A stretch of DNA of 64,000 nt from a virus: IMG/VR virus record IMGVR_UViG_3300037339_000380, positions 1 through 64,000 of that record. One strand, 5' to 3'. Both the position numbers and the translations under genes were made by a program. Below the pieces are notes generated by a model. It saw only the letters and a program-made list of their open reading frames with translations, searched no databases and was not told where the DNA came from. Numbering within the stretch: the stretch's first letter is position 1; every line of letters begins with the position of its first letter. This document shows positions 1-64,000 of this stretch, piece after piece.

Positions 1-984
1 TTTGAAATTACAGAATTCAATATAGAATACTCAATTGAAGAAGCTATCAAATATTTGAATGACAGACACCTTGCTATATACAATGAACAGGTTGAAGCAT
101 TACGTCTTGCTGGACAAATTGAACAAGCGGAGAAATTAGCTGTTGAATTTAAACCACTGGGTGGTACCAAGATTAACATAGGTGATTTCATACTTGACAT
201 AGGTCAAATTGAAGATAAAGAAATAGTACAGCCAACTATAATACTGAAACCTTGGTTACGTGAAGGGCAAACCACAATTCTTTACGGGGACTTTGGGACA
301 GGTAAATCATTACTCACAATCCTGATTGGTTATTTAGTTGGATTAAAAGATTATAAAAGTGAATGTAGTCAAATAGGAAAATGGCAGGTTAAGAAACAAG
401 TGGGCTGTCTATACATTGACGGGGAGTTAGGTTTAATTGAAATGAAAGAAAGACTGGATCAGTACAGATGGATTGGAGGACAACATGGAGCATACAGGAT
501 AAGAGTTCTTTCTGTACCAGAGTATCAAGTGGAGACTGAAGATCCCTTTACCTTGTCGGCAAGAGTTAATCAAATGAAGATATTAAAATGGTTAACAGAT
601 CATCCAAAATATAAATTGGTAGTGTTAGACAGTGCAAGTACTTTGTTTGGATTAGAAGATGAAAACAGTAATTCAGAATGGAGTAATAAGATTAATCCTC
701 TTCTGCGTGATTTACGGGCATTAGGTGTTGCGTGTTTACTATTGCATCACTCAGGAAAAGACGCGAAAAGAGGACTCCGCGGGGCGTCCGCCATGGGGGC
801 GATGGCACACAACATCTACAGGATCGTGGATCATGGTCAGAAAGATCCAGACGAAGGGGAGGCTTGGTTTACTCTATTAAAAGATAAGCAAAGATCAGGT
901 GGATTATTGTTTAGAACTTTTTCAATCCATTTTACACAAACACCAGATAAGAAGGAAACTCATTGGGAAATTACTGATAACTAA
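1..984 (+). CDS. RepA-like AAA ATPase / helicase domain (5' end cut by window)
   Basis: The frame is open from base 1, so the gene very likely starts left of the window; the first start-like codon inside it is a TTG at 55. About residues 95-102 form a Walker A loop (GDFGTGKS) and a hydrophobic strand ending VVLDSAS is the Walker B. A later RGLRGASAMGA segment looks like the arginine/sensor loop of the RecA-fold AAA_25 (RepA-like) family. Such domains are the helicase part of phage primase-helicases. What lies upstream (a primase, for example) cannot be seen. It is the first visible gene of the plus-strand block, 12 bases ahead of queD. Confidence 0.75.
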   Translation, partial: FEITEFNIEYSIEEAIKYLNDRHLAIYNEQVEALRLAGQIEQAEKLAVEFKPLGGTKINIGDFILDIGQIEDKEIVQPTIILKPWLREGQTTILYGDFGTGKSLLTILIGYLVGLKDYKSECSQIGKWQVKKQVGCLYIDGELGLIEMKERLDQYRWIGGQHGAYRIRVLSVPEYQVETEDPFTLSARVNQMKILKWLTDHPKYKLVVLDSASTLFGLEDENSNSEWSNKINPLLRDLRALGVACLLLHHSGKDAKRGLRGASAMGAMAHNIYRIVDHGQKDPDEGEAWFTLLKDKQRSGGLLFRTFSIHFTQTPDKKETHWEITDN

Positions 985-996
985 AACTTAAAAATC

Positions 997-1365
997 ATGT
1001 ACACAATTAGAAAAGAATTTCATTTTAGTGCAAGTCATTCTTTAAAAGGACTTCCAAAGGAACATCCTTGTTCAAACCTTCACGGACACAATTACGTGAT
1101 TACGGTAGAGTTACAAACACAAAAATTGGATAATGTAGGGTTTGTTGTAGATTACAGAAAATTAGAACCTATCAAACAATTTATTGATTTGCAACTTGAT
1201 CATCGTCATTTAAACGATATTACTCTTAGATTAGTTAATCCAACTGCTGAGAACTTAGCAAAACTTATCTTTGAAAGATTTAAGAAGGATTTTCCAACGC
1301 TTGTTGCAGTTGAAGTAAGTGAGACTCCAAAGACAACAGCACGTTACACACCTGATCACGACTAA
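997..1365 (+). CDS. queD: 6-carboxy-5,6,7,8-tetrahydropterin synthase (QueD)
   Basis: A 122-residue member of the PTPS/QueD family, the usual length for the bacterial enzyme. It converts 7,8-dihydroneopterin triphosphate, the FolE product, to carboxytetrahydropterin on the way to 7-deazaguanine. The zinc histidines are visible as H14, H29 and H31 (LHGHNY), the catalytic cysteine as C25, the D-H pair at 68-69 (LDHRH) and a late glutamate in VSET (E109). It is followed at one-base spacing by queE, with folE, queC and dpdA downstream, so the whole precursor pathway is phage encoded. Confidence 0.95.
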   Translation: MYTIRKEFHFSASHSLKGLPKEHPCSNLHGHNYVITVELQTQKLDNVGFVVDYRKLEPIKQFIDLQLDHRHLNDITLRLVNPTAENLAKLIFERFKKDFPTLVAVEVSETPKTTARYTPDHD

Positions 1366-1366
1366 T

Positions 1367-2134
1367 ATGGCTACACAAATTATACCCGCAGATCATCATA
1401 AGACAAGAAACACTTTCCAAAAGAATGGAGGGAATTTCTTGCGTATATCAGAATTCTACTCTGACACCATACAGGGAGAGGGTCCATGTATTGGAGCACC
1501 TGCTTCCTTTATTAGGCTACAAGGTTGCACATTAGGTTGCATTTATTGTGACACAGATGCAGTTTGGAGGTACGGAACCGCTTGGTCATATAATGAACTG
1601 TATAATTTATTGGAACAACATCAGTTACCTCAGAAATTATATGAAGGACAGCATTTGGTGTTTACAGGGGGCAGTCCATTATTACAACAGGATAAGATTA
1701 TAGGGTTCCTTAATTTCTTTGAAATGACATATAAATTTCTTCCATTCATTGAAATAGAGAATGAGTGTGTCATACAACCTTTACCAGAAATAATTGCATT
1801 AATGGATTGTTGGAACAACTCACCAAAGTTATCTAACAGTGGAGTTCCTTTTAAGTTAAGGTATAATGCATTAGCAATAGGAATGGTTGCTACATTACCA
1901 AATTCCTGGTTTAAGTTTGTTGTAGATAAAGAAGAAGATTGGAAAGAGATTCAAGATAATTTTATAGACCCTGGTTTTATAATGAAGAGTCAAATTATTT
2001 TGATGCCTATGGCAGAGACTCGTGAAAAGTTACTTCTTAACAGAGAAAGAGTTGTTGAAATAGCTATGAAACACAACGTAAGATACTGTTCCCGTGAACA
2101 TATTGCGCTGTGGGATAAAAAAATTGGGGTATAA
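1367..2134 (+). CDS. queE: 7-carboxy-7-deazaguanine synthase (QueE, radical SAM)
   Basis: A 255-residue radical SAM enzyme that rearranges carboxytetrahydropterin to 7-carboxy-7-deazaguanine (CDG). It has the QueE N-terminus with QGEG at 36-39, then the iron-sulphur cluster motif C54-x3-C58-x2-C61 followed by DTD, and a GGSPLL version of the SAM-binding GGEP motif near residue 102. The ATG at 1367 directly follows the queD stop; an earlier in-frame GTG at 1319 would lie inside queD and adds no conserved sequence, so the ATG is preferred. Confidence 0.93.
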   Translation: MATQIIPADHHKTRNTFQKNGGNFLRISEFYSDTIQGEGPCIGAPASFIRLQGCTLGCIYCDTDAVWRYGTAWSYNELYNLLEQHQLPQKLYEGQHLVFTGGSPLLQQDKIIGFLNFFEMTYKFLPFIEIENECVIQPLPEIIALMDCWNNSPKLSNSGVPFKLRYNALAIGMVATLPNSWFKFVVDKEEDWKEIQDNFIDPGFIMKSQIILMPMAETREKLLLNRERVVEIAMKHNVRYCSREHIALWDKKIGV

Positions 2135-2153
2135 CGGGCGTGAACCTAGCAAA

Positions 2154-2168
2154 TTTTTGTATAATATG
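2154..2168 (+). promoter_or_regulatory. candidate promoter, -10-like TGTATAATAT motif
   Basis: The 81-base gap after queE carries a T-tract followed by TGTATAATATG. The same T-tract plus TGTATAATAT string occurs in the only other real gap of the plus-strand block, at 14363, and a related string sits on the minus strand at 63230-63215. No convincing -35 hexamer is seen 17 bases upstream in any of them. A promoter reading is inference from the repetition and the position in gaps. Confidence 0.45.
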
Positions 2169-2215
2169 TCCTATTGTTTTTTTTATTAATTTCTTAAACT
2201 TTAAATTTGAATGAC

Positions 2216-2929
2216 ATGGTTAATGAAAAGCAGTTGCGTACAGCCGCAGCAGAGTTGAATGACGTTATGGGACTTGATCCCGAGATCCCTGTTAAGGGAA
2301 GTTTGAAAACCGTTACGGAAGGAATTGTCGAGGCTATTGACAAGATAGATCCTGACGATGAGTTCACTGAAGCTACCCAGGCTGTGATTGATGAACTTAC
2401 TCCTAAAAAGGGTAAAAAAGGAAAACCCGCTACCAAAAAGAAGAAAGAAGAGGAGGAAGAAGAAGAGGAGGATGATGCTGAATACACTGAACCTGATGAC
2501 GAGGAGGAGGAGGAAGAGGAAGAGGAAGAGGAAGAGGAAGAGGAAGAGGAAGAGGAAGAAAAACCCGCTCCCAAAAAGAAAGGTAAACCCGCTCCCAAAA
2601 AGGTAGCCAAGGAAGAAGAAGAGGATGATGAGGAAGCCGAAGACGAGGATGAAGAGGAAGAGGAAGCTCCTAAAAAGAAAAGAGCCGGTGGTCCTCCAAA
2701 AGGAGTAAAGCCCAGCTTCAAAAAAGAAGGATCAATGGCACAGTTTATGGACAACACCGTGAAAGCCGGAGGGAACTGGGATGAGATCTTTGCGAAGATT
2801 GAGAAGGAAGCCAAAAAGAGGGGTGTGAAAACTTCCTTAACAACCATCAAATCACACGTTAAGTTCCGCGTCAGTAAGGACGCTAAATTCCTTGGTAAGC
2901 TCAAAGTAACCGAGGATGGGATCGAGTAA
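2216..2929 (+). CDS. Lys/Glu-rich low-complexity protein, function unknown
   Basis: About 237 residues. Residues 1-60 look folded; the middle third is runs of glutamate and aspartate broken by basic KKKGKPAPKK-type segments, encoded by a GAGGAAGAG-type simple repeat near 2500-2560; the last 75 residues are again of normal composition and basic. Similar alternating acidic and basic stretches occur in the ssDNA-binding protein at 16927. The start is the ATG at 2216; a TTG three codons earlier is also open. It is the first gene after the candidate promoter and overlaps folE by 14 bases. I do not recognise a family; a nucleic-acid or histone-like role would be a guess from composition. Confidence 0.7.
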   Translation: MVNEKQLRTAAAELNDVMGLDPEIPVKGSLKTVTEGIVEAIDKIDPDDEFTEATQAVIDELTPKKGKKGKPATKKKKEEEEEEEEDDAEYTEPDDEEEEEEEEEEEEEEEEEEEEKPAPKKKGKPAPKKVAKEEEEDDEEAEDEDEEEEEAPKKKRAGGPPKGVKPSFKKEGSMAQFMDNTVKAGGNWDEIFAKIEKEAKKRGVKTSLTTIKSHVKFRVSKDAKFLGKLKVTEDGIE

Positions 2930-3467
2930 GGATTTAATAACTCAGATCCTATATGACTTAGGAGAGGCTCCTACCCGAGAGGGTTTGAAAGGAACTCCCT
3001 GCCGTGTCGTTAAATCATGGAGTGAAATATATGCCGGGTACACAATGGATGTACCTGGCATGTTCACTACATTTGTTGATACAAACGGTTACAGCCAAGT
3101 AGTGATATGTAAAAACATTGAACTATTTTCAATGTGTGAGCATCATATGTTACCCTTCTTTGGTAAAGTACACGTAGCTTATCTGCCGGACAAAAGAGTT
3201 ATTGGTTTATCCAAACTTGCACGTTTGGTAGAAGCGTTTTCAAGAAGGTTACAAATACAAGAAAGGATTGGTGAACAAGTTACTGATGCTCTTATGGATT
3301 ATCTACAACCAAAGGGTGCTGCCTGTATCATTAAAGCTACTCATATGTGCATGCGTATGAGAGGAGTCAATAAACAAAAGTCAACTATGATTACGTCATC
3401 CCTAAAAGGTACGTTCTTAGAAGATGAGATAGTGAGAATGGAACTTCTTCAACTTCTAAAAATATGA
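2916..3467 (+). CDS. folE: GTP cyclohydrolase I (FolE)
   Basis: A 183-residue type I enzyme that opens GTP to dihydroneopterin triphosphate, the entry step to folate and to 7-deazaguanine. Zinc ligands are visible as C74 and H77 in the CEHH motif and C145 in the later HMCM segment. The family signature around residues 87-110 (VAYLP..RVIGLSKLAR) and the final R(G)V segment are intact. The start lies inside the end of the preceding gene and the stop overlaps the next radical SAM gene by four bases (ATGA). Placed between QueE and QueC, it supplies the modification pathway. Confidence 0.95.
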   Translation: MGSSKDLITQILYDLGEAPTREGLKGTPCRVVKSWSEIYAGYTMDVPGMFTTFVDTNGYSQVVICKNIELFSMCEHHMLPFFGKVHVAYLPDKRVIGLSKLARLVEAFSRRLQIQERIGEQVTDALMDYLQPKGAACIIKATHMCMRMRGVNKQKSTMITSSLKGTFLEDEIVRMELLQLLKI

Positions 3468-4486
3468 TAAACTCACTTACTTATTTGACAAGAAGGTGTC
3501 CAAGGAACTGCGAATACTGTTCCTTACGTAATGCCGTAGGAGTAGGAGAAGAATTGACTTGGAAGGAATGGAGAGAAGCGTTTAGGATCTTGCATGAACT
3601 GGGTGTAGGCTTTAATCTCATCTTAGGTAATGAAACCTGGATATTGGGGGGAGCCCTTATAGATATAATGAAAGAAAATAAAGTTCCCTATGCTCTCTAT
3701 ACCACCTGTCCAGAACCCTTGTTTAGTATTCACAGAAGATCTTTCTTTGATTCAGGTATAGATAATTTGTCCTGCGGAGTGGATTACCCACCTCTTCCAG
3801 AGGCAGTACAGGATGATTCATATGAAAAGTCAATGTCTGCTTTGAAAGGACTTGCCTGGGTAAAAAGGGAATACCCACACGTTGACACACAAGGTACGAT
3901 AACTGTTCATAAAAAGAACATTAAATACCTACCTGAACTCGTACACAAGTTATCAGTGATGGGTGTCTTTGTTGGGATTAACTTCATACATTGGAACGTG
4001 GACGGTGGGTATGATTTCTTCCCAAAACCTGAGGAAATTCATGATTTACTATTTACCGGAAGGGATGAACACCAAGTAAGGTATTATCTAAATGAAGTAA
4101 TGGATGATGAAGAACACTTGGTACAAAATCCAGAGTTTCTCAGTCAAGATGTAAAAATGTTAATCAATATGGGTTGGCATTGCAAAGGTAATCCCTATGG
4201 TGGACCTACTGTTGATTCCGATGGTCATCTGCGTTGTTGTGGTTACAGAAGAGGCAGGTATTCTCCAAAAATTACAATATTTGATTTAGCCAATAAAGAT
4301 TGTAATTGTGATTGGAAAGAGGCAGTGTATCAGGATGCAATGGAATGTCCTGGTTGTGCTTGGTCATATCCCTGGATGTATCATTTTTGGGAAGAGACCA
4401 ATCCTAGCATGGGTGAAAAAGTATTTGTTAAGCATGCTGGAGAACATATTCCGAAAGATAAATGGAGTAAAAGAAAAATTGAATGA
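3464..4486 (+). CDS. radical SAM protein with C-terminal cysteine-rich (SPASM-like) region
   Basis: 340 residues. The cluster-binding motif is C12-x3-C16-x2-C19 near the N-terminus; the last third holds more cysteines (RCCGY, then CNCDW and CPGCAW) spaced like the auxiliary cluster of SPASM-type enzymes. These act on peptides, sugars or other bulky substrates. It is not QueE, which is a separate gene, and I do not recognise a named subfamily. It overlaps folE and the methyltransferase by four bases each, so it belongs to the 7-deazaguanine operon. A role in building the side group of the modified base is inference from position. Confidence 0.8.
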   Translation: MINSLTYLTRRCPRNCEYCSLRNAVGVGEELTWKEWREAFRILHELGVGFNLILGNETWILGGALIDIMKENKVPYALYTTCPEPLFSIHRRSFFDSGIDNLSCGVDYPPLPEAVQDDSYEKSMSALKGLAWVKREYPHVDTQGTITVHKKNIKYLPELVHKLSVMGVFVGINFIHWNVDGGYDFFPKPEEIHDLLFTGRDEHQVRYYLNEVMDDEEHLVQNPEFLSQDVKMLINMGWHCKGNPYGGPTVDSDGHLRCCGYRRGRYSPKITIFDLANKDCNCDWKEAVYQDAMECPGCAWSYPWMYHFWEETNPSMGEKVFVKHAGEHIPKDKWSKRKIE

Positions 4487-5157
4487 AAAGTTTTAATGAA
4501 GAAACAATCAAATTATTCAACAAAACCATCTTAGAAGATGAGTTTAATGATAAGTATCAAAACGATGACATCTATGATGGATTCGTTAGTGGTGGAAAGG
4601 AAATGATACGTTTGCTAAACACCGATGATCTCATGAGAGAATTGGATTCAGATGACATACCAAGACATGTATTGAACGTTGGTGCAGGTCAAGCAGATCT
4701 ACGAGTTATTTTTCCTCCTAACACTAAAATCTTTGACTTAGAACCCTGCCCACAACGTAAAACAGTTGATACTATTGAAGGCTGGAGTGAAAACATTGAA
4801 GGTAATTCTTTTGATGTTGTTGTTTGTTGGGGAGTGCTTTGCTTTGTAAGAAGTTTACCAGAAACATTGATTGAATTTAATCATATACTCTATAAAGGAG
4901 GTAATTTGATTACTGATGTTGTGGAATATTCCACGATGCCTCTGCCTCAAACGGTAAACCCAGACAACTTTGTTCGATGGATCAACTTGTTTGGATTTGA
5001 GTTAGAGGAAAGAATTAAATTTGGGAATCCTTATCATAAAAGAGTTGGTTACAGGTTTACCAAATTTGAAGAATTTAATCACAAAAGATTCCTTATGCCA
5101 CAGTGCGAAGGAAAAATCAATAACTTTTTACCAGAGAGGGACTGGTTCTTAAAATAA
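4483..5157 (+). CDS. class I SAM-dependent methyltransferase-like protein
   Basis: 224 residues with a Rossmann methyltransferase layout: motif I as LNVGAGQADLR near residue 65, an acidic end to strand 2 (IFDLEP), then FDVVVCWGVL as the motif IV strand and YKGGNLI as the strand after it. No DNA methyltransferase catalytic motif (DPPY, NPPY or PCQ) is present, so a small-molecule, sugar or modified-base acceptor is more likely than adenine or cytosine. It sits between the radical SAM gene and queC, one base apart from the latter. Substrate unknown. Confidence 0.72.
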   Translation: MKSFNEETIKLFNKTILEDEFNDKYQNDDIYDGFVSGGKEMIRLLNTDDLMRELDSDDIPRHVLNVGAGQADLRVIFPPNTKIFDLEPCPQRKTVDTIEGWSENIEGNSFDVVVCWGVLCFVRSLPETLIEFNHILYKGGNLITDVVEYSTMPLPQTVNPDNFVRWINLFGFELEERIKFGNPYHKRVGYRFTKFEEFNHKRFLMPQCEGKINNFLPERDWFLK

Positions 5158-5158
5158 T

Positions 5159-5704
5159 ATGGGAAAACATTACGATTTGATTCTCCTTTTTAGTGGAGGG
5201 TTTGACAGTACTCTGTTACTGAAAATAGCATTGAGACATGGACTGGTTCCATATTGCGTTATGTTTGACTATGGTCAGAAACACGTAGTAGAATTGGAAT
5301 ATGCAAAAAAGATCTGTAAGGATAATGATGTTGACTGGGTTGTGGTTTACTTAGCAGTACCATTTCAATCTAACCTAATGGATGTCAAGAAAACTTATGA
5401 AGGAGTTAATGTACATCACGTACCTTCTAGAAATCTTATGTTTGTATCAATTGCGGCAGGCATAGCAGAGAGTATGGAAGTACCTCTTATATGGTATGGT
5501 GCTAATTATGAGGACAGAGAGAAACTGTTCCCTGACTGTTACCAAGAATGGGTGTACAAAGTTAATGAACTATTGTCTATCAATGGTAGTATGATTGTAA
5601 AAGTTGAGGCTCCTTTGCTTGGGATGTCCAAAGAACTGATTAAAATTCAAGCAGAAGTATTAGGTATTAAAAATGAACAAATATTTACTGGTTATGGAGA
5701 GTGA
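5159..5704 (+). CDS. queC: QueC-like 7-deazaguanine amidation/nitrile synthase, zinc site missing
   Basis: 181 residues. QueC uses ATP and ammonia to turn CDG into its amide (ADG) and then the nitrile preQ0. The PP-loop SGGFDST lies at about 13-19, FDYGQKH follows, and the VPSRN segment with LAAG-like helix is intact. Full-length QueC ends in a four-cysteine zinc site beginning TCYxG; here the matching segment reads FTGYGE and the protein stops, so the first zinc cysteine is a glycine and the rest is absent. Family members are usually near 220-230 residues. The next reading frame does not encode the lost part. Activity, or a halt at the amide, cannot be decided here. Confidence 0.85.
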   Translation: MGKHYDLILLFSGGFDSTLLLKIALRHGLVPYCVMFDYGQKHVVELEYAKKICKDNDVDWVVVYLAVPFQSNLMDVKKTYEGVNVHHVPSRNLMFVSIAAGIAESMEVPLIWYGANYEDREKLFPDCYQEWVYKVNELLSINGSMIVKVEAPLLGMSKELIKIQAEVLGIKNEQIFTGYGE

Positions 5705-6071
5705 TAAAGTTTTTACGAAATTAGTGGACAAGCATTATAGTCCACTTCTGATCAGGAAGTACACTCATTGGGGCTTCCCGATCTACGTTGGTTTGATTAC
5801 CGATGATAACTTGGAAAACCTTGACACATTTATTCAAGGCTTTATGAAAGATTATGCTAAGGATGGTTGGGTAAATAACCTTCAAACCCTTCGTAATTTA
5901 GCAGGAAGATTAACTGAAGAACTAAATGATTACTATCCCAAAGCAGAAGGTGTAGCAGTTGTTTTCTACGTTGACAAATGTTTCATCTCCTCTTTACATG
6001 GGGACTTTATGAATCATGCTTCATGTCGTATTGAATTCTATGGACTGTTACAAATGTCTACAGGTGTATGA
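5694..6071 (+). CDS. hypothetical protein in the 7-deazaguanine operon
   Basis: 125 residues from the ATG at 5694, which overlaps the queC stop by 11 bases; another ATG at 5673 adds seven residues and a longer overlap. Mixed alpha/beta composition with one HYSP segment near the start, a hydrophobic AVVFYVD strand and a later CFISSLHGD segment. No signal peptide or membrane segment. It is followed with a four-base overlap by the PIG-L-like gene. I do not recognise a family. Confidence 0.65.
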   Translation: MESDKVFTKLVDKHYSPLLIRKYTHWGFPIYVGLITDDNLENLDTFIQGFMKDYAKDGWVNNLQTLRNLAGRLTEELNDYYPKAEGVAVVFYVDKCFISSLHGDFMNHASCRIEFYGLLQMSTGV

Positions 6072-6538
6072 AATATGTAATCATAGCACCACACGCCGAT
6101 GATGAGATTATCGGTTGTTATGAATTGTTAGCTACAGGTTTGGTAAGAACTGTTCTTTTCCCTGACGAATCAACATTAAAAGAAGCAGAGAAATCAAGTG
6201 AGCATTTTTCATTCGGTAAAGGTCTTATTGAAGATGAGGACTATTACCGATCACTTGATATAACATACCTGTTTCCAGACCCATACTTTGAGGCACACCC
6301 AAAACACAGGGAAATAGGTTCACTTGGGGAGAGCCTTCTAAGGCAGCACAGGCAAGTTGTTTTTTATAGTACTACTATGTCCGCTCCTTATATTCATGAG
6401 GTGACACAGCCCGCAATCAAACGTCAATGCCTAAACAAGTTGTATCCTACTAAAAAGGACCTGTGGGCATACGAACATAAATTTTTCCTTTTTGAAGGAT
6501 ATAATAAATGGATATTGAAATGGGACGACTTATTTTAG
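6068..6538 (+). CDS. PIG-L / LmbE-type deacetylase-like protein
   Basis: 156 residues. The N-terminal strand runs into APHADDE (residues 7-13), the zinc-binding PHPDDE signature of the PIG-L family, and a second signature HPKHREIG (77-84) matches the family HPDHR motif that gives the third zinc ligand. PIG-L enzymes remove acetyl groups from N-acetylglucosamine conjugates, as in GPI anchors, MshB in mycothiol and BshB in bacillithiol synthesis. The protein is shorter than most members (about 220 or more residues). It is directly followed by a GT-B glycosyltransferase, the same pairing as MshA/MshB and BshA/BshB. Confidence 0.82.
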   Translation: MKYVIIAPHADDEIIGCYELLATGLVRTVLFPDESTLKEAEKSSEHFSFGKGLIEDEDYYRSLDITYLFPDPYFEAHPKHREIGSLGESLLRQHRQVVFYSTTMSAPYIHEVTQPAIKRQCLNKLYPTKKDLWAYEHKFFLFEGYNKWILKWDDLF

Positions 6539-7458
6539 TGCCACAGTACCCCACCAGATTGAGATATCAGGAATGGTGGTTTTCAGAATTCCCTAACAAT
6601 TTTATCAATTACTTTGACGAAGTGATTAGTTTAGGAACATATTCTAAAAGTGGGTACCTTACAACAATGGATAGTAGTAAATTTGCACCTATAAACGAAG
6701 CCTTAGAATTTGAACTATATCAAATAAGTTCTTTGAGTACTTTCAATTTTAAAGATGATGATGTTCTTTTACTCAATGATTTAAGTTATCCTGGGTTGTT
6801 CACACAAGCACTGTTTCATAACAGACCAAAGAAATGTTTTGCCATCTGTCATGCTACAAGTAGAAACGCATATGATTATTTTGCCAAAGACAGGCAATTA
6901 AAATATCCTATTGAAAAAACTACTGCTAAATTGTTCAAACATATCTTTGTAGGATCAAACTATCATGCTAACAAGTTAGGATGGAAAAATATTATTGTTA
7001 CAGGACTCCCAAAACCTCCGTTTTCCTCCAGCGTGCATAAACAAGAAAAGAGATTCCCAATCATAAGTGTAGCAAGAGATACAATGCAGAAAAGAACGAA
7101 AGAAATAGAGGAGGAGGTAAAACGAGCATTTCATTGTAAAATATTCAATCCTAAACCTACTGACTGGGCTTCCTATTATGATGCCCTGTCATACTCTAAA
7201 GTATTATTGATTACTGCAAAGGAGGAAACATACGGTTATCAAATTGTTGACGCTATAATGAATGACTGTATCCCTGTTGCCCCAAATCATTTTAGTTATC
7301 CCGAGTTGATTCCCAAAAATTATTTGTATAATAGTATAAACGAATTAATTGCCATTTTGATTAAGGCTCTTGGTGGGGAATTACCAGTACCACAATTACT
7401 GACAGAAAAACGTTCTCTAACATTCTATGAAGATTTAGCAAAGTATATGCAACAATGA
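6508..7458 (+). CDS. GT-B fold glycosyltransferase-like protein (GT4-like)
   Basis: 316 residues. The C-terminal half has the GT4 donor-site pattern: a KEETYGYQ segment, then IVDAI, then IPVAPNHFSYPEL, which matches the E-x7-E region and loop of retaining GT-B enzymes that use UDP- or GDP-sugars. The N-terminal half reads as the acceptor domain and has a VLLLNDLSY strand. The start at 6508 overlaps the PIG-L gene by 31 bases; an ATG at 6520 is possible. Overlap with dpdA is four bases. Its acceptor may be the modified base; that is inference from context. Confidence 0.75.
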   Translation: MDIEMGRLILVPQYPTRLRYQEWWFSEFPNNFINYFDEVISLGTYSKSGYLTTMDSSKFAPINEALEFELYQISSLSTFNFKDDDVLLLNDLSYPGLFTQALFHNRPKKCFAICHATSRNAYDYFAKDRQLKYPIEKTTAKLFKHIFVGSNYHANKLGWKNIIVTGLPKPPFSSSVHKQEKRFPIISVARDTMQKRTKEIEEEVKRAFHCKIFNPKPTDWASYYDALSYSKVLLITAKEETYGYQIVDAIMNDCIPVAPNHFSYPELIPKNYLYNSINELIAILIKALGGELPVPQLLTEKRSLTFYEDLAKYMQQ

Positions 7459-8552
7459 AAAAACCAACTGTAATCTTAGACTCTGGTGCCTACACAGCAT
7501 TCAGAAAAGGAAAAACTATTGACATAGATGAATATGCCGAATTCATAAAAAAGCATGGTCATCTATTTGCAGGTTGTTTCAATTTGGATTCTATTGGCTC
7601 AGGTATGAAAGAAAGTAGGGATAAGTCCAAAGATAAGGATGTAGTTACTACTGCAAAACAAAGTTTTCTTAATTGGATGTACCTCCGAAAGCAAGGGATT
7701 GACACAATTCCTATCTATCATATGGGAACAAACCAAGTGTGGTTACGCAAATATCTTGAACGGACTGACTATGTAGGTATAGGGGCAATAGCAAACCTAA
7801 ACACCTCACAACGTTTGATGGGACTGTCTGCTCTATGGAAAAAATACTTTGTTGACAAAAATGGAAACCCGATAGTAAAAGTTCATGGATTAGGATTAAC
7901 GGCAATACCAATGATGGTACGCTATCCCTGGTACTCCGTTGACAGTTTTACTCCTGTAATATCAGCCGTGTGGGGAAGCATCCTTTTACCTAAATTGAAC
8001 AGTGAAGGAATCCCTTCCTACTTCAATATGTCCATTAATAAGGTATCAGACCAGGGGGATCATAAGGATAATATGGAAAACAGTTATCTAAATGTTCCTG
8101 TACGAAATAAAAAGTTCTATGAAAAAATGTTTACTGAACATGGGTTTGAACTTGGTCAGATAACAGGTCAGGAAAAGCATGATAGAAGAGGTAAGAAAGG
8201 AGAACAAGCAAGGAAACCTCCAAAACTTCCTGGATTTAATTTAGTAAATCCTTCCGATCCAAACATAAAAACATTGGCAAACAGTTGGGAAATAAGGATG
8301 AAATGGAATCTTATCATGTGGAATCATTTGAAAGAAAGGATGCCTATTTATCCAAGACCGTTTGTTGATGAGGATGATTACTGGAAAGAAGAAATAACTG
8401 GCAAAATAAACTGGTGGATGAATATGGGAGTGTCAACAATAACGCACTTGGACATATTCAAATCTGTAAAACCTGCTCATGATATATTAATCAGCTATGC
8501 ATACATGACAGATGGTATTTATAACAAAATATTTAAAGAGTATATGAAATGA
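7455..8552 (+). CDS. dpdA: DpdA-like DNA 7-deazaguanine transglycosylase
   Basis: 365 residues with the tRNA-guanine-transglycosylase (TGT) barrel signature. DSGAY at 9-13 corresponds to the TGT DSGGF/Y catalytic aspartate, YVGIGAIA near 106-113 and HGLGL near 144-148 are the family glycine-rich loops, and D163 in YSVDSF is placed like the second catalytic aspartate. Phage DpdA proteins swap guanine in DNA for a 7-deazaguanine. Neighbouring QueD, QueE, FolE and QueC supply the base. C-terminal region has a basic lysine-rich stretch near 245-262 suited to DNA contact. I rate the family call high; which base it inserts is unknown. Confidence 0.87.
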   Translation: MKKPTVILDSGAYTAFRKGKTIDIDEYAEFIKKHGHLFAGCFNLDSIGSGMKESRDKSKDKDVVTTAKQSFLNWMYLRKQGIDTIPIYHMGTNQVWLRKYLERTDYVGIGAIANLNTSQRLMGLSALWKKYFVDKNGNPIVKVHGLGLTAIPMMVRYPWYSVDSFTPVISAVWGSILLPKLNSEGIPSYFNMSINKVSDQGDHKDNMENSYLNVPVRNKKFYEKMFTEHGFELGQITGQEKHDRRGKKGEQARKPPKLPGFNLVNPSDPNIKTLANSWEIRMKWNLIMWNHLKERMPIYPRPFVDEDDYWKEEITGKINWWMNMGVSTITHLDIFKSVKPAHDILISYAYMTDGIYNKIFKEYMK

Positions 8553-8962
8553 GATCATACCTGTCTGCAGGATTAATTGTCCTACAGGGATATAAAATAT
8601 TGTTGGTGCATCCTAGGAACGCTTCCTGGTGGGGAACATATTCTATACCTAAAGGGATTGTTGAACCTGGGGAATCTCCTTGGGATACTGCAATACGGGA
8701 AACAGAAGAGGAAACAGGTGTAAGAATTGATAAACGTGATACGTTTTGTGCAGGACAAATTTGGTATCCAAACAGTAAGAAATCCGTTCTATACTTTTTG
8801 GCATATCCAAAAGAACATATTGAATTAAGATTTAAACCAAATGATGAAGTCGATTGGGCAGGGTTTGTGTCAAAAGCAGACGCTCTGCCTAGAATATTTC
8901 CTCCCCTTAAGGAGGTACTTTTATATGTTAAAGAAATGAAAAGAACAAGAAAACCAAAATGA
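8549..8962 (+). CDS. Nudix hydrolase
   Basis: 137 residues with a complete Nudix box at residues 36-58: G36, E42, then RETEEETGV (50-58), matching GX5EX7REUXEEXGU. Nudix enzymes hydrolyse nucleoside diphosphates linked to another group, such as damaged dNTPs, NDP-sugars or pterin triphosphates. It overlaps dpdA and the next gene by four bases each. In folate synthesis a Nudix enzyme acts on dihydroneopterin triphosphate, so a pterin substrate is one option, but the sequence does not say which. Confidence 0.9.
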   Translation: MRSYLSAGLIVLQGYKILLVHPRNASWWGTYSIPKGIVEPGESPWDTAIRETEEETGVRIDKRDTFCAGQIWYPNSKKSVLYFLAYPKEHIELRFKPNDEVDWAGFVSKADALPRIFPPLKEVLLYVKEMKRTRKPK

Positions 8963-9627
8963 AAAGGACAATTCTTCCAATTACTCCATTATTTGACATT
9001 CCCAAGTCAGAGAGAATTACTAATCAGGGAACAACTACATTAAAGAAAGATGTAGAAAGAATACTCCTTCCAGAATTAAAAAAGTTTGGATATGAGGGTA
9101 AGTTAATCAATTATAAGGAAGTAGAAAAAGTAAGAACAAAAAACGTTTATTATGAAGAGGGTAAGGGCAAACCAAGTATTCCTCCCAAGGATTTATTCTT
9201 ACATGAAACTTCAGGGTTCTTTCTAATGGTACAGGAACGGGGTAGAAAATCCCCCATACTATTGATGAAACCCTTTGTAAGACCTACTATTGATGATGTT
9301 ACTGATATTCCAAGACTTAACTTGGAAACTGAAACAGTTCGAGGTATGATGACTTATGCAGTACCTGAAGCAAGAATAAAAGCCATATTGCATAGTGTAT
9401 CAATCTTAAACCTGCATTTCATAATAATGACTGAAACAAAACAATTTTGGATAGGTAGATTTGCTGATATTCCTGAGAACCTTTATTTTCTAACTTGGAG
9501 ACATCAGAAAGGAGTATTGGATAGGTTGGCTGTAAAATCCAAAGCACATGAAACAGGACAATTTCATAGTACTAAATCAAGGTTAGCAAATGATTTGAAA
9601 CTTTATATGTATCCTAAAAAATCATAA
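8959..9627 (+). CDS. hypothetical protein downstream of dpdA and nudix genes
   Basis: 222 residues, basic at both ends, no membrane segment. A KPFVRP segment precedes an acidic IDDVTDIPRLNLETE stretch, and a hydrophobic LNLHFIIMTET strand is followed by FWIGRF. No recognised family. It is joined to the Nudix gene by a four-base overlap and is followed two bases later by the sliding clamp, so it bridges the modification and replication genes. Confidence 0.65.
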   Translation: MKRTILPITPLFDIPKSERITNQGTTTLKKDVERILLPELKKFGYEGKLINYKEVEKVRTKNVYYEEGKGKPSIPPKDLFLHETSGFFLMVQERGRKSPILLMKPFVRPTIDDVTDIPRLNLETETVRGMMTYAVPEARIKAILHSVSILNLHFIIMTETKQFWIGRFADIPENLYFLTWRHQKGVLDRLAVKSKAHETGQFHSTKSRLANDLKLYMYPKKS

Positions 9628-9629
9628 AT

Positions 9630-10658
9630 ATGATAGTAAACAAAGATCAATTACAAAAGGCTTTGGAAATTGTAAAGCCAGGACTTGCCAACAAAGAACA
9701 GATTGAGCAGTCAACTTCCTTTGCCTTCATAAAGGGCAGGGTCATTACTTACAATGACGAGATAAGTATTTCCCATCCCGTAAAAGGATTAAATCTTGAA
9801 GGGGCTATATTGGCTGAGAACCTGTACAAGTTCTTAACCAAGATAAAAAAGGAAGAGATAGAACTTGAACTTGTGGATAACGAAATTGTACTTACCTCAG
9901 AAAAAGCTAAGGCAGGTCTTCTGTTACAAACAGAAATTAAACTTCCATTGAAGGAAGAGATAGCAGAGAAAAGCCAATGGCATCCCCTACCAGAAAACTT
10001 TGTACATGATGTTGCTTTTTCTATGACTGTTTGTACTAAAGACATGAGTCGTCCAGTTTTAACCTGTGTTCATGTAACTAAAGCAGGTTATATTGAAGCA
10101 AGTGACAGTTACAGAATTGTCCGTTGTGATTTAGGTTCCCCTATGCCAGTAAACACTTTTTTATTACCCTCTATATCCGCAGTAGAAGTGGTTAAGATAA
10201 AACCTATTGAAGTAGCAAGTGGAAGAGGATGGGTTCATTTTAAAAATGAAGAGAAAACGATTATGTCATGTCGTATATTTGAAGATAAATATCCTCCTAC
10301 AACAGGCTTCTATACCGAAGAAGGAGTTAGAGTTATCCTTCCCAAAACAACAGAAGAAATTTTGGGAAGGGCTCAAGTCTTTTCAAAGAGAGATCATTTA
10401 TTGGATGAAGAGATATCCATTACAATCGAGAACAAGACATTTTTAATGGAATCCCGTTCTGATACAGGTTGGTTCAAAGAAAATGTTCCAATAAAGTATG
10501 ATGGGGATCTAATCAGATTTGAAATAACTCCTTACCTGTTAAAAGGAATACTATCTGAAACACGTGAATTTAAATACGCAAAAGATAAACTGACTTTCCG
10601 AGGGGAAAGATGGTTTTATGCTTCTATGTTGAGACAAACCAAGTCAAAGAAACAATAA
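9630..10658 (+). CDS. DNA polymerase sliding clamp (DnaN-like)
   Basis: 342 residues, close to bacterial beta clamps (about 365). The layout is three repeats of a beta-rich domain; recognisable family segments are ASDSYRIVR near 162 (compare the TDGHRL/SDSYRL loop of DnaN) and EDKYPPT near 222 (compare the GRFPDY/YP loop). The protein would hold the polymerase on DNA. The clamp loader at 15000 is its expected partner, and the UDG-exonuclease gene begins one base inside its stop codon (TAATG). Confidence 0.78.
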   Translation: MIVNKDQLQKALEIVKPGLANKEQIEQSTSFAFIKGRVITYNDEISISHPVKGLNLEGAILAENLYKFLTKIKKEEIELELVDNEIVLTSEKAKAGLLLQTEIKLPLKEEIAEKSQWHPLPENFVHDVAFSMTVCTKDMSRPVLTCVHVTKAGYIEASDSYRIVRCDLGSPMPVNTFLLPSISAVEVVKIKPIEVASGRGWVHFKNEEKTIMSCRIFEDKYPPTTGFYTEEGVRVILPKTTEEILGRAQVFSKRDHLLDEEISITIENKTFLMESRSDTGWFKENVPIKYDGDLIRFEITPYLLKGILSETREFKYAKDKLTFRGERWFYASMLRQTKSKKQ

Positions 10659-11905
10659 TGGAAGGCTTCTTTACAAAAAAGGAAACAGAATCAAAATCCC
10701 GACCACAGGGTAAAAGAATATCCTGCGTATCTTGTGGGTTATATGGGAATTGTCAATCCCCACGAATGGCTCCATATGGTAACTTTAAAAGAAAGATATT
10801 AAATATTGGAGAGGCTCCTGGAGAAGTGGATGATAAATATGGTAAGCCCTTCCAAGGTAAGGCTGGAAAGATGTTGCAAAGAATGTACGATGATTTGGAC
10901 ATTGATTTATTTGAGGATTGTGTCAATATTAATGCAGTAAATTGTCGTCCGACAGATGCCCAAGGTCACAACAGAGCCCCTTCTAACGCAGAGGTCGATT
11001 GCTGCCGAAGACGGGTACTTCAAACAATAGAGGAGTACAAGCCCAAGTTAATAATGGTACTCGGTTCTTCTGCCCTGTACAGTCTGATTGGGCACAGGTG
11101 GCGTAAGGATCTAAGTGGGATAAGTAAATGGCGTGGATTTCAGATACCTGACCAGGATTTTAAAACTTGGATTTGCCCTACATTTAGTCCAAATTACATA
11201 GAAAAAGCAATAAATAACCCAATGTTCCAAAACAAAGGAGGTGTTATTGAAGAACTGTTTTGGAAACAAGATTTAGATTATGCTTTTAATTTGATAAAAA
11301 ATAATGTTCCTGTAACCAAATACGTTGAACCTGAGATAGAGATTATTGAAGACCTGTCTGTATTGAGTAAAATAAATTATGAAAGTGCGTTTGACTATGA
11401 AACAACAGGTTTAAAACCACACGCTGAAGGACACAGAATAGTTTGTATATCAATTGCTGACACAGAAAATCATGCTTATGCCTTTCTTTTACCTAAAACG
11501 AAAAACAAAAGACAACCCTTCATAGATTACCTAACTAACCCTGGATTACGAAAAGTAGCACAAAACCTTAAGTATGAACACACCTGGTCTAAAGTAAGAT
11601 TGGGTGTGGATGTACAAGGTTGGGAATGGGATACTATGATAGCCACTCATGTAATGGACAACAGACCTGGAATAACAGGGTTAAAGTTTCAAGTATATGT
11701 ACAATTTGGTATTGTTGATTATACCAGTGACGTAGACTCCTATTTAGGTTCATCAGATGCAGAAGGGGCCAACACAAAAAACAGGATCCTTGAGTTGTTA
11801 GACAAACCTGGGGGTAAAGAAGCTTTATGTAAATACTGTGGGCTTGACAGTATTTATGAATTACGATTAGCAAACTTACAAAGAATGAATTTATTACCAT
11901 TTTAA
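10658..11905 (+). CDS. family 4-like uracil-DNA glycosylase domain fused to DnaQ-like 3'-5' exonuclease
   Basis: 415 residues. Residues 20-200 resemble an iron-sulphur UDG: CVSCGLYGNC (C23, C26, C32), the GEAPGE motif at 51-56, and later cysteines at 96 and 115-116. Residues 235-415 resemble the proofreading domain of family A polymerases: DYETTG (D246, E248), NLKYEH, WDTMIATHVMD and the last YCGLDS motif. The order UDG-exo-polymerase is known in one chain in phage SPO1 polymerase, from memory. Here the polymerase is a separate gene at 12936. The ATG at 10658 overlaps the clamp stop; an in-frame start at 10610 lies inside the clamp gene and is rejected. Confidence 0.82.
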   Translation: MEGFFTKKETESKSRPQGKRISCVSCGLYGNCQSPRMAPYGNFKRKILNIGEAPGEVDDKYGKPFQGKAGKMLQRMYDDLDIDLFEDCVNINAVNCRPTDAQGHNRAPSNAEVDCCRRRVLQTIEEYKPKLIMVLGSSALYSLIGHRWRKDLSGISKWRGFQIPDQDFKTWICPTFSPNYIEKAINNPMFQNKGGVIEELFWKQDLDYAFNLIKNNVPVTKYVEPEIEIIEDLSVLSKINYESAFDYETTGLKPHAEGHRIVCISIADTENHAYAFLLPKTKNKRQPFIDYLTNPGLRKVAQNLKYEHTWSKVRLGVDVQGWEWDTMIATHVMDNRPGITGLKFQVYVQFGIVDYTSDVDSYLGSSDAEGANTKNRILELLDKPGGKEALCKYCGLDSIYELRLANLQRMNLLPF

Positions 11906-11906
11906 T

Positions 11907-12719
11907 ATGACAGCAAATAACCTAACAATCTGCATTGACGCTCCTTGTAACAAGAAGTGTCCTTACTGCATTTCTAATATGACTTTTTATCCAAAACCAG
12001 ATACTTCCCTATTTGGTAGAAATATAGGAAAAGCAGTTAATATGGCACAGATGGCATCTGTTAGCAGTGTCCTTATCTCCTCCAAGGGAGAACCATTGCT
12101 TAATATAAATGCTATTACTTTCTGTTGTGTTATGTTTGCCGATTTCCCGTTAGAAATACAAACCAAAGGACTCCTGCTTACTCCCGAACTAATCATGAAA
12201 CTACACAATCTGAGAATAAATACAATAGCTATCTCAGTAGAGAAGTATGGTGATTTGTTTGACTTTAAACATTACAAACTATGCAATGATTTAGGAATAA
12301 ATATTAGAATTACCGTTGTTCTTTCTGATCTCTGGAGTCCTCCAAGTGGATATGATTTCTTGGCTGACTGTAATCAGCTTGGAATAAAACAAGTAACCTT
12401 CCGAATGTTATCTATTCCGACAAAAGAACTTACTACGGCAAAGAGTCTGAAGACTATTGAATGGATTGAGGTACATCAGATAAATCAGGAAAAACTGGCT
12501 ATGTTTCTGGAACCACTCCACTCATATGAAAAGGAAGAAAATCTTGTAAGAAAACTGTCCTTTGGTCCTTCTGTCTATGAAATGGAAGGTGTAGCAGTTA
12601 CCACAATGCCATATTGCATACAGGAAAATAATAACACAGAAGATATAAGGTCATTGATTTATCATCAGGATGGCCATATGTACACATCATGGGATAAGAA
12701 AGCATCAATACTATTTTAA
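11907..12719 (+). CDS. radical SAM protein, unknown substrate
   Basis: 270 residues. The cluster motif C14-x3-C18-x2-C21 follows a short N-terminal strand, SKGEPLLN near residues 60-67 is the SAM-binding GGEPLL-type motif, and several strands of the partial TIM barrel follow. It lacks the C-terminal cysteine cluster seen in the protein at 3464. It sits one base after the exonuclease gene and before the polymerase gene, an odd place for such an enzyme. No named subfamily recognised; QueE is already encoded elsewhere. Confidence 0.8.
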   Translation: MTANNLTICIDAPCNKKCPYCISNMTFYPKPDTSLFGRNIGKAVNMAQMASVSSVLISSKGEPLLNINAITFCCVMFADFPLEIQTKGLLLTPELIMKLHNLRINTIAISVEKYGDLFDFKHYKLCNDLGINIRITVVLSDLWSPPSGYDFLADCNQLGIKQVTFRMLSIPTKELTTAKSLKTIEWIEVHQINQEKLAMFLEPLHSYEKEENLVRKLSFGPSVYEMEGVAVTTMPYCIQENNNTEDIRSLIYHQDGHMYTSWDKKASILF

Positions 12720-12720
12720 T

Positions 12721-12939
12721 ATGAAAAACGAAAAATTTAATATGCTAAGATCAATCGGAGTTTTTAAAGATTGGCATCGTTCAGGGAAAGCTTCTGATAA
12801 AACAGAAAAAAGAAAAATGGAAAGAAGTCATGGTAGAATGGTCTGGATATCCAGAGACATATCAATACTTCCAATGACAGGACTACAATCTAATCGTGGC
12901 AGGGGAACTTATATAAGACAAAAACATGGTGTCTTATGA
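12721..12939 (+). CDS. small basic protein between radical SAM and polymerase genes
   Basis: 72 residues, strongly basic, with a KASDKTEKRKMERSHGR segment and no hydrophobic helix. The ATG at 12721 follows the stop of the radical SAM gene by one base and its own stop overlaps the polymerase start by four bases (ATGA). A longer in-frame version from 12670 would overlap the upstream gene. Function unknown; it may bind nucleic acid by charge, which is only a guess. Confidence 0.5.
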   Translation: MKNEKFNMLRSIGVFKDWHRSGKASDKTEKRKMERSHGRMVWISRDISILPMTGLQSNRGRGTYIRQKHGVL

Positions 12940-14348
12940 ACTATTTAGACCCAGAAATGTACTCAGGATACCAATTGTTACATGATGGTATCTTAGCACT
13001 TGCACGTGCTGAACAACAAGGGCTTCGGGTAGATATGGAATACCTGGAAGGTAAAAAGAAACATATCACCAGAGAAATTGAAAAACTGGAAGAACAGTTC
13101 AAGAAAACCAAATTCTTTAAACACTGGCAACATACAGTAAAAGGGAATGTTAATATTCATTCCAATGTACAGTTAGCTAATTTCCTCTACAAGATCAAAG
13201 GGATTAAAATAGAAAAAGAAACGATCTCAGGACAAGGAGCGACCGACGAAGAGGCGTTAGGTCAGATGGGGATTCCCGAATTAACTAATTTGGTTAGGAT
13301 AAGAAAACTTAAGAAAGTACGGGATACTTATTTACAAGGATTTGACAGAGAACAAATTGATGGATACATCCATCCTTTCTTTAACTTACATTTGGTAAAA
13401 ACATATCGTTCCAGTTCAGATCATCCTAACTTTCAAAATATACCCAAGCGAGATGAGGAAGCAATGAATATTGTTAGGAGAGCCTTGTTCCCACGTCCCG
13501 GACATCAGTTACTTGAACTCGACTATTCTGGACTTGAAGTACGTATTGCTGCCTGTTATCATAAGGATAAGACAATGTTACGTTATATAAAAGATCCTAC
13601 GACAGATATGCATACGGATATGGCACAACAGTTGTTTATGATTGACAATTTTGATAAAGACATACCCTCTCATTATGTTTTAAGACAGGCAGCAAAAAAC
13701 TCATTCGTGTTTCCAGAGTTTTACGGGGATTATTATAAAAACTGTGCAATAGGAATGGCTTGTGGTTGGGGTAAACTTCCTCAGGGGAAGTGGGGACCTG
13801 GACAGGGTATTGATATAACAGAAACAGAAACATTGTCTGACCATTTTAGAAAGAAAGGAATTAAATCACTTGATGACTTTACCGATCATGTACAAAAGAT
13901 AGAAAAGGATTTCTGGAGTAATCGTTTTGCTGATTATGCCAAGTGGAAAGAGCTTTGGTGGAAACAGTATAAGAAAACAGGTGTTGTCAAAATGTTTACA
14001 GGATTTCAATGTACAGGAGTTATGTCTAAGAATGACGTAATAAACTATCCTGTTCAAGGTGCTGCCTTTCATTGTTTACTTTGGTCTTTTATTGAATTAG
14101 ATAGAGTTATGACAAAAAACAAAATGGATTCTAAACTTGTTGGACAGATACATGACTCCATTCTAATTGACATTAATCCTAATGAATTAGAAGATATAAT
14201 CAAACTTGCATACAAAGTAACCTGTCAAGATCTACCAAAGGCTTGGTCTTGGATTATAGTTCCGTTAGATATTGAAATAGAACTTGCTCCTATAGATGGC
14301 AGTTGGGCAGAGAAAGAGAAATATGAATATAAATATTTCTTTGTGTAA
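12936..14348 (+). CDS. DNA polymerase family A, polymerase domain only
   Basis: 470 residues covering only palm, thumb and fingers. The template-contact segment SSSDHPNFQNIP lies at 159-170, motif A LELDYSGLEVR at 193-203 with catalytic D196, motif B is an unusual R..K..F...YG form near 255-270, and motif C reads QIHDSILID, with serine where most family A enzymes have glutamate. No exonuclease domain is present; that is carried by the protein at 10658. Together the two chains add up to a normal length of about 885 residues. Confidence 0.9.
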   Translation: MNYLDPEMYSGYQLLHDGILALARAEQQGLRVDMEYLEGKKKHITREIEKLEEQFKKTKFFKHWQHTVKGNVNIHSNVQLANFLYKIKGIKIEKETISGQGATDEEALGQMGIPELTNLVRIRKLKKVRDTYLQGFDREQIDGYIHPFFNLHLVKTYRSSSDHPNFQNIPKRDEEAMNIVRRALFPRPGHQLLELDYSGLEVRIAACYHKDKTMLRYIKDPTTDMHTDMAQQLFMIDNFDKDIPSHYVLRQAAKNSFVFPEFYGDYYKNCAIGMACGWGKLPQGKWGPGQGIDITETETLSDHFRKKGIKSLDDFTDHVQKIEKDFWSNRFADYAKWKELWWKQYKKTGVVKMFTGFQCTGVMSKNDVINYPVQGAAFHCLLWSFIELDRVMTKNKMDSKLVGQIHDSILIDINPNELEDIIKLAYKVTCQDLPKAWSWIIVPLDIEIELAPIDGSWAEKEKYEYKYFFV

Positions 14349-14362
14349 AATAATTCATTTTA

Positions 14363-14378
14363 TTTTTTGTATAATATA
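14363..14378 (+). promoter_or_regulatory. candidate promoter, second copy of TGTATAATAT motif
   Basis: The 53-base gap after the polymerase gene has a run of T followed by TGTATAATATA, nearly the same 14 bases as at 2154-2168. Both copies are followed about 40 bases later by an AGTTTAAAT or ACTTTAAAT string just before the start codon. It would drive the second half of the replication genes. No clear -35 box. Confidence 0.45.
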
Positions 14379-14401
14379 CTGTTAAAATAAAAGTTTAAAT
14401 T

Positions 14402-14998
14402 ATGAAAACACTCATTTCCAAATTAAGAACAATGTTCCCAGCCAAAGACTTTATAATTACAGGCTCTTACGTTTTGGCAGAATACGGATTAATGTCGATG
14501 AAGGATGTTCATGATATTGATGTTATTCTTGTCAATCCAGAACCTTCTACAATAGAAGCGTTAAATCGTTGGATGAAAGATTCCCCAGCACCTTCTACTG
14601 CTAAATTGAAAGTATTACCTGTACCAGAAGTTAAAGAACCAGAAAGGAAACATAATGATCTATCAGAAGATGAAGAGGACGATATAGTATATGCAAAAGC
14701 AATGTCAGGTAGGAAAGTAATGAAGGCAGAAGTAAGACAATCACATCTTCAAGCTATCTTCATGTTTGATAAAACTAAGGTAGATATCTATATTGAAAAT
14801 ACTTTTTCTGAACCAACATTACTTGTTGATGGGGTTAAATACACTACTATTCCTCATATTATTAAGGCAAAGAGAAGTTATGGCAGGATGAAAGATTGGT
14901 TACAATGCAGAGATATGTCCAGAGTTCTTTTTAACCCTAATGAATATGTAGAAATGTTAAATTCTAATTGGAAAAGTACATTAAGAGAGGAATATTAA
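14402..14998 (+). CDS. nucleotidyltransferase-fold protein
   Basis: 198 residues. ITGSYVLAEYG near 20-30 followed by HDIDVIL near 38-44 is the GS...DxD pattern of the polymerase-beta-like (MNT) nucleotidyltransferase fold, and a third acidic residue may be in KVDIYIE near 122. An acidic, charged insertion (SEDEEDD, about 88-95) splits the domain. Such proteins transfer a nucleotide to a protein, RNA or small molecule; the target is unknown. First gene after the second candidate promoter. Confidence 0.6.
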   Translation: MKTLISKLRTMFPAKDFIITGSYVLAEYGLMSMKDVHDIDVILVNPEPSTIEALNRWMKDSPAPSTAKLKVLPVPEVKEPERKHNDLSEDEEDDIVYAKAMSGRKVMKAEVRQSHLQAIFMFDKTKVDIYIENTFSEPTLLVDGVKYTTIPHIIKAKRSYGRMKDWLQCRDMSRVLFNPNEYVEMLNSNWKSTLREEY

Positions 14999-14999
14999 T

Positions 15000-15917
15000 A
15001 TGAGTTTATATTTGAAATACCGACCACGGAGTCTAGAAAGGCTGAAAGGGAATTCCAGTTTGATTAAAACTCTTGCTTCCATTTTAGAAAAGGAAAACCC
15101 ACCTCATGCCTTTCTCCTCCATGGTCCTACTGGCTGTGGTAAAACAACCATAGCCCGAATCATAGCCAACAAATTAGGGTGTAAAGGAATTGATTTGAGA
15201 GAGATCAATACTGCTGACATGAGAGGTATTGACACAGTAAGGGAACTAATACAAAAAAGTCAATACTGTCCTGTAGAAAGTGCCTGTACCTTTTGGATTA
15301 TTGATGAGTGTCATAAGCTGACCAATGATGCTCAGAATGCTCTCCTTAAAATACTTGAAGACACTCCTGACCAAGTTTACTTTGCATTATGTACCACTGA
15401 ACCTCAAAAATTATTATCAACAATAAAAGGTAGATGTAGTCAGTTTCAAGTAAAACCTTTGTCCGAAGATGAAATGATGTCTTTGTTACAGAATGTTGTC
15501 AAAAGAGAAAAGGAAGAACTTGAACAAGAAGTATATGAGATCATCATCCGTGATAGTATGGGCTTGCCAAGAAACGCTTTACAGATACTTGAACAAGTCC
15601 TAAATGCTCCAGCAGAAGACAGAGCCAAAGTTGCTGAACAAGCACAGTTTGAATATTCTCAGGCAATAGAACTTTGTCGTGCTTTACTGAATAAAGCTCC
15701 CTGGAAAACAGTCAATCATATATTAGCTGGATTAAAAGAACAAGAAGCTGAAACTATACGAAGGATTGTCCTAGGATATTGTCAAGCCGTACTATTAAAA
15801 ACAGACAATTACCAAGCTGGAGTAGTATTGGAAGAATTTATTAGTCCATTTTATGATAGTGGATTTCCACAACTTGTTTATGCGTGTTATTCAATAATTA
15901 AAACCAAAGGATTATGA
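15000..15917 (+). CDS. clamp loader ATPase (DnaX-like)
   Basis: 305 residues, an AAA+ clamp loader large subunit. It begins LYLKYRPRSL like DnaX and RFC small subunits, has Walker A GPTGCGKT at 42-49, a WIIDECH Walker B (DExx box), the ALLKILEDTP segment and sensor 1/SRC-type KGRCSQF. A single loader gene suggests a homo-oligomer or a complex with host subunits. It would load the clamp encoded at 9630. Confidence 0.92.
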   Translation: MSLYLKYRPRSLERLKGNSSLIKTLASILEKENPPHAFLLHGPTGCGKTTIARIIANKLGCKGIDLREINTADMRGIDTVRELIQKSQYCPVESACTFWIIDECHKLTNDAQNALLKILEDTPDQVYFALCTTEPQKLLSTIKGRCSQFQVKPLSEDEMMSLLQNVVKREKEELEQEVYEIIIRDSMGLPRNALQILEQVLNAPAEDRAKVAEQAQFEYSQAIELCRALLNKAPWKTVNHILAGLKEQEAETIRRIVLGYCQAVLLKTDNYQAGVVLEEFISPFYDSGFPQLVYACYSIIKTKGL

Positions 15918-16102
15918 CAAAGACAGATTTAAAACTTGAATATCAGAAGGAAACAGGAGAAATGGCTCCTGACAGATACCAACAAGATGAGTATGACAGG
16001 GATTATATTGCTTGGCTTGAAGATAAAGTAATTCAATTAACTGAACCTGTAGTAGTGTGGGGGGAACCTTTAAGAAAACTAAAAAATAATCAAAATCCAT
16101 GA
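15914..16102 (+). CDS. small hypothetical protein
   Basis: 62 residues, acidic in the middle, with a YDRDYIAWLEDKV segment common in small phage proteins next to replication genes. It overlaps the clamp loader and the next gene by four bases each, which supports translation. Confidence 0.55.
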   Translation: MTKTDLKLEYQKETGEMAPDRYQQDEYDRDYIAWLEDKVIQLTEPVVVWGEPLRKLKNNQNP

Positions 16103-16305
16103 ACTTTGCAGAACATAAGAAACGACATCAATCATTACACAATAGTTTAGATGAACTTGTTGCTGACTATTTAAATCATAACATTTGTAAAATACCAAGT
16201 CAAACAGTATTGACTGATCTTATGAAATGGTCTTATAACCAAACACTTGATCCTACAGAACTTAAATCTGATAATGATGGACTATCAAACAGACATACGT
16301 ATTGA
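16099..16305 (+). CDS. small hypothetical protein
   Basis: 68 residues, predicted mainly helical, histidine-rich near the N-terminus, no membrane segment. It overlaps the previous gene by four bases and the next by 29 bases if that one starts at 16277. No family recognised. Confidence 0.5.
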   Translation: MNFAEHKKRHQSLHNSLDELVADYLNHNICKIPSQTVLTDLMKWSYNQTLDPTELKSDNDGLSNRHTY

Positions 16306-16762
16306 CGAAACTGCTCTCGATGTAGAGTGGTTAGAACAAAGTTCACTTGCTATGAAGTATGGCAAACATTGGGCTATATGTCGTAAACGACTAACTGAGG
16401 CAGACGAGAAAGTTAAAGTCATACGGGCAGAGCTTGTAGCACAGGCAAATAAGAACCCTATTAAGTGTTGTAATAAGGACAAACCTAACGCGGCTGATAT
16501 CGAAGCATTTTACAGAAATTCCCAACGTCATAAAGAGGCTAAAGAGAAGTGGGTACAAGCCCAATACGAACTGGATATTGCTGAGATTGCTAAGAATGAA
16601 ATAAGCTACACACGAAAAGTAGCATTAGAAAACTTGGTAAGATTACATGGACAGCAATACTTTGCAGGACCAAAAGTACCAAGAGACATAACCTGGGAAA
16701 GGAAAGAGAAACAGAAAAAAGTTGATGCAGGCGTGGCAAGTAAAATGACACGTAAAAAGTAA
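16277..16762 (+). CDS. conserved phage recombination-locus protein (UvsY-like candidate)
   Basis: About 161 residues, predicted long helices. The C-terminal ENLVRLHGQQYFAGP segment and the N-terminal ALDVEWLEQ segment are features I associate with a conserved phage family often found near ssDNA-binding protein and RecA, sometimes called UvsY-like recombination mediator. Position between the clamp loader and the gp32-like protein fits. The name rests on memory of the pattern, so the role is tentative. Starts at 16247, 16274 and 16277 are all possible; 16277 gives the least overlap. Confidence 0.55.
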   Translation: MDYQTDIRIDETALDVEWLEQSSLAMKYGKHWAICRKRLTEADEKVKVIRAELVAQANKNPIKCCNKDKPNAADIEAFYRNSQRHKEAKEKWVQAQYELDIAEIAKNEISYTRKVALENLVRLHGQQYFAGPKVPRDITWERKEKQKKVDAGVASKMTRKK

Positions 16763-16766
16763 TGGT

Positions 16767-16949
16767 ATGGAAAATGTTGTGGTATCTATATTGATTCTTG
16801 TTTCCTTATCAGTAGGGGCTTACCTGTTTGGAAGACTCTTTGCCAAAGGATTCTTTCGAGAGGTAGATATGCTTTTAGGTAAGAAGTTCACAGAATATAT
16901 GAATAATAAACAAAAACAGAAAGAAGATGGCAACAAAGAAAAAAAGTAA
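16767..16949 (+). CDS. small single-pass membrane protein
   Basis: 60 residues: a hydrophobic helix at about 4-24 followed by a short amphipathic part and a highly charged lysine-rich tail. It overlaps the next gene by 23 bases. Topology suggests an anchored protein with a cytoplasmic tail. Function unknown. Confidence 0.5.
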   Translation: MENVVVSILILVSLSVGAYLFGRLFAKGFFREVDMLLGKKFTEYMNNKQKQKEDGNKEKK

Positions 16950-18084
16950 TTTCAATTTTAAAGGGAAGACGTCAAGTGATGCTCAACGTCAGCAGAAAGC
17001 CGCTTCCTCTTACGGATACTTATCTCTTACAAAGGGATTAAGTGTTTTCAGTCCTGAACCTGGTGGCAGAGTAAAATTTGACATCATCCCTTACACGGTA
17101 ACGGATCCAAAACATCCTGACAAAAACGCAGAATTAGGAATAGCCGTTGTAGGGAAACCCTGGTACAAACGTCCTTTTAAACTTCACAGGAACGTTGGTA
17201 GTGCAAATGAAATAGCTATTTGCCCGACCTCAATTGGTAAGAAATGCCCTATTTGTGAATATAGGATTAAACGTATTAAAGAACAAGCGGAGAAGGAAGA
17301 AACAGATGCTTTAAAAGCTTCACTCCGAAACTTGTATCTGGTAATTCCTAAAGGGCATAAAAAGTTTGAAGAAGTTGTTCATCTGTTTGATATAAGTCAA
17401 TACAACTTCCAAGCATTACTAAATGAGGAATTACAGGAGGATGAATCCAAAGGAAACTTTCCAAGTCTTGATGAGGGGGAATCATTAAAGGTACGTTTTG
17501 AATCCAAAACAATTGGAGGTAGTCAACCTTTTGCTCAGGCAAGTCGTATTGACTTTGAAGAAAGAGATGAACAATATGACTGGTCGATGTTGGATGAATC
17601 CCCAAACTTGGATGAAATGCTCAATATTTTAAGTTATGATGAGCTACACGCCAAGTTCCACGAATTGGAAGATGAGGAGGTAGGAGGTAAATTGACAAAA
17701 GTCAAAGATGAGGAGGATGATGACGAGGAGGAAGAGGAAGAAAAACCGACACGTAAAAGAAAGTCACTACCCAAATCAAAGAAAAAGGAAGAGGAGGATG
17801 ATGACGAGGAGGAAGAGGATGACGAGGAGGAAGAGGAAGAAAAACCTGTTCAACGTAGGAAGGCCGTTAAAAAAATAGTCAAAGAAGAAGAAGACGAGGA
17901 TGAAGAGGAGGAAGATGAGGAGGAAGATGATGAACCTGTTACTACCAAAAATAAAACTAAGAAGAAAGACAGATGTCCGTCTGGTTACAGATTTGGAATT
18001 GACACAGAAAAATATGATGAATGTGCCGATTGCGAAATATGGGATGAGTGCTTAGAAGCCAAACGTAAAAACAAAGGAAAATAA
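16927..18084 (+). CDS. single-stranded DNA-binding protein (T4 gp32-like) with long acidic tail
   Basis: 385 residues. Residues 1-235 resemble gp32-like phage proteins, with a zinc-type CPTSIGKKCPIC knuckle near 99-110 in the OB-fold. Residues 235-340 are runs of Asp/Glu broken by basic KPTRKRKS-type blocks, and the end carries five cysteines (CPSGY, CADC, WDEC) that could bind metal. An acidic C-terminus is normal for SSBs because it recruits partners, but this one is very long. It protects ssDNA for the polymerase and RecA encoded nearby. Confidence 0.8.
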   Translation: MATKKKSNFNFKGKTSSDAQRQQKAASSYGYLSLTKGLSVFSPEPGGRVKFDIIPYTVTDPKHPDKNAELGIAVVGKPWYKRPFKLHRNVGSANEIAICPTSIGKKCPICEYRIKRIKEQAEKEETDALKASLRNLYLVIPKGHKKFEEVVHLFDISQYNFQALLNEELQEDESKGNFPSLDEGESLKVRFESKTIGGSQPFAQASRIDFEERDEQYDWSMLDESPNLDEMLNILSYDELHAKFHELEDEEVGGKLTKVKDEEDDDEEEEEEKPTRKRKSLPKSKKKEEEDDDEEEEDDEEEEEEKPVQRRKAVKKIVKEEEDEDEEEEDEEEDDEPVTTKNKTKKKDRCPSGYRFGIDTEKYDECADCEIWDECLEAKRKNKGK

Positions 18085-18425
18085 TGACACTGTTAAAAGC
18101 AAGCAATAAGGAGGAGCTTAGACTGGTGGGGGTACATTTACCCTCATCCGTCTATGATTATCTGACTCTTTATACCTTATCAAAGGGTATTACCAAATCA
18201 GCATTGTTAAGACAATTGCTCGATCCATGGATAGAGGCAGAAAAAACTGATGAATCAGTGCTACTGGAACAGATTGTACAACGTATTCAATCTGGATGGA
18301 GAAAGAAAAAGAAGTTACATCCAAAAACAAGTTTCAATCAGTTCATAACTGAGATTAAAAAAGAACTTCTTGGAAAAGGATTGACACGGGTTCAAGTTAA
18401 ATCAATATTATCTAATTTTGAATAA
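18084..18425 (+). CDS. ribbon-helix-helix-like DNA-binding protein
   Basis: 113 residues. LRLVGVHLPSSVYDYL followed by SKGITKSALLRQLL fits the strand-helix-helix pattern of RHH/CopG-type regulators at residues 12-50. The rest is helical and basic. It starts at the last base of the SSB stop codon and ends on the start of recA, so it is co-translated with recombination genes. A regulator of this operon is possible. Confidence 0.55.
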   Translation: MTLLKASNKEELRLVGVHLPSSVYDYLTLYTLSKGITKSALLRQLLDPWIEAEKTDESVLLEQIVQRIQSGWRKKKKLHPKTSFNQFITEIKKELLGKGLTRVQVKSILSNFE

Positions 18426-19483
18426 TGGAACGAACTAAAAAGTCAACGTCATTGAGTGATCAACTTAAAAAGAAGGTAAATGGACCTGTCAGAACAAAAC
18501 ACAATGAGTTTAAAGGAAAATTCTTCGGCAACAACATTAGCACAGGATCCACCTTACTTGACTTGGCCATATCGGGAGGTCGTGTACGTGGGGGAGGGTT
18601 GCCAGCAGGTATTCTCGTTGAAATATTTGGTCCAAGTGGCTCCGGCAAAACAGTCTTGTTATCAGAAATTGCAGGTAACATCCAAGCCAAAGGTGGTCAG
18701 GTAATGTTTCATGATCCTGAGGCAAGACTTAACAAACAGTTTGCTAAAATGTTTGGATTAAACTTGGAAGAAGAAGATTATGGTAGACCTGACACAGTCC
18801 CTGAAGTCTTTAAAGCCGTACGTGCATGGAGTCCTAATGGAAAAAACGATACTATTCATGGTGTAATGGCTGACTCCCTTGCCGCGTTATCAACAGGACA
18901 AGAGATGGATAAGGATGAAGGGGATAAGATGGGAATGCGTAGGGCTAAAGAATTCAGTGAGGAACTACGAAAGACCTGTCGCATATTAGCTCATAACAAC
19001 TACCTTATGGTGTGTAGTAACCAAGTTCGTATCAATGTAGGAGGAGGTGATTGGGGACCTAAATACACTACACCTGGTGGAGAGGCTGTTGGTTTTTATT
19101 CAAGTGTACGGTTAAAGACACAAATCGTAAAAAAGATAACAAAAAAGAAAAAGATTCATGGAAAAGAAGTTAGTAGAGTTATTGGTGTTGATGCTGAAGT
19201 GGAAGTGTTTAAAAACTCCGTTTGGAAACCCTTTCATAAGGCTCCTGTTACCATTATATTTGATTACGGGATTGATGATATACGACAGAACTTACAGTTT
19301 CTTAAAGACAATTCAAGTAAGTCGACCTATTATCTTGGTAACGAAACACTCAAGAATAGTATTGAGGAATCAATAGTCATGGTTGAGAAAAATGACTGGG
19401 AAGAAAGATTACGACAAGAAGTTATATTATTATGGACAAGTATTGAATCACAATTTGATAGTCATCGTAAACCTAAAAGATAA
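18425..19483 (+). CDS. recA: RecA-like recombinase
   Basis: 352 residues. Walker A GPSGSGKT at 69-76, FHDPEARLN as the RecA DTE/ALD-like strand, MADSLAAL as Walker B, and MVCSNQVRINVG as the loop before L2, then GGEAVGFYSS. Sequence is distant from bacterial RecA and closer in style to phage recombinases. It would work with the SSB, the UvsY-like candidate, the RuvC-like resolvase and the Rad50/Mre11-type proteins downstream. Confidence 0.9.
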   Translation: MERTKKSTSLSDQLKKKVNGPVRTKHNEFKGKFFGNNISTGSTLLDLAISGGRVRGGGLPAGILVEIFGPSGSGKTVLLSEIAGNIQAKGGQVMFHDPEARLNKQFAKMFGLNLEEEDYGRPDTVPEVFKAVRAWSPNGKNDTIHGVMADSLAALSTGQEMDKDEGDKMGMRRAKEFSEELRKTCRILAHNNYLMVCSNQVRINVGGGDWGPKYTTPGGEAVGFYSSVRLKTQIVKKITKKKKIHGKEVSRVIGVDAEVEVFKNSVWKPFHKAPVTIIFDYGIDDIRQNLQFLKDNSSKSTYYLGNETLKNSIEESIVMVEKNDWEERLRQEVILLWTSIESQFDSHRKPKR

Positions 19484-19488
19484 ATAAT

Positions 19489-19788
19489 ATGTCAGTATCA
19501 ACTAATTTCATAGCACTGAAAGATAAAGACAAGATTTTTCAGAATCATAAAAAAGTCTTGATTGCTTGTAAGAGAGCAAAAGTTAGTTTACCAAAAGAAA
19601 CCGCTGAATACTGTGGTAGTGATGACTGGGAATTAGCAGAGGAAAACATATCAGAAAAATTAGAGGTTGAGTTAATAGAAGGGAAACACTATAACGAAAT
19701 ATTAACCGAGTCAGAAAATGGGTTTGAAGTGTTAATTAAGAAACTCCCAAAAGAGGTAACAAAAATTCGTTTTACTAATTCGTGGTAA
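19489..19788 (+). CDS. hypothetical protein
   Basis: 99 residues, mixed alpha/beta, acidic; a KETAEYCGSDDWELAEE segment is the only notable feature. No family recognised. Located between recA and the resolvase gene with short gaps on both sides. Confidence 0.6.
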   Translation: MSVSTNFIALKDKDKIFQNHKKVLIACKRAKVSLPKETAEYCGSDDWELAEENISEKLEVELIEGKHYNEILTESENGFEVLIKKLPKEVTKIRFTNSW

Positions 19789-19791
19789 ATC

Positions 19792-20340
19792 ATGGAACGT
19801 ACAATAAGAAAGATGAGTCAGAATGTCATTCTAACGAATGATCCAAGTATTACTGCCTGGGGTTGGGCTGTCTTGAATGATCAAAATAAAGTACTTGAAA
19901 TTGGTTGTATAAAGACAGCAACTGAAGGAAAGAAACGCAGAATACGTAAAGGGGATGAAACCGTCAGGAGAGTGAGTGAGGTAGTTCAACAATTACTTAC
20001 AATCATTGACAAACATAAAGTCAATTTCTTGGTATCAGAACTACCACACGGTAGTCAAAATGCTCAGGCAGCAGTCATGATAGGTATTGTAACTGGAATA
20101 GTTCAAACTATGTCTGATTGTTTAGGTATTCCTGTAGAATGGTTTTCCGAAGGAGACGCTAAAAAGGCCGTACTGAATAAAAGGTCAGCAACCAAGACGG
20201 AGATGGTTAAAGCCATTGACAAGTTATATAGAGTACCTTGGGTAAATACAAAGTACATAGACGAGGCGGTAGCCGACTCATTGGCAGTTCATTACGTAGC
20301 AAGTAAGGAAAGTTCAATTCTAAAGATGATGAAAAGATGA
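19792..20340 (+). CDS. RuvC-like Holliday junction resolvase
   Basis: 182 residues of the RNase H-like RuvC fold. The first acidic residue is D17 in NDPSITAWGWAV, the second E83 in VSELPHG, and the last pair lies in DEAVADSLAVHY (D157, D162), the same spacing as RuvC catalytic carboxylates. It would cut branched DNA after recombination or before packaging. Starts at 19792 or 19813 (MSQ) are both possible. It overlaps the next gene by four bases. Confidence 0.8.
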   Translation: MERTIRKMSQNVILTNDPSITAWGWAVLNDQNKVLEIGCIKTATEGKKRRIRKGDETVRRVSEVVQQLLTIIDKHKVNFLVSELPHGSQNAQAAVMIGIVTGIVQTMSDCLGIPVEWFSEGDAKKAVLNKRSATKTEMVKAIDKLYRVPWVNTKYIDEAVADSLAVHYVASKESSILKMMKR

Positions 20341-20555
20341 AACCCGAACTTAAAGATGAATTTCAAGTAGCTTTCACTAAAGCATTAATGCGTCTTGGTG
20401 AGATTAAAGATCCTATTGTTCAAGGTGTTGCTTTGTTCAGAGAACTGTCTACTATAATTGACAACATCTATGATGCAGGAAGGATTGACGGATTTAATGA
20501 AGCCTACAAAAAGGCAGCACAAGAAACAGAAAAGAAATACAGTAAACGCAATTAA
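20337..20555 (+). CDS. small hypothetical protein
   Basis: 72 residues, predicted helical, ending in a lysine-rich tail. It overlaps the resolvase stop by four bases and stops one base before the next start, which supports translation. No family recognised. Confidence 0.5.
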   Translation: MKPELKDEFQVAFTKALMRLGEIKDPIVQGVALFRELSTIIDNIYDAGRIDGFNEAYKKAAQETEKKYSKRN

Positions 20556-20556
20556 C

Positions 20557-20775
20557 ATGAGTAAACTATTTATTACTGATATACGATTGGAAACAATGGA
20601 CATCAGTACAGTTTCGGAAAGAGATATTGTATTTGCCTGTTGGGTAGTTGACTACGAAATATATCATAATAAGGGTCATTTCTGGAGAGGTCGTATTCGT
20701 TGGGTTAAAAGGGATTGTATCATTGATGACGTGCTTGCAGAGATAAGAAAAGATTTACCAAAAGATATAAAATAA
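20557..20775 (+). CDS. small hypothetical protein
   Basis: 72 residues, mainly beta in the first two thirds with a FWRGRIRWVKRD basic aromatic segment. The ATG at 20557 is two bases after the upstream stop; a start at 20458 would run through most of the upstream gene and is rejected. It shares its last base with the next start. Confidence 0.5.
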   Translation: MSKLFITDIRLETMDISTVSERDIVFACWVVDYEIYHNKGHFWRGRIRWVKRDCIIDDVLAEIRKDLPKDIK

Positions 20776-21002
20776 TGGGAAGTATTAATGAAAATGAATG
20801 GATGAAAATTGCTATAATTAATTCAAGTGCTGAAATGAATGTAGAGGATGTCCTTCCTATGATAAAACATCTTTTGCATATCAGAAAAGAATATGCTAGG
20901 ATTTATACAAGTAGTGATGATTGGGAAAAAAGACATCACGAAAGTCTTCATGGATTTGACTTTTGTAATGAGGAAATCAAGAAGCTAATAGGAATATTAT
21001 GA
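20775..21002 (+). CDS. small hypothetical protein
   Basis: 75 residues, helical, with a YTSSDDWEKRHHESLHGFD segment. It is linked by one- to four-base overlaps to both neighbours. No family recognised. Confidence 0.5.
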   Translation: MGSINENEWMKIAIINSSAEMNVEDVLPMIKHLLHIRKEYARIYTSSDDWEKRHHESLHGFDFCNEEIKKLIGIL

Positions 21003-21175
21003 TTCAGCAACTTCTCAAGTTCTTAAAAAGAAAGAATAAATCAATAGTACCTCATAAAGTTGATGGGTATTATAAGGATATTAAAATAGGGGAATCCAAA
21101 GAAGGATGGGATGAGTTTATTAAGACAAAAGAAGGATTGATTAAAGTTCCACCAGACAGAATAGAAATACACTAA
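20999..21175 (+). CDS. very small hypothetical protein
   Basis: 58 residues, basic N-terminal helix (LLKFLKRKNK) followed by a soluble tail. Its ATG overlaps the upstream TGA by three bases and its TAA shares the first base of the Rad50-like start (TAATG), so it fills an otherwise empty gap of about 170 bases exactly. No family recognised. Confidence 0.5.
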   Translation: MIQQLLKFLKRKNKSIVPHKVDGYYKDIKIGESKEGWDEFIKTKEGLIKVPPDRIEIH

Positions 21176-22116
21176 TGATTAAATCACTCAAAATAAAGAA
21201 CTTTCAAAGTCATGCTCAAACAGAACTTAACTTTTCCAAAGGAGTCAATGTCATCATTGGAGAAACAGATGCAGGAAAAACGGCGATTATACGAGCTTTG
21301 CGTTGGCTTATTTGGAACCGACCATCTGGAGATTCCATCCGTTCTAATTGGGGGGGAGACACATCTGTTGAGCTTACCATCAAAGACAATATCATTCGTA
21401 GGGATAAAGATAAAAAGGATTCATACGTGTTGGTTAATACCAACGGGAAAGATATTACATTTAAGGCTATTGGTACTTCAGTTCCGGAGGAAATCAAAAG
21501 TGTTCTTAATATCAACGAAGTAAATCTACAAACTCAATTAGAACCTCATTTTCTGTTGAGTAAAACATCAGGGGAAGTTGCCCAATACTTCAATAAAGTT
21601 GCTAAACTTGACATTATTGACAGAACAACTGACAACATCAATAAAGCTATACGTGATTTAAAATCTGACATCAAGTACAAAGAGAATGATATAAAATCAG
21701 AGAAAGAGGAAATAAAGAAATTTGATTACCTTGATAAGATGGAAGCTGAGATTGAGGTATTAGAGGATATTGACAATCATTTAACCAGTGTCAAAAACAA
21801 ATATAGAAAACTACAAGAACTGGTTGCCTCAGTCAAAACAACAGAAAATAAAATAGTAAAAGCCTCCCAGAGTTTAAAGATGGAAAAGAAGGTAAACGTG
21901 TTGTTACAATTATACAAGGACAAGAAAAACGTAGAGAGGGATAAAATGCTGTTAAATCAGGCAATTTCTACTATAAACAGTACAACTGTATCCCTTAAAA
22001 ACAATGAGGCAAGACACACACGATTGCTTGCCCTGTTTCAAAAGAACTTTCCTGATATTTGTCCTCTTTGCGATCAACCTGTAAAACATAAACATGGAAA
22101 GAACGAAAGTAAATAG
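21175..22116 (+). CDS. Rad50/SbcC-type ATPase, N-terminal half ending at the zinc hook
   Basis: 313 residues. Strand 1 and FQSHAQTELNF begin the SMC fold, Walker A GETDAGKT lies at 29-36, a Q-loop-like segment (NLQTQLEPHF) at about 118-128, then coiled coil to about 290. The chain ends just after a CPLC zinc hook near 296-299. In normal Rad50, SbcC or T4 gp46 this hook is in the middle and a second coil with signature and Walker B follows. Those parts are found in a separate gene at 24591. It overlaps the nuclease gene by 23 bases. Confidence 0.85.
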   Translation: MIKSLKIKNFQSHAQTELNFSKGVNVIIGETDAGKTAIIRALRWLIWNRPSGDSIRSNWGGDTSVELTIKDNIIRRDKDKKDSYVLVNTNGKDITFKAIGTSVPEEIKSVLNINEVNLQTQLEPHFLLSKTSGEVAQYFNKVAKLDIIDRTTDNINKAIRDLKSDIKYKENDIKSEKEEIKKFDYLDKMEAEIEVLEDIDNHLTSVKNKYRKLQELVASVKTTENKIVKASQSLKMEKKVNVLLQLYKDKKNVERDKMLLNQAISTINSTTVSLKNNEARHTRLLALFQKNFPDICPLCDQPVKHKHGKNESK

Positions 22117-23065
22117 TAAGCAAATATTAAAAATACGAGAAAGGCAACATGAAGTAATTGCCCAAATTCCTGATGAAATTTTATTTGGGCATAAGGCAAA
22201 AAAGAAACCTGACTTGATACTTACAAGTGACTGGCACCTTCGGGAAGATACACCTACCTGTTTTACAGGAGATTGGAATTATGAGCAATGGAAAGCCGTA
22301 GAATTTGTCAGACATTTGCAATATAAATATAAAAGCCCTGTAATCCATGCCGGTGATTTATTTCATCATTGGAAACCTTCTCCTGCTCTTATATCACAGG
22401 CTTTGTTCTTCTTACCAAATGATTTTTATACTATCTACGGACAACATGACCTTCCTCAACATAACTGGGAATTAAGAACAAAGAGTGGATTACATACTTT
22501 AGAAGTAGCAGGTAAGATAAAAGTATTAAAGGGATATCATTACGGGCAACCTATTTATACAGGTGCTGGAAGTGATAACAGATTTGGTATAAAAATGCTT
22601 GTTTGGCATCATCTAACATACATTAACCCACCTTTCCCAGGAGCAACAGGAGGAGAAGCACAATCTATATTAAGAAAATATCATCAGTTTGATTTAATAG
22701 TAACTGGAGACAACCATCAATCATTTTCTACCAGAAATGTTAATAACACTCTTGTTAATCCTGGCAGTTTAACCCGTCAAACGGCAGATCAGATAGACTT
22801 TAAACCAAGGGTTTACTTATGGTACGCTGATACAAATACCGTAGAACCCGTATTCATACCGATACAAAAAGGAATGATTACTCGTGAACATATTGAAAAA
22901 AAAGAGGAAAGAGATAATCGTATCGAAGCATTCATAAGTAAATTAGATGAAGAATGGGGTTTATCCTGGTCTTACCCAGAAACGTTAGAACAGTTCTTTG
23001 CGAAGAATAAAACGAAGGATTCAATTAAAAACATCATTTATAAAGCAATGGAAAATGTAACTTAA
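22094..23065 (+). CDS. SbcD/Mre11-type nuclease (T4 gp47-like)
   Basis: 323 residues of the calcineurin-like metallophosphatase fold. Metal motifs in order: SDWHL near 46-50 (DxH), HAGDLFHH near 86-93 (GD), GQHD near 116-119 (for GNHD), WHH near 174, and GDNHQ near 204 (for GHxH). It is the nuclease partner of the Rad50-like ATPase, resecting or trimming DNA ends for recombination. A C-terminal helical region (from about 265) would bind the ATPase coils. Confidence 0.88.
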   Translation: MERTKVNSKQILKIRERQHEVIAQIPDEILFGHKAKKKPDLILTSDWHLREDTPTCFTGDWNYEQWKAVEFVRHLQYKYKSPVIHAGDLFHHWKPSPALISQALFFLPNDFYTIYGQHDLPQHNWELRTKSGLHTLEVAGKIKVLKGYHYGQPIYTGAGSDNRFGIKMLVWHHLTYINPPFPGATGGEAQSILRKYHQFDLIVTGDNHQSFSTRNVNNTLVNPGSLTRQTADQIDFKPRVYLWYADTNTVEPVFIPIQKGMITREHIEKKEERDNRIEAFISKLDEEWGLSWSYPETLEQFFAKNKTKDSIKNIIYKAMENVT

Positions 23066-23077
23066 AAATTTAAAACT

Positions 23078-23362
23078 ATGAATGAAGAAGCAGGAAACTC
23101 AGAAAAAGACTTTAGAAGTCTTATCAGTCAAATGGCTATTTTTAGTGATACAAGGGACAAAATGATCGATGAAATAGATGACATTTTGGATCGTCTAAAA
23201 AGAAATAGAAGACCTTCTGTTTCTGATGCAGTAAAACAAGCACAAGGCAAAGACTTGGAACAACCCGATGTTGTTACTCAAATCAGGACACTAATCCATA
23301 AGATGGATGTGGCGAACGAAAGACTTCAAGCAATCAGTAACAGGATTAATGAATTAGCATAA
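23078..23362 (+). CDS. hypothetical helical protein
   Basis: 94 residues, almost entirely helical with heptad-like patterning (KMIDEIDDILDRLKR; IRTLIHKMDVANERL). No family recognised. It sits inside the interval that separates the two halves of the Rad50-like ATPase. Confidence 0.55.
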   Translation: MNEEAGNSEKDFRSLISQMAIFSDTRDKMIDEIDDILDRLKRNRRPSVSDAVKQAQGKDLEQPDVVTQIRTLIHKMDVANERLQAISNRINELA

Positions 23363-23712
23363 TGAAAGCAAAAATCGTTAATTTAATCATTAGTGCAGGA
23401 TGGCACGAAGGGGAACTGTCTGTTGCCGATGACATTCAAGCATTGTTTTCTGACGAGATAAGTAATCTCAAAAGGAAATTACGGGAAGCAGAAGATATGA
23501 TTAAAACATTGTCAAAGAATGTACCTGTTAAACCTTTACCTGAACCTGTAGTGATTCCATCAGCATTAGAGTTCTTACAAATCTTTAGTCTCACAACGCA
23601 AAGAGAAATGTACTTCAACAATATGTTGACAAGAACTTGGGCAACTGAAGCCATGGAACATTATGTATCAAGTTATTTTCAATATAATGTACCTCTCAAA
23701 AAGGAGGAATAA
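23362..23712 (+). CDS. hypothetical protein
   Basis: 116 residues. A helical first half with a coiled-coil-like EISNLKRKLREAEDMIK segment, a proline-rich linker (KPLPEPVVIP) and a second helical part. One-base overlaps with both neighbours. No family recognised. Confidence 0.55.
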   Translation: MKAKIVNLIISAGWHEGELSVADDIQALFSDEISNLKRKLREAEDMIKTLSKNVPVKPLPEPVVIPSALEFLQIFSLTTQREMYFNNMLTRTWATEAMEHYVSSYFQYNVPLKKEE

Positions 23713-23897
23713 TGTCTGAAAAAGAACTAATACGAATAATTGATTTATTCTTAAAAGTAGAATATTCATTGGGAGTTTATGAAGGAGTAGAATCAGCTTA
23801 TTATCTATCTGAGGAGGATGGTAAAGAATTAAATATTTTAATTAAAAAGTATCAACATGACAGAAAAAGACTTACTGGAATTGAAAGAACAGATTGA
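23712..23897 (+). CDS. small hypothetical protein
   Basis: 61 residues, acidic, helical. A perfect AAGGAGG lies a few bases upstream of its ATG, which is rare in this plus-strand block. It overlaps the next gene by 41 bases. Confidence 0.5.
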   Translation: MSEKELIRIIDLFLKVEYSLGVYEGVESAYYLSEEDGKELNILIKKYQHDRKRLTGIERTD

Positions 23898-24090
23898 GGA
23901 TGCAAAAACAGAAACCTCAGAACTGAAAGGACATCTAAAGGCTCAAATGAAACAGTTGAAAGATACTTGGAAGTGTAACACAGTCAAAGAAGCCGAGAAA
24001 ATGTTAGTGCAAATGGAAAAATCCATTAAATCGTATAATGAAAGTATTGAACAAGGATTAAAAGAACTGGAGGAAGAACATGGATCGTAG
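23857..24090 (+). CDS. small coiled-coil protein, possible Rad50 coil segment
   Basis: 77 residues of continuous charged heptads, with KCNTVKEAEKML in the middle. A similar 'C..i.EAe..l' coil pattern occurs after the hook in single-chain phage Rad50-type ATPases, as far as I recall. It is encoded between the N-half (ending at the hook) and the C-half (starting in coil), so it could be the missing descending coil. That is inference; it could also be an unrelated coiled-coil protein. Confidence 0.55.
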   Translation: MTEKDLLELKEQIEDAKTETSELKGHLKAQMKQLKDTWKCNTVKEAEKMLVQMEKSIKSYNESIEQGLKELEEEHGS

Positions 24091-24700
24091 AAACTTTTTT
24101 AAAGGAATGTTTGGTGCAGCGGTAGTAGCCTTTATGCCAAAAATTGTGGTTGAGCAAATAGAGAAAGTTCCAATAAATGAAATAACACCAGTACCCGTAC
24201 TTAAAAAACCTAAGCAAGTAATATTTCATCTAGGTGAGAAATGTATGTACTTGTATGATGACAATCAATTAATTGCTGGTTCTACTCTATTTGATCTTGA
24301 ATTCCAACGAAAAGTAATATCCCTCCCAACATGGGAAGGATATGATCAATATGTTATGGGGGAATCAGAATGGAAAATAGCCGTAGAACAATTACGTTGG
24401 TTTAATTCTGAAACAGGATTACGTTATTTTGAAGAGAGTAAACCATTGAAATGTGTCATTCATTACAAAGGCACAGAGTATATGGGGTATGTTCTTATAA
24501 CAGAGTGCAGACTCTCTTGTGGTATTGATACTCCTATTCAAGAAGATGTAATGCTAACAGGGACAGGATCATTAATAATGACAACAAAAGATGAACAATT
24601 GGATTCAAGCGTACAGAAACAAATTGGAGAGAGCAAAGGGTCAGTTAATGCAATTGGAAAGCTCTATAACAACTCTCCAAGAGGACTTAAAGGAAAATAA
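24080..24700 (+). CDS. protein with twin-arginine-like N-terminus, function unknown
   Basis: 206 residues. It opens with MDRRNFFKG and a hydrophobic stretch to about residue 22, resembling a Tat or type I signal, though a phage replication locus is an odd place for export. Residues 50-175 are beta-rich with a LFDLEFQRKVISLPTW segment reminiscent of tail-tube-like folds; this likeness is weak. It overlaps the Rad50 C-half reading frame by 110 bases. No family recognised. Confidence 0.5.
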   Translation: MDRRNFFKGMFGAAVVAFMPKIVVEQIEKVPINEITPVPVLKKPKQVIFHLGEKCMYLYDDNQLIAGSTLFDLEFQRKVISLPTWEGYDQYVMGESEWKIAVEQLRWFNSETGLRYFEESKPLKCVIHYKGTEYMGYVLITECRLSCGIDTPIQEDVMLTGTGSLIMTTKDEQLDSSVQKQIGESKGSVNAIGKLYNNSPRGLKGK

Positions 24701-25220
24701 AAGGAGTTTGATTAGGCATGAAAAGGCTCATGTTATTGTACGAGAAGTAGGTATAAGAACGCAAGAACAATTACAATATCATATATCAGACATAACCAGT
24801 CTGGCTCTTGAAGCAGTATTCAACGATCCTTATAACCTGACTGTTGAATTTGTGCAAAGGCGCAACAAAACAGAATGTGATTTGTACTTTGTCCGGAAAG
24901 ACGAGAAAGTAGATCCTGTCTCCGCTTCCGGAGGTGGAGCTGTTGACGTTGCGTCCTTTGCTTTAAGAATAGCCAGTTGGAATATGTTACATCCAAAAAC
25001 AAGAAATGTAATGTTACTGGATGAGCCTTTTAAGCATTTGAAAGGAGTAGATGCAAACCAACGGGTACTGAATATGATTAACGAAATATCCCGTAAGATG
25101 AAATTACAAGTGATTATGATTAGTGATGAAAGGATACCACGGGAGGATATAATAGCTTCAGCTGATCGGGTATTTGAAGTAACAATTAAAAACGGTAAAA
25201 GTAAAGTGGAGGTAATATGA
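24591..25220 (+). CDS. Rad50/SbcC-type ATPase, C-terminal half
   Basis: Up to 209 residues. It begins with about 60 residues of coiled coil, then a beta-rich lobe (LTVEFVQRR), the ABC signature region (VSASGGGAVDVASFALRIA, about 122-140) and Walker B VMLLDEPF near 155-162, followed by MISDE as the D-loop/H-loop side. No Walker A is present. It completes the ATPase whose N-half is at 21175. The start is uncertain: 24591 overlaps the upstream gene by 110 bases; an ATG at 24648 is an alternative. It ends in a GGAGGT-coupled overlap with the lipoprotein gene. Confidence 0.83.
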   Translation: MNNWIQAYRNKLERAKGQLMQLESSITTLQEDLKENKRSLIRHEKAHVIVREVGIRTQEQLQYHISDITSLALEAVFNDPYNLTVEFVQRRNKTECDLYFVRKDEKVDPVSASGGGAVDVASFALRIASWNMLHPKTRNVMLLDEPFKHLKGVDANQRVLNMINEISRKMKLQVIMISDERIPREDIIASADRVFEVTIKNGKSKVEVI

Positions 25221-25477
25221 AAACATTATTTATTCTTATTTGTTTTATTCTATTTTCCTGTACCAAATCGTCAACAGATACAGGAACTAATTGCTACCTT
25301 TGTAGGGCAACCTGTACAGGAAGTGGTTACTGCCCAGCACCAGAAGAAGCTCAAATTTGTGATAGAACATCAGAAGAAATAAAACAATTAGAACAATCTG
25401 GAACACGTACTTACACCTTAGAAGAAAATGGAAAAACGGTGACAATCATAAAAACTCTAATATGTAAAAAACAATAA
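25217..25477 (+). CDS. small lipoprotein
   Basis: 86 residues. A basic start, a hydrophobic helix and the lipobox-like LFSC ending at C15 indicate a type II signal peptide, so the mature protein would be lipid-anchored outside the cytoplasmic membrane. Five more cysteines follow in a short region (CYLCRATC...YC). Preceded by a good Shine-Dalgarno GGAGGT. It could be a superinfection exclusion or host envelope factor; nothing in the sequence decides this. Confidence 0.65.
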   Translation: MKTLFILICFILFSCTKSSTDTGTNCYLCRATCTGSGYCPAPEEAQICDRTSEEIKQLEQSGTRTYTLEENGKTVTIIKTLICKKQ

Positions 25478-25479
25478 TT

Positions 25480-25749
25480 ATGACAGAGAAAATAATTGAG
25501 ATACTGACGAATTATTTTGGATGGCAGAGAAAGGAATCAATTAATAAATCTGCCTCTGAAATCGAATCTCTTATCAAAGAGAATTATGTTGAAAAGGGAT
25601 TTGTGGAATGGTTAAAAGAAAACTGTGATACACTAAATGTAAGCGAATCTATTAATCCTAAGTGGGTATGGGAAATAAGAGACAGAGTATTAGGTTATGA
25701 TTCCAAACACCTTTATCAATACTGGTTCACAAACATTAAAGATAAATAA
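25480..25749 (+). CDS. hypothetical protein
   Basis: 89 residues, mainly helical, aromatic-rich near the end (YQYWFTN). No signal peptide or membrane segment. Two bases after the lipoprotein stop. No family recognised. Confidence 0.55.
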   Translation: MTEKIIEILTNYFGWQRKESINKSASEIESLIKENYVEKGFVEWLKENCDTLNVSESINPKWVWEIRDRVLGYDSKHLYQYWFTNIKDK

Positions 25750-25752
25750 GCC

Positions 25753-25893
25753 ATGACAACCACAGAAAGACAATACATCGAGAAGCTGAAAGAGGAACTA
25801 TATAAATTAAGACAATGGCTTATAGATGAACATAAAATAATTATTGGAACTTATTTTATTGATGAATACTTAAAACATATAACCAATGGATAA
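25753..25893 (+). CDS. very small hypothetical protein
   Basis: 46 residues, amphipathic helical N-terminus (YIEKLKEELYKLRQWL). It starts three bases after the upstream stop and overlaps the next start by eight bases. It fills an unannotated gap in the same operon pattern. Confidence 0.4.
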   Translation: MTTTERQYIEKLKEELYKLRQWLIDEHKIIIGTYFIDEYLKHITNG

Positions 25894-26065
25894 TCTGACA
25901 CTTAAAACATCTGAGGAGTGGTATTTAGAATATCCTCTTCAGATTATTGATCCTGATGGATGGGATAAAATTCACTTTCAGTACTCTTGGTATGAAGAAC
26001 TAATAACATTCAAAGAGTTTGATGAAAGAGCAATGAGATCAACCTGTATACATAAAAAACCGTAA
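25886..26065 (+). CDS. very small hypothetical protein
   Basis: 59 residues rich in Trp and Tyr (EEWYLEYP; YSWYEE). It overlaps the upstream stop by eight bases and is followed one base later by the next ATG. No family recognised. Confidence 0.45.
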   Translation: MDNLTLKTSEEWYLEYPLQIIDPDGWDKIHFQYSWYEELITFKEFDERAMRSTCIHKKP

Positions 26066-26066
26066 A

Positions 26067-26276
26067 ATGATAGCAGTATTCTCACAAACAGAGTCTGATT
26101 ATAGATTTATCTTAGAATTAACTCCATCCAAAATGTTTATTAGAATAAGAGATGTAAATGATATTAGAGGACGTACATTTACAGGTATTGTTAGAACATA
26201 TAGATGGTGGCTTAATAAAGAAGCTGAATATGCTTATGATGTTTTACGAACACGTCAACCTGAATTATTTGATTAA
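26067..26276 (+). CDS. small hypothetical protein
   Basis: 69 residues, beta then helix, basic (TYRWWLNKEAEYAYDVLRTR). No family recognised. It follows the previous gene by one base. Confidence 0.5.
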   Translation: MIAVFSQTESDYRFILELTPSKMFIRIRDVNDIRGRTFTGIVRTYRWWLNKEAEYAYDVLRTRQPELFD

Positions 26277-26279
26277 ATA

Positions 26280-26654
26280 ATGATCCAATCAGAGGTAATA
26301 AATAAGCTCGCCCGTGAATGCTGTCTAGCGTTAGGAGACTTCGATCACTTTACCACTGTCCATACCTATATTCAAATGGCCTTATCTATTGGTATAGAGC
26401 ATTACACAAAGGACATGGAAGAGATTGTGGCTATGTATAGGGACGGAGTAGAAGCAGGAAGGTTTAAAAGTATTCGTGAAGCAGAACGTAAATTAGGCAT
26501 TGATCGTAGAAATATAAATCAAGTATTACGAGGAGCTGCACATTCTGCCGGAGGGTTGATATTTATAAAAACCAAAGACTATGAACTCATTGAACGTAAA
26601 AAAGAGAGAGGGCAATCCGTACCCCCTCTCTACCTGACACAAACTCAAACCTAA
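26280..26654 (+). CDS. NUMOD1-like helix-turn-helix protein
   Basis: 124 residues. FKSIREAERKLGIDRRNINQVLRG near 60-85, followed by AGGLIF, is the pattern of the NUMOD1 DNA-binding repeat usually attached to HNH or GIY-YIG homing nucleases. No nuclease motif is present here, so it may be a stand-alone DNA-binding protein. It is the last plus-strand gene; a minus-strand terminator hairpin lies inside its 3' end. Confidence 0.6.
   Translation: MIQSEVINKLARECCLALGDFDHFTTVHTYIQMALSIGIEHYTKDMEEIVAMYRDGVEAGRFKSIREAERKLGIDRRNINQVLRGAAHSAGGLIFIKTKDYELIERKKERGQSVPPLYLTQTQT
26598..26631 (-). terminator. intrinsic terminator ending the late (minus-strand) operon
   Basis: Read on the minus strand: an 8-bp perfect stem (AGAGAGGG / CCCTCTCT, plus positions 26631-26624 and 26612-26605), an 11-base loop, one C and then six T (26603-26598). 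It lies 40 bases beyond the last minus-strand stop at 26672. On the plus strand there is no T-run after the hairpin, so it should act in one direction only. It is inside the coding part of the last plus-strand gene. Confidence 0.72.
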
Positions 26655-26671
26655 CCTAACCCCAAGAAAAA

Positions 26672-27247
26672 CTATTTGAATTTGAACAACGTTCCTCCTA
26701 CTTTTACAGTCATACCTTCCAATCCAAAATTATATCCTACCCCACCATTCCAATTTGGTGAGATATAATTTATTTCAATTCCAGTATAATCCAAGTCTTT
26801 CAGTAAAAAGTTCATACCCGCGGTTATGTATCTGCCGTAGGCATAGTCAGTATATTCATTATGTATTACTGTTTGAGGTCTGAGAATTTTGTAGGTAAAG
26901 ACATTACTTATAGGCTGATTTTGTGAGATGACATCTTTTATTAATACTGACAAAGAACTGTCTTGCCACGATCTTTCATAGTAGTGCATGGCAAAATAAT
27001 CCTTCAGTATTGCTGCCGTATCAACATCTCTAAATAACGTATCATATACTATTGAATCCTTCCCAGCAAGATAATAAGGTATCGTATCAGGAATGTAGTA
27101 AGAAACAGTATCCGTAATGACAACGGTGTCAGAGGCGATGTCAGGGCATTTGTTAAGCCGTGGGTACATAGTATAACCTACGTACCCACAGCCTAGCAGG
27201 GCTATGATTACAAGCCCTACCACAATATAGTTAGCTGTCTTTCCCAT
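26672..27247 (-). CDS. membrane-anchored protein with Bacteroidota-phage-like stub
   Basis: 191 residues. An N-terminal hydrophobic helix (about 7-28) is followed by a soluble part starting KCPDIASDTVVITDTV, a pattern I recall from DUF6808-type phage proteins. The C-terminal 60 residues alternate in beta strands and end in an aromatic strand, like a small beta-barrel piece. It could be a spanin or lysis accessory, but this is not shown. Last gene of the late operon. Confidence 0.55.
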   Translation of the reverse strand: MGKTANYIVVGLVIIALLGCGYVGYTMYPRLNKCPDIASDTVVITDTVSYYIPDTIPYYLAGKDSIVYDTLFRDVDTAAILKDYFAMHYYERSWQDSSLSVLIKDVISQNQPISNVFTYKILRPQTVIHNEYTDYAYGRYITAGMNFLLKDLDYTGIEINYISPNWNGGVGYNFGLEGMTVKVGGTLFKFK

Positions 27248-27539
27248 TACGTTCTAAAATTTCCCAACATTGTCCCATTACCAGCGGTGGACTTGTCTTT
27301 CCGATACACTTTTTGATTAAAGTGATATCTTCAACTTTCAGTTCCAGAGTGTCTTTTGCATCCCTTACCTTTTTAAAGACTTCATACTTCTCCCACTTCT
27401 TTTTGTCATCATCACCTTGTTCCGGTGTAAGAAGTGCATTGATACAAATGTCTTTAAAAGTAAGGGGTACACCCTTATCACCTTTGAGTACTTCTACTCC
27501 ATCAACTCCTTTGAGTTTTTCATTAATTTTAATTTTCAT
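27231..27539 (-). CDS. conserved small phage protein, unknown role
   Basis: 102 residues. The ELKVEDITLIKKCIGK segment and following PPLVMGQCWEILE helix form a pattern seen in small proteins near tail fibre genes in phages of Bacteroidota, from memory. No membrane segment. It overlaps the downstream gene by 17 bases. Confidence 0.55.
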   Translation of the reverse strand: MKIKINEKLKGVDGVEVLKGDKGVPLTFKDICINALLTPEQGDDDKKKWEKYEVFKKVRDAKDTLELKVEDITLIKKCIGKTSPPLVMGQCWEILERNGKDS

Positions 27540-27565
27540 CTTGATTAATTTTTGTTGTTAATAAA

Positions 27566-27591
27566 TAAAAAATATTTGATTGATTATCAAA
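27566..27591 (-). terminator. weak intrinsic terminator after the fibre gene
   Basis: On the minus strand a 6-bp AT-rich stem (TTTGAT / ATCAAA) with a five-base loop overlaps the fibre stop codon and is followed by TATTTTTTATTT. The stem is weak, so partial termination at most is expected. Confidence 0.38.
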
Positions 27592-30500
27592 CTGCTGCGT
27601 AACTTAATTTTCCTGTTGAAGGATTATATCTTACAACATATACATCTTCTGAATCGGCTTCTGGTAAGTACCCTGCACTTCCCGAACCAAAATATACATC
27701 ACCACGTAATCCTGCTCCGTTAGGTGCACCACCATATATATAAACGTTACCACCTGCATTATCCCCCGTTCCATAACCAGCACCTGCATAAATAGAAAGA
27801 TTGTATCCTGTTGGATGAGAAGAATACCCTGCTACACAATAAATAGAATAATCCTTATAATAATTATCAAATGCTAAATTATATCCTAAACTAATTCTGG
27901 TAGAATTTATATTAAGATGATCACTTCCTAAATATATACTTCCCGTGCCTTTAGCTGAAATAGATAAATTAATATTAGAAGGACTTCCAGCACATTGAAT
28001 ACTTCTTGCTGTTGACACTGTACTATTATCCCCTAAATAAATTGTATGTGTTTGAGAGGCTTCATAACCTTCACCAGAAATTAAATAAATAAATCCCCCC
28101 ACAGAACCTGAATCCCCCCATATAGCATTACCTGCTCTTAAATATACATTACCACCATCAGTACCAGCACTACCACTCGCATCCCCTGCTTGTACCGTTA
28201 AATGCTTTAATGATCCATCAGGTCTGTAAATTGTATTATCCTTGATATAAATATCATCAACAATGATTCCTGTTCCCGTACTTGATATTGGAGTGATAAA
28301 GTCATCAGTAGTTTCTTCCCATAAACTACCACCACCCTCCGGCAAGGCAAACCAACCCTTTGTACCTGTTCCATCAGTTCCGTAGTATTGACTGTTGCCT
28401 GGTGTATCAGAATCATTATCAAGAGTAACTGTACCACCGGATTCAGCCAGTGACATACTGAAGGTATAGGTAGTTCCAGGTATTCCACTTGTTGGTCCGT
28501 ATGATAATAAACCTGTAGTTGTGTTATAATAAACTACATTGGTATCTGATGTAACTACTGGTAAAGTTGCTATACTTGATCCATTACCAAAATAAATATA
28601 TCCACGATGTCCTGTACCTACTCCTGCTCCACCATATAAATAAAGATTACCTCCAGAATAACTTGTTGTTATAGTATCCCCCCCTCTAAAAGTTAAATCT
28701 CCACCATTACTACCAACTACACCCATACCAACAATCTGACCAATTGTAGAATTAAAAGTTACACTCTGATAAAGTGAAATATTCCCTGTAAAAGTTGATA
28801 AATTAGAACTGGTTATACCAAACGTTGTCCCCCCTGCTCCTTTAGGTCTAAAATATAAACTTACATTTGTTGAACTACCTGTTGCTTGTAAATAAATACC
28901 TGCTCCTGCAAAAGAAGCATTTCCAAAATAAATAATACTGTTACTTATTGCTTGATAAGGGGAACCAGGAACCAAATAAAGATACCCTGATGTTGAATTT
29001 ACATCACCCCATACAGCATCACCAGCCTTTAGTGTTAAATCCCCACCATCATTAGTAGCACCTACTGCATCCCCTGCCTGTACAGTTAAATGGTTTAGAT
29101 GTCCATCAGGTCTATAAATGCTATTGTCCTTGATGTAAACATCATCAACAATAATACCCGTTCCCGTACTTGATACTGGTGTAATGAAATCATCCGTGGT
29201 TTCTTCCCATAAACTACCACCACCCTCCGGCAAGGCAAACCAACCCTTTGTACCTGTTCCATCAGTTCCGTAGTATTGACTGTTGCCTGGACTGTCTTCA
29301 TCATTGACTAAGGTTACAGAATCATCACTTGCCTGGTCTATGGACATACTGAACGTGTAACCTCCTGGACTACCTGGTTCACCAACATATCCGTAACTTA
29401 ATAATCCAGTGCTTGTATTGTAATATACAACATAGGTTTCAGTAGTTGCTGCTGGTAAATACCCTGCACTACCTGAACCTATGTAAACGTCCCCCCTAAT
29501 ACCTGTACCATTTGGAGTACCTCCATAAATATAAACATTACCTCCGGCATTATCACCTATACTATATGCTGCACCCCCCCTAACTGTTATATGATAACCT
29601 ACAGGATGTCCTGCTGAACCACCACCTCCAGTAATCATACTATCTTGTGCTGAAAAATAAATATCCTTGTAACAGGTCAACCTACTATATACAAAGACAT
29701 TTGAAGAACTGTTTAGATAAATAAATGTAGGATTACCATCACCAATATAAATATTACCACTTCCTTTTCCATAGAATTGCAATCCTACATTAGTCTCTGA
29801 TCCCATGGCTCTAAAGGCAATATTAACTCCTTTATAATTTGAATCTCCAAAATAAACAGTACCATAATTGGCTGAACTATATCCACTACCAGGAACCAAA
29901 TAAAGATTTCCTGAAAGGGAACCTGAATCACCCCATACAGCATTACCCGCTTTTAGTGTCAAATCACCACCATCATTGGTAGCACCTACTGCATCCCCTG
30001 CCTGTACAGTTAAATGGTTTAGATGTCCATCAGGTCTATAAATGCTATTGTCCTTGATGTAAACATCATCAACAATAATACCCGTTCCCGTACTTGATAC
30101 TGGTGTAATGAAATCATCCGTGGTTTCTTCCCAAAGTGTATCCCCACCTGGAGTAAATGCTACTTCTTCTATTGCTGTAACTCTGCCTTTCACGTCAACC
30201 GTAACCATTGGAATATGAGTAGCATCACCGTACTGCCCTACTACCAGACCAGGGATTGTTACCAATTCAGTAATCACTGGACTACCTGTCAATCCTGATC
30301 CGTTTACATCCCCCATCAATTCTATGGACTGTTGAATAACAGGTTGTTCAATATTAATTTCAAGTTTGATATAATCCAAATAAATACCATCGTAACTACC
30401 ACCCCCTGTACGCAACCAAGTAAGACGTACTTGATTAAAAGCATCATCGTACCATGTCAAAGCTGATATAGATACTCCTATGTTTTGCCAAGCTGTACTT

Positions 30501-31678
30501 GTACGATCAAAACTCAAAGTATATTGATTAGTAACCGGAACACCATCTGATAAGAACTCCAATACAAACCTGTTAGCAGTATTTGGTATGGTAGCCTTTA
30601 ACTTGAGGTTAAGAATAAAAGTTTCATAATTTGCTCTATCTAATTGAGAAGAACCATATTCAAACAAAAAGTAATCACCATTAGTCAATAACCCAGCATT
30701 TGCACAGTATGTTCCATTATAAGGACTTATATCATAATCCCATATAACAGCTACTCCAGAAGCTGAAGCCGTCCATTCTTCTGAATCATATTCACTGTAT
30801 ATAAATTCATCTATTGGTAAAGGATCAGGTTCTGTTGCTAAAGCTGGTATATAAATTGAAGTTAATTCAATCTGAGTTAATACATCAGGTGTTGGTTTTA
30901 AAGGATCTGAGGATGCAGTACCTTTGACAAAAGTAAAATCTTGATTTATGTCTACTACCAATATATCAAATCTGTCATACGTTGCATCGGCAGCATCAAG
31001 TGTTACTGTATCCGAAGCAATGGTATAAAGTGTACCATTAATATAATAGGCAGTAGGTGAAAGTTGAAATTGTAACCCCGTCAACCATGAAACTATTCCA
31101 CCCGAAACAACTCCATCAGCTTTTGGAATATCAGTTATAAAGAATTCAGAACTACCAATTGAATAGTATAAGTAATCAATAGGAAATTGATTATCCGGTA
31201 CAACATAAATATCTTCAATACCCTCAGGTAAAGTAAACCAACCTTTTATTCCTTCACTACCACTGTCATCAGCAGTTCCATAATACTTGCCTGGACCAGG
31301 ATCATATTCATCATTTACTAAATGAATTATACCATCTGATTCCTCAATTAAACTATCAGAGAACTGCCAAGTAACTACTCTTGAATAAGTATCAAAATCA
31401 AGATGATAAAATTCATCATCCCTTGAAACTCCACTGCTATCTTCAGGATCATCAGAATCTCCTACAATCAAACCACCTTGTAAACCTAACATATAGTTAT
31501 GATAGGCTTCAGTTATATTAGCAAAATGGATATGAGATAGACCTGGAGTTTGCAACTGTTGAATGGTATAGTAATTGGATAAGTCTGTTGTTCCTCCCAT
31601 ACCACCATGCCCAGATACTGCAACTCCTGTAGTGTCCCAACCTACATGATATGCATATTTATAAATTACTATTGCCAT
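27587..31678 (-). CDS. large modular tail fibre / receptor-binding candidate
   Basis: 1363 residues. The N-terminal 300 residues are Gly/Asp/Tyr-rich and would attach to the tail. About 300-455 looks like a jelly-roll carbohydrate-binding-type module (YSEYDSEEW to DYIKLEI). From about 515 to the end the protein is three modules of roughly 300 residues, each opening LWEETTDDFITP, then IYIKDN..YRPDG, then a glycine-rich beta-helical stretch ending in VVYYNTSTGLLSY-type sequence. Nucleotide repeats inside the gene are up to 153 bases long and identical. No catalytic site seen. No chaperone-autocleavage domain recognised at the C-terminus. Confidence 0.75.
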   Translation of the reverse strand: MAIVIYKYAYHVGWDTTGVAVSGHGGMGGTTDLSNYYTIQQLQTPGLSHIHFANITEAYHNYMLGLQGGLIVGDSDDPEDSSGVSRDDEFYHLDFDTYSRVVTWQFSDSLIEESDGIIHLVNDEYDPGPGKYYGTADDSGSEGIKGWFTLPEGIEDIYVVPDNQFPIDYLYYSIGSSEFFITDIPKADGVVSGGIVSWLTGLQFQLSPTAYYINGTLYTIASDTVTLDAADATYDRFDILVVDINQDFTFVKGTASSDPLKPTPDVLTQIELTSIYIPALATEPDPLPIDEFIYSEYDSEEWTASASGVAVIWDYDISPYNGTYCANAGLLTNGDYFLFEYGSSQLDRANYETFILNLKLKATIPNTANRFVLEFLSDGVPVTNQYTLSFDRTSTAWQNIGVSISALTWYDDAFNQVRLTWLRTGGGSYDGIYLDYIKLEINIEQPVIQQSIELMGDVNGSGLTGSPVITELVTIPGLVVGQYGDATHIPMVTVDVKGRVTAIEEVAFTPGGDTLWEETTDDFITPVSSTGTGIIVDDVYIKDNSIYRPDGHLNHLTVQAGDAVGATNDGGDLTLKAGNAVWGDSGSLSGNLYLVPGSGYSSANYGTVYFGDSNYKGVNIAFRAMGSETNVGLQFYGKGSGNIYIGDGNPTFIYLNSSSNVFVYSRLTCYKDIYFSAQDSMITGGGGSAGHPVGYHITVRGGAAYSIGDNAGGNVYIYGGTPNGTGIRGDVYIGSGSAGYLPAATTETYVVYYNTSTGLLSYGYVGEPGSPGGYTFSMSIDQASDDSVTLVNDEDSPGNSQYYGTDGTGTKGWFALPEGGGSLWEETTDDFITPVSSTGTGIIVDDVYIKDNSIYRPDGHLNHLTVQAGDAVGATNDGGDLTLKAGDAVWGDVNSTSGYLYLVPGSPYQAISNSIIYFGNASFAGAGIYLQATGSSTNVSLYFRPKGAGGTTFGITSSNLSTFTGNISLYQSVTFNSTIGQIVGMGVVGSNGGDLTFRGGDTITTSYSGGNLYLYGGAGVGTGHRGYIYFGNGSSIATLPVVTSDTNVVYYNTTTGLLSYGPTSGIPGTTYTFSMSLAESGGTVTLDNDSDTPGNSQYYGTDGTGTKGWFALPEGGGSLWEETTDDFITPISSTGTGIIVDDIYIKDNTIYRPDGSLKHLTVQAGDASGSAGTDGGNVYLRAGNAIWGDSGSVGGFIYLISGEGYEASQTHTIYLGDNSTVSTARSIQCAGSPSNINLSISAKGTGSIYLGSDHLNINSTRISLGYNLAFDNYYKDYSIYCVAGYSSHPTGYNLSIYAGAGYGTGDNAGGNVYIYGGAPNGAGLRGDVYFGSGSAGYLPEADSEDVYVVRYNPSTGKLSYAAV
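28313..28402 (-). repeat. 90-bp direct repeat within fibre gene (second copy 29201-29290)
   Basis: The 90 bases are identical to 29201-29290 by direct reading. They encode the module boundary (QYYGTDGTGTKGWF and LPEGGGSLWEE). Identity at all third positions shows recent duplication or gene conversion. Confidence 0.85.
29057..29209 (-). repeat. 153-bp direct repeat within fibre gene, copy 1
   Basis: Identical to 29981-30133 over 153 bases by direct reading. The repeat encodes the start of a fibre module. A diverged third copy lies near 28165-28320. Confidence 0.85.
29981..30133 (-). repeat. 153-bp direct repeat within fibre gene, copy 2
   Basis: Second identical copy of 29057-29209, offset by 924 bases, which is the length of one module. 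Confidence 0.85.
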
Positions 31679-31693
31679 AATACTATAATATTA

Positions 31694-34153
31694 TCAAACC
31701 CAATCATAATAAAGATCAGAACTCCAAGCACTATCACCAGCACTATTATATGCACAAACTCTGTAAATAAAAGTAACACCCGTTGGATCACCTTCTTCAC
31801 CTACAAAATCTACACACCAATTATTTGTTCCTCTGAATATCTCCGTATTAAAATCAGCCCAAATACCATTCCAAAATGTTGGTCGTCTTTGTAACTTATA
31901 CCCTTGAGCTCCTGCTACAGGATTCCATTCAACCATAACAGCCACTCCATTTGTATTTTGATACGCAGTAAGTCCACTGGGAGTAGAAGGTGCAGTTTGT
32001 TCCTGTATTGGATCACCGTCTTCATCATATGTAGGTTCCCCTCCAACACCTCCTACCAATATTTCTTCTTCTGTATATTCTTCAGCTTCAATATCATATG
32101 TAGCATTTATCAAATCCCAAGTAAATCCATTCAAAAGAAATAACATATTAGTACCACCTGAAGTCTCCGACGGAATAGTATCATCTGTTAAAACAGAAAA
32201 TATTTTCAATACATTATCTGTCAATATCTTACCCTTCAGTCTATGAATAGTTCTTCCATATTTACGAAATTTACATTTAGCAAATACTTCATATAAAGGA
32301 GCGGGTGTAGTTGAATTCTCTGAAGTCCACAATCTTGTATAAAGTCCTATTTCATCTGTTTCAGAATCTTCTGTTGGAAGCATCAAACCATTACTATAAT
32401 TTATGTTTGGTAAATCAAACAGATATAATTCAACAGTATCAGTCCTGACAAAGTTTTCATTAAGATGATATTCAATTTTATTATTTATATCTTCCACGGT
32501 TAAAGCAACTGTAACATCTCCTAAATAATTAGTAACAAAATCATGCCAATAAGGATTATTAACAGAAGAATTAAGTGAATACCAAGCAGGAAGAAATATG
32601 ATTGTAAATCTTTGAAACTCAGGAAACCCTAAAGCCTCCCATAAGCTATTATAAGCATCATTCAATCCACCCCAAACATAACACATCATGCTTGTTGTGT
32701 TTATTGATTTCATTATACTCCAGTCTAACTGATGATTATCCTTTACATCAATTATATTATTGTATGTTAACCACATGGCAGGGTCAGTTGAATTCTGATC
32801 TACATCACCTGGCCAACCTACGGGTGGGTATAAATAAATCATTTGCCCATGCTGATTACTCTGTCCTAAATCAACCCACCAATCAGAAAATGGTCCACCA
32901 TCAAGTCTTAATAGAAATCTTAATTGTACTCTTTCTATATCAGTCATTGCATCCTGAGTAGACATTTTATAATCAATATTCAATATGGAAGGTCTTCCAA
33001 GAACCCCTCCACTTGAATCACCAAACATTTCTTTATTGAATTGTATTGCAAAGTTATAATACAATCCTTTTTCATAAATAGAACCTGATGGAGCAGAAGT
33101 ATATTTAATCCAAGTATTCATATCTTGATACCCTACTCCAACTTCTAATTCTGATAAATCTTCATTGGCATACCATTTACGATAATTCAATTGTCCTGCT
33201 GTTGGAAAGTGTTCATAACCAACTGGAAATAATCCAACTGTTGTTTCCATGTCAGCAGTATAATCATTGAATATAAGAGAATCATATTTTTTATCCCTCA
33301 ATTCTAATATTAATGTATGCAATCCAGAATTATATTCAATTACTTGACTACAATCAACATATTCCCAATCACCATTTTGTTTGTTGTATTCCTGTTTTAA
33401 ACTTGCTACAGATGATGGAGTGAGTCCTGTGTATTTCACCCAATTCCCTGTACGTGTAATATCTTCCTGTCTTTCAATAATCCACTGTTCATTGTAATAA
33501 TACAAGAAGGCACTGAACGGTTGTAGACACTTGTTTATAGCATCATAAATATTATCATAAGTAAATGCATCAGTAAAGAATTGAGCATTTTGAACAAGTA
33601 TTTGATTTAAGAAAGAATCAGTACTGCCATTTGACATGGTAGTTTCAAACAAAGTTGAATTTACAAATAGGGGAAGGTCAAGATTTGTTAAAGTAAGAAT
33701 CTCATTCACCAAACTAAAAACATTTGCTTTCTCCGTAACCTTTTTCAAGCTAACAGGAAAATGCTCTTCCAGACGATGCAAGTAATCAGTAAACTGCATT
33801 GTAATTTCAGCGTAGGGTAATAGCTGACGTTCATTTAAATCACAAATAGAATATCCTCTAAAAACAATCTGTCCTCCATATTCAATGGTACACATGAATT
33901 GTCTTTCATAAGATAATAACAAATCCTCCAAAAATGTCATGTCATCTGAATTAGCCTTAATTACAACCTTTGCACCAGATCCTATTATTGGAGTATTGTC
34001 ATCCTGATAATTACTTTGAATTTCTACCTGGGAAGTACGAACATCATCTACCACTGAATCAGTGTAATCCTTTTTATATATCTTTACAGATACAAATGTC
34101 TCAAAAGGAGGGGTGTTATAAAAGTCTGATTGGTAACGTAATCCGTATGCCAT
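31694..34153 (-). CDS. large tail tip / baseplate-like protein with Fn3-like C-terminus
   Basis: 819 residues, encoded directly after the tape measure gene, the place of central tail hub or tip proteins in siphoviruses. The N-terminal 250 residues have beta-rich repeats resembling tail hub domains, including a VSLVNEIL-type helix region. The last 95 residues (PSGLTAYQNTNGVAVMVEW, YKLQRR, YRVCAYNSAG) match a fibronectin type III domain, common in tail proteins that touch surface polysaccharide. No protease or lysozyme motif seen. Confidence 0.7.
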   Translation of the reverse strand: MAYGLRYQSDFYNTPPFETFVSVKIYKKDYTDSVVDDVRTSQVEIQSNYQDDNTPIIGSGAKVVIKANSDDMTFLEDLLLSYERQFMCTIEYGGQIVFRGYSICDLNERQLLPYAEITMQFTDYLHRLEEHFPVSLKKVTEKANVFSLVNEILTLTNLDLPLFVNSTLFETTMSNGSTDSFLNQILVQNAQFFTDAFTYDNIYDAINKCLQPFSAFLYYYNEQWIIERQEDITRTGNWVKYTGLTPSSVASLKQEYNKQNGDWEYVDCSQVIEYNSGLHTLILELRDKKYDSLIFNDYTADMETTVGLFPVGYEHFPTAGQLNYRKWYANEDLSELEVGVGYQDMNTWIKYTSAPSGSIYEKGLYYNFAIQFNKEMFGDSSGGVLGRPSILNIDYKMSTQDAMTDIERVQLRFLLRLDGGPFSDWWVDLGQSNQHGQMIYLYPPVGWPGDVDQNSTDPAMWLTYNNIIDVKDNHQLDWSIMKSINTTSMMCYVWGGLNDAYNSLWEALGFPEFQRFTIIFLPAWYSLNSSVNNPYWHDFVTNYLGDVTVALTVEDINNKIEYHLNENFVRTDTVELYLFDLPNINYSNGLMLPTEDSETDEIGLYTRLWTSENSTTPAPLYEVFAKCKFRKYGRTIHRLKGKILTDNVLKIFSVLTDDTIPSETSGGTNMLFLLNGFTWDLINATYDIEAEEYTEEEILVGGVGGEPTYDEDGDPIQEQTAPSTPSGLTAYQNTNGVAVMVEWNPVAGAQGYKLQRRPTFWNGIWADFNTEIFRGTNNWCVDFVGEEGDPTGVTFIYRVCAYNSAGDSAWSSDLYYDWV

Positions 34154-34155
34154 GA

Positions 34156-37100
34156 TTAGTAAATTTTATTTTTCTTATTACCTTTCCTTAAAATACCAAT
34201 AAGTTTATCCTGCCCTATTTCAAATATAACCTCTCCTTCAAGTACTGTATTTTCCTTTTCCATTCTATTGAGAGGTATCACCTTTTCTCCTGATGAGAGT
34301 AAAGCGGGAAAACTATCACTTGGATATCCAGGGGGAACAACACCCCCCATAGCCATCTTAGCAATAGAAGAAGTTTGATTCTTTATCAAATCTGTATAAG
34401 ATGTGCCAAACATTTTCTTCATTTTCTCCTCTGGTATAACAACCTCTCCAGAGGTCAGCAAAGCAGGGAATGAGTCGTTTGGAAATCCCTCTGGTACTAT
34501 TCCCCCTTCTGCCATCTTCGTTGCCTGCTTTGCCTTGATTATTGCGGCAATACCTGCCATTACTGCTCCTACTCCTATTCCTATTGCCATTAGTCCAAGT
34601 GGCCAAGGAAGTTTGGCTGCATTCTTTACAGTGCTTGCAACAGCACTACCTGCGTCAGCTGATGTTTTAGCCTCCGTAATAGGAATTGAAGTAGCCTCAA
34701 CTGCGGATAATGCTTTCTCAACTGGAATGGCTGCTGCACTTGATACTGTTTGTATTCTCTTTGCTTCACCTTGAACTACCTCTGCCATGGCTAAACTTTG
34801 AGTAACTGCTGTAGCTCCTTGTTTGGCGGCATTACTTGTTTCTAATGCTTTCGATCCAATCTTTTCAATTGCTGAAACAGTTTCAACAGTTTTACCATAC
34901 TCGTTGGTAACGTCTGTCAAAACTTTCATTTTCTTTGAAGCCGCTTCTATTATAATACCACTTGGAATAAGCTCATCAGGATTGGAAAGATTCTTTCCTG
35001 AGAAATTACCAAACATACCTGCCAACCCACCTGCAGTACCTGCCCGATCAGCCTCAGGTGTTTTAATCTTCCAATTCATTTTCTTCATCCCAGCCATCAG
35101 CACAGAAAGTCCTTCGGAAACACTATCCTTCATACTCTTTGCTATGTCCTCAGGTCCTTCAATATGACTTAATATCCCCTTCCATATCAATGTTTTGATA
35201 ATAAGTTGTACTATATCTTTGAGTGTCTGTTGGAAAATGGCATGCAAAGTATTGTTCAATCTCTCTGCAACGGTTTCTGTTTCAGTAGGACCCTCTATAA
35301 GTATGTCAAACATTTGTCCTAATGCATCTGTCGTACGATTAGCAATCTCTTCTGTATCCTTTAAAAGAGAAAGTTCCTTATATAATGTTTTAAAACCTAT
35401 TGACTTACCTTTCCCCAGATTAGAAAGTTCTTGTAACTTATTTTCTAAAGCAGTTATATGCCCAGCAAATAAATCTGTACTTTCTGACAATCTATAAAAA
35501 GTACGATTCATATTTTCCAAATACTGAATACTTTGTGAATTCTGTAAATCAACCAAAGTCATTTTAACATCCTGTATCCTTTGAATTGTTCTTTTTATTT
35601 CTTCATTGTCAATAAGCTCCCCACTATAACGTCTTTTCAACAAGTCTCTCAAATACTTTTCTGAGGCTTGCAATTCAAAATTTAAAACCTCTACCTTACC
35701 AGCGACATTACCAAAAGCGTTTGCCTCAGCATTTAACATGGCTGCTGATTCTCTGTCAATTGCATCTTGAATAGCTTTATCATATAATTCTACATTCCCT
35801 TGCATCTCCTTCAACCGATTCATCTGATCTTGACTTGGATACATTATAGTCCCTGTTTTAGGATCAGGTGTTGAAAGAAGTTTTATATATTCTTCAATTG
35901 ACTTCTTATAAAACTCTAACCTTGCTGAGTTTACATCAAATTTGGGACCAAGTATAAACTTCTGCATATCAATTGAAGCAAGTCCAGAATTAAAGTCATC
36001 AAAGAATTTTTTCATATCTTTTAGACTGTCAGTCAATTCTTTGGTTTCATCTTTTGCAGACTTCTCAGCTTTTTCTGCCTGGGACAATAATCTCGCAAAA
36101 TACAAAAATACTGGATTAGTTGCTCCTAATCCTGTCCTAAGATCATCTACAGTTTTGGTATAAAGATCAACTAACTTTGCATTCTTATCAAAAGTATATC
36201 CCTGTTCTTTAGCTGACTTACCCTCAGCTTCAATTTCTTTAGCCAATACTTTTGTTGAAAGAATAAGTTGATCCATCTCATTATTGAATCCAAACGAATA
36301 TCCTTTACCAGTAAAGAAATCTTTTATCTTCTGTTCTTCATCTTTTAATATCTTATTAAAATCAATAAACTTCGTTTTGAGATCATCAACTGGTATAAGA
36401 GTTTTCAATTTATCCTTCCCAATACCTAATGAACTCCAAACATCATTACTTAACTTTGTAGAAACACCTTTTGGCATTTCTATTTCTGGTATTGTAAACC
36501 CCCCTAAAGTAGCATTTGTATTTTTGGCAGAAGTATTCAGTTTATCTAATGAAATTGTAAGTGCATCAACTTGTTTAATCCAATCAAATTCTTTGACTTT
36601 CTTATTTGCTAACTTATCTATCCCACTATTTATTTCCCCCGTTATATTTAAAATCTGAACTTTAGATAATGATAAATTTTTTAAATACTTCTCAACTAAT
36701 TTTTCTTTTCCTAATTGTAAGAAAGCCTGATCAATTTTACCCCCACCTTCCTTTATTGCTTGATCTGCTAAAGAATAAACATCATTATAAAACTCACCAA
36801 GCATATCTGGAGCCTGCTTACCTATTACTCCAAGCACTTTATTAAATCCATTCTTAAATGCCTTTGCAGTATCTTGTTGCTTTGATGTAAGCTCTTCCTG
36901 ATTAACTTTTAAAGCCATACTCAATCGTTGTGCTTTCTCAGCATGCAAATAAGCATTGGCTATTTCCTCTACGGAATCTTTTTCTGACAACAGATTTTTT
37001 AAATATGGACCATACCTATTATTTATTTCTTCAATCGTTTTCTTTCTCTGTTCTAAACTTCTGCTCATGTCAGAGGCACGAGCAAATAATTGGGACATTA

Positions 37101-38781
37101 TTCCAGCTTCAACAGATTGTTGTCCTGCAATATCTTTCTGAACACGATTAAACTCATTATGTTTCCTGATCAACTTGATAATGATTAGTCCTAAGGCTAT
37201 TGCTCCTGCCGCGATTAAAACATATGGATTCTTTATAAGAGTACCAAGTGCACCCCAAGCACTCTTGACACTCTTACCATACATTGTCATTGATACAACA
37301 TTGGCGTCTGTTACAACTTTTAAAACACCAAAATAAACCAATACCTTTTGAAGTAATTTACCAATAGTCATAAAGGCTCCAGCATATACATATTTTAAAG
37401 CAGAACCAATTAATGCAATTGGACCTATGGCAGCAAGTAAACCTAAGAATTTGATTATTAATTTTTGAACTCCATCACTCAGACTGTTAAACCATCTAAC
37501 TAAACCATTCAAAATATTAACCAACGTTTCAAGAGCAGGAATAATAACTTTACCAAGAGCTTCACCAAAACTAATTTTAATCAAATCCATTGTAGCCTTT
37601 AGAGAATCTAATCTCTTTTTCATCTGATCTGACTGAGCGTCAAATGCTCTGGTTAAGTCACCACTTGCATTAGTTACGGCTTCAATAACTTGTTTATTAT
37701 ATTCAAAGTTATCACCCATAAGTGAAAGATCCCCAGTCATAGCACGTATGTCTCGGAAAACAGTTTTTAAGAATGGAACACCTCCTACATCTTTTGCCAA
37801 GTCCTTTAGTTCAATAAGGACTTTCATCAATCCTCCAGGTTGTTTTAATTTTTGAATCAATCCATCAACACTAACTCCCATATCTTCTAATTCTTTACCC
37901 CCTCCTGAACCAGGTTTTAATTTGAGTAAAGAGTTGAGTACACCTTTTAAATAAACGGCTGCATTCTGAGCACTCGCTCCTTGTAGTGACATGGCTGCCA
38001 TTGTACCCGCTACCTCTTCAATTTTAACACCCAACGCTGAAGCTATTGGAAGTACCGATTGCATAGCACCAGCAAACCCTTCAGCCTCAATTGCCCCTTC
38101 ACGTACTGCTGCCGTAAACACATCAGCGGCACGTTCAGCAGTAAGACCAGACTGTCGGTATGCGTTCATTGAGAAAACTAATAGTTTTGCTACGTCGGAC
38201 GTCTCACCCAGTCCTGCAGTTGCCCCCTTTGCGGCAAGCTCCACAATATTCAAGGCTTGAGCGGCATCTTTAAAGCCGGCGGATGTTACATAGTAAGAGG
38301 CTTCGGCTAATGCCTGAGGTGTCTGAGCAAGGGCTGGAGCCATTCTCATCAATTCTTTTCTAAGACCTGCTACTGCTTGTTCTGATAACCCAACCAAGCC
38401 TACAATCTTAGCCATAGCAAAATCAAAATTCTTTGCAGTTTCAATTGCCTGCTTTCCTGCCATCACCATTGGTGCCGTTACAACAATAGAAAACAAGTAT
38501 CCAAACGTTCTCCACCTTTGAGCCGATTGGAAAATGGAAGCACCCATCTGATCAATTGACTTTGTTGCCGTTTGTACAGCAGGAGCAACTCCCTTCATAC
38601 CATTGGCTATTCCTTTACCTGTACGAGAGGCTTGTTGCTCCAAAACTGTCAAACGTTGTTGAACATCAGCGACATGCTTGGACATGCTTTTCATAGCATT
38701 TGAAAAAGCTTGCTGTGCCTGAGCAATCCCCGTTAAACGAAGACCCAAACTGGCATACATTTGCCCTGCATCAATTGCCAT
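34156..38781 (-). CDS. tail tape measure protein
   Basis: 1541 residues. N-terminal coiled coil, a TP901-type core at about 100-400 (SAGFKDAAQALN, GATAGLGETSDVAKLL), two or three hydrophobic helices at about 450-480 and 520-545, long coiled coils to 1200, and an Ala-rich segment with another hydrophobic helix near 1430-1450. The end carries two copies of a GG(I/V)VP.G(F/Y)P.DSFPALL(T/S)SGE module, a usual tape-measure C-terminal signature. It sets tail length and passes into the host membrane. By the usual rule of about 1.5 A per residue the tail would be near 230 nm. Confidence 0.93.
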   Translation of the reverse strand: MAIDAGQMYASLGLRLTGIAQAQQAFSNAMKSMSKHVADVQQRLTVLEQQASRTGKGIANGMKGVAPAVQTATKSIDQMGASIFQSAQRWRTFGYLFSIVVTAPMVMAGKQAIETAKNFDFAMAKIVGLVGLSEQAVAGLRKELMRMAPALAQTPQALAEASYYVTSAGFKDAAQALNIVELAAKGATAGLGETSDVAKLLVFSMNAYRQSGLTAERAADVFTAAVREGAIEAEGFAGAMQSVLPIASALGVKIEEVAGTMAAMSLQGASAQNAAVYLKGVLNSLLKLKPGSGGGKELEDMGVSVDGLIQKLKQPGGLMKVLIELKDLAKDVGGVPFLKTVFRDIRAMTGDLSLMGDNFEYNKQVIEAVTNASGDLTRAFDAQSDQMKKRLDSLKATMDLIKISFGEALGKVIIPALETLVNILNGLVRWFNSLSDGVQKLIIKFLGLLAAIGPIALIGSALKYVYAGAFMTIGKLLQKVLVYFGVLKVVTDANVVSMTMYGKSVKSAWGALGTLIKNPYVLIAAGAIALGLIIIKLIRKHNEFNRVQKDIAGQQSVEAGIMSQLFARASDMSRSLEQRKKTIEEINNRYGPYLKNLLSEKDSVEEIANAYLHAEKAQRLSMALKVNQEELTSKQQDTAKAFKNGFNKVLGVIGKQAPDMLGEFYNDVYSLADQAIKEGGGKIDQAFLQLGKEKLVEKYLKNLSLSKVQILNITGEINSGIDKLANKKVKEFDWIKQVDALTISLDKLNTSAKNTNATLGGFTIPEIEMPKGVSTKLSNDVWSSLGIGKDKLKTLIPVDDLKTKFIDFNKILKDEEQKIKDFFTGKGYSFGFNNEMDQLILSTKVLAKEIEAEGKSAKEQGYTFDKNAKLVDLYTKTVDDLRTGLGATNPVFLYFARLLSQAEKAEKSAKDETKELTDSLKDMKKFFDDFNSGLASIDMQKFILGPKFDVNSARLEFYKKSIEEYIKLLSTPDPKTGTIMYPSQDQMNRLKEMQGNVELYDKAIQDAIDRESAAMLNAEANAFGNVAGKVEVLNFELQASEKYLRDLLKRRYSGELIDNEEIKRTIQRIQDVKMTLVDLQNSQSIQYLENMNRTFYRLSESTDLFAGHITALENKLQELSNLGKGKSIGFKTLYKELSLLKDTEEIANRTTDALGQMFDILIEGPTETETVAERLNNTLHAIFQQTLKDIVQLIIKTLIWKGILSHIEGPEDIAKSMKDSVSEGLSVLMAGMKKMNWKIKTPEADRAGTAGGLAGMFGNFSGKNLSNPDELIPSGIIIEAASKKMKVLTDVTNEYGKTVETVSAIEKIGSKALETSNAAKQGATAVTQSLAMAEVVQGEAKRIQTVSSAAAIPVEKALSAVEATSIPITEAKTSADAGSAVASTVKNAAKLPWPLGLMAIGIGVGAVMAGIAAIIKAKQATKMAEGGIVPEGFPNDSFPALLTSGEVVIPEEKMKKMFGTSYTDLIKNQTSSIAKMAMGGVVPPGYPSDSFPALLSSGEKVIPLNRMEKENTVLEGEVIFEIGQDKLIGILRKGNKKNKIY

Positions 38782-39547
38782 TACTTTTTAGTTTTTGGTG
38801 ATGGTTGTTTGGATTGAATACCAACTTTTTTATTGTGTGCCTTTGCAAATCCTAATAAAAATTCTTTCATCTCTTGCCAACTTTGTGTTTTAACAGGTTT
38901 CTCTTCCCCTGTCCAATTAGGCATGAAATCTTCTGCTGTATATTTAGTACCTCTCTTCGCGTGAGCCCACGTCAACATATTCGTGATGTGAGCCATCAAT
39001 GTTGCCCACTTGTAATCATCCACCCAAAGTCCTATTGGTTCTAACTTATTGAACGCTTCCCATTCTCCAATCTGAAACGCTGTAAGTTGCTCCAATAGAA
39101 CATCTGGATGAACTATTCCTAATTCTCTACAGAGTCGGAACTGGAAGAGCCGTCCGGGACGGCATCGGAGTTTTTTGCTAACAACTCCTTCTCCTCTTCC
39201 GCTATTGCGTTAATTCGTTGAGCTACCTTTACGATTGCTTCCAATTTCTTAGCACTCATCATTTTACTGAGAAGTGCATAGTCATTTGGTTTGAAAAGTA
39301 AAATACCCTCTTCATTACATACAGTAACCACGGCTATCTTTGCACGGTAATCTTCTGTTGCTTGATCAAATCCTACAACATTACCCTTGGTGTCCCTGTT
39401 CTTCCTGACTAAGGACTGTTCAAACACGTCACGTTCGTGACCTGTCATTTGACGTACGAATACATGCTGAGTTTCATTTAACTCAACCTTTACGATCTCC
39501 AGCGTGTCTTTCGCCAGGAGAGCTTCTCTGTTCAATAATTCACTCAT
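38781..39547 (-). CDS. tail assembly chaperone frameshift product (lambda gpGT-like)
   Basis: A 255-residue protein made by -1 frameshifting at the A AAA AAC site (39176-39170): 126 residues in frame 0, then 129 residues in the -1 frame. The -1 frame is open from the site onward and gives FRLCRELGIVHPDVLLEQL followed by FQIGEWEAFNKLEP, which is the conserved start of lambda gpT/DUF4035-type proteins; the first Met of that frame is only at 39095, inside the domain. gpGT binds the tape measure protein while the tube assembles. The ratio of short to long product usually matters. Confidence 0.88.
39119..39547 (-). CDS. tail assembly chaperone, unshifted product (lambda gpG-like)
   Basis: 142 residues, located between tail tube and tape measure genes as in lambda-type tails. 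Strand-rich start (TLEIVKVEL, HVFVRQMTG), a central helix domain, then a Ser/Asp-rich tail. The last 16 residues after the slippery site are not shared with the longer product. No Shine-Dalgarno before the ATG. Confidence 0.85.
   Translation of the reverse strand: MSELLNREALLAKDTLEIVKVELNETQHVFVRQMTGHERDVFEQSLVRKNRDTKGNVVGFDQATEDYRAKIAVVTVCNEEGILLFKPNDYALLSKMMSAKKLEAIVKVAQRINAIAEEEKELLAKNSDAVPDGSSSSDSVEN
39149..39176 (-). promoter_or_regulatory. programmed -1 ribosomal frameshift signal
   Basis: On the minus strand the heptamer A AAA AAC (39176-39170) is in register with frame 0 (GCA AAA AAC). After a six-base spacer comes GCCGTCCCGGACGGC (39163-39149), a GC-rich hairpin with at least a five-base-pair stem in an AT-rich genome. 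Slippery heptamer, spacing and hairpin are the three parts of a standard -1 site, and the -1 frame encodes the gpT-like domain. Confidence 0.92.
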
Positions 39548-39568
39548 TTGATTAAATATTTAATTGAT

Positions 39569-39595
39569 TAAAAAAATAAATCCTTGATTAGGATT
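39569..39595 (-). terminator. weak intrinsic terminator or attenuator after tail tube gene
   Basis: On the minus strand AATCC, a seven-base loop, GGATT, then TATTTTTTTAA. The 5-bp stem plus T-run lies just after the tail tube stop and before the chaperone gene. It could lower chaperone expression relative to tube protein. Confidence 0.42.
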
Positions 39596-39605
39596 CCAAT
39601 AAATT

Positions 39606-40031
39606 TTAGGTTCCAGTCCCAGAGTTAACTGTGACTTGGCCATTAACCTTTATGGTAACATCTGCCGTAACCTTATCATCTGTTGGAATTGTGAGTGGCA
39701 ACTCTGTTACAAGTCCCATAAATTCCAAAGATGTTGCATCCGGATCTGGCAATATGATTTCATAAAGTACGTCATTGTCATCCTCGAAATCTGCCTTCAT
39801 CAGGTCGTATGTATCCCTGGTAAAGTTCATAGCGAGAGTGACAGTACCACCATCACGGAATCCAGCAATGAATTCCCTGTACCCCCCGATCGAGTCAAGA
39901 GACGTAACATCAATAAAGTCTCTTGTCATACCGGGCCCGGTAATTGAGTTCACTTCAGCGACATCAGCCCAGCCAGTAGAAGGATCATACCTTCTAAATT
40001 TTGTGCCGACACCCGCAATTGCATTGCTCAT
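39606..40031 (-). CDS. major tail tube protein
   Basis: 141 residues. Beta-rich sequence with the lambda gpV/tail tube layout: GTKFRRYD at the start, then GPGMTRDFIDVTSLDS, REFIAGFRDGGTVTLAMNF and a final VTADVTIKVNG strand. It has a perfect AAGGAGGT Shine-Dalgarno seven bases before the ATG, as expected for an abundant protein, and sits before the chaperones. Confidence 0.9.
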   Translation of the reverse strand: MSNAIAGVGTKFRRYDPSTGWADVAEVNSITGPGMTRDFIDVTSLDSIGGYREFIAGFRDGGTVTLAMNFTRDTYDLMKADFEDDNDVLYEIILPDPDATSLEFMGLVTELPLTIPTDDKVTADVTIKVNGQVTVNSGTGT

Positions 40032-40047
40032 AATTTTACCTCCTTTT

Positions 40048-40461
40048 TTAAGACCCTCCAGAGTCTTTTCTCTGAAGGTTTAAGTTAATAATAAAACGTG
40101 CTCTTTTGTTGTCATCCCAGTCAAAGTGCATTGGCGCTGAACTGGTAATGACTTCATATATCGCTCCGTTCCATGTCTCGTGTGCCCGGCCATGTAATAG
40201 GAGAAATATTTCGTTAATCAAATTATACCCCAATTGATAATCCCTGTTCCTTACTCTTATCTGTAAAGAATGTCTTTCATATGGAAGAAGTAAGTTCCCT
40301 TCCATTGTAAGTTGAGGAGTACTTGCATACGCATCAAAAATAGTTACTACATTATCAGGTGATGCAGGTTCTTTACCAATAAACAAATTGGTGGCATACG
40401 TCAAATCAATACCACTTTCTGACAATAGCATGTCCTTTATATCAACACTTGGTGGATTCAT
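40048..40461 (-). CDS. tail terminator / minor capsid-like protein
   Basis: 137 residues. GNLLLPYERHSLQIRVRNRDYQ and the later SAPMHFDWDDNKRARF pattern match the phage minor capsid or tail-terminator family located just before tail tube genes. It would cap the tail tube at the head-proximal end. Four-base overlap with the upstream gene. Confidence 0.72.
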   Translation of the reverse strand: MNPPSVDIKDMLLSESGIDLTYATNLFIGKEPASPDNVVTIFDAYASTPQLTMEGNLLLPYERHSLQIRVRNRDYQLGYNLINEIFLLLHGRAHETWNGAIYEVITSSAPMHFDWDDNKRARFIINLNLQRKDSGGS

Positions 40462-41039
40462 TTTATACGTGCGTTTTTTCTGATTATTTCAATAATGTTT
40501 GCTTGTTGTTTCATAAGTGCCATTTCAAACCATTTAGGACCTGACTTCTTTCTTTTAAATCCCTTTCTGGTTTCAGGATCATAAGCTCCAGAACCAACCA
40601 TTTCATGAACATAAACTGCATAAGGACAAGAATACCCCATAAATAAGAAGGGTCCTTTGTTGATTGTTGAAAGTGCCCAAGATCTCATTCTCATTTCCTT
40701 AAGCATTGCTGAATGTTTGGCAGAAAGTTCACCTGCTCTAGGTCCCGTAAAGGATGCCGTACCTCCATCTGCAGTATGTTGCTTTCCACCACCACTTGAC
40801 ATTTTACCTGATGACAATACTACAAACCAACTATGTCTTAAGTTACCAGTATTGACAGGAACTCTTACTGTACCATGTTCCGTTTCATTATGTACAAGAG
40901 CCGCGGCTTTGATCATCCCTGTCATAGTTCTACCCTTAACTTTCTCAATTTCAGTATTGATTTTAATCATAACATTCCTAATCCCACTTATAGGAGAACT
41001 ACCACGTGTTCCAATAAATTGTGTTCCAAACTGTTCCAT
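40458..41039 (-). CDS. HK97 gp10-like tail completion protein
   Basis: 193 residues. MIKAAALVHNETEHGTVRVPVNTGNLRHSWFV is the typical start of HK97 gp10-type neck proteins, with a variable glycine-rich loop, then YAVYVHEMVGSG and a lysine-rich end. Position between neck and terminator genes supports the call. Confidence 0.75.
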   Translation of the reverse strand: MEQFGTQFIGTRGSSPISGIRNVMIKINTEIEKVKGRTMTGMIKAAALVHNETEHGTVRVPVNTGNLRHSWFVVLSSGKMSSGGGKQHTADGGTASFTGPRAGELSAKHSAMLKEMRMRSWALSTINKGPFLFMGYSCPYAVYVHEMVGSGAYDPETRKGFKRKKSGPKWFEMALMKQQANIIEIIRKNARIK

Positions 41040-41040
41040 C

Positions 41041-41430
41041 TTATCGGTATTGCCACAATGTCAAATAAGCCTTTCTTAAAAATACTGTCTCTGATCTCAA
41101 CGCAGGAAGTTTTTCAAACTGTTTTATTGCATAAGCATCATCCATAACTTCTGGTTCGTAATAAGCATCACTGCTTATATCATCCAACGTTCCCAAAAAT
41201 AAACAACCATCCTTATCAAGATCTTGAGTAACATAAATCACACCAATATACTCAATAATGTTTCCCTTGGCATCCCACGTTTTTAATATCTGACCCTTAC
41301 CTTCCCAACGACATTTGATTTCCACAGGAGCATCATAGGAGTTTTTACCCATCCCATTATCTACTGGATTACCCCAATAGACGGCAGTTTGGGTACAACT
41401 GTTTATTAAAAATTGATCAAGGCTACTCAT
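41041..41430 (-). CDS. head-tail joining (neck) protein
   Basis: 129 residues from the ATG at 41430, which overlaps the upstream stop by eight bases (ATGAGTAG); an ATG at 41457 is also possible. Beta-rich, with AVYWGNPVDNGMGK and VYVTQDLDKDGCLFLG segments typical of the small head-closure proteins of siphoviruses. Function is given mainly by position. Confidence 0.6.
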   Translation of the reverse strand: MSSLDQFLINSCTQTAVYWGNPVDNGMGKNSYDAPVEIKCRWEGKGQILKTWDAKGNIIEYIGVIYVTQDLDKDGCLFLGTLDDISSDAYYEPEVMDDAYAIKQFEKLPALRSETVFLRKAYLTLWQYR

Positions 41431-41809
41431 CGGTATTGTCAAATTGAGGTATTGCATAAATAGTTGCTGACTTCTTACCAGACAGTGCTAACTTACCTGT
41501 CGTGTCTAATTGCAATAACATCTGCCCGTAAGGAGTTGAATTAAATCCAGTTCCTAACTTATCACTGTATGATACCTCAGCTTCACCAATTCTTTCTTTC
41601 GTAGTTGTACGATAGTGAATACTGGCAATCATATGAGCAGTTAACCACTTTGTAAGTTCTGTTTTCAAAGTGACTGTTACCGTAGTATCTAGACTGAAAA
41701 CACTATTTATAAAGTTTTCAGACGCTATGATGTATGGAGTAATCTGATCACTGGTCAGAGTACAACCACTCATTATTTCTAATACTTCATCACTTGTCAA
41801 GCATGCCAT
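41423..41809 (-). CDS. gp6-like head-tail connector
   Basis: 128 residues, helical first half (ITPYIIASENFINSVF, LTKWLTAHMIASIHYR) and a C-terminal loop region with GFNSTPYGQMLLQLD, the pattern of phage gp6-type adaptor proteins that bind the portal. It has an AGGAGGT Shine-Dalgarno located inside the end of the sulfotransferase gene, so it restarts expression of structural genes after the glycan island. Confidence 0.7.
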   Translation of the reverse strand: MACLTSDEVLEIMSGCTLTSDQITPYIIASENFINSVFSLDTTVTVTLKTELTKWLTAHMIASIHYRTTTKERIGEAEVSYSDKLGTGFNSTPYGQMLLQLDTTGKLALSGKKSATIYAIPQFDNTDE

Positions 41810-42464
41810 ATAACCTCCTTTTGCTTTTAATTAATAAAGGATCAATTTTTTCAATTATATTTGAATCCCATTCAAGACCTAACCATTTTACTGTTTCTTC
41901 TATTTGCTGATAGTCATCATAGACCATACGTTCAGGCCAAACAACTTTACAATTAACACCTGATTCAATCATGTCTACAAAAGTCTTTTCATATTGATGT
42001 ATCCACCACTTCCAACCATCAGCCTCAGAAGCCACACCAATGAGTCTTTGATTACTTACACTCTTGAACATCCTCATATACCCTGTTTTCATACAGGACT
42101 GAACTATATCACCTGTACGCCTACGTACAATAATCCATTTAGCATTTGGATACAACTCATTCCAAATAGGCCATGTCTGAGCCAGTTTAGAATTCTTACA
42201 CATCCATAAACCATTTACGTGTCCCTCCATATTGAGGATAGTTTCAATCTTATCTTTCCAATTATCTGGAACTTTTACTTTCCTAGGATTGGTAAATAAA
42301 CCATTTCTATAATCTCTCAATAAAGAATTCATTGCTACATTGATGTAACAATTTTCATACATAGATGACACAGTTCCCGTAAATACACCAGACATAGAAA
42401 GTACTCTGGCTACCAAAGCACTGCCTGATCTTTCTACGCCTGTTATGAATACGGGTTCTCTCAT
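41790..42464 (-). CDS. sulfotransferase-like protein
   Basis: 224 residues. ITGVERSGSALVARVL near 7-22 is the PAPS 5'-phosphosulfate loop of the sulfotransferase P-loop fold, and IIVRRRTGDIVQS near 110-122 is the 3'-phosphate region. A WPERMVYD segment fits the later part of the fold. It would move sulfate from PAPS to a sugar hydroxyl. It is the last gene of the glycan island and overlaps the connector gene by 20 bases. Confidence 0.78.
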   Translation of the reverse strand: MREPVFITGVERSGSALVARVLSMSGVFTGTVSSMYENCYINVAMNSLLRDYRNGLFTNPRKVKVPDNWKDKIETILNMEGHVNGLWMCKNSKLAQTWPIWNELYPNAKWIIVRRRTGDIVQSCMKTGYMRMFKSVSNQRLIGVASEADGWKWWIHQYEKTFVDMIESGVNCKVVWPERMVYDDYQQIEETVKWLGLEWDSNIIEKIDPLLIKSKRRLYGMLDK

Positions 42465-43186
42465 GATTTATAATTCATATAATAAATAAAATCATCACCA
42501 ATCCATTCCTTTAACTTACTCATATCAGGATCTGGTACTAATTGAAGTCCTGGTCTATGTCCCATTCCTATCCCACCACGACCAGGAAGCCCTTTTATAC
42601 CTATCGCTAAATTTTCACCACTAAACAATCCCATCTTTTCAAAAGGTATATTACTTCTCTTGAATAATGTCATATCAATAAACCTGGCTTTCTTAGTACA
42701 AATCCCTTCCATCTTTTCCAAAAGCAATGGTGAAAATGCAGTCTGAAACAAACTGGAGTGAATTGTATTCCCATTAAGGAAATACCCTCTAAGAACTGGA
42801 TTATAATAAATAGAGTATTGTTCCCCTATGACAAGGTATGAATTTAACTTGCTTAACATCACCCTTAAATACCTTGGTGTGTAATAATCATCATCCTCTA
42901 TTATAAAAACTAAATCAATGTTATCATACTGCTTTACAACTTTAAGTCCCTCCAATATATTAGAACATTGTGTAATAGCCCCACTCCTCCATTTAGCTTT
43001 TGGATACACCTTTATTATCTTCCAACCTTTACGAAAATCCTCAGGTATAAATTCAGTAGAAGCAGGATTCCCATCATCTACAATCACCCAAAGAACATCC
43101 CCTTCATAATCCTGATGTTTCATAAAGTCAACGCAAAGTTGAATTTGCTTTGGACGTGCTCCGGTTGGTGTTATAAGTGCTATCAT
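42461..43186 (-). CDS. glycosyltransferase-like protein, GT-A fold
   Basis: 241 residues. Starts MIALITPTGARP, then VLWVIVDDG (strand with DD) and VFIIEDDDYY, which is a DxD-type metal site for a nucleotide-sugar. A GRGGIGMGHRPG segment lies near the end. Donor and acceptor unknown. Confidence 0.72.
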   Translation of the reverse strand: MIALITPTGARPKQIQLCVDFMKHQDYEGDVLWVIVDDGNPASTEFIPEDFRKGWKIIKVYPKAKWRSGAITQCSNILEGLKVVKQYDNIDLVFIIEDDDYYTPRYLRVMLSKLNSYLVIGEQYSIYYNPVLRGYFLNGNTIHSSLFQTAFSPLLLEKMEGICTKKARFIDMTLFKRSNIPFEKMGLFSGENLAIGIKGLPGRGGIGMGHRPGLQLVPDPDMSKLKEWIGDDFIYYMNYKS

Positions 43187-44010
43187 TATTTCTTAAAATT
43201 TTTTTGTTCCTTCAACTGCTGTACGATATTAGGAGGTGTGTCAAATGTAGTATATATTGAATTTAAAGTTCTATCTACCTTATCTGGTACTGTTATATCT
43301 TCAACTATGACGTTATTAGGATTACCATACACATTAAGAATAGCCCTAACTAATTGAGCCTTCGTTACTACCTCCCCAAAATAATGACGTACTCCCCCCC
43401 AAAATGTATTATTTACAATCACATGCTCCATTTCCTTGGCTAACTGTAGACAAGTAACTCCATTCCAATAATGATTGTTGTATCCATTAATATTCTCCTT
43501 TTGATCAAGAACCCATTCTATCAAAGATTTTTTGAAAGAACCCCCACCAATTACTGAAGTCCTAATTACAGAACATGAAGAAGGTTCCCCAGCAACTTTT
43601 GATATTCCATAAATATCCTCTGGATCAGGAATATCCTCTTCTGTGTAATTTCCTTTCTTACCTGAAAAACAACAATCTGTACTTACATGAATGAAATTCA
43701 AATAATGATATCTACAATAATCATTTAAAACATGAGGAAATACAGAATTGATTTTTATTGCTTTAATAGAATCATTATCCGTAATTTTCTGTTTGATAAG
43801 ACCTATACAATTAATTACAGTATCTCCTATATAAGCTCCCCCTTTAAGACTAAAGCAAGTTTCCAACTTGGTAAGATCAACATCCTCAGCCTCTATCCCT
43901 TTCATTTTATTGCTATGATTAATTTCATGAACTTTATACCCCTTCGTTTTAAAGTAAGAAGCCACATAACCACCCAACATTCCTGTACTGCCTAATATAA
44001 ATATTTTCAT
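43186..44010 (-). CDS. RmlD-like NDP-sugar reductase
   Basis: 274 residues, short-chain dehydrogenase fold. The NAD(P) loop GSTGMLGGY is at 7-15, VINCIGLIKQ and HVSTDCCFSG strands follow, and YGISK is the YxxxK catalytic pair. It resembles dTDP-4-dehydrorhamnose reductase, the last step of dTDP-rhamnose synthesis. RmlA, B and C are not in the window, so the substrate must come from the host or other phage genes. One-base overlap with the next gene. Confidence 0.78.
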   Translation of the reverse strand: MKIFILGSTGMLGGYVASYFKTKGYKVHEINHSNKMKGIEAEDVDLTKLETCFSLKGGAYIGDTVINCIGLIKQKITDNDSIKAIKINSVFPHVLNDYCRYHYLNFIHVSTDCCFSGKKGNYTEEDIPDPEDIYGISKVAGEPSSCSVIRTSVIGGGSFKKSLIEWVLDQKENINGYNNHYWNGVTCLQLAKEMEHVIVNNTFWGGVRHYFGEVVTKAQLVRAILNVYGNPNNVIVEDITVPDKVDRTLNSIYTTFDTPPNIVQQLKEQKNFKK

Positions 44011-44768
44011 TTTAAGTATTTTTCACCTTCATCAAAATGGTACACTATTGAATCATTAGAAGTAATATGCTTTATTCCTAACTGAGATAACCTTCTATAA
44101 AAATAAGTATCTCCAGTATATTTTATTTTTTCATATCTTCCATTATGTAAATTACCTTCAGGAAAATAACCAACCTTTTCCACATTCTCTTTATACACCA
44201 TTGCTGGGAAAAAAGCATTTCCTTCTGTAATAGTATTTGCTTTGATATGTCCCACTCTACTTTGAAAAGCTACTTCATTAAAAGTATCTGGACCTGTACC
44301 AAAGTTTTCCACCAAACAACGTGTATAATTTATGGGATTTCTAAACCTTGCCAAAGGCTGAATTATCCTGGGGGATACAATAGTATTTAGAGCTAACCTC
44401 TTTTTAAGATTAGGAAGCCAATCAGGAGAGAAACAGTTATCACTGTTAACCCACACTACCACTGGATTTTTAGCCTGTTGAATACCATAATTATACCCCA
44501 TATAAACTCTACCACAATACTCTGGTCCAGCAAAACCTTTTTCAAATCTTTCAGCATCAGAATAATGAGTATTATTTTTTATATAGTGAGGGTATTCCTT
44601 TTCTTTCAAAAAATTGAGTACCTCTTTTGTAGCGTCATTTGCTACAAAGAAAAACTCAGCCATACTATCCTGAATCTCAGGAGTATATTTCATGACACTA
44701 TTATACACAAATTCAGCGTATTTAGTGGATTGAAAAATTAATGATAATATGGAAACCTTATCATTCAT
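44007..44768 (-). CDS. family 2-like glycosyltransferase
   Basis: 253 residues, GT-A layout: VSILSLIFQSTKY at the start, FFVANDAT, then VVVWVNSDNCFSPDW as the DxD-like region, GNAFFPAMVYKENVEKVGYFPE and a final YRRLSQLGIK segment. Donor and acceptor unknown. Confidence 0.72.
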   Translation of the reverse strand: MNDKVSILSLIFQSTKYAEFVYNSVMKYTPEIQDSMAEFFFVANDATKEVLNFLKEKEYPHYIKNNTHYSDAERFEKGFAGPEYCGRVYMGYNYGIQQAKNPVVVWVNSDNCFSPDWLPNLKKRLALNTIVSPRIIQPLARFRNPINYTRCLVENFGTGPDTFNEVAFQSRVGHIKANTITEGNAFFPAMVYKENVEKVGYFPEGNLHNGRYEKIKYTGDTYFYRRLSQLGIKHITSNDSIVYHFDEGEKYLK

Positions 44769-45597
44769 TTATTACTTGATTAATATAATTTCTATACAAG
44801 TCTACACAAGTCTTACGATCCCATTTCTTTTCAAATATCTTCTCTCTTGGATTATCTCCTGCTTCAAAATCTTTTTCAATATCAACTATTTTCCTTTGTT
44901 TCAAATTACAAGACATCCCTTCGTATTCAATAATATAATACGGATGAAGAATACTGGCAGAGAGTTGAAAATCTGCACAATTCATAAGTTCAGGCATTTG
45001 CTTTTGAGGGATATTATAAAATTGTTGCCCGTTAATTTCTAACTTTGCAATATCTGTATACCAAACTATAATCCAATAAATATTTGGATTATCCTTAGCA
45101 TATTGAATCATATTCTGGGATCCCTTCATAGGATGAGTGGTACCACACCAAAATCCAATTTCCCTATCAAGAGGTATATTGTATTTCTTTTTCATTGCTA
45201 ATCTTTCATCCTCTGAATATGGACGAAATAAATCAGTATCTACACCAACCGGAAGAATATCCACCTTACCAAATTTAGAATAATCCTTTCTCATAAACTC
45301 ACTGGTAATCAAACGATGTGTGCATGAAGCCGCTGCTTGCTCTGCTCTGCGTATCAACTTATCCCAAACATGATCATTAAACACTCTTTTCAATTCCGGT
45401 AAAAGTTCCCAACATAAAGCAATAGATTTCGCTGGATGAGTATTGATCCCTCCCATTGTGGAATACCTTAACACAACATCCCCCTTCTTATATAGGGCAG
45501 GAAGTCTATGAGAGGTAGGGGAAAAGTTTCTTTCAAACCATTCCCACCAAGTATCCACACCTGGGTATAAATAAACTTTTGGAGAGAGATAAATCAT
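44761..45597 (-). CDS. GT-B glycosyltransferase (GT4-like)
   Basis: 278 residues. ITSEFMRKDY and ILPVGVDTDLFRP mark the interdomain region of GT4 enzymes; GFWCGTTHPMKG is the start of the donor domain. The C-terminal E-x7-E region is less clear (IIEYEGMSCN). No N-terminal signal. Confidence 0.72.
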   Translation of the reverse strand: MIYLSPKVYLYPGVDTWWEWFERNFSPTSHRLPALYKKGDVVLRYSTMGGINTHPAKSIALCWELLPELKRVFNDHVWDKLIRRAEQAAASCTHRLITSEFMRKDYSKFGKVDILPVGVDTDLFRPYSEDERLAMKKKYNIPLDREIGFWCGTTHPMKGSQNMIQYAKDNPNIYWIIVWYTDIAKLEINGQQFYNIPQKQMPELMNCADFQLSASILHPYYIIEYEGMSCNLKQRKIVDIEKDFEAGDNPREKIFEKKWDRKTCVDLYRNYINQVINE

Positions 45598-46907
45598 AAC
45601 ATCAATCGTTTAGCATAAGCAAACCCATCCTTAATATTTTCCATCATAGAGGAATATTCCCAATTACCATATCTACCTAAAGAAGTAATTCCATATAAGT
45701 TAAGAAAATCATGACAACTACCCACTGTATTTTTAGTTTCCTTCGTAAAGATAACATAGGCAGGATCAATTTCCCAAATATATTTTGCTACAATTTGTTT
45801 TATGTCTTTGATTGCCCCAACCTCTACCAGTGATTTTTCAATTGATTTAAGTATCTCAGATTCATTATAAGGTGTGTCATTAGGATGCTTATATTCAACT
45901 AATAATCCATACCCATCATCCGGGGAACCATAAGGATCAAATTCTGTAGTAAAAACTAATTTATTGAAAGGAATTTTAGGATCAGCATAATAATGGTAAT
46001 GTCCTGTATTTTTTAACCTCTCTCCTTTTATTGCAAATGCTAATGATAACATAGTGGTCCACCGAAGTTTTTTCACTTTACGCATAAGTAAATGAGGAAC
46101 ATCCATACATACCTCCATTAACCTTGGAAGAGGAATTGTAGAAAGACAATTTTTATATTTATATGCATTAATAAAACCAAGGTGATTTACAAAAACAAGT
46201 CTGTTCATTGGATCTATTTTAATCACCTCAGATACAAGATTTAGATTTGAAACATTCTCTGCCAATATTTTAGTGATAAGACCAATACCTCTAACAGGAT
46301 ATCCTTTTTCAGGCCTAGGATAAAATCCATTGGTATTGAACCTACCTCTTGTAATATTAGGAGAAGTGTACCCCTCTATTACTTCACTCATAGTAGGTTG
46401 TTGAATATTCCAAATCTGACCTGGCGCAACTATTTTATCCAAAGGGAACTTCCAACACTTTTCATTATATGGTATAAAAAACAATTCACACATTTTCTTA
46501 CCAAACGTATTTTCAAGAAATGTTTTATAATTACTTTTGTCCTTATTTTCAAGATAATATACTTCTTTAAAATCATCAAGGCATTGAGCCTTAGCCAATT
46601 TGTTCAACCCTCCTATGTTCAATTGGAAAGGATAACGTACTATTCCCTCTGATGTATTGACCCATACCACAAGAGGGAAATGTTTTAAATATTTTCCAAA
46701 GAGAGGCATTAATTTTGAATGAATATTTTCATCATTTAACATTAAAAAATGAACAGATTTGTCAAACCAATACCCTCCAAAATTCTTAGATCTAGCAAGT
46801 CCACCTGGAACAGATTCCTTTTCAAAAATCATAGCTTTCTCTTGCAATTCAAGTCCTGCACTTAATCCAGTTATACCTGCTCCTATTATGATAGTTTCTA
46901 CATTCAT
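45594..46907 (-). CDS. FAD-dependent oxidoreductase, UDP-galactopyranose-mutase-like
   Basis: 437 residues from the ATG at 46907. The dinucleotide loop IIGAGITGLSAGLEL is at 6-20, followed by FEKESVPGGLARS and the conserved WFDKSVHFL segment of the UGM / amine oxidase-like family; a LGRYGNWEY segment near the end is the flavin C-terminal loop. UGM makes UDP-galactofuranose. The start at 46982 in the same frame would overlap the upstream gene by 74 bases and adds no fold, so it is rejected. Confidence 0.75.
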   Translation of the reverse strand: MNVETIIIGAGITGLSAGLELQEKAMIFEKESVPGGLARSKNFGGYWFDKSVHFLMLNDENIHSKLMPLFGKYLKHFPLVVWVNTSEGIVRYPFQLNIGGLNKLAKAQCLDDFKEVYYLENKDKSNYKTFLENTFGKKMCELFFIPYNEKCWKFPLDKIVAPGQIWNIQQPTMSEVIEGYTSPNITRGRFNTNGFYPRPEKGYPVRGIGLITKILAENVSNLNLVSEVIKIDPMNRLVFVNHLGFINAYKYKNCLSTIPLPRLMEVCMDVPHLLMRKVKKLRWTTMLSLAFAIKGERLKNTGHYHYYADPKIPFNKLVFTTEFDPYGSPDDGYGLLVEYKHPNDTPYNESEILKSIEKSLVEVGAIKDIKQIVAKYIWEIDPAYVIFTKETKNTVGSCHDFLNLYGITSLGRYGNWEYSSMMENIKDGFAYAKRLML

Positions 46908-46908
46908 A

Positions 46909-47691
46909 CTACAAATCTTTCGTATATAAATGCAAAGCCTTATACTCTTTGTTTTGACGTAAACTCCTCCAAAGGGCTTCATTAACAGCTACAAGTCTAA
47001 TATCCTCTGGTTTTTCTAAACCATCATAATGCCATTGATGTATTACAAAAGGAGCCGGAGGTGCTGTAATCCTTATCTTCAATCCTAAATTCTTTATTTG
47101 ATGTAAAAGATAAACATCATCAAAAGCAAATCCATTACTAAATCTTTCATCAAAACCATTCAACCTTTTCAAATTCTCAGTAAATATGGCTGCACAAAAA
47201 TGAAATCCTTGAGGACGAAAAGTAGGATGAGTATACCAACCTCTTTGCCCTGAAACTCTCGTTCTTCTATTATGTTGTCTGATAATTTCAAAAATATCAT
47301 AATCCTCTTTAAAGGTTGTTTCCTTATCCAAACTGTAACATCCAAATGCTAGGTACTCATTAAATCTGATATTCATTACAGCATAACTGATAACATCCCC
47401 TACATGAATACATTCTGCATTTTGAATAAGAATCAATTCAGGATTTAATTCTAAAGCCTTACCAAATCCTTTATTATAAGCAGGAACCATATTAATCCAC
47501 TTCTTATCCTCCATCTTATAAATATTGATTGGAAAAGGATAAGAATCAAAATCAAGTTGAAGTTCCTCCACACTGCCATCATCTATTATCACTACCTCAT
47601 AATCAGTATGCTTTGTATTCCTAAAAGAATTCAAAGTCCTTTTAAGTTGATACTGACGATTAAGATGTGTTATGACAATTACTACTTTCAT
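46909..47691 (-). CDS. family 2-like glycosyltransferase
   Basis: 260 residues. Clear GT-A start (VVIVITHLNRQYQLKRTLNS), YEVVIIDDGS with the nucleotide-binding aspartates, then LILIQNAECIH in place of the DxD, and GFDERFSNGFAFDDVYLL near 185-200, the galactosyltransferase-type C-terminal motif with its catalytic-base region. Confidence 0.82.
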   Translation of the reverse strand: MKVVIVITHLNRQYQLKRTLNSFRNTKHTDYEVVIIDDGSVEELQLDFDSYPFPINIYKMEDKKWINMVPAYNKGFGKALELNPELILIQNAECIHVGDVISYAVMNIRFNEYLAFGCYSLDKETTFKEDYDIFEIIRQHNRRTRVSGQRGWYTHPTFRPQGFHFCAAIFTENLKRLNGFDERFSNGFAFDDVYLLHQIKNLGLKIRITAPPAPFVIHQWHYDGLEKPEDIRLVAVNEALWRSLRQNKEYKALHLYTKDL

Positions 47692-48335
47692 AAAACCAAC
47701 CTTTCTTTACCACTTGAACTTCCATTCGCTGTCTTCCAATAATACTGTTCATCTTTTGGTAATAGACTTAAATCCGTATAATACCAAGGTAAATGACGTG
47801 CTGTATAAGGACGATTAGTTCTTATAGATTTTCCAACAAAATGCTGGGAATATTCAGTTCGATACAAAACAAAAGTCGTATCCACAGGAGCATTAAAATA
47901 CATATTGTCCAAAGGCTTTCTCCAATATGTAGGTTCAGCATGACTTCTTATAAAATTACCTTCTACAGAATTAGGTAAATCATTTATTTCTAATGATAAC
48001 CCACACTTGCGAGCAAATGGATACTTCTCTAATCCCTCTCGCATTACAGTAAGAAAATCATCAGGTACTCCAGTAAAATCTAAATCTGGATCCGTTACAA
48101 TATACATACCTGTAACTCCAAACAAAGTGTTCAAATTCAATGTACTTATAACCCTATGTCCTCGATTCTCTGCTAAACGATAAACCTCATATGGACAATT
48201 CATATAATATTTCAATAATGGAAGATAATCCGAATGATTGTCAATGAAGATAGGTTCTAAACCATGTTTAGCACACCAATCTGCAGTATTCTTAGAAAGG
48301 GTCAATCGGTTATAATTTATAATGAAAACCTTCAT
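47688..48335 (-). CDS. GT-A fold glycosyltransferase-like protein
   Basis: 215 residues. MKVFIINYNRLTLSKNTADW starts like phage and capsule glycosyltransferases, IFIDNHSDYL follows, and YIVTDPDLDF near 80-89 gives a DPDLD metal site. Four-base overlaps with both neighbours. Confidence 0.72.
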   Translation of the reverse strand: MKVFIINYNRLTLSKNTADWCAKHGLEPIFIDNHSDYLPLLKYYMNCPYEVYRLAENRGHRVISTLNLNTLFGVTGMYIVTDPDLDFTGVPDDFLTVMREGLEKYPFARKCGLSLEINDLPNSVEGNFIRSHAEPTYWRKPLDNMYFNAPVDTTFVLYRTEYSQHFVGKSIRTNRPYTARHLPWYYTDLSLLPKDEQYYWKTANGSSSGKERLVL

Positions 48336-48904
48336 TTTTTAAAAAGTAATAATACACTATCCCCACAATTTGTTTTGGCACGAAAATCAAATATTTTATA
48401 AGGAATGCCTATGTTGTCAAATGCTTGTTTATCCAAATCTATGTTTTGTACATCTTCTATAATTAGTATCCCTCCCTTGTGAAGTACAGGATAAACTAAT
48501 TTAATAAAACGTATCTGATCAGACAATGAATGAGAACCATCATCAATAGCAATGTCTGGAGAAAAATCCCAAAAGTATGAAGGGGGTAAATCATTTATAC
48601 TAATAAAATCCAAACGAACCCTATTTGAAGGTTCTATGAAATTAGATAAAAGATGTTTCCCATTAACACGTCTTATCTTAGGCTTAGGCTTTACTATATC
48701 TATTGCTCTAATATAAGCCTTAGGAAAATAACGTTTCCACAACTCACAACTTCCTCCATACCAATAACCAACTTCAAAAATGTTAATCACTTTATCACGA
48801 AAAGGTAAAAACCATTCCTCGTACTTTTGCAGATACCCATGGGAAATAGCCTTATCTGTTAAATAACGTACCCCGCAATTATCTAACTCCACTAAAGTCT
48901 GCAT
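48332..48904 (-). CDS. class I SAM-dependent methyltransferase (CmcI/macrocin O-methyltransferase-like)
   Basis: 190 residues from 48904 (an ATG at 48916 is also open). IFEVGYWYGGSCELW is motif I, IRAIDI the motif II strand, DIAIDDGSHSLSDQI the metal-binding acidic loop, and LHKGGILIIEDV the motif after it. This pattern fits metal-dependent sugar O-methyltransferases. It would cap or modify a sugar in the glycan island product. Confidence 0.75.
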   Translation of the reverse strand: MQTLVELDNCGVRYLTDKAISHGYLQKYEEWFLPFRDKVINIFEVGYWYGGSCELWKRYFPKAYIRAIDIVKPKPKIRRVNGKHLLSNFIEPSNRVRLDFISINDLPPSYFWDFSPDIAIDDGSHSLSDQIRFIKLVYPVLHKGGILIIEDVQNIDLDKQAFDNIGIPYKIFDFRAKTNCGDSVLLLFKK

Positions 48905-49637
48905 ATGGTTGACCATTACTTGATAAAAACTCCTTTAAAGTGTATTTAGGAAAATCCTTGATAGCACTCAAAGGACTCAAATTTATTATTTCAATACCTC
49001 TTGCTTTTGCATCCCTTGCTATATAAGGGAATCCGTGCAAATGTCTTTCAAATGAAAACAAATGAGTAAACCTAACATTGGCTCCCCTTCTGTTTGGATT
49101 TGGTGGAGTTGCTGATTTATATAAGTTATGCCAATGTCTACTGTTACCTTCATTATAATTCATGTCAAATCCCAACAGAATAATTCTTTTTGCTCCCATG
49201 TTGGCAGCAACACTTATTGCAGATGAACCACTATTTGAATTCCAAGATACCATATCACTATTAGTAGTTATTCCAGCTGAATGTTTGGTATCCTTAGCCA
49301 AATATTTAACCCAAGGTACCCTTTCTGCACTTGCATGACACGTTACTTTCAATCCCGGCCAATTTACCAATCTTTCCTTATGTGCGTTAAAAAACTTCAA
49401 GTCCCCCCAAAATACCATGTCTATCCAAGTGCCAATCAAGTACGAAACATTTATACCAATCACGTGCTTGTCATGTAAGACAGACATATACGGGGAGTAT
49501 GCACTTGGTGGAGAAATTCCTTTCACCACATTTTCTATAATAGAATCTGGGATTCCAAACTGTTTAGGAACAGAGGAACCCCCACCAAGTATCCATACAT
49601 CTCCTTCCTCCCAAAGTAAGGGGACACTCCATTTCAT
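48879..49637 (-). CDS. DUF115 / sialyltransferase-like fold protein
   Basis: 252 residues. WILGGGSSVP near the start, VIGINVSYLIG, then DMVFWGDLKFF, NSNSGSSAISVA and IILLGFDMNY with a later HWH. This order (GGGPS, D..F..D, SG..A, GFD, H) is seen in the DUF115 and related nucleotide-sugar transferase-like folds that phages often carry. First gene of the glycan island, four-base overlap with the upstream gene. Confidence 0.6.
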   Translation of the reverse strand: MKWSVPLLWEEGDVWILGGGSSVPKQFGIPDSIIENVVKGISPPSAYSPYMSVLHDKHVIGINVSYLIGTWIDMVFWGDLKFFNAHKERLVNWPGLKVTCHASAERVPWVKYLAKDTKHSAGITTNSDMVSWNSNSGSSAISVAANMGAKRIILLGFDMNYNEGNSRHWHNLYKSATPPNPNRRGANVRFTHLFSFERHLHGFPYIARDAKARGIEIINLSPLSAIKDFPKYTLKEFLSSNGQPYADFSGVR

Positions 49638-50023
49638 CCCTGTAAGGACTTAAGATAATCATCGACTTGATCTTCACGCAACGCTTTTTCATTAACACGT
49701 TTATTCTGTGCGTCAAAAATATCATACCAATTTGTATCAGGACGTTGCACTTTGGTATAGAGAGAAACAACCTCTGGTATAATTTCTTCAGCTGGTTTGT
49801 CCTCTCCTTTCTTCAAATCATTAATATCAAGAGGAATAATTTGATCACGAAAAGCCGAAGGTATTTCATTAATAGATGCCCAAAAGATATCCCCCGGTTT
49901 TATGATCCTGTTAGGTAACCTTAAAAACCCACCACCCATCTTTTTCCATTGAATTTTACCAACGTATGTTGTTGATGGGGATGCTACTTTTACAACAGGT
50001 GTTGGTCTTCTTTTACGTTCCAT
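49634..50023 (-). CDS. hypothetical head-region protein
   Basis: 129 residues, basic N-terminus (MERKRRPTPVVKV), then a beta-rich region with GGGFLRLPNRIIKPGD and a charged end. Small proteins with this look often follow capsid genes. No Shine-Dalgarno; separated from the capsid gene by a weak terminator. Confidence 0.55.
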   Translation of the reverse strand: MERKRRPTPVVKVASPSTTYVGKIQWKKMGGGFLRLPNRIIKPGDIFWASINEIPSAFRDQIIPLDINDLKKGEDKPAEEIIPEVVSLYTKVQRPDTNWYDIFDAQNKRVNEKALREDQVDDYLKSLQG

Positions 50024-50034
50024 TTCGTTTAATT

Positions 50035-50057
50035 TAAAAAAATGACTTGATTAGTCA
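50035..50057 (-). terminator. weak intrinsic terminator after major capsid gene
   Basis: On the minus strand TGACT, a five-base loop, AGTCA and then seven T, ten bases after the capsid stop. The stem is only 5 bp, so partial termination is likely, lowering transcription of the glycan island relative to capsid genes. Confidence 0.45.
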
Positions 50058-50066
50058 ATTTATTGT

Positions 50067-51185
50067 TTATACTATATGAAGTATTCCACTCCTACGTTCA
50101 GGATCAGAACGGATCTGAGGAACCTGTATCGTAAGAACTTTGAACTTGGTAACAAAGTTACCTTCTTCACCCCACTGAACGTTTTGCAGTGGTAAGCCAC
50201 GTATGATACGAACCACATCCGAAGTCATCTGAACCATCAAGATGGTATCAGCAGCAAGGGTGTCAATAACCTTAACACCAAGGATTCCTGAAATCTGCAT
50301 AACTCTTGAACGGATCGTATTGTTCGGATTGCTGTCAGGAGTTGATCCCGTATAATCCTGATCCAGCTTGGTTTCATAACCAGAAGGAATAAAGATCATC
50401 CATGGACCAAAATGACGAACATCCATACTTGCCTGTTTCCAGGATATGATTTCATCTACAATGTCTTTACCAGTTGTAGCTGAATCAGTCCAAGGATTAA
50501 GCAAAGAAATCTGGTTCCTGTCAGGATGATTCACAAAGCTGTAAATCGTATTGTTGTTCCTGCTGTCCTTCTCACCATAACTGTAAGTGAGATTGGTAAA
50601 TAACAGGTTCTCCAATTTTTCCTGTACAGCACGAGCGGCACGTTCAGCCATCGTTGTGTCCAGCGGGTTCCCCATATTCCGGCTTGCTGCCAATTCCCTC
50701 GAGTTGATTTCATAATCAACGTGAATGATTGGTATCGGAATGTAATTGAAATTCCAGTCTGGCCTGTTGTTCTGTGTTCTGGTGATAGCATCCATTGTCA
50801 TGTCTGCCGTTAATTCACCAGATACATCATGCCATTCTAGAACAGTGGTTCCCATCGCATTTCCAAGGTTGTATGTTAAACCTTTTGAAATAATTTCATC
50901 GAAACCACCCAACCTGTATTCCTTTGCACGTACGACTGCGTCGTCAAGTGCTTTCCACTCATCCCTCTGAAGGGTAGCATTAAGGTTCAGACTCGGCTTG
51001 ACAATCCAGTTAGATTTCAGAGTAGGATCACCTCCTACATAAACTGAAACATATGAACCACCATCCTGTCCTAAGAACGGACGCATACGGTTTGCATCCA
51101 TCTTCTTTTTAGACGCCATATAACCAGCAAGATCACCAGTTACTCTTCCATCGGCGCCAATCAAATCAACATTCACTCTAGGCAT
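50067..51185 (-). CDS. major capsid protein (HK97 fold)
   Basis: 372 residues. The central part (DMTMDAITRTQNN, FNYIPIPIIHVDYEINSRELAAS, AARAVQEKLENLLF) is of the encapsulin-related HK97-type capsid family, and the C-terminal region has IRGLPLQNVQWGEEGN and FKVLTIQVPQIRSDPERR. Perfect AAGGAGG eight bases before the ATG. Located directly after the decoration-like gene and protease/scaffold. A basic N-terminal arm is short, in keeping with a separate scaffold. Confidence 0.9.
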   Translation of the reverse strand: MPRVNVDLIGADGRVTGDLAGYMASKKKMDANRMRPFLGQDGGSYVSVYVGGDPTLKSNWIVKPSLNLNATLQRDEWKALDDAVVRAKEYRLGGFDEIISKGLTYNLGNAMGTTVLEWHDVSGELTADMTMDAITRTQNNRPDWNFNYIPIPIIHVDYEINSRELAASRNMGNPLDTTMAERAARAVQEKLENLLFTNLTYSYGEKDSRNNNTIYSFVNHPDRNQISLLNPWTDSATTGKDIVDEIISWKQASMDVRHFGPWMIFIPSGYETKLDQDYTGSTPDSNPNNTIRSRVMQISGILGVKVIDTLAADTILMVQMTSDVVRIIRGLPLQNVQWGEEGNFVTKFKVLTIQVPQIRSDPERRSGILHIV

Positions 51186-51202
51186 TGTTTTGTCCTCCTT
51201 TC

Positions 51203-51664
51203 TTATAATATTTTAATTTTGATTCTCTTGGCAAAGCCAAATGGAGTTGAGGAGTCTTCCACACCACTTGACTCCGAAAGGTCCTTAGTCTCCAAAGCTA
51301 TTGCAACTGCACCATTACCAGACGAAAACGCCTGAAGCATACCAGCACCATTACTCTCAAGATAAGTACCAACTGAAACGTTGCCTCCATCCTCAAGAAT
51401 AGCATAGACTTCATCCCCACGACCAGGTATCCATACTTTAACAGGATCTCCAGTAACATAAGGATCATCAATGTCCCTGCCCTGAAGAGCATCTTCAACA
51501 GCAAACATTGGTAAACATCCACCCGCAGGAGCATCATCACTGTGTGCAACAACGGTGTCCGCGGCGGACATCAATAGAAGCATACCCGGGTAAATATTTC
51601 CACCAGCGGTGTACTCTTCAAATACATCTGAATAATTTTTCAGAATAATTGATTTCTGAGCCAT
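51203..51664 (-). CDS. capsid decoration-like protein
   Basis: 153 residues, beta-rich, low in Lys, with GGNIYPGMLLLMSAADTV and VTGDPVKVWIPGRGDEVYA segments, similar in style to head decoration proteins that lie between scaffold and capsid genes. Perfect AGGAGG Shine-Dalgarno. Assignment is mainly by position and composition. Confidence 0.65.
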   Translation of the reverse strand: MAQKSIILKNYSDVFEEYTAGGNIYPGMLLLMSAADTVVAHSDDAPAGGCLPMFAVEDALQGRDIDDPYVTGDPVKVWIPGRGDEVYAILEDGGNVSVGTYLESNGAGMLQAFSSGNGAVAIALETKDLSESSGVEDSSTPFGFAKRIKIKIL

Positions 51665-51681
51665 TTTTCTTTCCTCCTTTT

Positions 51682-52143
51682 TTATTTAAAAACTACACCT
51701 GTGGGAGGAAGCGGTTCTTCTGCAGACTCATTAGTACGAATGAAGTGTCCTCCACCTACCGAATAATCTACAATCTCTTCCTTTTTCACCATACCAGCAA
51801 TCTTTTTCAATTGACTGTCATTCATAGAGTTAAGTTCTTCCAGAGTCCAATCTTTCGCATTGGTCTGGATTTCCTTAATATTAGCTTCACGTCTTTCCTT
51901 CTTGAGTACTTTAGCCTCATCAAGGACAGCCTTGTCCTCAGCTGAAAGAACGTTTACCTCAATCGTTTTCTCCACAACAGTCTCCACCACTTTTTCGATC
52001 GGTGTGGAGATCTTGTCCAGAAGATCCTCGCTTAAGGTTTCCAACATCTCCCTGTGCGATTCAGTGTATTTGCCCTGACTGTTTGCAATCAGTTCATCAA
52101 CTTTTTTCTTTACACAAGGAGCACAAGCAGTAATGTCTGCCAT
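51682..52143 (-). CDS. nested scaffold protein from internal start
   Basis: 153 residues in the same frame as the protease-scaffold gene, starting at residue M212. The start has the best Shine-Dalgarno in the window and matches the boundary between protease and coiled-coil regions exactly, as in the lambda C/Nu3 pair. The start MADITAC and a CAPC pair begin it. Confidence 0.78.
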   Translation of the reverse strand: MADITACAPCVKKKVDELIANSQGKYTESHREMLETLSEDLLDKISTPIEKVVETVVEKTIEVNVLSAEDKAVLDEAKVLKKERREANIKEIQTNAKDWTLEELNSMNDSQLKKIAGMVKKEEIVDYSVGGGHFIRTNESAEEPLPPTGVVFK

Positions 52144-52776
52144 TTTTGATACCTCCTTTTTAATTAAATTAATACTCAAATCATCACTTTTATTAACACC
52201 AAGTCCACAACCGTCAGCCAAAGAACAAGCCCCCACTGCGCCGGGCAAGAGAGCAAGGTGGTCTGGTCTAAGATTTCTGGCTATGGCCTCATAATGTTCT
52301 CCATTCCAATCCCCCGCTGTCAGTTCCTCTTCAAGAAACATTCCAAGACTTACTTCCAACGGCATGCCAGCTTGTATCAAAATTAAAATTTCCTCCGACA
52401 ATAGACGTAGCTTTTCCTCGTCTATCCAAGCTTCTGCGGCAAGTTTTTTATTATCTTTTACGTAGGTATTATAAATGTAACCTACGGTCTGTGAATCAAT
52501 AATATCCGGATCATTGGCAGAAACATTTATTCCACCAACCTCAGGATGATTGATTACAACAGGTCTCCCATTCCAAGACTCAGGTATTTTCCCTAATTCT
52601 TCAATTGAATGAAAGAGAGGTCCAAAACTTCCAATATGAACACCCTCCACCATCATAATGACAGGTACAATTAAATGATCCCTACCCTGATGTTTTCTCC
52701 TGCCTACAGGATATGAATTGTCCTGGACGATCTTTTTATAAATACTGTATCCTTTCTTAACTTCTATTTCAGGCAT
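51682..52776 (-). CDS. prohead protease fused to scaffold (DUF2213-like)
   Basis: 364 residues. Residues 1-200 match the DUF2213 phage protease group: WNGRPVVINHP with H77, GMPLEVSLGMF with S143, and NLRPDHLALLP at 168-178. A short linker then leads to a helical, charged region (212-364) with EKVVETVVEKTIEV coiled-coil-like sequence, typical of scaffold. It would cut scaffold and capsid arms during head maturation. A separate scaffold may be made from an internal start. Confidence 0.82.
   Translation of the reverse strand: MPEIEVKKGYSIYKKIVQDNSYPVGRRKHQGRDHLIVPVIMMVEGVHIGSFGPLFHSIEELGKIPESWNGRPVVINHPEVGGINVSANDPDIIDSQTVGYIYNTYVKDNKKLAAEAWIDEEKLRLLSEEILILIQAGMPLEVSLGMFLEEELTAGDWNGEHYEAIARNLRPDHLALLPGAVGACSLADGCGLGVNKSDDLSINLIKKEVSKMADITACAPCVKKKVDELIANSQGKYTESHREMLETLSEDLLDKISTPIEKVVETVVEKTIEVNVLSAEDKAVLDEAKVLKKERREANIKEIQTNAKDWTLEELNSMNDSQLKKIAGMVKKEEIVDYSVGGGHFIRTNESAEEPLPPTGVVFK
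52151..52158 (-). promoter_or_regulatory. internal ribosome binding site for nested scaffold
   Basis: On the minus strand AAGGAGGT followed by seven bases and ATG at 52143. It lies inside the coding region of the protease gene, where it encodes residues just before M212, so its full match to anti-Shine-Dalgarno is unlikely to be due to chance. Confidence 0.75.
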
Positions 52777-52792
52777 TTAGTTCCTCCTTTCT

Positions 52793-53752
52793 TTATTTAT
52801 AATACTTGACTATATCTTCAATATAAGGTAATGCAATACAACGACAATACGGATGATAAGGTATTAAAGGTTCTATTTCATCCAATGTAAATATTTTACC
52901 TTCCAAAGATGCACACTTCTCACACACCCTATCATCCCCAGCCGTTACCCATTCTGCCTTAACGTACACATCTTCCAATCCCCAATTACGATATTCTTGT
53001 ATTGAAGCTAAATGGAAAGCTCTTATGATTTCTGTACGAGCTAACATCATAGCTCTACGTTCAGCAGGAATAAAACGACCTAATGTATCAGTAAGACTTA
53101 ATTTCCCCAGGTCTGTTCCATCAATTGAAGCTATCAATTTACGAGCCAATAACGTTGGATTGTCTCCATCAATCATACCCTGTGCAAGTATCCTGCTAAT
53201 CATAGAATCCATTGCATTAGTGATTCCATTTAAGTCTGAAAACACTCTGGTATAGAGTAAACCAACACGATCAATATGAAATGGAGTACCATTAAGTATT
53301 GCATCAATACCCCCGGCTTCTTCTAATGATGAAATAGGAAACCCTGCTTTCTTCAATTCAGCACGGGCACGTATGATTCCCCGCTTGTACGAATCCAATA
53401 TATAAAGATTTGTCCAAGCCTGTTCCATTGACATACCTAACTGCTGAAACGTTCCCACCGATAACACACCCTTATCAACTTGTTGACGTAACCAACGCAT
53501 AAAAGCATCTACCTTATCAGGATCCCGTAAATAATTGAACGCTCCTGAACCCGGTGGGGTCATTTGATTAATAATTATTTTATACTTATCCAACCCAAAA
53601 CAATCCTGTTCAAGTAAAGCTTCACGAATCACACGTTTCAATTCTACAACACGTACTTTCATAGCTTTAGCAAATGAATTACGTAATGCCGTAGTATGAG
53701 TAGGGTCGTAATTATGACGTTGAATTTCAGTATATGTAACTACCTCTTCCAT
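52793..53752 (-). CDS. MuF/SPP1 gp7-like minor head protein
   Basis: 319 residues. The C-terminal 110 residues carry the MuF signature: MMLARTEIIRAFHLA, AEWVTAGDDRVCEKCASLEG, then IPYHPYCRCIALP. MuF-type proteins bind the portal inside the head and are often ejected with DNA. It starts on the portal stop codon (TAATG). No toxin domain is fused to it. Confidence 0.88.
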   Translation of the reverse strand: MEEVVTYTEIQRHNYDPTHTTALRNSFAKAMKVRVVELKRVIREALLEQDCFGLDKYKIIINQMTPPGSGAFNYLRDPDKVDAFMRWLRQQVDKGVLSVGTFQQLGMSMEQAWTNLYILDSYKRGIIRARAELKKAGFPISSLEEAGGIDAILNGTPFHIDRVGLLYTRVFSDLNGITNAMDSMISRILAQGMIDGDNPTLLARKLIASIDGTDLGKLSLTDTLGRFIPAERRAMMLARTEIIRAFHLASIQEYRNWGLEDVYVKAEWVTAGDDRVCEKCASLEGKIFTLDEIEPLIPYHPYCRCIALPYIEDIVKYYK

Positions 53753-55242
53753 TATTTTGTTGGTGCAGGTTTTTTAGTTGCTGGTTTTTTAGTTGCTGGT
53801 GTCATTGGTCTTCCCATTGGCATTGCTATCTTAGGCTCAGGAGGATCAGCTTTCTTTTTAATTACCGCTTCCAGTTCCTCTTCTGATATCATCTTATCCC
53901 TCATCTTCTTGACATAAGTACGTTGTTCCGTTGTAAAGCCTAAGAACAGATCATTAAAAGCATCCGGTGGTATAAGTTCTTGTTCAATTGGATTGTATGA
54001 ATACTCACGCAAAGCCGCCGCACGGTTCTTCCCAATCTCAACTCTTGACTTCTCACTAATTGAAAACAGATCCTGCCAAAGTACTGTATAATCCTCTCCT
54101 GGCTTAGGTAATATTCCAAGTTCAATAAAACGATCAACTGTAGGACGTACAATTCTTGGTTCTGCATGATCTTCTCTACGTGCCTGTACATACGTCAACC
54201 ATTCCGTTGTGTCTTGAGTACTTGCCAATTCCCCACGTTCACTACCTGACAACACACGAACTGGTATTCCCGTTTGGGAAGATATCAGTTTTAATTGAGT
54301 GTCAAGGTGTGGAGTAGGATCAGTAATGTCTTGTGTTAATGGTTCAATATCAACTCCTTCATTTATAAGAAACCTACGTAAATCATTTTCATACTCATCA
54401 AGTTGATCTAACAAGTCTATTTTAGTTTGGTTAGTCATTGTATATTCTTTGTCCACTTTTCCATGAAACCCTGGACGAGCACCCCTCCAAAACATTTCTG
54501 CGGCTCCCCCTGCTATCTTCTCAATATTCATAAGACAATTATATACAGGTTCCAAACGCGGAGTACCATAGACCTCAGACTCTAAATTATCATCTGTTAT
54601 ATGTATGACCCTAGAATAATGAACCTTCACGGATTTGCTAAGGTTTGAGGCAATATCAGTAGTCTCAATGGCATACAGTACAGGAAGCCCATAACGTTTA
54701 TTGCTTGGGTTGATTTCAAAGGTATCTACCTTTGCCGAATCCTCAGCAAAAGGTTTTAAGTAAATCAATTTATGAGATGTCTTTTCATTAACAGGATTAG
54801 CAAAAGAATCTCCATTTTTAGCATCTTCCAATCCCATTAATATTATACCATACCTACCAATACCAGTCAAACGGTCAACCCTTGAAAACAAAGATTTCAT
54901 TCCCATCTTCCTGTTCAAGTTTTTCCATGCCTCTTCAAATCCTGTATCCTCTGCTTTATTCGCCTCAATTAATTCAAGAGGACCTGACCAAGTTGACTTT
55001 ACAGGACGATCAATAATAGCCTTTGCTACCTCTTGACGAGTGTACCTTGCAAAGTAATCAGAAAAATTAAGAACCTTTGAATATCCAAGTGCTTTGTATA
55101 TATCACGAATATCACCATATTGAAGTCCTAACTTCGCAGCCAATAAGACCCTGTTAGTCAATTCGCTAAGCACTTGGATTCTTCTCCCATCCATGGGCTT
55201 TACTTTTGCAACATAAGGTTTTGTGCGTTCCATTCTTATCAT
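53752..55242 (-). CDS. portal protein (DUF1073-like)
   Basis: 496 residues. Family segments: RPVKSTWSGP near 80, RLTGIGRYGIILMG near 124-137, VHYSRVIHITDDNLESEVYGTPRLEPVYN near 207-235, and SGSERGELASTQDTTEWLTY near 330-350. The end is a low-complexity TKKPATKKPAPTK tail. The ATG overlaps the holin-like stop by three to four bases (ATGA). It forms the ring through which terminase packs DNA. Confidence 0.88.
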   Translation of the reverse strand: MIRMERTKPYVAKVKPMDGRRIQVLSELTNRVLLAAKLGLQYGDIRDIYKALGYSKVLNFSDYFARYTRQEVAKAIIDRPVKSTWSGPLELIEANKAEDTGFEEAWKNLNRKMGMKSLFSRVDRLTGIGRYGIILMGLEDAKNGDSFANPVNEKTSHKLIYLKPFAEDSAKVDTFEINPSNKRYGLPVLYAIETTDIASNLSKSVKVHYSRVIHITDDNLESEVYGTPRLEPVYNCLMNIEKIAGGAAEMFWRGARPGFHGKVDKEYTMTNQTKIDLLDQLDEYENDLRRFLINEGVDIEPLTQDITDPTPHLDTQLKLISSQTGIPVRVLSGSERGELASTQDTTEWLTYVQARREDHAEPRIVRPTVDRFIELGILPKPGEDYTVLWQDLFSISEKSRVEIGKNRAAALREYSYNPIEQELIPPDAFNDLFLGFTTEQRTYVKKMRDKMISEEELEAVIKKKADPPEPKIAMPMGRPMTPATKKPATKKPAPTK

Positions 55243-55484
55243 TTTAAATTTTTAGCTTCTGCTATCTTACCTATTGTTCTTGCTTTATCTGCACTACCAG
55301 CACTTGAACCAAAATTATATGTTACTATTGTTCCAAAACAACCTATCAATGCTCCTACAACTAAATTTAAGAGATCACTATTTACCTCTGGGATTGGTAA
55401 AAACAAAAGAAAGATTAACAATGTAAAAAATCCTATGATAACCAATGCTCCAATAATGTATTTAAATACTTCCCTCTTTTCCAT
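55239..55484 (-). CDS. holin-like small membrane protein
   Basis: 81 residues, two hydrophobic helices at about 9-30 and 42-60, a short loop, then a GSSAGSADKA segment and a charged tail. The GSS.GS..K end is common in small phage membrane proteins called holins. Placed within a group of membrane proteins next to a DUF5675-like gene. Role inferred. Confidence 0.6.
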   Translation of the reverse strand: MEKREVFKYIIGALVIIGFFTLLIFLLFLPIPEVNSDLLNLVVGALIGCFGTIVTYNFGSSAGSADKARTIGKIAEAKNLK

Positions 55485-55665
55485 CTTTCTTTGTCATGTT
55501 ATAGATTATAAAGCCTACAAAATAAAGGAATGCTACAATAAAACCCAATCCAATTCCCCTACCATCTTTACTACCTAATCCTATAAGATCAAGTATTGCA
55601 ATACCAAACATCAATACAAGATTTAAAGCAACTCTTTCAAAGATTTTTTCAAATAGTTTTTTCAT
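55462..55665 (-). CDS. small membrane protein
   Basis: 67 residues from the ATG at 55665 (a TTG at 55695 is in frame). Two hydrophobic helices around a SKDGRG turn and a charged C-terminus. It overlaps the holin-like gene by 23 bases. Possibly a second holin or an antiholin. Confidence 0.55.
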   Translation of the reverse strand: MKKLFEKIFERVALNLVLMFGIAILDLIGLGSKDGRGIGLGFIVAFLYFVGFIIYNMTKKDGKEGSI

Positions 55666-55676
55666 AATTTTATGTT

Positions 55677-56111
55677 TTAAACAATATTTATCCAAAGTTC
55701 ATGCCCATATATAAGAAAACGCTTTAATCTCTCTACCAAAATTGTTTCCCAATAACGTGAATTTACCAAATGTCCTTTGATCTTATTCTCTCCCACCAAT
55801 ATACATCCCGCAGTATCATCGGTATCATTCCCTGCATGTATTCTTATACTGGTAAAGTTATGTACATCAAGTATCTCTGGTAATTCCCTTTTAAATTTAG
55901 GACTTCTGGAGATTAACACCCGATACCTACCAAATGGTATAGCCGTATACATTGGAATTTTTATCTCTCCATCATCATCTAAATCCCCATCATGGTTTAA
56001 GTCCCTGACAATATCTTCCAACGTATCACACAGGTACAGACCATCCACAGCCAACCTGCCCACCGTATATTTGGTGCCTATATAAAACCGTTCAAGCAGT
56101 AGATTTATCAT
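55677..56111 (-). CDS. DUF5675-like protein, candidate cell-wall or lysis factor
   Basis: 144 residues. The family segment is IRIHAGNDTDDTAGCILVG (H92, GN at 94-95, C103), with ERFY..KYTVGRL at the start. The H...GC arrangement recalls L,D-transpeptidase-type active sites but that link is not proven. An insertion NHDGDLDDDGE (39-49) looks like a calcium loop. It is next to two holin-like genes and no other endolysin candidate is visible in the late region. Confidence 0.62.
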   Translation of the reverse strand: MINLLLERFYIGTKYTVGRLAVDGLYLCDTLEDIVRDLNHDGDLDDDGEIKIPMYTAIPFGRYRVLISRSPKFKRELPEILDVHNFTSIRIHAGNDTDDTAGCILVGENKIKGHLVNSRYWETILVERLKRFLIYGHELWINIV

Positions 56112-56686
56112 TTTATAAAAACTTTATGTAATGGTTCTGCCCACCAATAATGAAATAACAGAGTTAATAGTGTTGCTATTATAATTGTCACTCCAATTCT
56201 TACAATTACCCATTTAGGTTGAACGTATTCCTCAAGAGCCAATAATCGTTTATGATGTTTTGTATATACATTCTCTTCCAACTCCCCCACTCGTTTATCC
56301 ATTTTAAGATGTAATTCATCTACACTCTTCTGCCAATCAGCTACCCCCTCCAAAATCTTTTCAATATTTCCTAACCGAGTATTCCATGGAGTAAGTACCT
56401 CTGCAAGTTGTGCTCCTACAGATTCTGCCACGTTCTTACAAATACACGCATTATCAGCTTCGTACACTTCGTGCATCTTTTTCATTACAATCCCAATGAT
56501 ACGTTCTTCCATTTCCATATCACGTACCCCCTCCCAACGAAAAAAGAACTTCTGTTGAAGTAATGAAAAGTTCTTTTTAAGTTCTTCCCTTTCTTTTGGA
56601 TCTGAGATAACTTTATCAATTTCTAAATGAAGTCTTTCTACTTCATTCAGTATGAGATTCTCTTTCTTATTTTTTCCTTTTACCAT
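56108..56686 (-). CDS. coiled-coil protein with C-terminal membrane helix
   Basis: 192 residues, long helices with charged heptads, then one hydrophobic helix at about 165-185 and a short end. Tail-anchored layout. Four-base overlap with the DUF5675-like gene. Role unknown; it sits in the membrane/lysis group. Confidence 0.58.
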   Translation of the reverse strand: MVKGKNKKENLILNEVERLHLEIDKVISDPKEREELKKNFSLLQQKFFFRWEGVRDMEMEERIIGIVMKKMHEVYEADNACICKNVAESVGAQLAEVLTPWNTRLGNIEKILEGVADWQKSVDELHLKMDKRVGELEENVYTKHHKRLLALEEYVQPKWVIVRIGVTIIIATLLTLLFHYWWAEPLHKVFIK

Positions 56687-56687
56687 C

Positions 56688-57092
56688 TCACTTTTTAATT
56701 TTGTTAATCAAAATTTTGAATTGTACACTATCAGACACTGCTTTTTGTAGATCAAATTGATATCCTTGTAAAAACGTGACTAACTCTGTATATCTCTTAT
56801 CCATTTCCAAATGCTTTACAAAACTTGATTTTAATATATTTTGATTAACAACAACTCCTTCGATTAGGTATTCTTGGGCATTTTGCGCCCTTTGTATTTT
56901 AGTGTAATATATTACAGCCGTATCTGCTTTTTCGTTAAGACTGGCTACGTCTGCCTTTAATTCCAGTACATCCTTTTGTATGTCTATAACGTTGTACTTT
57001 TTATCGGTATTCTTCGTAGCCAAAGTCCAAATGGTCATTACCACTCCCCAGACGGCCATTACATAACCAATATATGACGCTATCGTTTTCAT
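56688..57092 (-). CDS. membrane-anchored coiled-coil protein
   Basis: 134 residues: a hydrophobic helix near 5-26 followed by a coiled-coil region (DIQKDVLELKADVASLNEKADT). The layout fits an inner-membrane spanin-like protein, but no lipoprotein partner is encoded next to it. Role unknown. Confidence 0.55.
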   Translation of the reverse strand: MKTIASYIGYVMAVWGVVMTIWTLATKNTDKKYNVIDIQKDVLELKADVASLNEKADTAVIYYTKIQRAQNAQEYLIEGVVVNQNILKSSFVKHLEMDKRYTELVTFLQGYQFDLQKAVSDSVQFKILINKIKK

Positions 57093-57484
57093 TTATCATA
57101 TTTTTCGCTGAACCAACCGTACACAATATTAAATATTTCAAACAATATTCCCCAACATACATTAAGAAATACAAGTACCAAAATATATTTCCACCATTCA
57201 ATACCTGGATCACTCATTAAAGCTATTATTAGAAATATTGAATTTAGAAACAGAAATTTCAATAGATGCCAAAAATCCGTGGTAAATACTAATAACGTGG
57301 AAAATACTTTAGTCCAAAAATATGACTTCTTATATTTGTTCTTCCATGATATTGCCGGGTTCCACCACTGATCTTTTCCAGCAGGAAACCAATGAGCGAA
57401 TAACATATCCCAATGATATTGGATATGATCCATCGTTACGTTGCAGAGTACTGCAAATATTGCCAATGCTATCTTCATATACAC
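57089..57484 (-). CDS. multi-pass membrane protein
   Basis: 131 residues, about three hydrophobic helices (1-17, 60-85, 98-118), rich in Trp and His, with WWNPAISWKNKYKKS between the first two. No family recognised. Part of the membrane group between fibre-like proteins and portal. Confidence 0.55.
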   Translation of the reverse strand: MYMKIALAIFAVLCNVTMDHIQYHWDMLFAHWFPAGKDQWWNPAISWKNKYKKSYFWTKVFSTLLVFTTDFWHLLKFLFLNSIFLIIALMSDPGIEWWKYILVLVFLNVCWGILFEIFNIVYGWFSEKYDK

Positions 57485-57786
57485 GTCCCTCCCACCTCAA
57501 ATACTTTAATACGAACTGGTTCCCCTGGAGCCGATAAAGAATCTGATTCCTGACCAAATGTAATGAAAGCCCAAAACGTCCAAGTCCCTGCTACATCCAA
57601 ATCTCCTATTGCAAAATCATAATAAATAGCACCAGGTGTTCCCTCTAATTCTAATGCTGGGAAAGATTCTACTGTTGTTGAACCAGGTTTTGTATATTGA
57701 ATTTCCAACATATCATCAGAAGCTATGTCTACTCCAGTATTCAACTGAAGCCTTAATTTGCTTTGGTTTACATATATCTTTCCCAT
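57475..57786 (-). CDS. small beta-sandwich virion-like protein
   Basis: 103 residues, all-beta pattern with DDMLEIQYTKPGSTT, AIYYDFAIGDLDVAGTWTFWA and a final PVRIKVFEV strand, similar to N-terminal domains of phage baseplate or receptor-binding proteins. Position next to structural genes supports a virion role. Confidence 0.55.
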   Translation of the reverse strand: MGKIYVNQSKLRLQLNTGVDIASDDMLEIQYTKPGSTTVESFPALELEGTPGAIYYDFAIGDLDVAGTWTFWAFITFGQESDSLSAPGEPVRIKVFEVGGTCI

Positions 57787-57788
57787 GA

Positions 57789-57947
57789 CTATACAATTAA
57801 ACTATTATAAGTAACCTGTTCCGTAATATCCGAATCTGTTACCACTGAAGTAGTAACTGCTGAATCTTCTTCCAAATTAGTAACTGTTGCAGAGTCAAAC
57901 ACCTCTGAAATAGTAATTATAGAATCCATGATAAGTATCCCTGTCAT
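57789..57947 (-). CDS. very small late protein
   Basis: 52 residues, acidic, Thr/Ser/Val-rich (a TISEVFDSATVTN-type sequence). Starts on the last base of the upstream TAA (TAATG) and ends three bases before the next gene, so it fits the coupled late operon. A Met at residue 7 is another possible start. Confidence 0.45.
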   Translation of the reverse strand: MTGILIMDSIITISEVFDSATVTNLEEDSAVTTSVVTDSDITEQVTYNSLIV

Positions 57948-58075
57948 TATGAATTGAATATTAAATGTATTGTAATTCTTGATTCATGTATTAACCATTC
58001 AACAACTCTTTCAATATGAACTATAATCCCTCCAAGAAACAAAATACCCTTATTATCGTTTACAAATAGTATCAT
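57947..58075 (-). CDS. very small late protein
   Basis: 42 residues, hydrophobic in the middle (GILFLGGIIVHIERVVEW). It starts with a four-base overlap (ATGA) with the upstream stop. No family recognised. Confidence 0.42.
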   Translation of the reverse strand: MILFVNDNKGILFLGGIIVHIERVVEWLIHESRITIHLIFNS

Positions 58076-58713
58076 ACTTGAACCCTCCCTCCAAGTGCTA
58101 AATTGTATTGCCTCCAAGTTGTAACACCATTGTCCTCAAATATTGTAATAATGTCCCCAGACTTGGTTACTTTGTTTCCTGTCAATTTCCTTATAATTGC
58201 AATTGCTAAATCAACATCCTGTATGGAAGCTATGATAGTATCAACATCCCCCTGTAAAGCTAAAAGACGAGCATCATACTCACCAGCATTACCTAAACCC
58301 ATCAATTTGTCATGCTCTTCAGTAGACATCCCACTTCCTGATGTAACCTGTATCAAACCTGCAGAGTTTGTTGGGATAACCTGTACTTGATTTTGTATTA
58401 ATCTACCATTTCCTATATCAAAAATATTATTGTTAGAACCAGTTAACATTACTGAATATGCCCCATCCTCAAATTCAATACTATATGGTACCAGTATATT
58501 AATTGCTCTTGCATAAGTAACTCCAACAATCGTTACTGTCGTATTATGATTATGTGTCTTCAAATTTGGCATACCATATACACTTGCTTCCAACGCTTTT
58601 AAATCCAACCTAAATTGATTAGTATCCAATTCATATAGTGTTCCACTTACCCACGTTAAATCTGATTGTGGGATATGTATTGTATGAGTTAACCAATCAA
58701 TCGAAATAGCCAT
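58072..58713 (-). CDS. virion-associated protein candidate
   Basis: 213 residues. Beta-rich first 110 residues (IDWLTHTIHIPQSDL, YSIEFEDGAYSVMLTGSNNN), a glycine/serine hinge (QVTSGSGMSTEEHDKL) and a helical and beta C-terminus ending WRQYNLALGGRVQV. The last segment resembles the end of a family of phage minor structural proteins. Preceded by an AGGAGG-type Shine-Dalgarno. Confidence 0.6.
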   Translation of the reverse strand: MAISIDWLTHTIHIPQSDLTWVSGTLYELDTNQFRLDLKALEASVYGMPNLKTHNHNTTVTIVGVTYARAINILVPYSIEFEDGAYSVMLTGSNNNIFDIGNGRLIQNQVQVIPTNSAGLIQVTSGSGMSTEEHDKLMGLGNAGEYDARLLALQGDVDTIIASIQDVDLAIAIIRKLTGNKVTKSGDIITIFEDNGVTTWRQYNLALGGRVQV

Positions 58714-58955
58714 TACTCAGTTCCTCCTGAAAATAATTTTGTCTGAATTCCTGCTAATTGTAATTTCAACGCTTCAATCACTACAAGTTGATTCCTGTTA
58801 TATTCCTCCAATTGATTCACTTTCTTTTCAAGTTCCCGAACAATTTCACGTGTATCCTTGGAATAAGCTATCATAGTTTTAACATTTCTTGTCGTGACTT
58901 CCTCAAGAGCCTGTTTCTGTTCTTTCTCACCCGATTCAAATACTTCTTTACTCAT
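58713..58955 (-). CDS. small coiled-coil protein
   Basis: 80 residues, one long charged helix with heptad repeats (VRELEKKVNQLEEYNRNQL). One-base overlap with the next gene and eight-base overlap with the previous. Role unknown; may trimerise with neighbouring virion proteins. Confidence 0.55.
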   Translation of the reverse strand: MSKEVFESGEKEQKQALEEVTTRNVKTMIAYSKDTREIVRELEKKVNQLEEYNRNQLVVIEALKLQLAGIQTKLFSGGTE

Positions 58956-61011
58956 CCCTAATCATTTGAATAGATATATCAAGTCCTGCTACTGAATCAA
59001 TTTCTCCTGTTATCCCTGCCTGTATATAGAATGGTGAAGCTGTCCCTTTTCTTACCCAACCTGCAATTGGTTGATTGTTTGACCATGAACGGTTATCTGC
59101 TACTATACCATCACTTCCCGTTTCATCACTTATTACAGCAAATGTTGCTTCTATTGTTCCCGTAGCAGGAGAATCAGGATCAGAAAGCATGGTGTAACTA
59201 TATGAACCTGAATCTATATAAGTAATTGCAAACACTCCATTATAAGCATCTTCATTAGCTCCCTCAATAATAACAAAATCACCTGTCTCCATTCCATGTG
59301 TTGCATGAGTTACCGTAGCAGTGGTACCTGTACTTACTATTGAAACAGAAGCCTTATAAAAATAATTTACATCATCTGTCACCCAAACTAAAACTCTGGC
59401 TTCATCTACTGGATCACCTGTACTTGAATCTAACACAGTTACCTGAGTAGTTACAGGATCAATTACTTCTTTAATAGTACAACCAGCAGTCTTATATGAA
59501 ATATCACCTGAACAACCTACAAGATTGACTGTTATCTCTCCAGTAGAATCTGCAAAATATAAAGTAGAATCATTCTGACTGTCTGAAGCATTAAAACCTG
59601 TAAAGGTAACACCCCTTATGGTTATCTCTGAAGGAATAGATGCCCCAAAATATATTGCATGATGTGCATTAGTACCTTTACTAAATGTCATATCATCAAT
59701 ATTACCATCTGGATCAGTAGATTCATTCCATATCAAAGCATAACCATCAGCTGCAACAGTAGGAGTCAATATCTTTGAAGTATTCAAAATAGCACCACCG
59801 GCAGTTATTTCATTACATCCAAGGAAAGTAGTACCAGAAATTACGGCAGATGACATGAACGTAAATGTATCCATACCTTTGAAAAGACAGTTGACAATAT
59901 CTACATCAGCTGCAGCCGTCATTGTCAAGATACCTCTTGACCTTGTTCCTAATGCTGCAAAGGTACAGTTAGTCCACGATACTGTTGAACCTGCCCGTTC
60001 AATACTTATAGTATTAAATGCCCGTCTTACAGCAACAGTATCATCTACAAATATAACCTTGTTTGAGTCAACAAAATAAACATCGGTTGAACCATATCCT
60101 AAAGTCATCAATCCTTTCCACAAAAATGATCCGCTTTGATAAGAGAATAACCCCCACCGATAATAATAACTTGCTTCATTCTGATCATTCTTGGCAGCCA
60201 TGTCAGTAAAGTTGGCAGGGGTACCACTATCCCCAACATTTACCCTCATCTCACATCTCCCGTGACGAATGGCATCAAGTCCAAATGGAGCACCTTTTGA
60301 TGGATAAGTTGTGGGCATCCTACATGCAATTCCCATAACCTGATTTGTGGCAGTAGGTGTTCCTTCAATAGCATCACAAAATCTTACTTGTTCATCACCA
60401 CTTCCACTTTCCGTAACCAATCCAGTAGCACTGGTTACAGTAATAACAGTGGTAGTGACAGATTCAATTACTTTCCTTCCATTATTACCTGCATTGGTAC
60501 AACCAGTAATATAAATATTCATCCCTGGTTCAAATCCATCCGTAGTAAAATCCCCAGATGAACGAGTATATGTCCTGTTAGTTGAGTTGACTGCCAACGT
60601 TACTGCCCCAGATCGGACAGTCGGATTGATAGCAAAATTTCTCCACCCTCCATAAGGGTTTGGTGATTGGTTACTTCCCCCTACATACCACATACTAAAG
60701 TTTGCTGAAGATGCTCCAATAGCACACCTTATCCCTCCGTTAGCATAAGTATCAAGTGAGTTAGGAGCAAATACAACACCCCATATAAGAACAGCTCCCG
60801 CAGCATTAACAGTTGTGGCTCCAACATCAATGGCAATACTATTCTGTGTTGTCTTGACAGTAGATGACTTACAAGCAGTTCCCTGGATAAAATAATCACT
60901 TTCATACCCTGTTGAAAGAGTACCGTCTGCCCAGTTAGTTAACTCAACATAAGTACCACTCTCACCAAGTGCAAGATCAGCTAAATCCGTTGCATAAACT
61001 GCTACTGCCAT
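58948..61011 (-). CDS. large beta-rich virion protein with beta-helix-like core
   Basis: 687 residues. Residues 1-100 look like a compact beta domain; 300-520 show the short repeats of a right-handed beta helix (TISIERAGSTVSWTNC, VDIVNCLFKGM, ITIRGVTFTGF); the region 520-687 has Ig-like and carbohydrate-adhesin-like strands. It is likely a fibre, decoration or head-fibre protein. No hydrolase motif seen. Confidence 0.62.
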   Translation of the reverse strand: MAVAVYATDLADLALGESGTYVELTNWADGTLSTGYESDYFIQGTACKSSTVKTTQNSIAIDVGATTVNAAGAVLIWGVVFAPNSLDTYANGGIRCAIGASSANFSMWYVGGSNQSPNPYGGWRNFAINPTVRSGAVTLAVNSTNRTYTRSSGDFTTDGFEPGMNIYITGCTNAGNNGRKVIESVTTTVITVTSATGLVTESGSGDEQVRFCDAIEGTPTATNQVMGIACRMPTTYPSKGAPFGLDAIRHGRCEMRVNVGDSGTPANFTDMAAKNDQNEASYYYRWGLFSYQSGSFLWKGLMTLGYGSTDVYFVDSNKVIFVDDTVAVRRAFNTISIERAGSTVSWTNCTFAALGTRSRGILTMTAAADVDIVNCLFKGMDTFTFMSSAVISGTTFLGCNEITAGGAILNTSKILTPTVAADGYALIWNESTDPDGNIDDMTFSKGTNAHHAIYFGASIPSEITIRGVTFTGFNASDSQNDSTLYFADSTGEITVNLVGCSGDISYKTAGCTIKEVIDPVTTQVTVLDSSTGDPVDEARVLVWVTDDVNYFYKASVSIVSTGTTATVTHATHGMETGDFVIIEGANEDAYNGVFAITYIDSGSYSYTMLSDPDSPATGTIEATFAVISDETGSDGIVADNRSWSNNQPIAGWVRKGTASPFYIQAGITGEIDSVAGLDISIQMIRDE

Positions 61012-61012
61012 A

Positions 61013-61441
61013 TCAAGTTATCTTTCTTAAATGATTATTAACATCTATAAATACCTGAGAACTTGCTATTCCTTTTGCAGGAATAATAGCAGGAACAGGA
61101 TTACCAAATGACGACATATAGACAGAAAATCCTTCTTTTATAAAACTGCCTATTTGATTTTTGACATCATCATTCATTGTACATCCTTTTTCTATTAAAC
61201 CAGTTATTATACCATTCCCAAGTCTTTCAAAGATTACATGACATTTATCAGGACGAAGATTTTCAGAACACTTATTCATTTGATTGTACATACATTGATA
61301 TTCCTTACACCTATCATTAACCTTGGCAAATATAAGACATCCTTTTCCAGGAGAACATTTTTTGCAATATTTCCCTGCTGGACTATTCATCCAAGGAACA
61401 TCTACCAATTTACAACATAATGTACAACCCCCGCATTCCAT
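61013..61441 (-). CDS. YkgJ-like cysteine cluster protein
   Basis: 142 residues from the ATG at 61441. CGGCTLCCK at 3-11 followed later by CKKCSPGKGC and CKEYQC is the CxxCxxCC pattern of the YkgJ family, which binds zinc or an iron-sulphur cluster. An in-frame start at 61537 lies in the upstream gene and is rejected. It is out of place among structural genes; role unknown. Confidence 0.72.
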   Translation of the reverse strand: MECGGCTLCCKLVDVPWMNSPAGKYCKKCSPGKGCLIFAKVNDRCKEYQCMYNQMNKCSENLRPDKCHVIFERLGNGIITGLIEKGCTMNDDVKNQIGSFIKEGFSVYMSSFGNPVPAIIPAKGIASSQVFIDVNNHLRKIT

Positions 61442-61442
61442 A

Positions 61443-63191
61443 TTACACGTCTGTTGTTCTGATTGCTGAAATACTCTGATTGGATCCAATAAATGTCCAA
61501 GCTGAAATAAACTGTTTAATAGGTGTTCCTCCACCATCCCTTACAATTACAACAAGATTTCTTGGACTTGAATAAGTTCCCTGATATGACATTGATGTCC
61601 CAGTAGCCTCAGCATCAAGGTAAGCAATATAAACATCATTTCCTATCTGGGCTTCAACAGTATTAAAGTCCTCATTTCCATCAGTGGTATCAATGGTAAA
61701 TGTTGATGTTGCCCAAGATGAATAATGTAGCCTTCTTTCAAATCCGTTATCGTCCACAACCCTTATATATCCAGATGAAGGAGTGTCTGCCGGAATTGCT
61801 TCTATTACAACTACCGAAGTAATATCATCAGCATCAAGGGCAGTTGCCAAAGATAATTGATCTTTTTGTATTGCTTGATCTCCATTACCATCATAGGTTA
61901 CACCATCCCAAGGTGCTACAAGAACCCTATCATGCCCACTAACTAAACCAGTTACAGAGTTAGTAACCAAGTTAGGAGGTGACCACTGATCATTTGCAAG
62001 GTCAAACAGTTTATCATTAGAATCCAAATCAGCTGGTTGTATTCCTACACCATAAGCACCAATTATAGATGAACCTGTTGAAGCTCCAATAAACGGTTTA
62101 CTTATTGTAGCTGACCTGTCTGTTACTGTACCAGCAGTAGCCGAAGCAGCATCAGGAACAGTTTGTGTTAATGCAACCCCTGACTCAGGAGCTTCACCTG
62201 TCAATATCTGAATCCAAAGTTTATTAGTACCATTATTAGCCAGTATCTGACCAGTACCTGCCTTTGTTCCTGTCCAGCTAACAGGATTACTATCATCAAA
62301 TGTACCTGTTAAACCTGAATAAGCAATCTCATGAGTGATACCTCTGAAAAGTTCTCCTGCAAGACCAAAAAGAGTGGTAGCCATACCATCCCTGGTAAGC
62401 CATTTCATTCTTTCATAAAAGTCATTGGTTGTTCTTGTTGGATAATCAGCATTCCATTCTGAATAGAAATATTCATCGTCACCATCATCATCTATATCCA
62501 AGCCAATGTATCCTTCGGTAACCAACGTTATACCTGTCCATCCTGCTACCGTAGCAAGTAATGTCTGGTTATTTAAATCCGCTGCATCAGCCAAAGCCAA
62601 TACGTTATTACCACGTGAAGTACCGTTAATAGAAAACTCCTGATAAGTATAATTAAAACGTCTTGCTATACCAATAAGCCTTCTACCATCAATATCTCCA
62701 CCATCAACTACAAAATCATGTACCTTTAACATGAATCTATGTGATATCCCTGCTGCTGCAGAAGCATTCAATCCAGCACCATCATAATTCCACCAGTCAT
62801 CTGCTATTACGGCACCATCTTGAATTATTTGGATTTGAACATCAGCATTACCAAAGTTTACAATACCGTCCCAAATGATCTGATCAACACCAACAGTTCC
62901 CTGAATTATAGAACCATCGTACAAATGCTCTGGTGCTGCAGCATTCAACGTATAACCATTTATCAAGGTTATAATGTTATCTGTTGATCTACGGGATGGG
63001 TCAACATTGGTAATGTCCAGTTCATCACTGGATGCAGGAATTGCTACTGCATCATCCGCAAGTGATTGTAACCATCTATGAAACTGTATTACAGTTGCAT
63101 AAGAAGGTGCACTTTCACCATGATCATCTCCTGTATACGAAATTACTTTCGTACTCCTATCAATTGTCCAGTCTGTTGCTACTATTGCCAT
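61443..63191 (-). CDS. large virion protein, unknown role
   Basis: 582 residues, beta-rich and acidic, opening MAIVATDWTIDRSTKVISYTGDDHG, a pattern shared by structural proteins close to terminase genes in other phages. It includes a DDDGDDEYFYSEW acidic loop near 245-257. No enzyme motif seen. Either a head fibre or a decoration protein. Confidence 0.6.
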   Translation of the reverse strand: MAIVATDWTIDRSTKVISYTGDDHGESAPSYATVIQFHRWLQSLADDAVAIPASSDELDITNVDPSRRSTDNIITLINGYTLNAAAPEHLYDGSIIQGTVGVDQIIWDGIVNFGNADVQIQIIQDGAVIADDWWNYDGAGLNASAAAGISHRFMLKVHDFVVDGGDIDGRRLIGIARRFNYTYQEFSINGTSRGNNVLALADAADLNNQTLLATVAGWTGITLVTEGYIGLDIDDDGDDEYFYSEWNADYPTRTTNDFYERMKWLTRDGMATTLFGLAGELFRGITHEIAYSGLTGTFDDSNPVSWTGTKAGTGQILANNGTNKLWIQILTGEAPESGVALTQTVPDAASATAGTVTDRSATISKPFIGASTGSSIIGAYGVGIQPADLDSNDKLFDLANDQWSPPNLVTNSVTGLVSGHDRVLVAPWDGVTYDGNGDQAIQKDQLSLATALDADDITSVVVIEAIPADTPSSGYIRVVDDNGFERRLHYSSWATSTFTIDTTDGNEDFNTVEAQIGNDVYIAYLDAEATGTSMSYQGTYSSPRNLVVIVRDGGGTPIKQFISAWTFIGSNQSISAIRTTDV

Positions 63192-63214
63192 ACTATCAGT
63201 TTTTAGTTATTATA

Positions 63215-63230
63215 CCTTATATATTATACA
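63215..63230 (-). promoter_or_regulatory. candidate minus-strand promoter, TGTATAATATA
   Basis: On the minus strand TGTATAATATATAAGG lies in the 32-base gap before the gene at 63191, partly over the 3' end of the gene at 63224. It shares TGTATAATAT with the two plus-strand motifs. AT-rich chance is possible. Confidence 0.33.
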
Positions 63231-63499
63231 TTAAACACTTCATCCGGTACACTGGCTAAAGCTATTGCAGTAGCTTCAGCAATGACTTGTTTAAAGAACC
63301 CACAAATCACTGCTTTCTGTGGGTCAGTAGCAGTTGCAAGTATAGTCATTACATTTACTGCAACTCCTTTCATATCCATGCCACTGGAGTCATATACCTC
63401 CATATTGACATACGCCATTTTGTCTTTCAAGCTAAACGTAATATTTTCAACTCTGTGTAATACTCCAGTCTGTGCCGGAATGTCTTTCGTGATATCCAT
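63224..63499 (-). CDS. hypothetical late protein
   Basis: 91 residues. A beta first half (VENITFSLKDKMAYVNMEVYD) and a helix-rich second half. No signal peptide. Followed by the candidate promoter and the 582-residue virion protein gene. Confidence 0.55.
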   Translation of the reverse strand: MDITKDIPAQTGVLHRVENITFSLKDKMAYVNMEVYDSSGMDMKGVAVNVMTILATATDPQKAVICGFFKQVIAEATAIALASVPDEVFNV

Positions 63500-63510
63500 T
63501 TTTTTAAGTT

Positions 63511-63759
63511 TTAACGGTTATAAAATACAGTATTCTTTTCATGCGTTTTGTACAAAACTGGTAAAGTGGCTATTCCATTTACTATGGTAAACGAAATTAA
63601 GTCATGCTTATGAATATTCCAAACAGTTAGCTTAATACCTAAAGCAACGGGTTCCCTGTAAAACGGATACTCAATGTCAGTCTCCAGATCACGTACCACT
63701 CCTTCATTGGGAGTTGTAGCCCATCCATTGTTCATCTTTACCACTACACCGTATGACAT
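63511..63759 (-). CDS. hypothetical late protein
   Basis: 82 residues, beta-rich (MSYGVVVKMNNGW), starting on the last base of the terminase stop codon (TAATG), with GAGGAGG 9 bases upstream. No family recognised. Confidence 0.55.
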   Translation of the reverse strand: MSYGVVVKMNNGWATTPNEGVVRDLETDIEYPFYREPVALGIKLTVWNIHKHDLISFTIVNGIATLPVLYKTHEKNTVFYNR

Positions 63760-64000
63760 TACGTGATCCTCCTCGCAATTTTCTTACCTGCTAATTTACT
63801 AAATGCACCAGCTGCAGAGTCAACCTGGTCTTTATAAGTGCTAAATGGAAAAAACCGATGTTCTTCAATAAACTCTCGGTTCCATAATCCATTCATAAGT
63901 ATAAAATTATCATTGTTTACCTGTACAGAATACGGGTCAGCCCTGAATATCTTATCTCCCGTGGGACGCTCTGCGTAAACGGAGAAGCCAGCCAGGTTCA
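63759..64000 (-). CDS. terL: terminase large subunit, C-terminal end (cut by window)
   Basis: The last 79 residues of the packaging ATPase/nuclease. Visible segments are FSVYAERPTGDK, RADPYSVQVNNDN, LWNREFIEEHRFFPF and a final KDQVDSAAGAF, which match the C-terminal nuclease region of TerL, whose last metal aspartate is in DQVDA. The N-terminal ATPase is outside the window. Confidence 0.85.
   Translation of the reverse strand, partial: NLAGFSVYAERPTGDKIFRADPYSVQVNNDNFILMNGLWNREFIEEHRFFPFSTYKDQVDSAAGAFSKLAGKKIARRIT

What the first reader, a model, noticed from the sequence alone, without database searches (positions are those of the whole stretch)
997..8962. Candidate new sugar-bearing 7-deazaguanine DNA modification operon
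Seen: QueD, QueE, FolE, QueC-like and DpdA-like genes in one tightly coupled run, plus a PIG-L-type deacetylase (APHADDE, HPKHREIG), a GT-B glycosyltransferase, a SPASM-like radical SAM protein and a methyltransferase, joined by 1-31 base overlaps. Known: phage DpdA systems put preQ0, preQ1, archaeosine and simple derivatives into DNA; GT plus PIG-L pairs (MshA/MshB, BshA/BshB, GPI synthesis) attach GlcNAc and then deacetylate it. Inferred: the phage attaches an amino sugar to its 7-deazaguanine, or to its precursor, and alters it further by radical and methyl chemistry. I do not know of a described 7-deazaguanine system with a glycosyl branch of this make-up.
Basis: partly seen in the sequence, partly recalled or inferred. 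Interest (0 to 1): 0.92.

Follow-up and report, generated by a model that had tools for sequence, protein, structure and literature searches.

The report
Phage amino-sugar 7-deazaguanine operon
This phage gene cluster makes a modified guanine and swaps it into DNA, and it travels, here and in dozens of other phages, with a sugar-attaching enzyme and a sugar-deacetylating enzyme, so the phage probably decorates that guanine with an amino sugar, a kind of DNA base I found no published report of.

Summary
The operon is real. QueD, QueE, FolE, a QueC-like enzyme and DpdA lie in one tightly packed run with a radical SAM enzyme, a methyltransferase, a PIG-L-family deacetylase and a GT4-like glycosyltransferase.

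The link between the sugar enzymes and 7-deazaguanine holds in a search that used PIG-L alone. Of 39 further PIG-L relatives, 37 have the glycosyltransferase within 6 kb downstream, and 32 have a 7-deazaguanine or transglycosylase gene in the locus. A PP-loop ATPase often sits in the same block, of one of two types: QueC-like with the T-fold protein (26 loci), or PAPS-reductase-like with a QueE-resembling protein (11 loci), never crossed. Cultured Xanthomonas phage X1 carries the second type.

Best reading: a 7-deazaguanine DNA base carrying a deacetylated amino sugar, probably coupled by its amine to the C7 carboxyl or nitrile. Sugar, linkage and order of steps are inferred; nothing here is biochemical.

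The parts
997..1365 (+). QueD, 6-carboxytetrahydropterin synthase
   Evidence: PF01242 8e-34, TIGR03367 above cut-off
1319..2134 (+). QueE, 7-carboxy-7-deazaguanine synthase (true start probably 1367 or 1439)
   Evidence: phrog_2076 2e-45; start sites
2207..2929 (+). acidic low-complexity protein, conserved between QueE and FolE in 9 loci; role unknown, may not belong to the pathway
   Evidence: clustering of neighbouring ORFs
2916..3467 (+). FolE, GTP cyclohydrolase I
   Evidence: PF01227 1e-68
3464..4486 (+). radical SAM enzyme; conserved cysteines also in the C-terminal half; optional part of the module
   Evidence: PF04055 4e-6; PDB SkfB 2e-7, MoaA 1e-4
4483..5157 (+). class I methyltransferase, variable part of the operon
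   Evidence: PF13489 1e-5; missing or replaced in several relatives
5159..5704 (+). QueC-like PP-loop ATPase, 181 aa, keeps SGGxDS, YxQxHxxE, VPxRN and FPDC, lacks the zinc motif
   Evidence: PF06508 8e-32; motifs
5673..6071 (+).
   Evidence: AlphaFold2 pLDDT 83; GTP cyclohydrolase I Z 12.8, QueF-L Z 10.0; profile comparison with FolE
6068..6538 (+). PIG-L-family deacetylase, short form, PHxDDE and HPxH metal motifs kept
   Evidence: PF02585 in 7 of 26 relatives; diacetylchitobiose deacetylase 0.0016; alignment
6508..7458 (+). GT4-like (GT-B) glycosyltransferase (start may be 6520)
   Evidence: PF00534 in 10 of 26 relatives; PDB 5i45, 2f9f
7455..8552 (+). DpdA, DNA guanine transglycosylase
   Evidence: phrog_887 2e-38; tblastn to 187 phage records; D9, H144, D163 shared with Quinobequin-P09 gp80
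8549..8962 (+). NUDIX hydrolase, variable part of the operon
   Evidence: PF00293 4e-17
8959..9627 (+). 222-aa protein of unknown function that follows DpdA in several relatives
   Evidence: no Pfam or PHROG match; neighbourhood table

Best explanation
The operon builds a 7-deazaguanine base carrying a deacetylated amino sugar and puts it into phage DNA. FolE, QueD and QueE make 7-carboxy-7-deazaguanine (CDG) from GTP (established pathway). The GT4-like enzyme transfers a sugar, probably GlcNAc, and the PIG-L enzyme removes its acetyl group to expose an amine (inferred from families). A PP-loop ATPase activates the C7 carboxylate: either the QueC-like enzyme joins the sugar amine to it as an amide, or it makes preQ0 and the sugar amine is added to the nitrile as an amidine (inferred). 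The T-fold protein is taken to bind the base or its conjugate. DpdA exchanges guanine in DNA for the product or its precursor. Radical SAM, SDR and methyltransferase are optional decorations. Shown: gene content, family assignments, conserved linkage. Inferred: the sugar, the linkage, the order of steps, and that DNA is the target.
For: PIG-L and GT are tied to 7-deazaguanine genes in many divergent phages: over 68 distinct PIG-L proteins, GT within 6 kb in 66 and a 7-deazaguanine or transglycosylase gene within 12 kb in 60; for the 39 found by PIG-L alone, 37 and 32. A PP-loop ATPase lies within 6 kb in 41 of 68 and exists in two interchangeable versions, each with its own small partner, never crossed. 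The window QueC keeps the base-binding motif, and QueC-family Cap9 joins CDG to an amine (PMC13279940). ArcS adds an amine to preQ0 (PMC11298593). DpdA is a true relative of phage DNA transglycosylases. The T-fold protein resembles 7-deazaguanine and pterin enzymes.
Against: No biochemical data. The GT donor and acceptor are unknown. 7 of 27 module QueCs keep the zinc motif and could simply make preQ0. Several phages have the GT without a detected PIG-L. The T-fold protein lacks recognisable FolE metal residues or the QueF cysteine. Some QueC/U132 pairs occur without PIG-L in their record.
Confidence: 0.58

Rival explanations
1. The sugar is added after insertion: DpdA first puts preQ0, ADG or CDG into DNA, and GT and then PIG-L work on the DNA-bound base, as T4 glucosyltransferases do with hydroxymethylcytosine.
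For: The GT gene directly precedes the DpdA gene in most window-type loci, with a 4-base overlap in the window. Phage GTs acting on DNA are established for T4 (PMC13216743, seen).
Against: preQ0, ADG and CDG offer no hydroxyl for a usual O-glycosyl transfer, and the conserved link to a PP-loop ATPase fits an amine-coupling step better. This rival shares the final product class with the best explanation.
Confidence: 0.2
2. GT and PIG-L serve another product (host surface glycan, virion glycan or a thiol-like metabolite) and only happen to lie in the operon; the DNA base is a simple preQ0, ADG or CDG.
For: The same genome has a separate glycan gene set at 41.8-48.9 kb. Simple 7-deazaguanines are what has been measured in phages so far (PMC6884629).
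Against: The association with 7-deazaguanine and transglycosylase genes holds in 60 of 68 distinct PIG-L contexts across divergent phages and gene orders, and GT with PIG-L is 66 of 68.
Confidence: 0.12
3. PIG-L does not act on a sugar but is an amidase on the 7-deazaguanine side chain, and the GT attaches a neutral sugar.
For: The window family is much shorter than typical PIG-L enzymes (about 150-165 aa), so its substrate may differ; GT occurs without a detected PIG-L in some phages.
Against: The nearest solved relatives are diacetylchitobiose deacetylases, and GT with PIG-L is the classic GlcNAc transfer and deacetylation pair (established knowledge of MshA/MshB and BshA/BshB).
Confidence: 0.1
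4. The target is host tRNA, not DNA: a queuosine-like hypermodified tRNA base.
For: Transglycosylases of this superfamily act on tRNA in cells, and sugars on queuosine are known from tRNA (own knowledge). No sequence result here shows the substrate.
Against: The enzyme belongs to phrog_887 and aligns with DpdA of Quinobequin-P09, keeping D9, H144 and D163; relatives of that phage group carry the modification in DNA (PMC6884629).
Confidence: 0.06

Closest known systems
Phage 7-deazaguanine DNA modification with DpdA (9g, CAjan, Quinobequin-P09; PMC6884629)
   Same: FolE, QueD, QueE, QueC-family ATPase and DpdA in one cluster
   Different: The Quinobequin-P09 region shows no annotated GT or deacetylase and has Gat-QueC instead of a zinc-less QueC; no glycosyl branch is described for the measured phages
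Mycothiol and bacillithiol synthesis (MshA/MshB/MshC, BshA/BshB/BshC)
   Same: GT4-type transferase, PIG-L deacetylase, then an amine-coupling enzyme (own knowledge)
   Different: Here the third enzyme is a PP-loop ATPase of the QueC or PAPS-reductase family, and the neighbours make 7-deazaguanine
Cap9 of type IV CBASS and QatC (PMC13279940, PMC13329287)
   Same: QueC-family ATPase with the catalytic motifs and a short size (Cap9 about 185 aa); Cap9 couples CDG to an amine
   Different: Cap9 and QatC keep zinc cysteines and modify a protein N-terminus; the window QueC lacks them and sits in a DNA-modification operon
ArcS with RaSEA, archaeosine synthesis (PMC11298593)
   Same: An amine is added to preQ0, and a radical SAM enzyme acts on the adduct
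   Different: The amine is lysine and the substrate is tRNA; no ArcS was recognised among the operon proteins
Sugar-modified queuosine in tRNA (galactosyl- and mannosyl-queuosine; own knowledge)
   Same: A sugar on a 7-deazaguanine
   Different: There the sugar is on the cyclopentenediol of queuosine; no QueA was recognised among the operon proteins scanned

Membership tests
DpdA-type 7-deazaguanine DNA modification | DpdA-family transglycosylase with catalytic Asp residues and conserved His | tested here: met
   phrog_887 2e-38; D9, H144 and D163 shared with Quinobequin-P09 gp80; that H144 is the His196 of phage 9g was not checked directly
DpdA-type 7-deazaguanine DNA modification | FolE, QueD, QueE and a QueC-family gene in the cluster | tested here: met
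DpdA-type 7-deazaguanine DNA modification | modified 7-deazaguanine present in phage DNA | not testable with these tools
   needs nucleoside mass spectrometry
Canonical QueC (cluster 1 of PMC13329287) | SGGxDS, YxQxHxxE, VPxRN and YPDC motifs | tested here: met
   all present in the window protein, with FPDC for YPDC; Y131F of E. coli QueC kept partial activity (PMC13329287)
Canonical QueC (cluster 1 of PMC13329287) | C(x)8CxxCxxC zinc motif | tested here: not met
   protein ends at TGYGE before the motif; absent in 20 of 27 module QueCs
Cap9-type CDG ligase | zinc motif CE(x)6CxxCxxCxD and a CD-NTase neighbour | tested here: not met
   no zinc motif; PADLOC scan of ten operon proteins shows only QueC matches for this gene and no CD-NTase
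PIG-L deacetylases | family profile match and HxDD...HxxH metal motif | tested here: met
   PF02585 in 7 of 26 relatives, although the window protein itself is below cut-off; motif conserved
GT-B / GT4-like glycosyltransferases | Glycos_transf_1-type C-terminal domain | tested here: met
   PF00534 in 10 of 26 relatives and two GT domains in the PDB; the window protein alone has no match
FolE/QueF/QueF-L T-fold enzymes (for U132) | T-fold | tested here: met
   predicted structure pLDDT 83; GTP cyclohydrolase I Z 12.8, QueF-L Z 10.0, QueF Z 9.2; a predicted fold, not a solved one
FolE/QueF/QueF-L T-fold enzymes (for U132) | FolE zinc/His active site or QueF catalytic Cys | tested here: not met
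   FolE CEHH and HxC residues have no counterpart in the profile alignment; the Cys position of QueF is a hydrophobic residue by counting from the conserved Asp, which is an approximate placement
SPASM radical SAM enzymes | SPASM domain (auxiliary cluster) | tested here: inconclusive
   conserved C-terminal cysteines, weak PqqE match over residues 5-51 only, no SPASM Pfam hit
Mycothiol/bacillithiol-like pathway | cysteine ligase (MshC or BshC) after GT and PIG-L | not tested
   none of the operon proteins scanned matched one, but no dedicated search was made

The most novel reading that the evidence does not exclude
A zinc-less QueC, or in other phages a PAPS-reductase-like ATPase, acts as a ligase that couples the freed amine of a glucosaminyl group to the carboxyl of CDG, and DpdA inserts the conjugate: a glycosylated purine in DNA built by mycothiol-style logic, with a T-fold protein and a QueE-resembling protein reused as partners.
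Probability: 0.22. Interest if true: 0.93.

Novelty: new variant of a known kind. Interest (0 to 1): 0.76.

Why it matters
If true, phage DNA can carry a sugar on a purine, which would widen the known DNA modifications well beyond small C7 groups and would bear on how phages escape restriction and how hosts might recognise them. The module is in a cultured phage (Xanthomonas phage X1), and the GT without detectable PIG-L lies by QueE in PA5oct-like Pseudomonas phages, so one nucleoside mass-spectrometry run can test it. It also gives a likely pathway to several protein families with no or weak annotation.

Tried and rejected
A DpdA-only scan of viral contigs gave a single relative, so GT, T-fold, radical SAM, PIG-L and QueC profiles were used instead. 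A first structure of U132 from 4 sequences was poor (pLDDT 63) and was replaced by a 24-sequence one. The viral structure library gave no fold match under E 0.001 for U132, and a sequence-profile search of the PDB found nothing. QueF-like nitrile chemistry for U132 was considered and marked down for lack of the Cys. The idea that all module QueCs lack zinc was dropped: 7 of 27 keep it. The small partner of the PAPS-reductase-like version looks QueE-derived by eye, but the profile comparison is weak (probability 17, E 0.0015), so this is only suggestive. The phrog_887 search of the X1 and PhiXhv records rang nowhere, controls included, and shows nothing. The PIG-L profile search of PhiXhv, PAC2, Phosso, ACP17 and BUCT-ZZ01 gave nothing, although PhiXhv has an annotated deacetylase beside its GT, so divergent PIG-L can be missed. 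Literature: no paper found in the held library describes a glycosyl branch of 7-deazaguanine DNA modification; the jumbo-phage survey mentions the PA5oct deazaguanine system without one. The 2023 paper on further phage 7-deazaguanines (PMC10516641) is not held, so its phage list was not checked. Promoter and terminator scans were at background. PADLOC showed little beyond QueC.
Full report
WHAT IS THERE. The window is nearly all of a 66.8-kb virus record. From 997 to 9627 thirteen genes run on the + strand, most joined by 4-base overlaps. Family scans give QueD, QueE, FolE, a radical SAM enzyme, a methyltransferase, a QueC-family ATPase, DpdA and NUDIX. GT and PIG-L score at family level: PF00534 in 10 of 26 relatives and PF02585 in 7 of 26. 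The solved structures nearest to the PIG-L family are diacetylchitobiose deacetylases (E 0.0016), and those nearest to the GT family are group-1 GT domains.

THE MISSED GENE. The 132-aa protein at 5673-6071 ('U132') has no Pfam, PHROG, NCBIfam or PDB sequence match. With 24 relatives AlphaFold2 gives pLDDT 83. The predicted fold is a T-fold: GTP cyclohydrolase I is nearest (Z 12.8), then archaeosine synthase QueF-L (Z 10.0) and QueF (Z 9.2); Foldseek's best E is 3.6e-4. A profile comparison with the FolE proteins of the same loci aligns 108 columns, with the C-terminal SSLxGxF...RxExxxLL shared and the FolE metal and active-site residues missing. Its last residues (MSTGV, LPHI, MTGV and similar) end at the same column in all relatives. 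I read it as a 7-deazaguanine- or pterin-binding relative of FolE that has lost FolE catalysis; its role is unknown.

QueC. The window QueC is 181 aa and stops before the zinc motif, while keeping the catalytic motifs described in PMC13329287. Its FPDC corresponds to the motif whose aromatic and Asp residues recognise the base in Cap9 and B. subtilis QueC (PMC13279940). Among 27 module QueCs, 20 lack zinc cysteines and 7 keep them; several that keep them (L110, L114, L116, L118, L122) are among the more divergent members by score, so the loss looks derived, but no tree was made. In L033, a relative with radical SAM, SDR and DpdA but no GT, PIG-L or U132, both QueC-family proteins keep zinc-type cysteines.

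COMPARATIVE TEST. Starting from the GT, U132, radical SAM, and finally PIG-L alone and QueC, the neighbourhoods of about 160 loci, many of them overlapping copies of one contig, were mapped with profiles built here. Over 68 distinct PIG-L proteins: GT within 6 kb in 66; any 7-deazaguanine or transglycosylase gene within 12 kb in 60; PP-loop ATPase within 6 kb in 41. For the 39 PIG-L proteins found only by the PIG-L query: GT on the same strand in 38, within 6 kb downstream in 37, and a 7-deazaguanine or transglycosylase gene in the locus in 32. Many loci are cut by contig ends, so the counts are lower bounds. Limits: the GT profile is broad; relatedness was not corrected for beyond removing identical PIG-L proteins; and within GT-bearing loci about 15% of + strand ORFs lie 0-2.5 kb upstream of the GT anyway, against 61 of 68 PIG-L genes.

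TWO VERSIONS. Version 1 (window type) pairs QueC with U132 (26 loci). Version 2 pairs a PAPS-reductase-family ATPase (PF01507) with a small protein beginning KIGIEVEG or similar, which resembles QueE without the Fe-S motif (11 loci; the homology is weak). No locus crosses them. Both have PIG-L and GT. This suggests that a PP-loop ATPase is a working part of the sugar branch. Large phages (contigs up to 312 kb) carry GT, PIG-L and QueE, often with a thymidylate-synthase-like gene and a transglycosylase-like gene. Cultured examples: Xanthomonas phage X1 is version 2; PhiXhv-15 has a Gat-QueC-like gene, a PIG-L-like gene and GT side by side, with QueD and a transglycosylase-like match elsewhere in the genome; ACP17, Phosso, BUCT-ZZ01 and PAC2 (PA5oct-like) have the GT beside 7-deazaguanine genes but no detected PIG-L.

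MECHANISM. Established: FolE, QueD and QueE make CDG; QueC-family enzymes activate its carboxylate with ATP and accept ammonia or, in Cap9, a protein amine (PMC13279940); ArcS adds lysine to preQ0 and a radical SAM enzyme follows (PMC11298593); DpdA puts 7-deazaguanines into phage DNA (PMC6884629). GT plus PIG-L is the GlcNAc transfer and deacetylation pair of mycothiol and bacillithiol synthesis (own knowledge). Inferred: the freed amine is the handle by which sugar and 7-deazaguanine are joined, by an amide (ligase model) or an amidine (nitrile model), before or after DpdA. I give 0.58 to an amino-sugar 7-deazaguanine base in DNA and 0.22 to the specific ligase model.

MEMBERSHIP AND NOVELTY. 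The cluster meets the genomic criteria of a DpdA system; its QueC does not meet those of canonical QueC (zinc motif absent). No held paper that I found describes a glycosyl branch, and one key 2023 paper on phage 7-deazaguanines is not held, so prior description cannot be excluded. I rate it a new variant of a known kind.

Noticed in passing
window 41790-48916, - strand: A second sugar gene set inside the structural-gene region: sulfotransferase (PF13469), at least three family-2 glycosyltransferases, an RmlD-like reductase, an FAD oxidoreductase that looks like a UDP-galactopyranose mutase, and a methyltransferase-like protein. It may glycosylate the virion or the host surface.
   Followed up: partly
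window 11907-12719, + strand: A second radical SAM gene (PF04055 1e-8) lies between a gene that looks like a uracil-DNA-glycosylase fused to an exonuclease (10610-11905) and a PolA-like polymerase (12936-14348).
   Followed up: no
window 2207-2929, + strand: A very acidic low-complexity protein with a conserved C-terminal part sits between QueE and FolE in nine related loci; function unknown.
   Followed up: no
L046 17239-18039 and relatives: Large phages with GT, PIG-L and QueE also carry a thymidylate-synthase-like gene (PF00303 9e-10) next to a transglycosylase-like gene (phrog_887 1.6e-6).
   Followed up: partly
L054 5897-6736, L057 5812-6657: In these two contigs the open frame of U132 continues upstream into a segment with a weak SLOG match (PF18306, 0.009); fusion or two genes in one frame was not settled.
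   Followed up: no
L069 and L070: The module occurs on contigs binned as a Halanaerobiales bacterium and a Woesearchaeota archaeon; these may be phage contigs and could hint at hosts.
   Followed up: no
L012 2336-9030 (PhiXhv-15): Upstream of the Gat-QueC-like, PIG-L and GT genes lie several genes that look like acyl- or aminoacyl-transferases (one annotated leucyl/phenylalanyl-tRNA-protein transferase), so that phage may carry a further decorated base.
   Followed up: no
L029, L031, L154: U132 relatives occur in loci where no PIG-L or GT was seen; L029 and L154 also show a zinc-less QueC, and the whole records of L029 and L031 have no PIG-L match. The QueC/U132 pair may work without the sugar enzymes, or these records are fragments.
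   Followed up: partly
L013, L014, L015, L016: Cultured phages ACP17, Phosso, BUCT-ZZ01 and PAC2 (PA5oct-like) carry the GT beside 7-deazaguanine genes without a detected PIG-L, and share a ~125-aa protein (phrog_17812, unknown function) of QueD-like look.
   Followed up: partly
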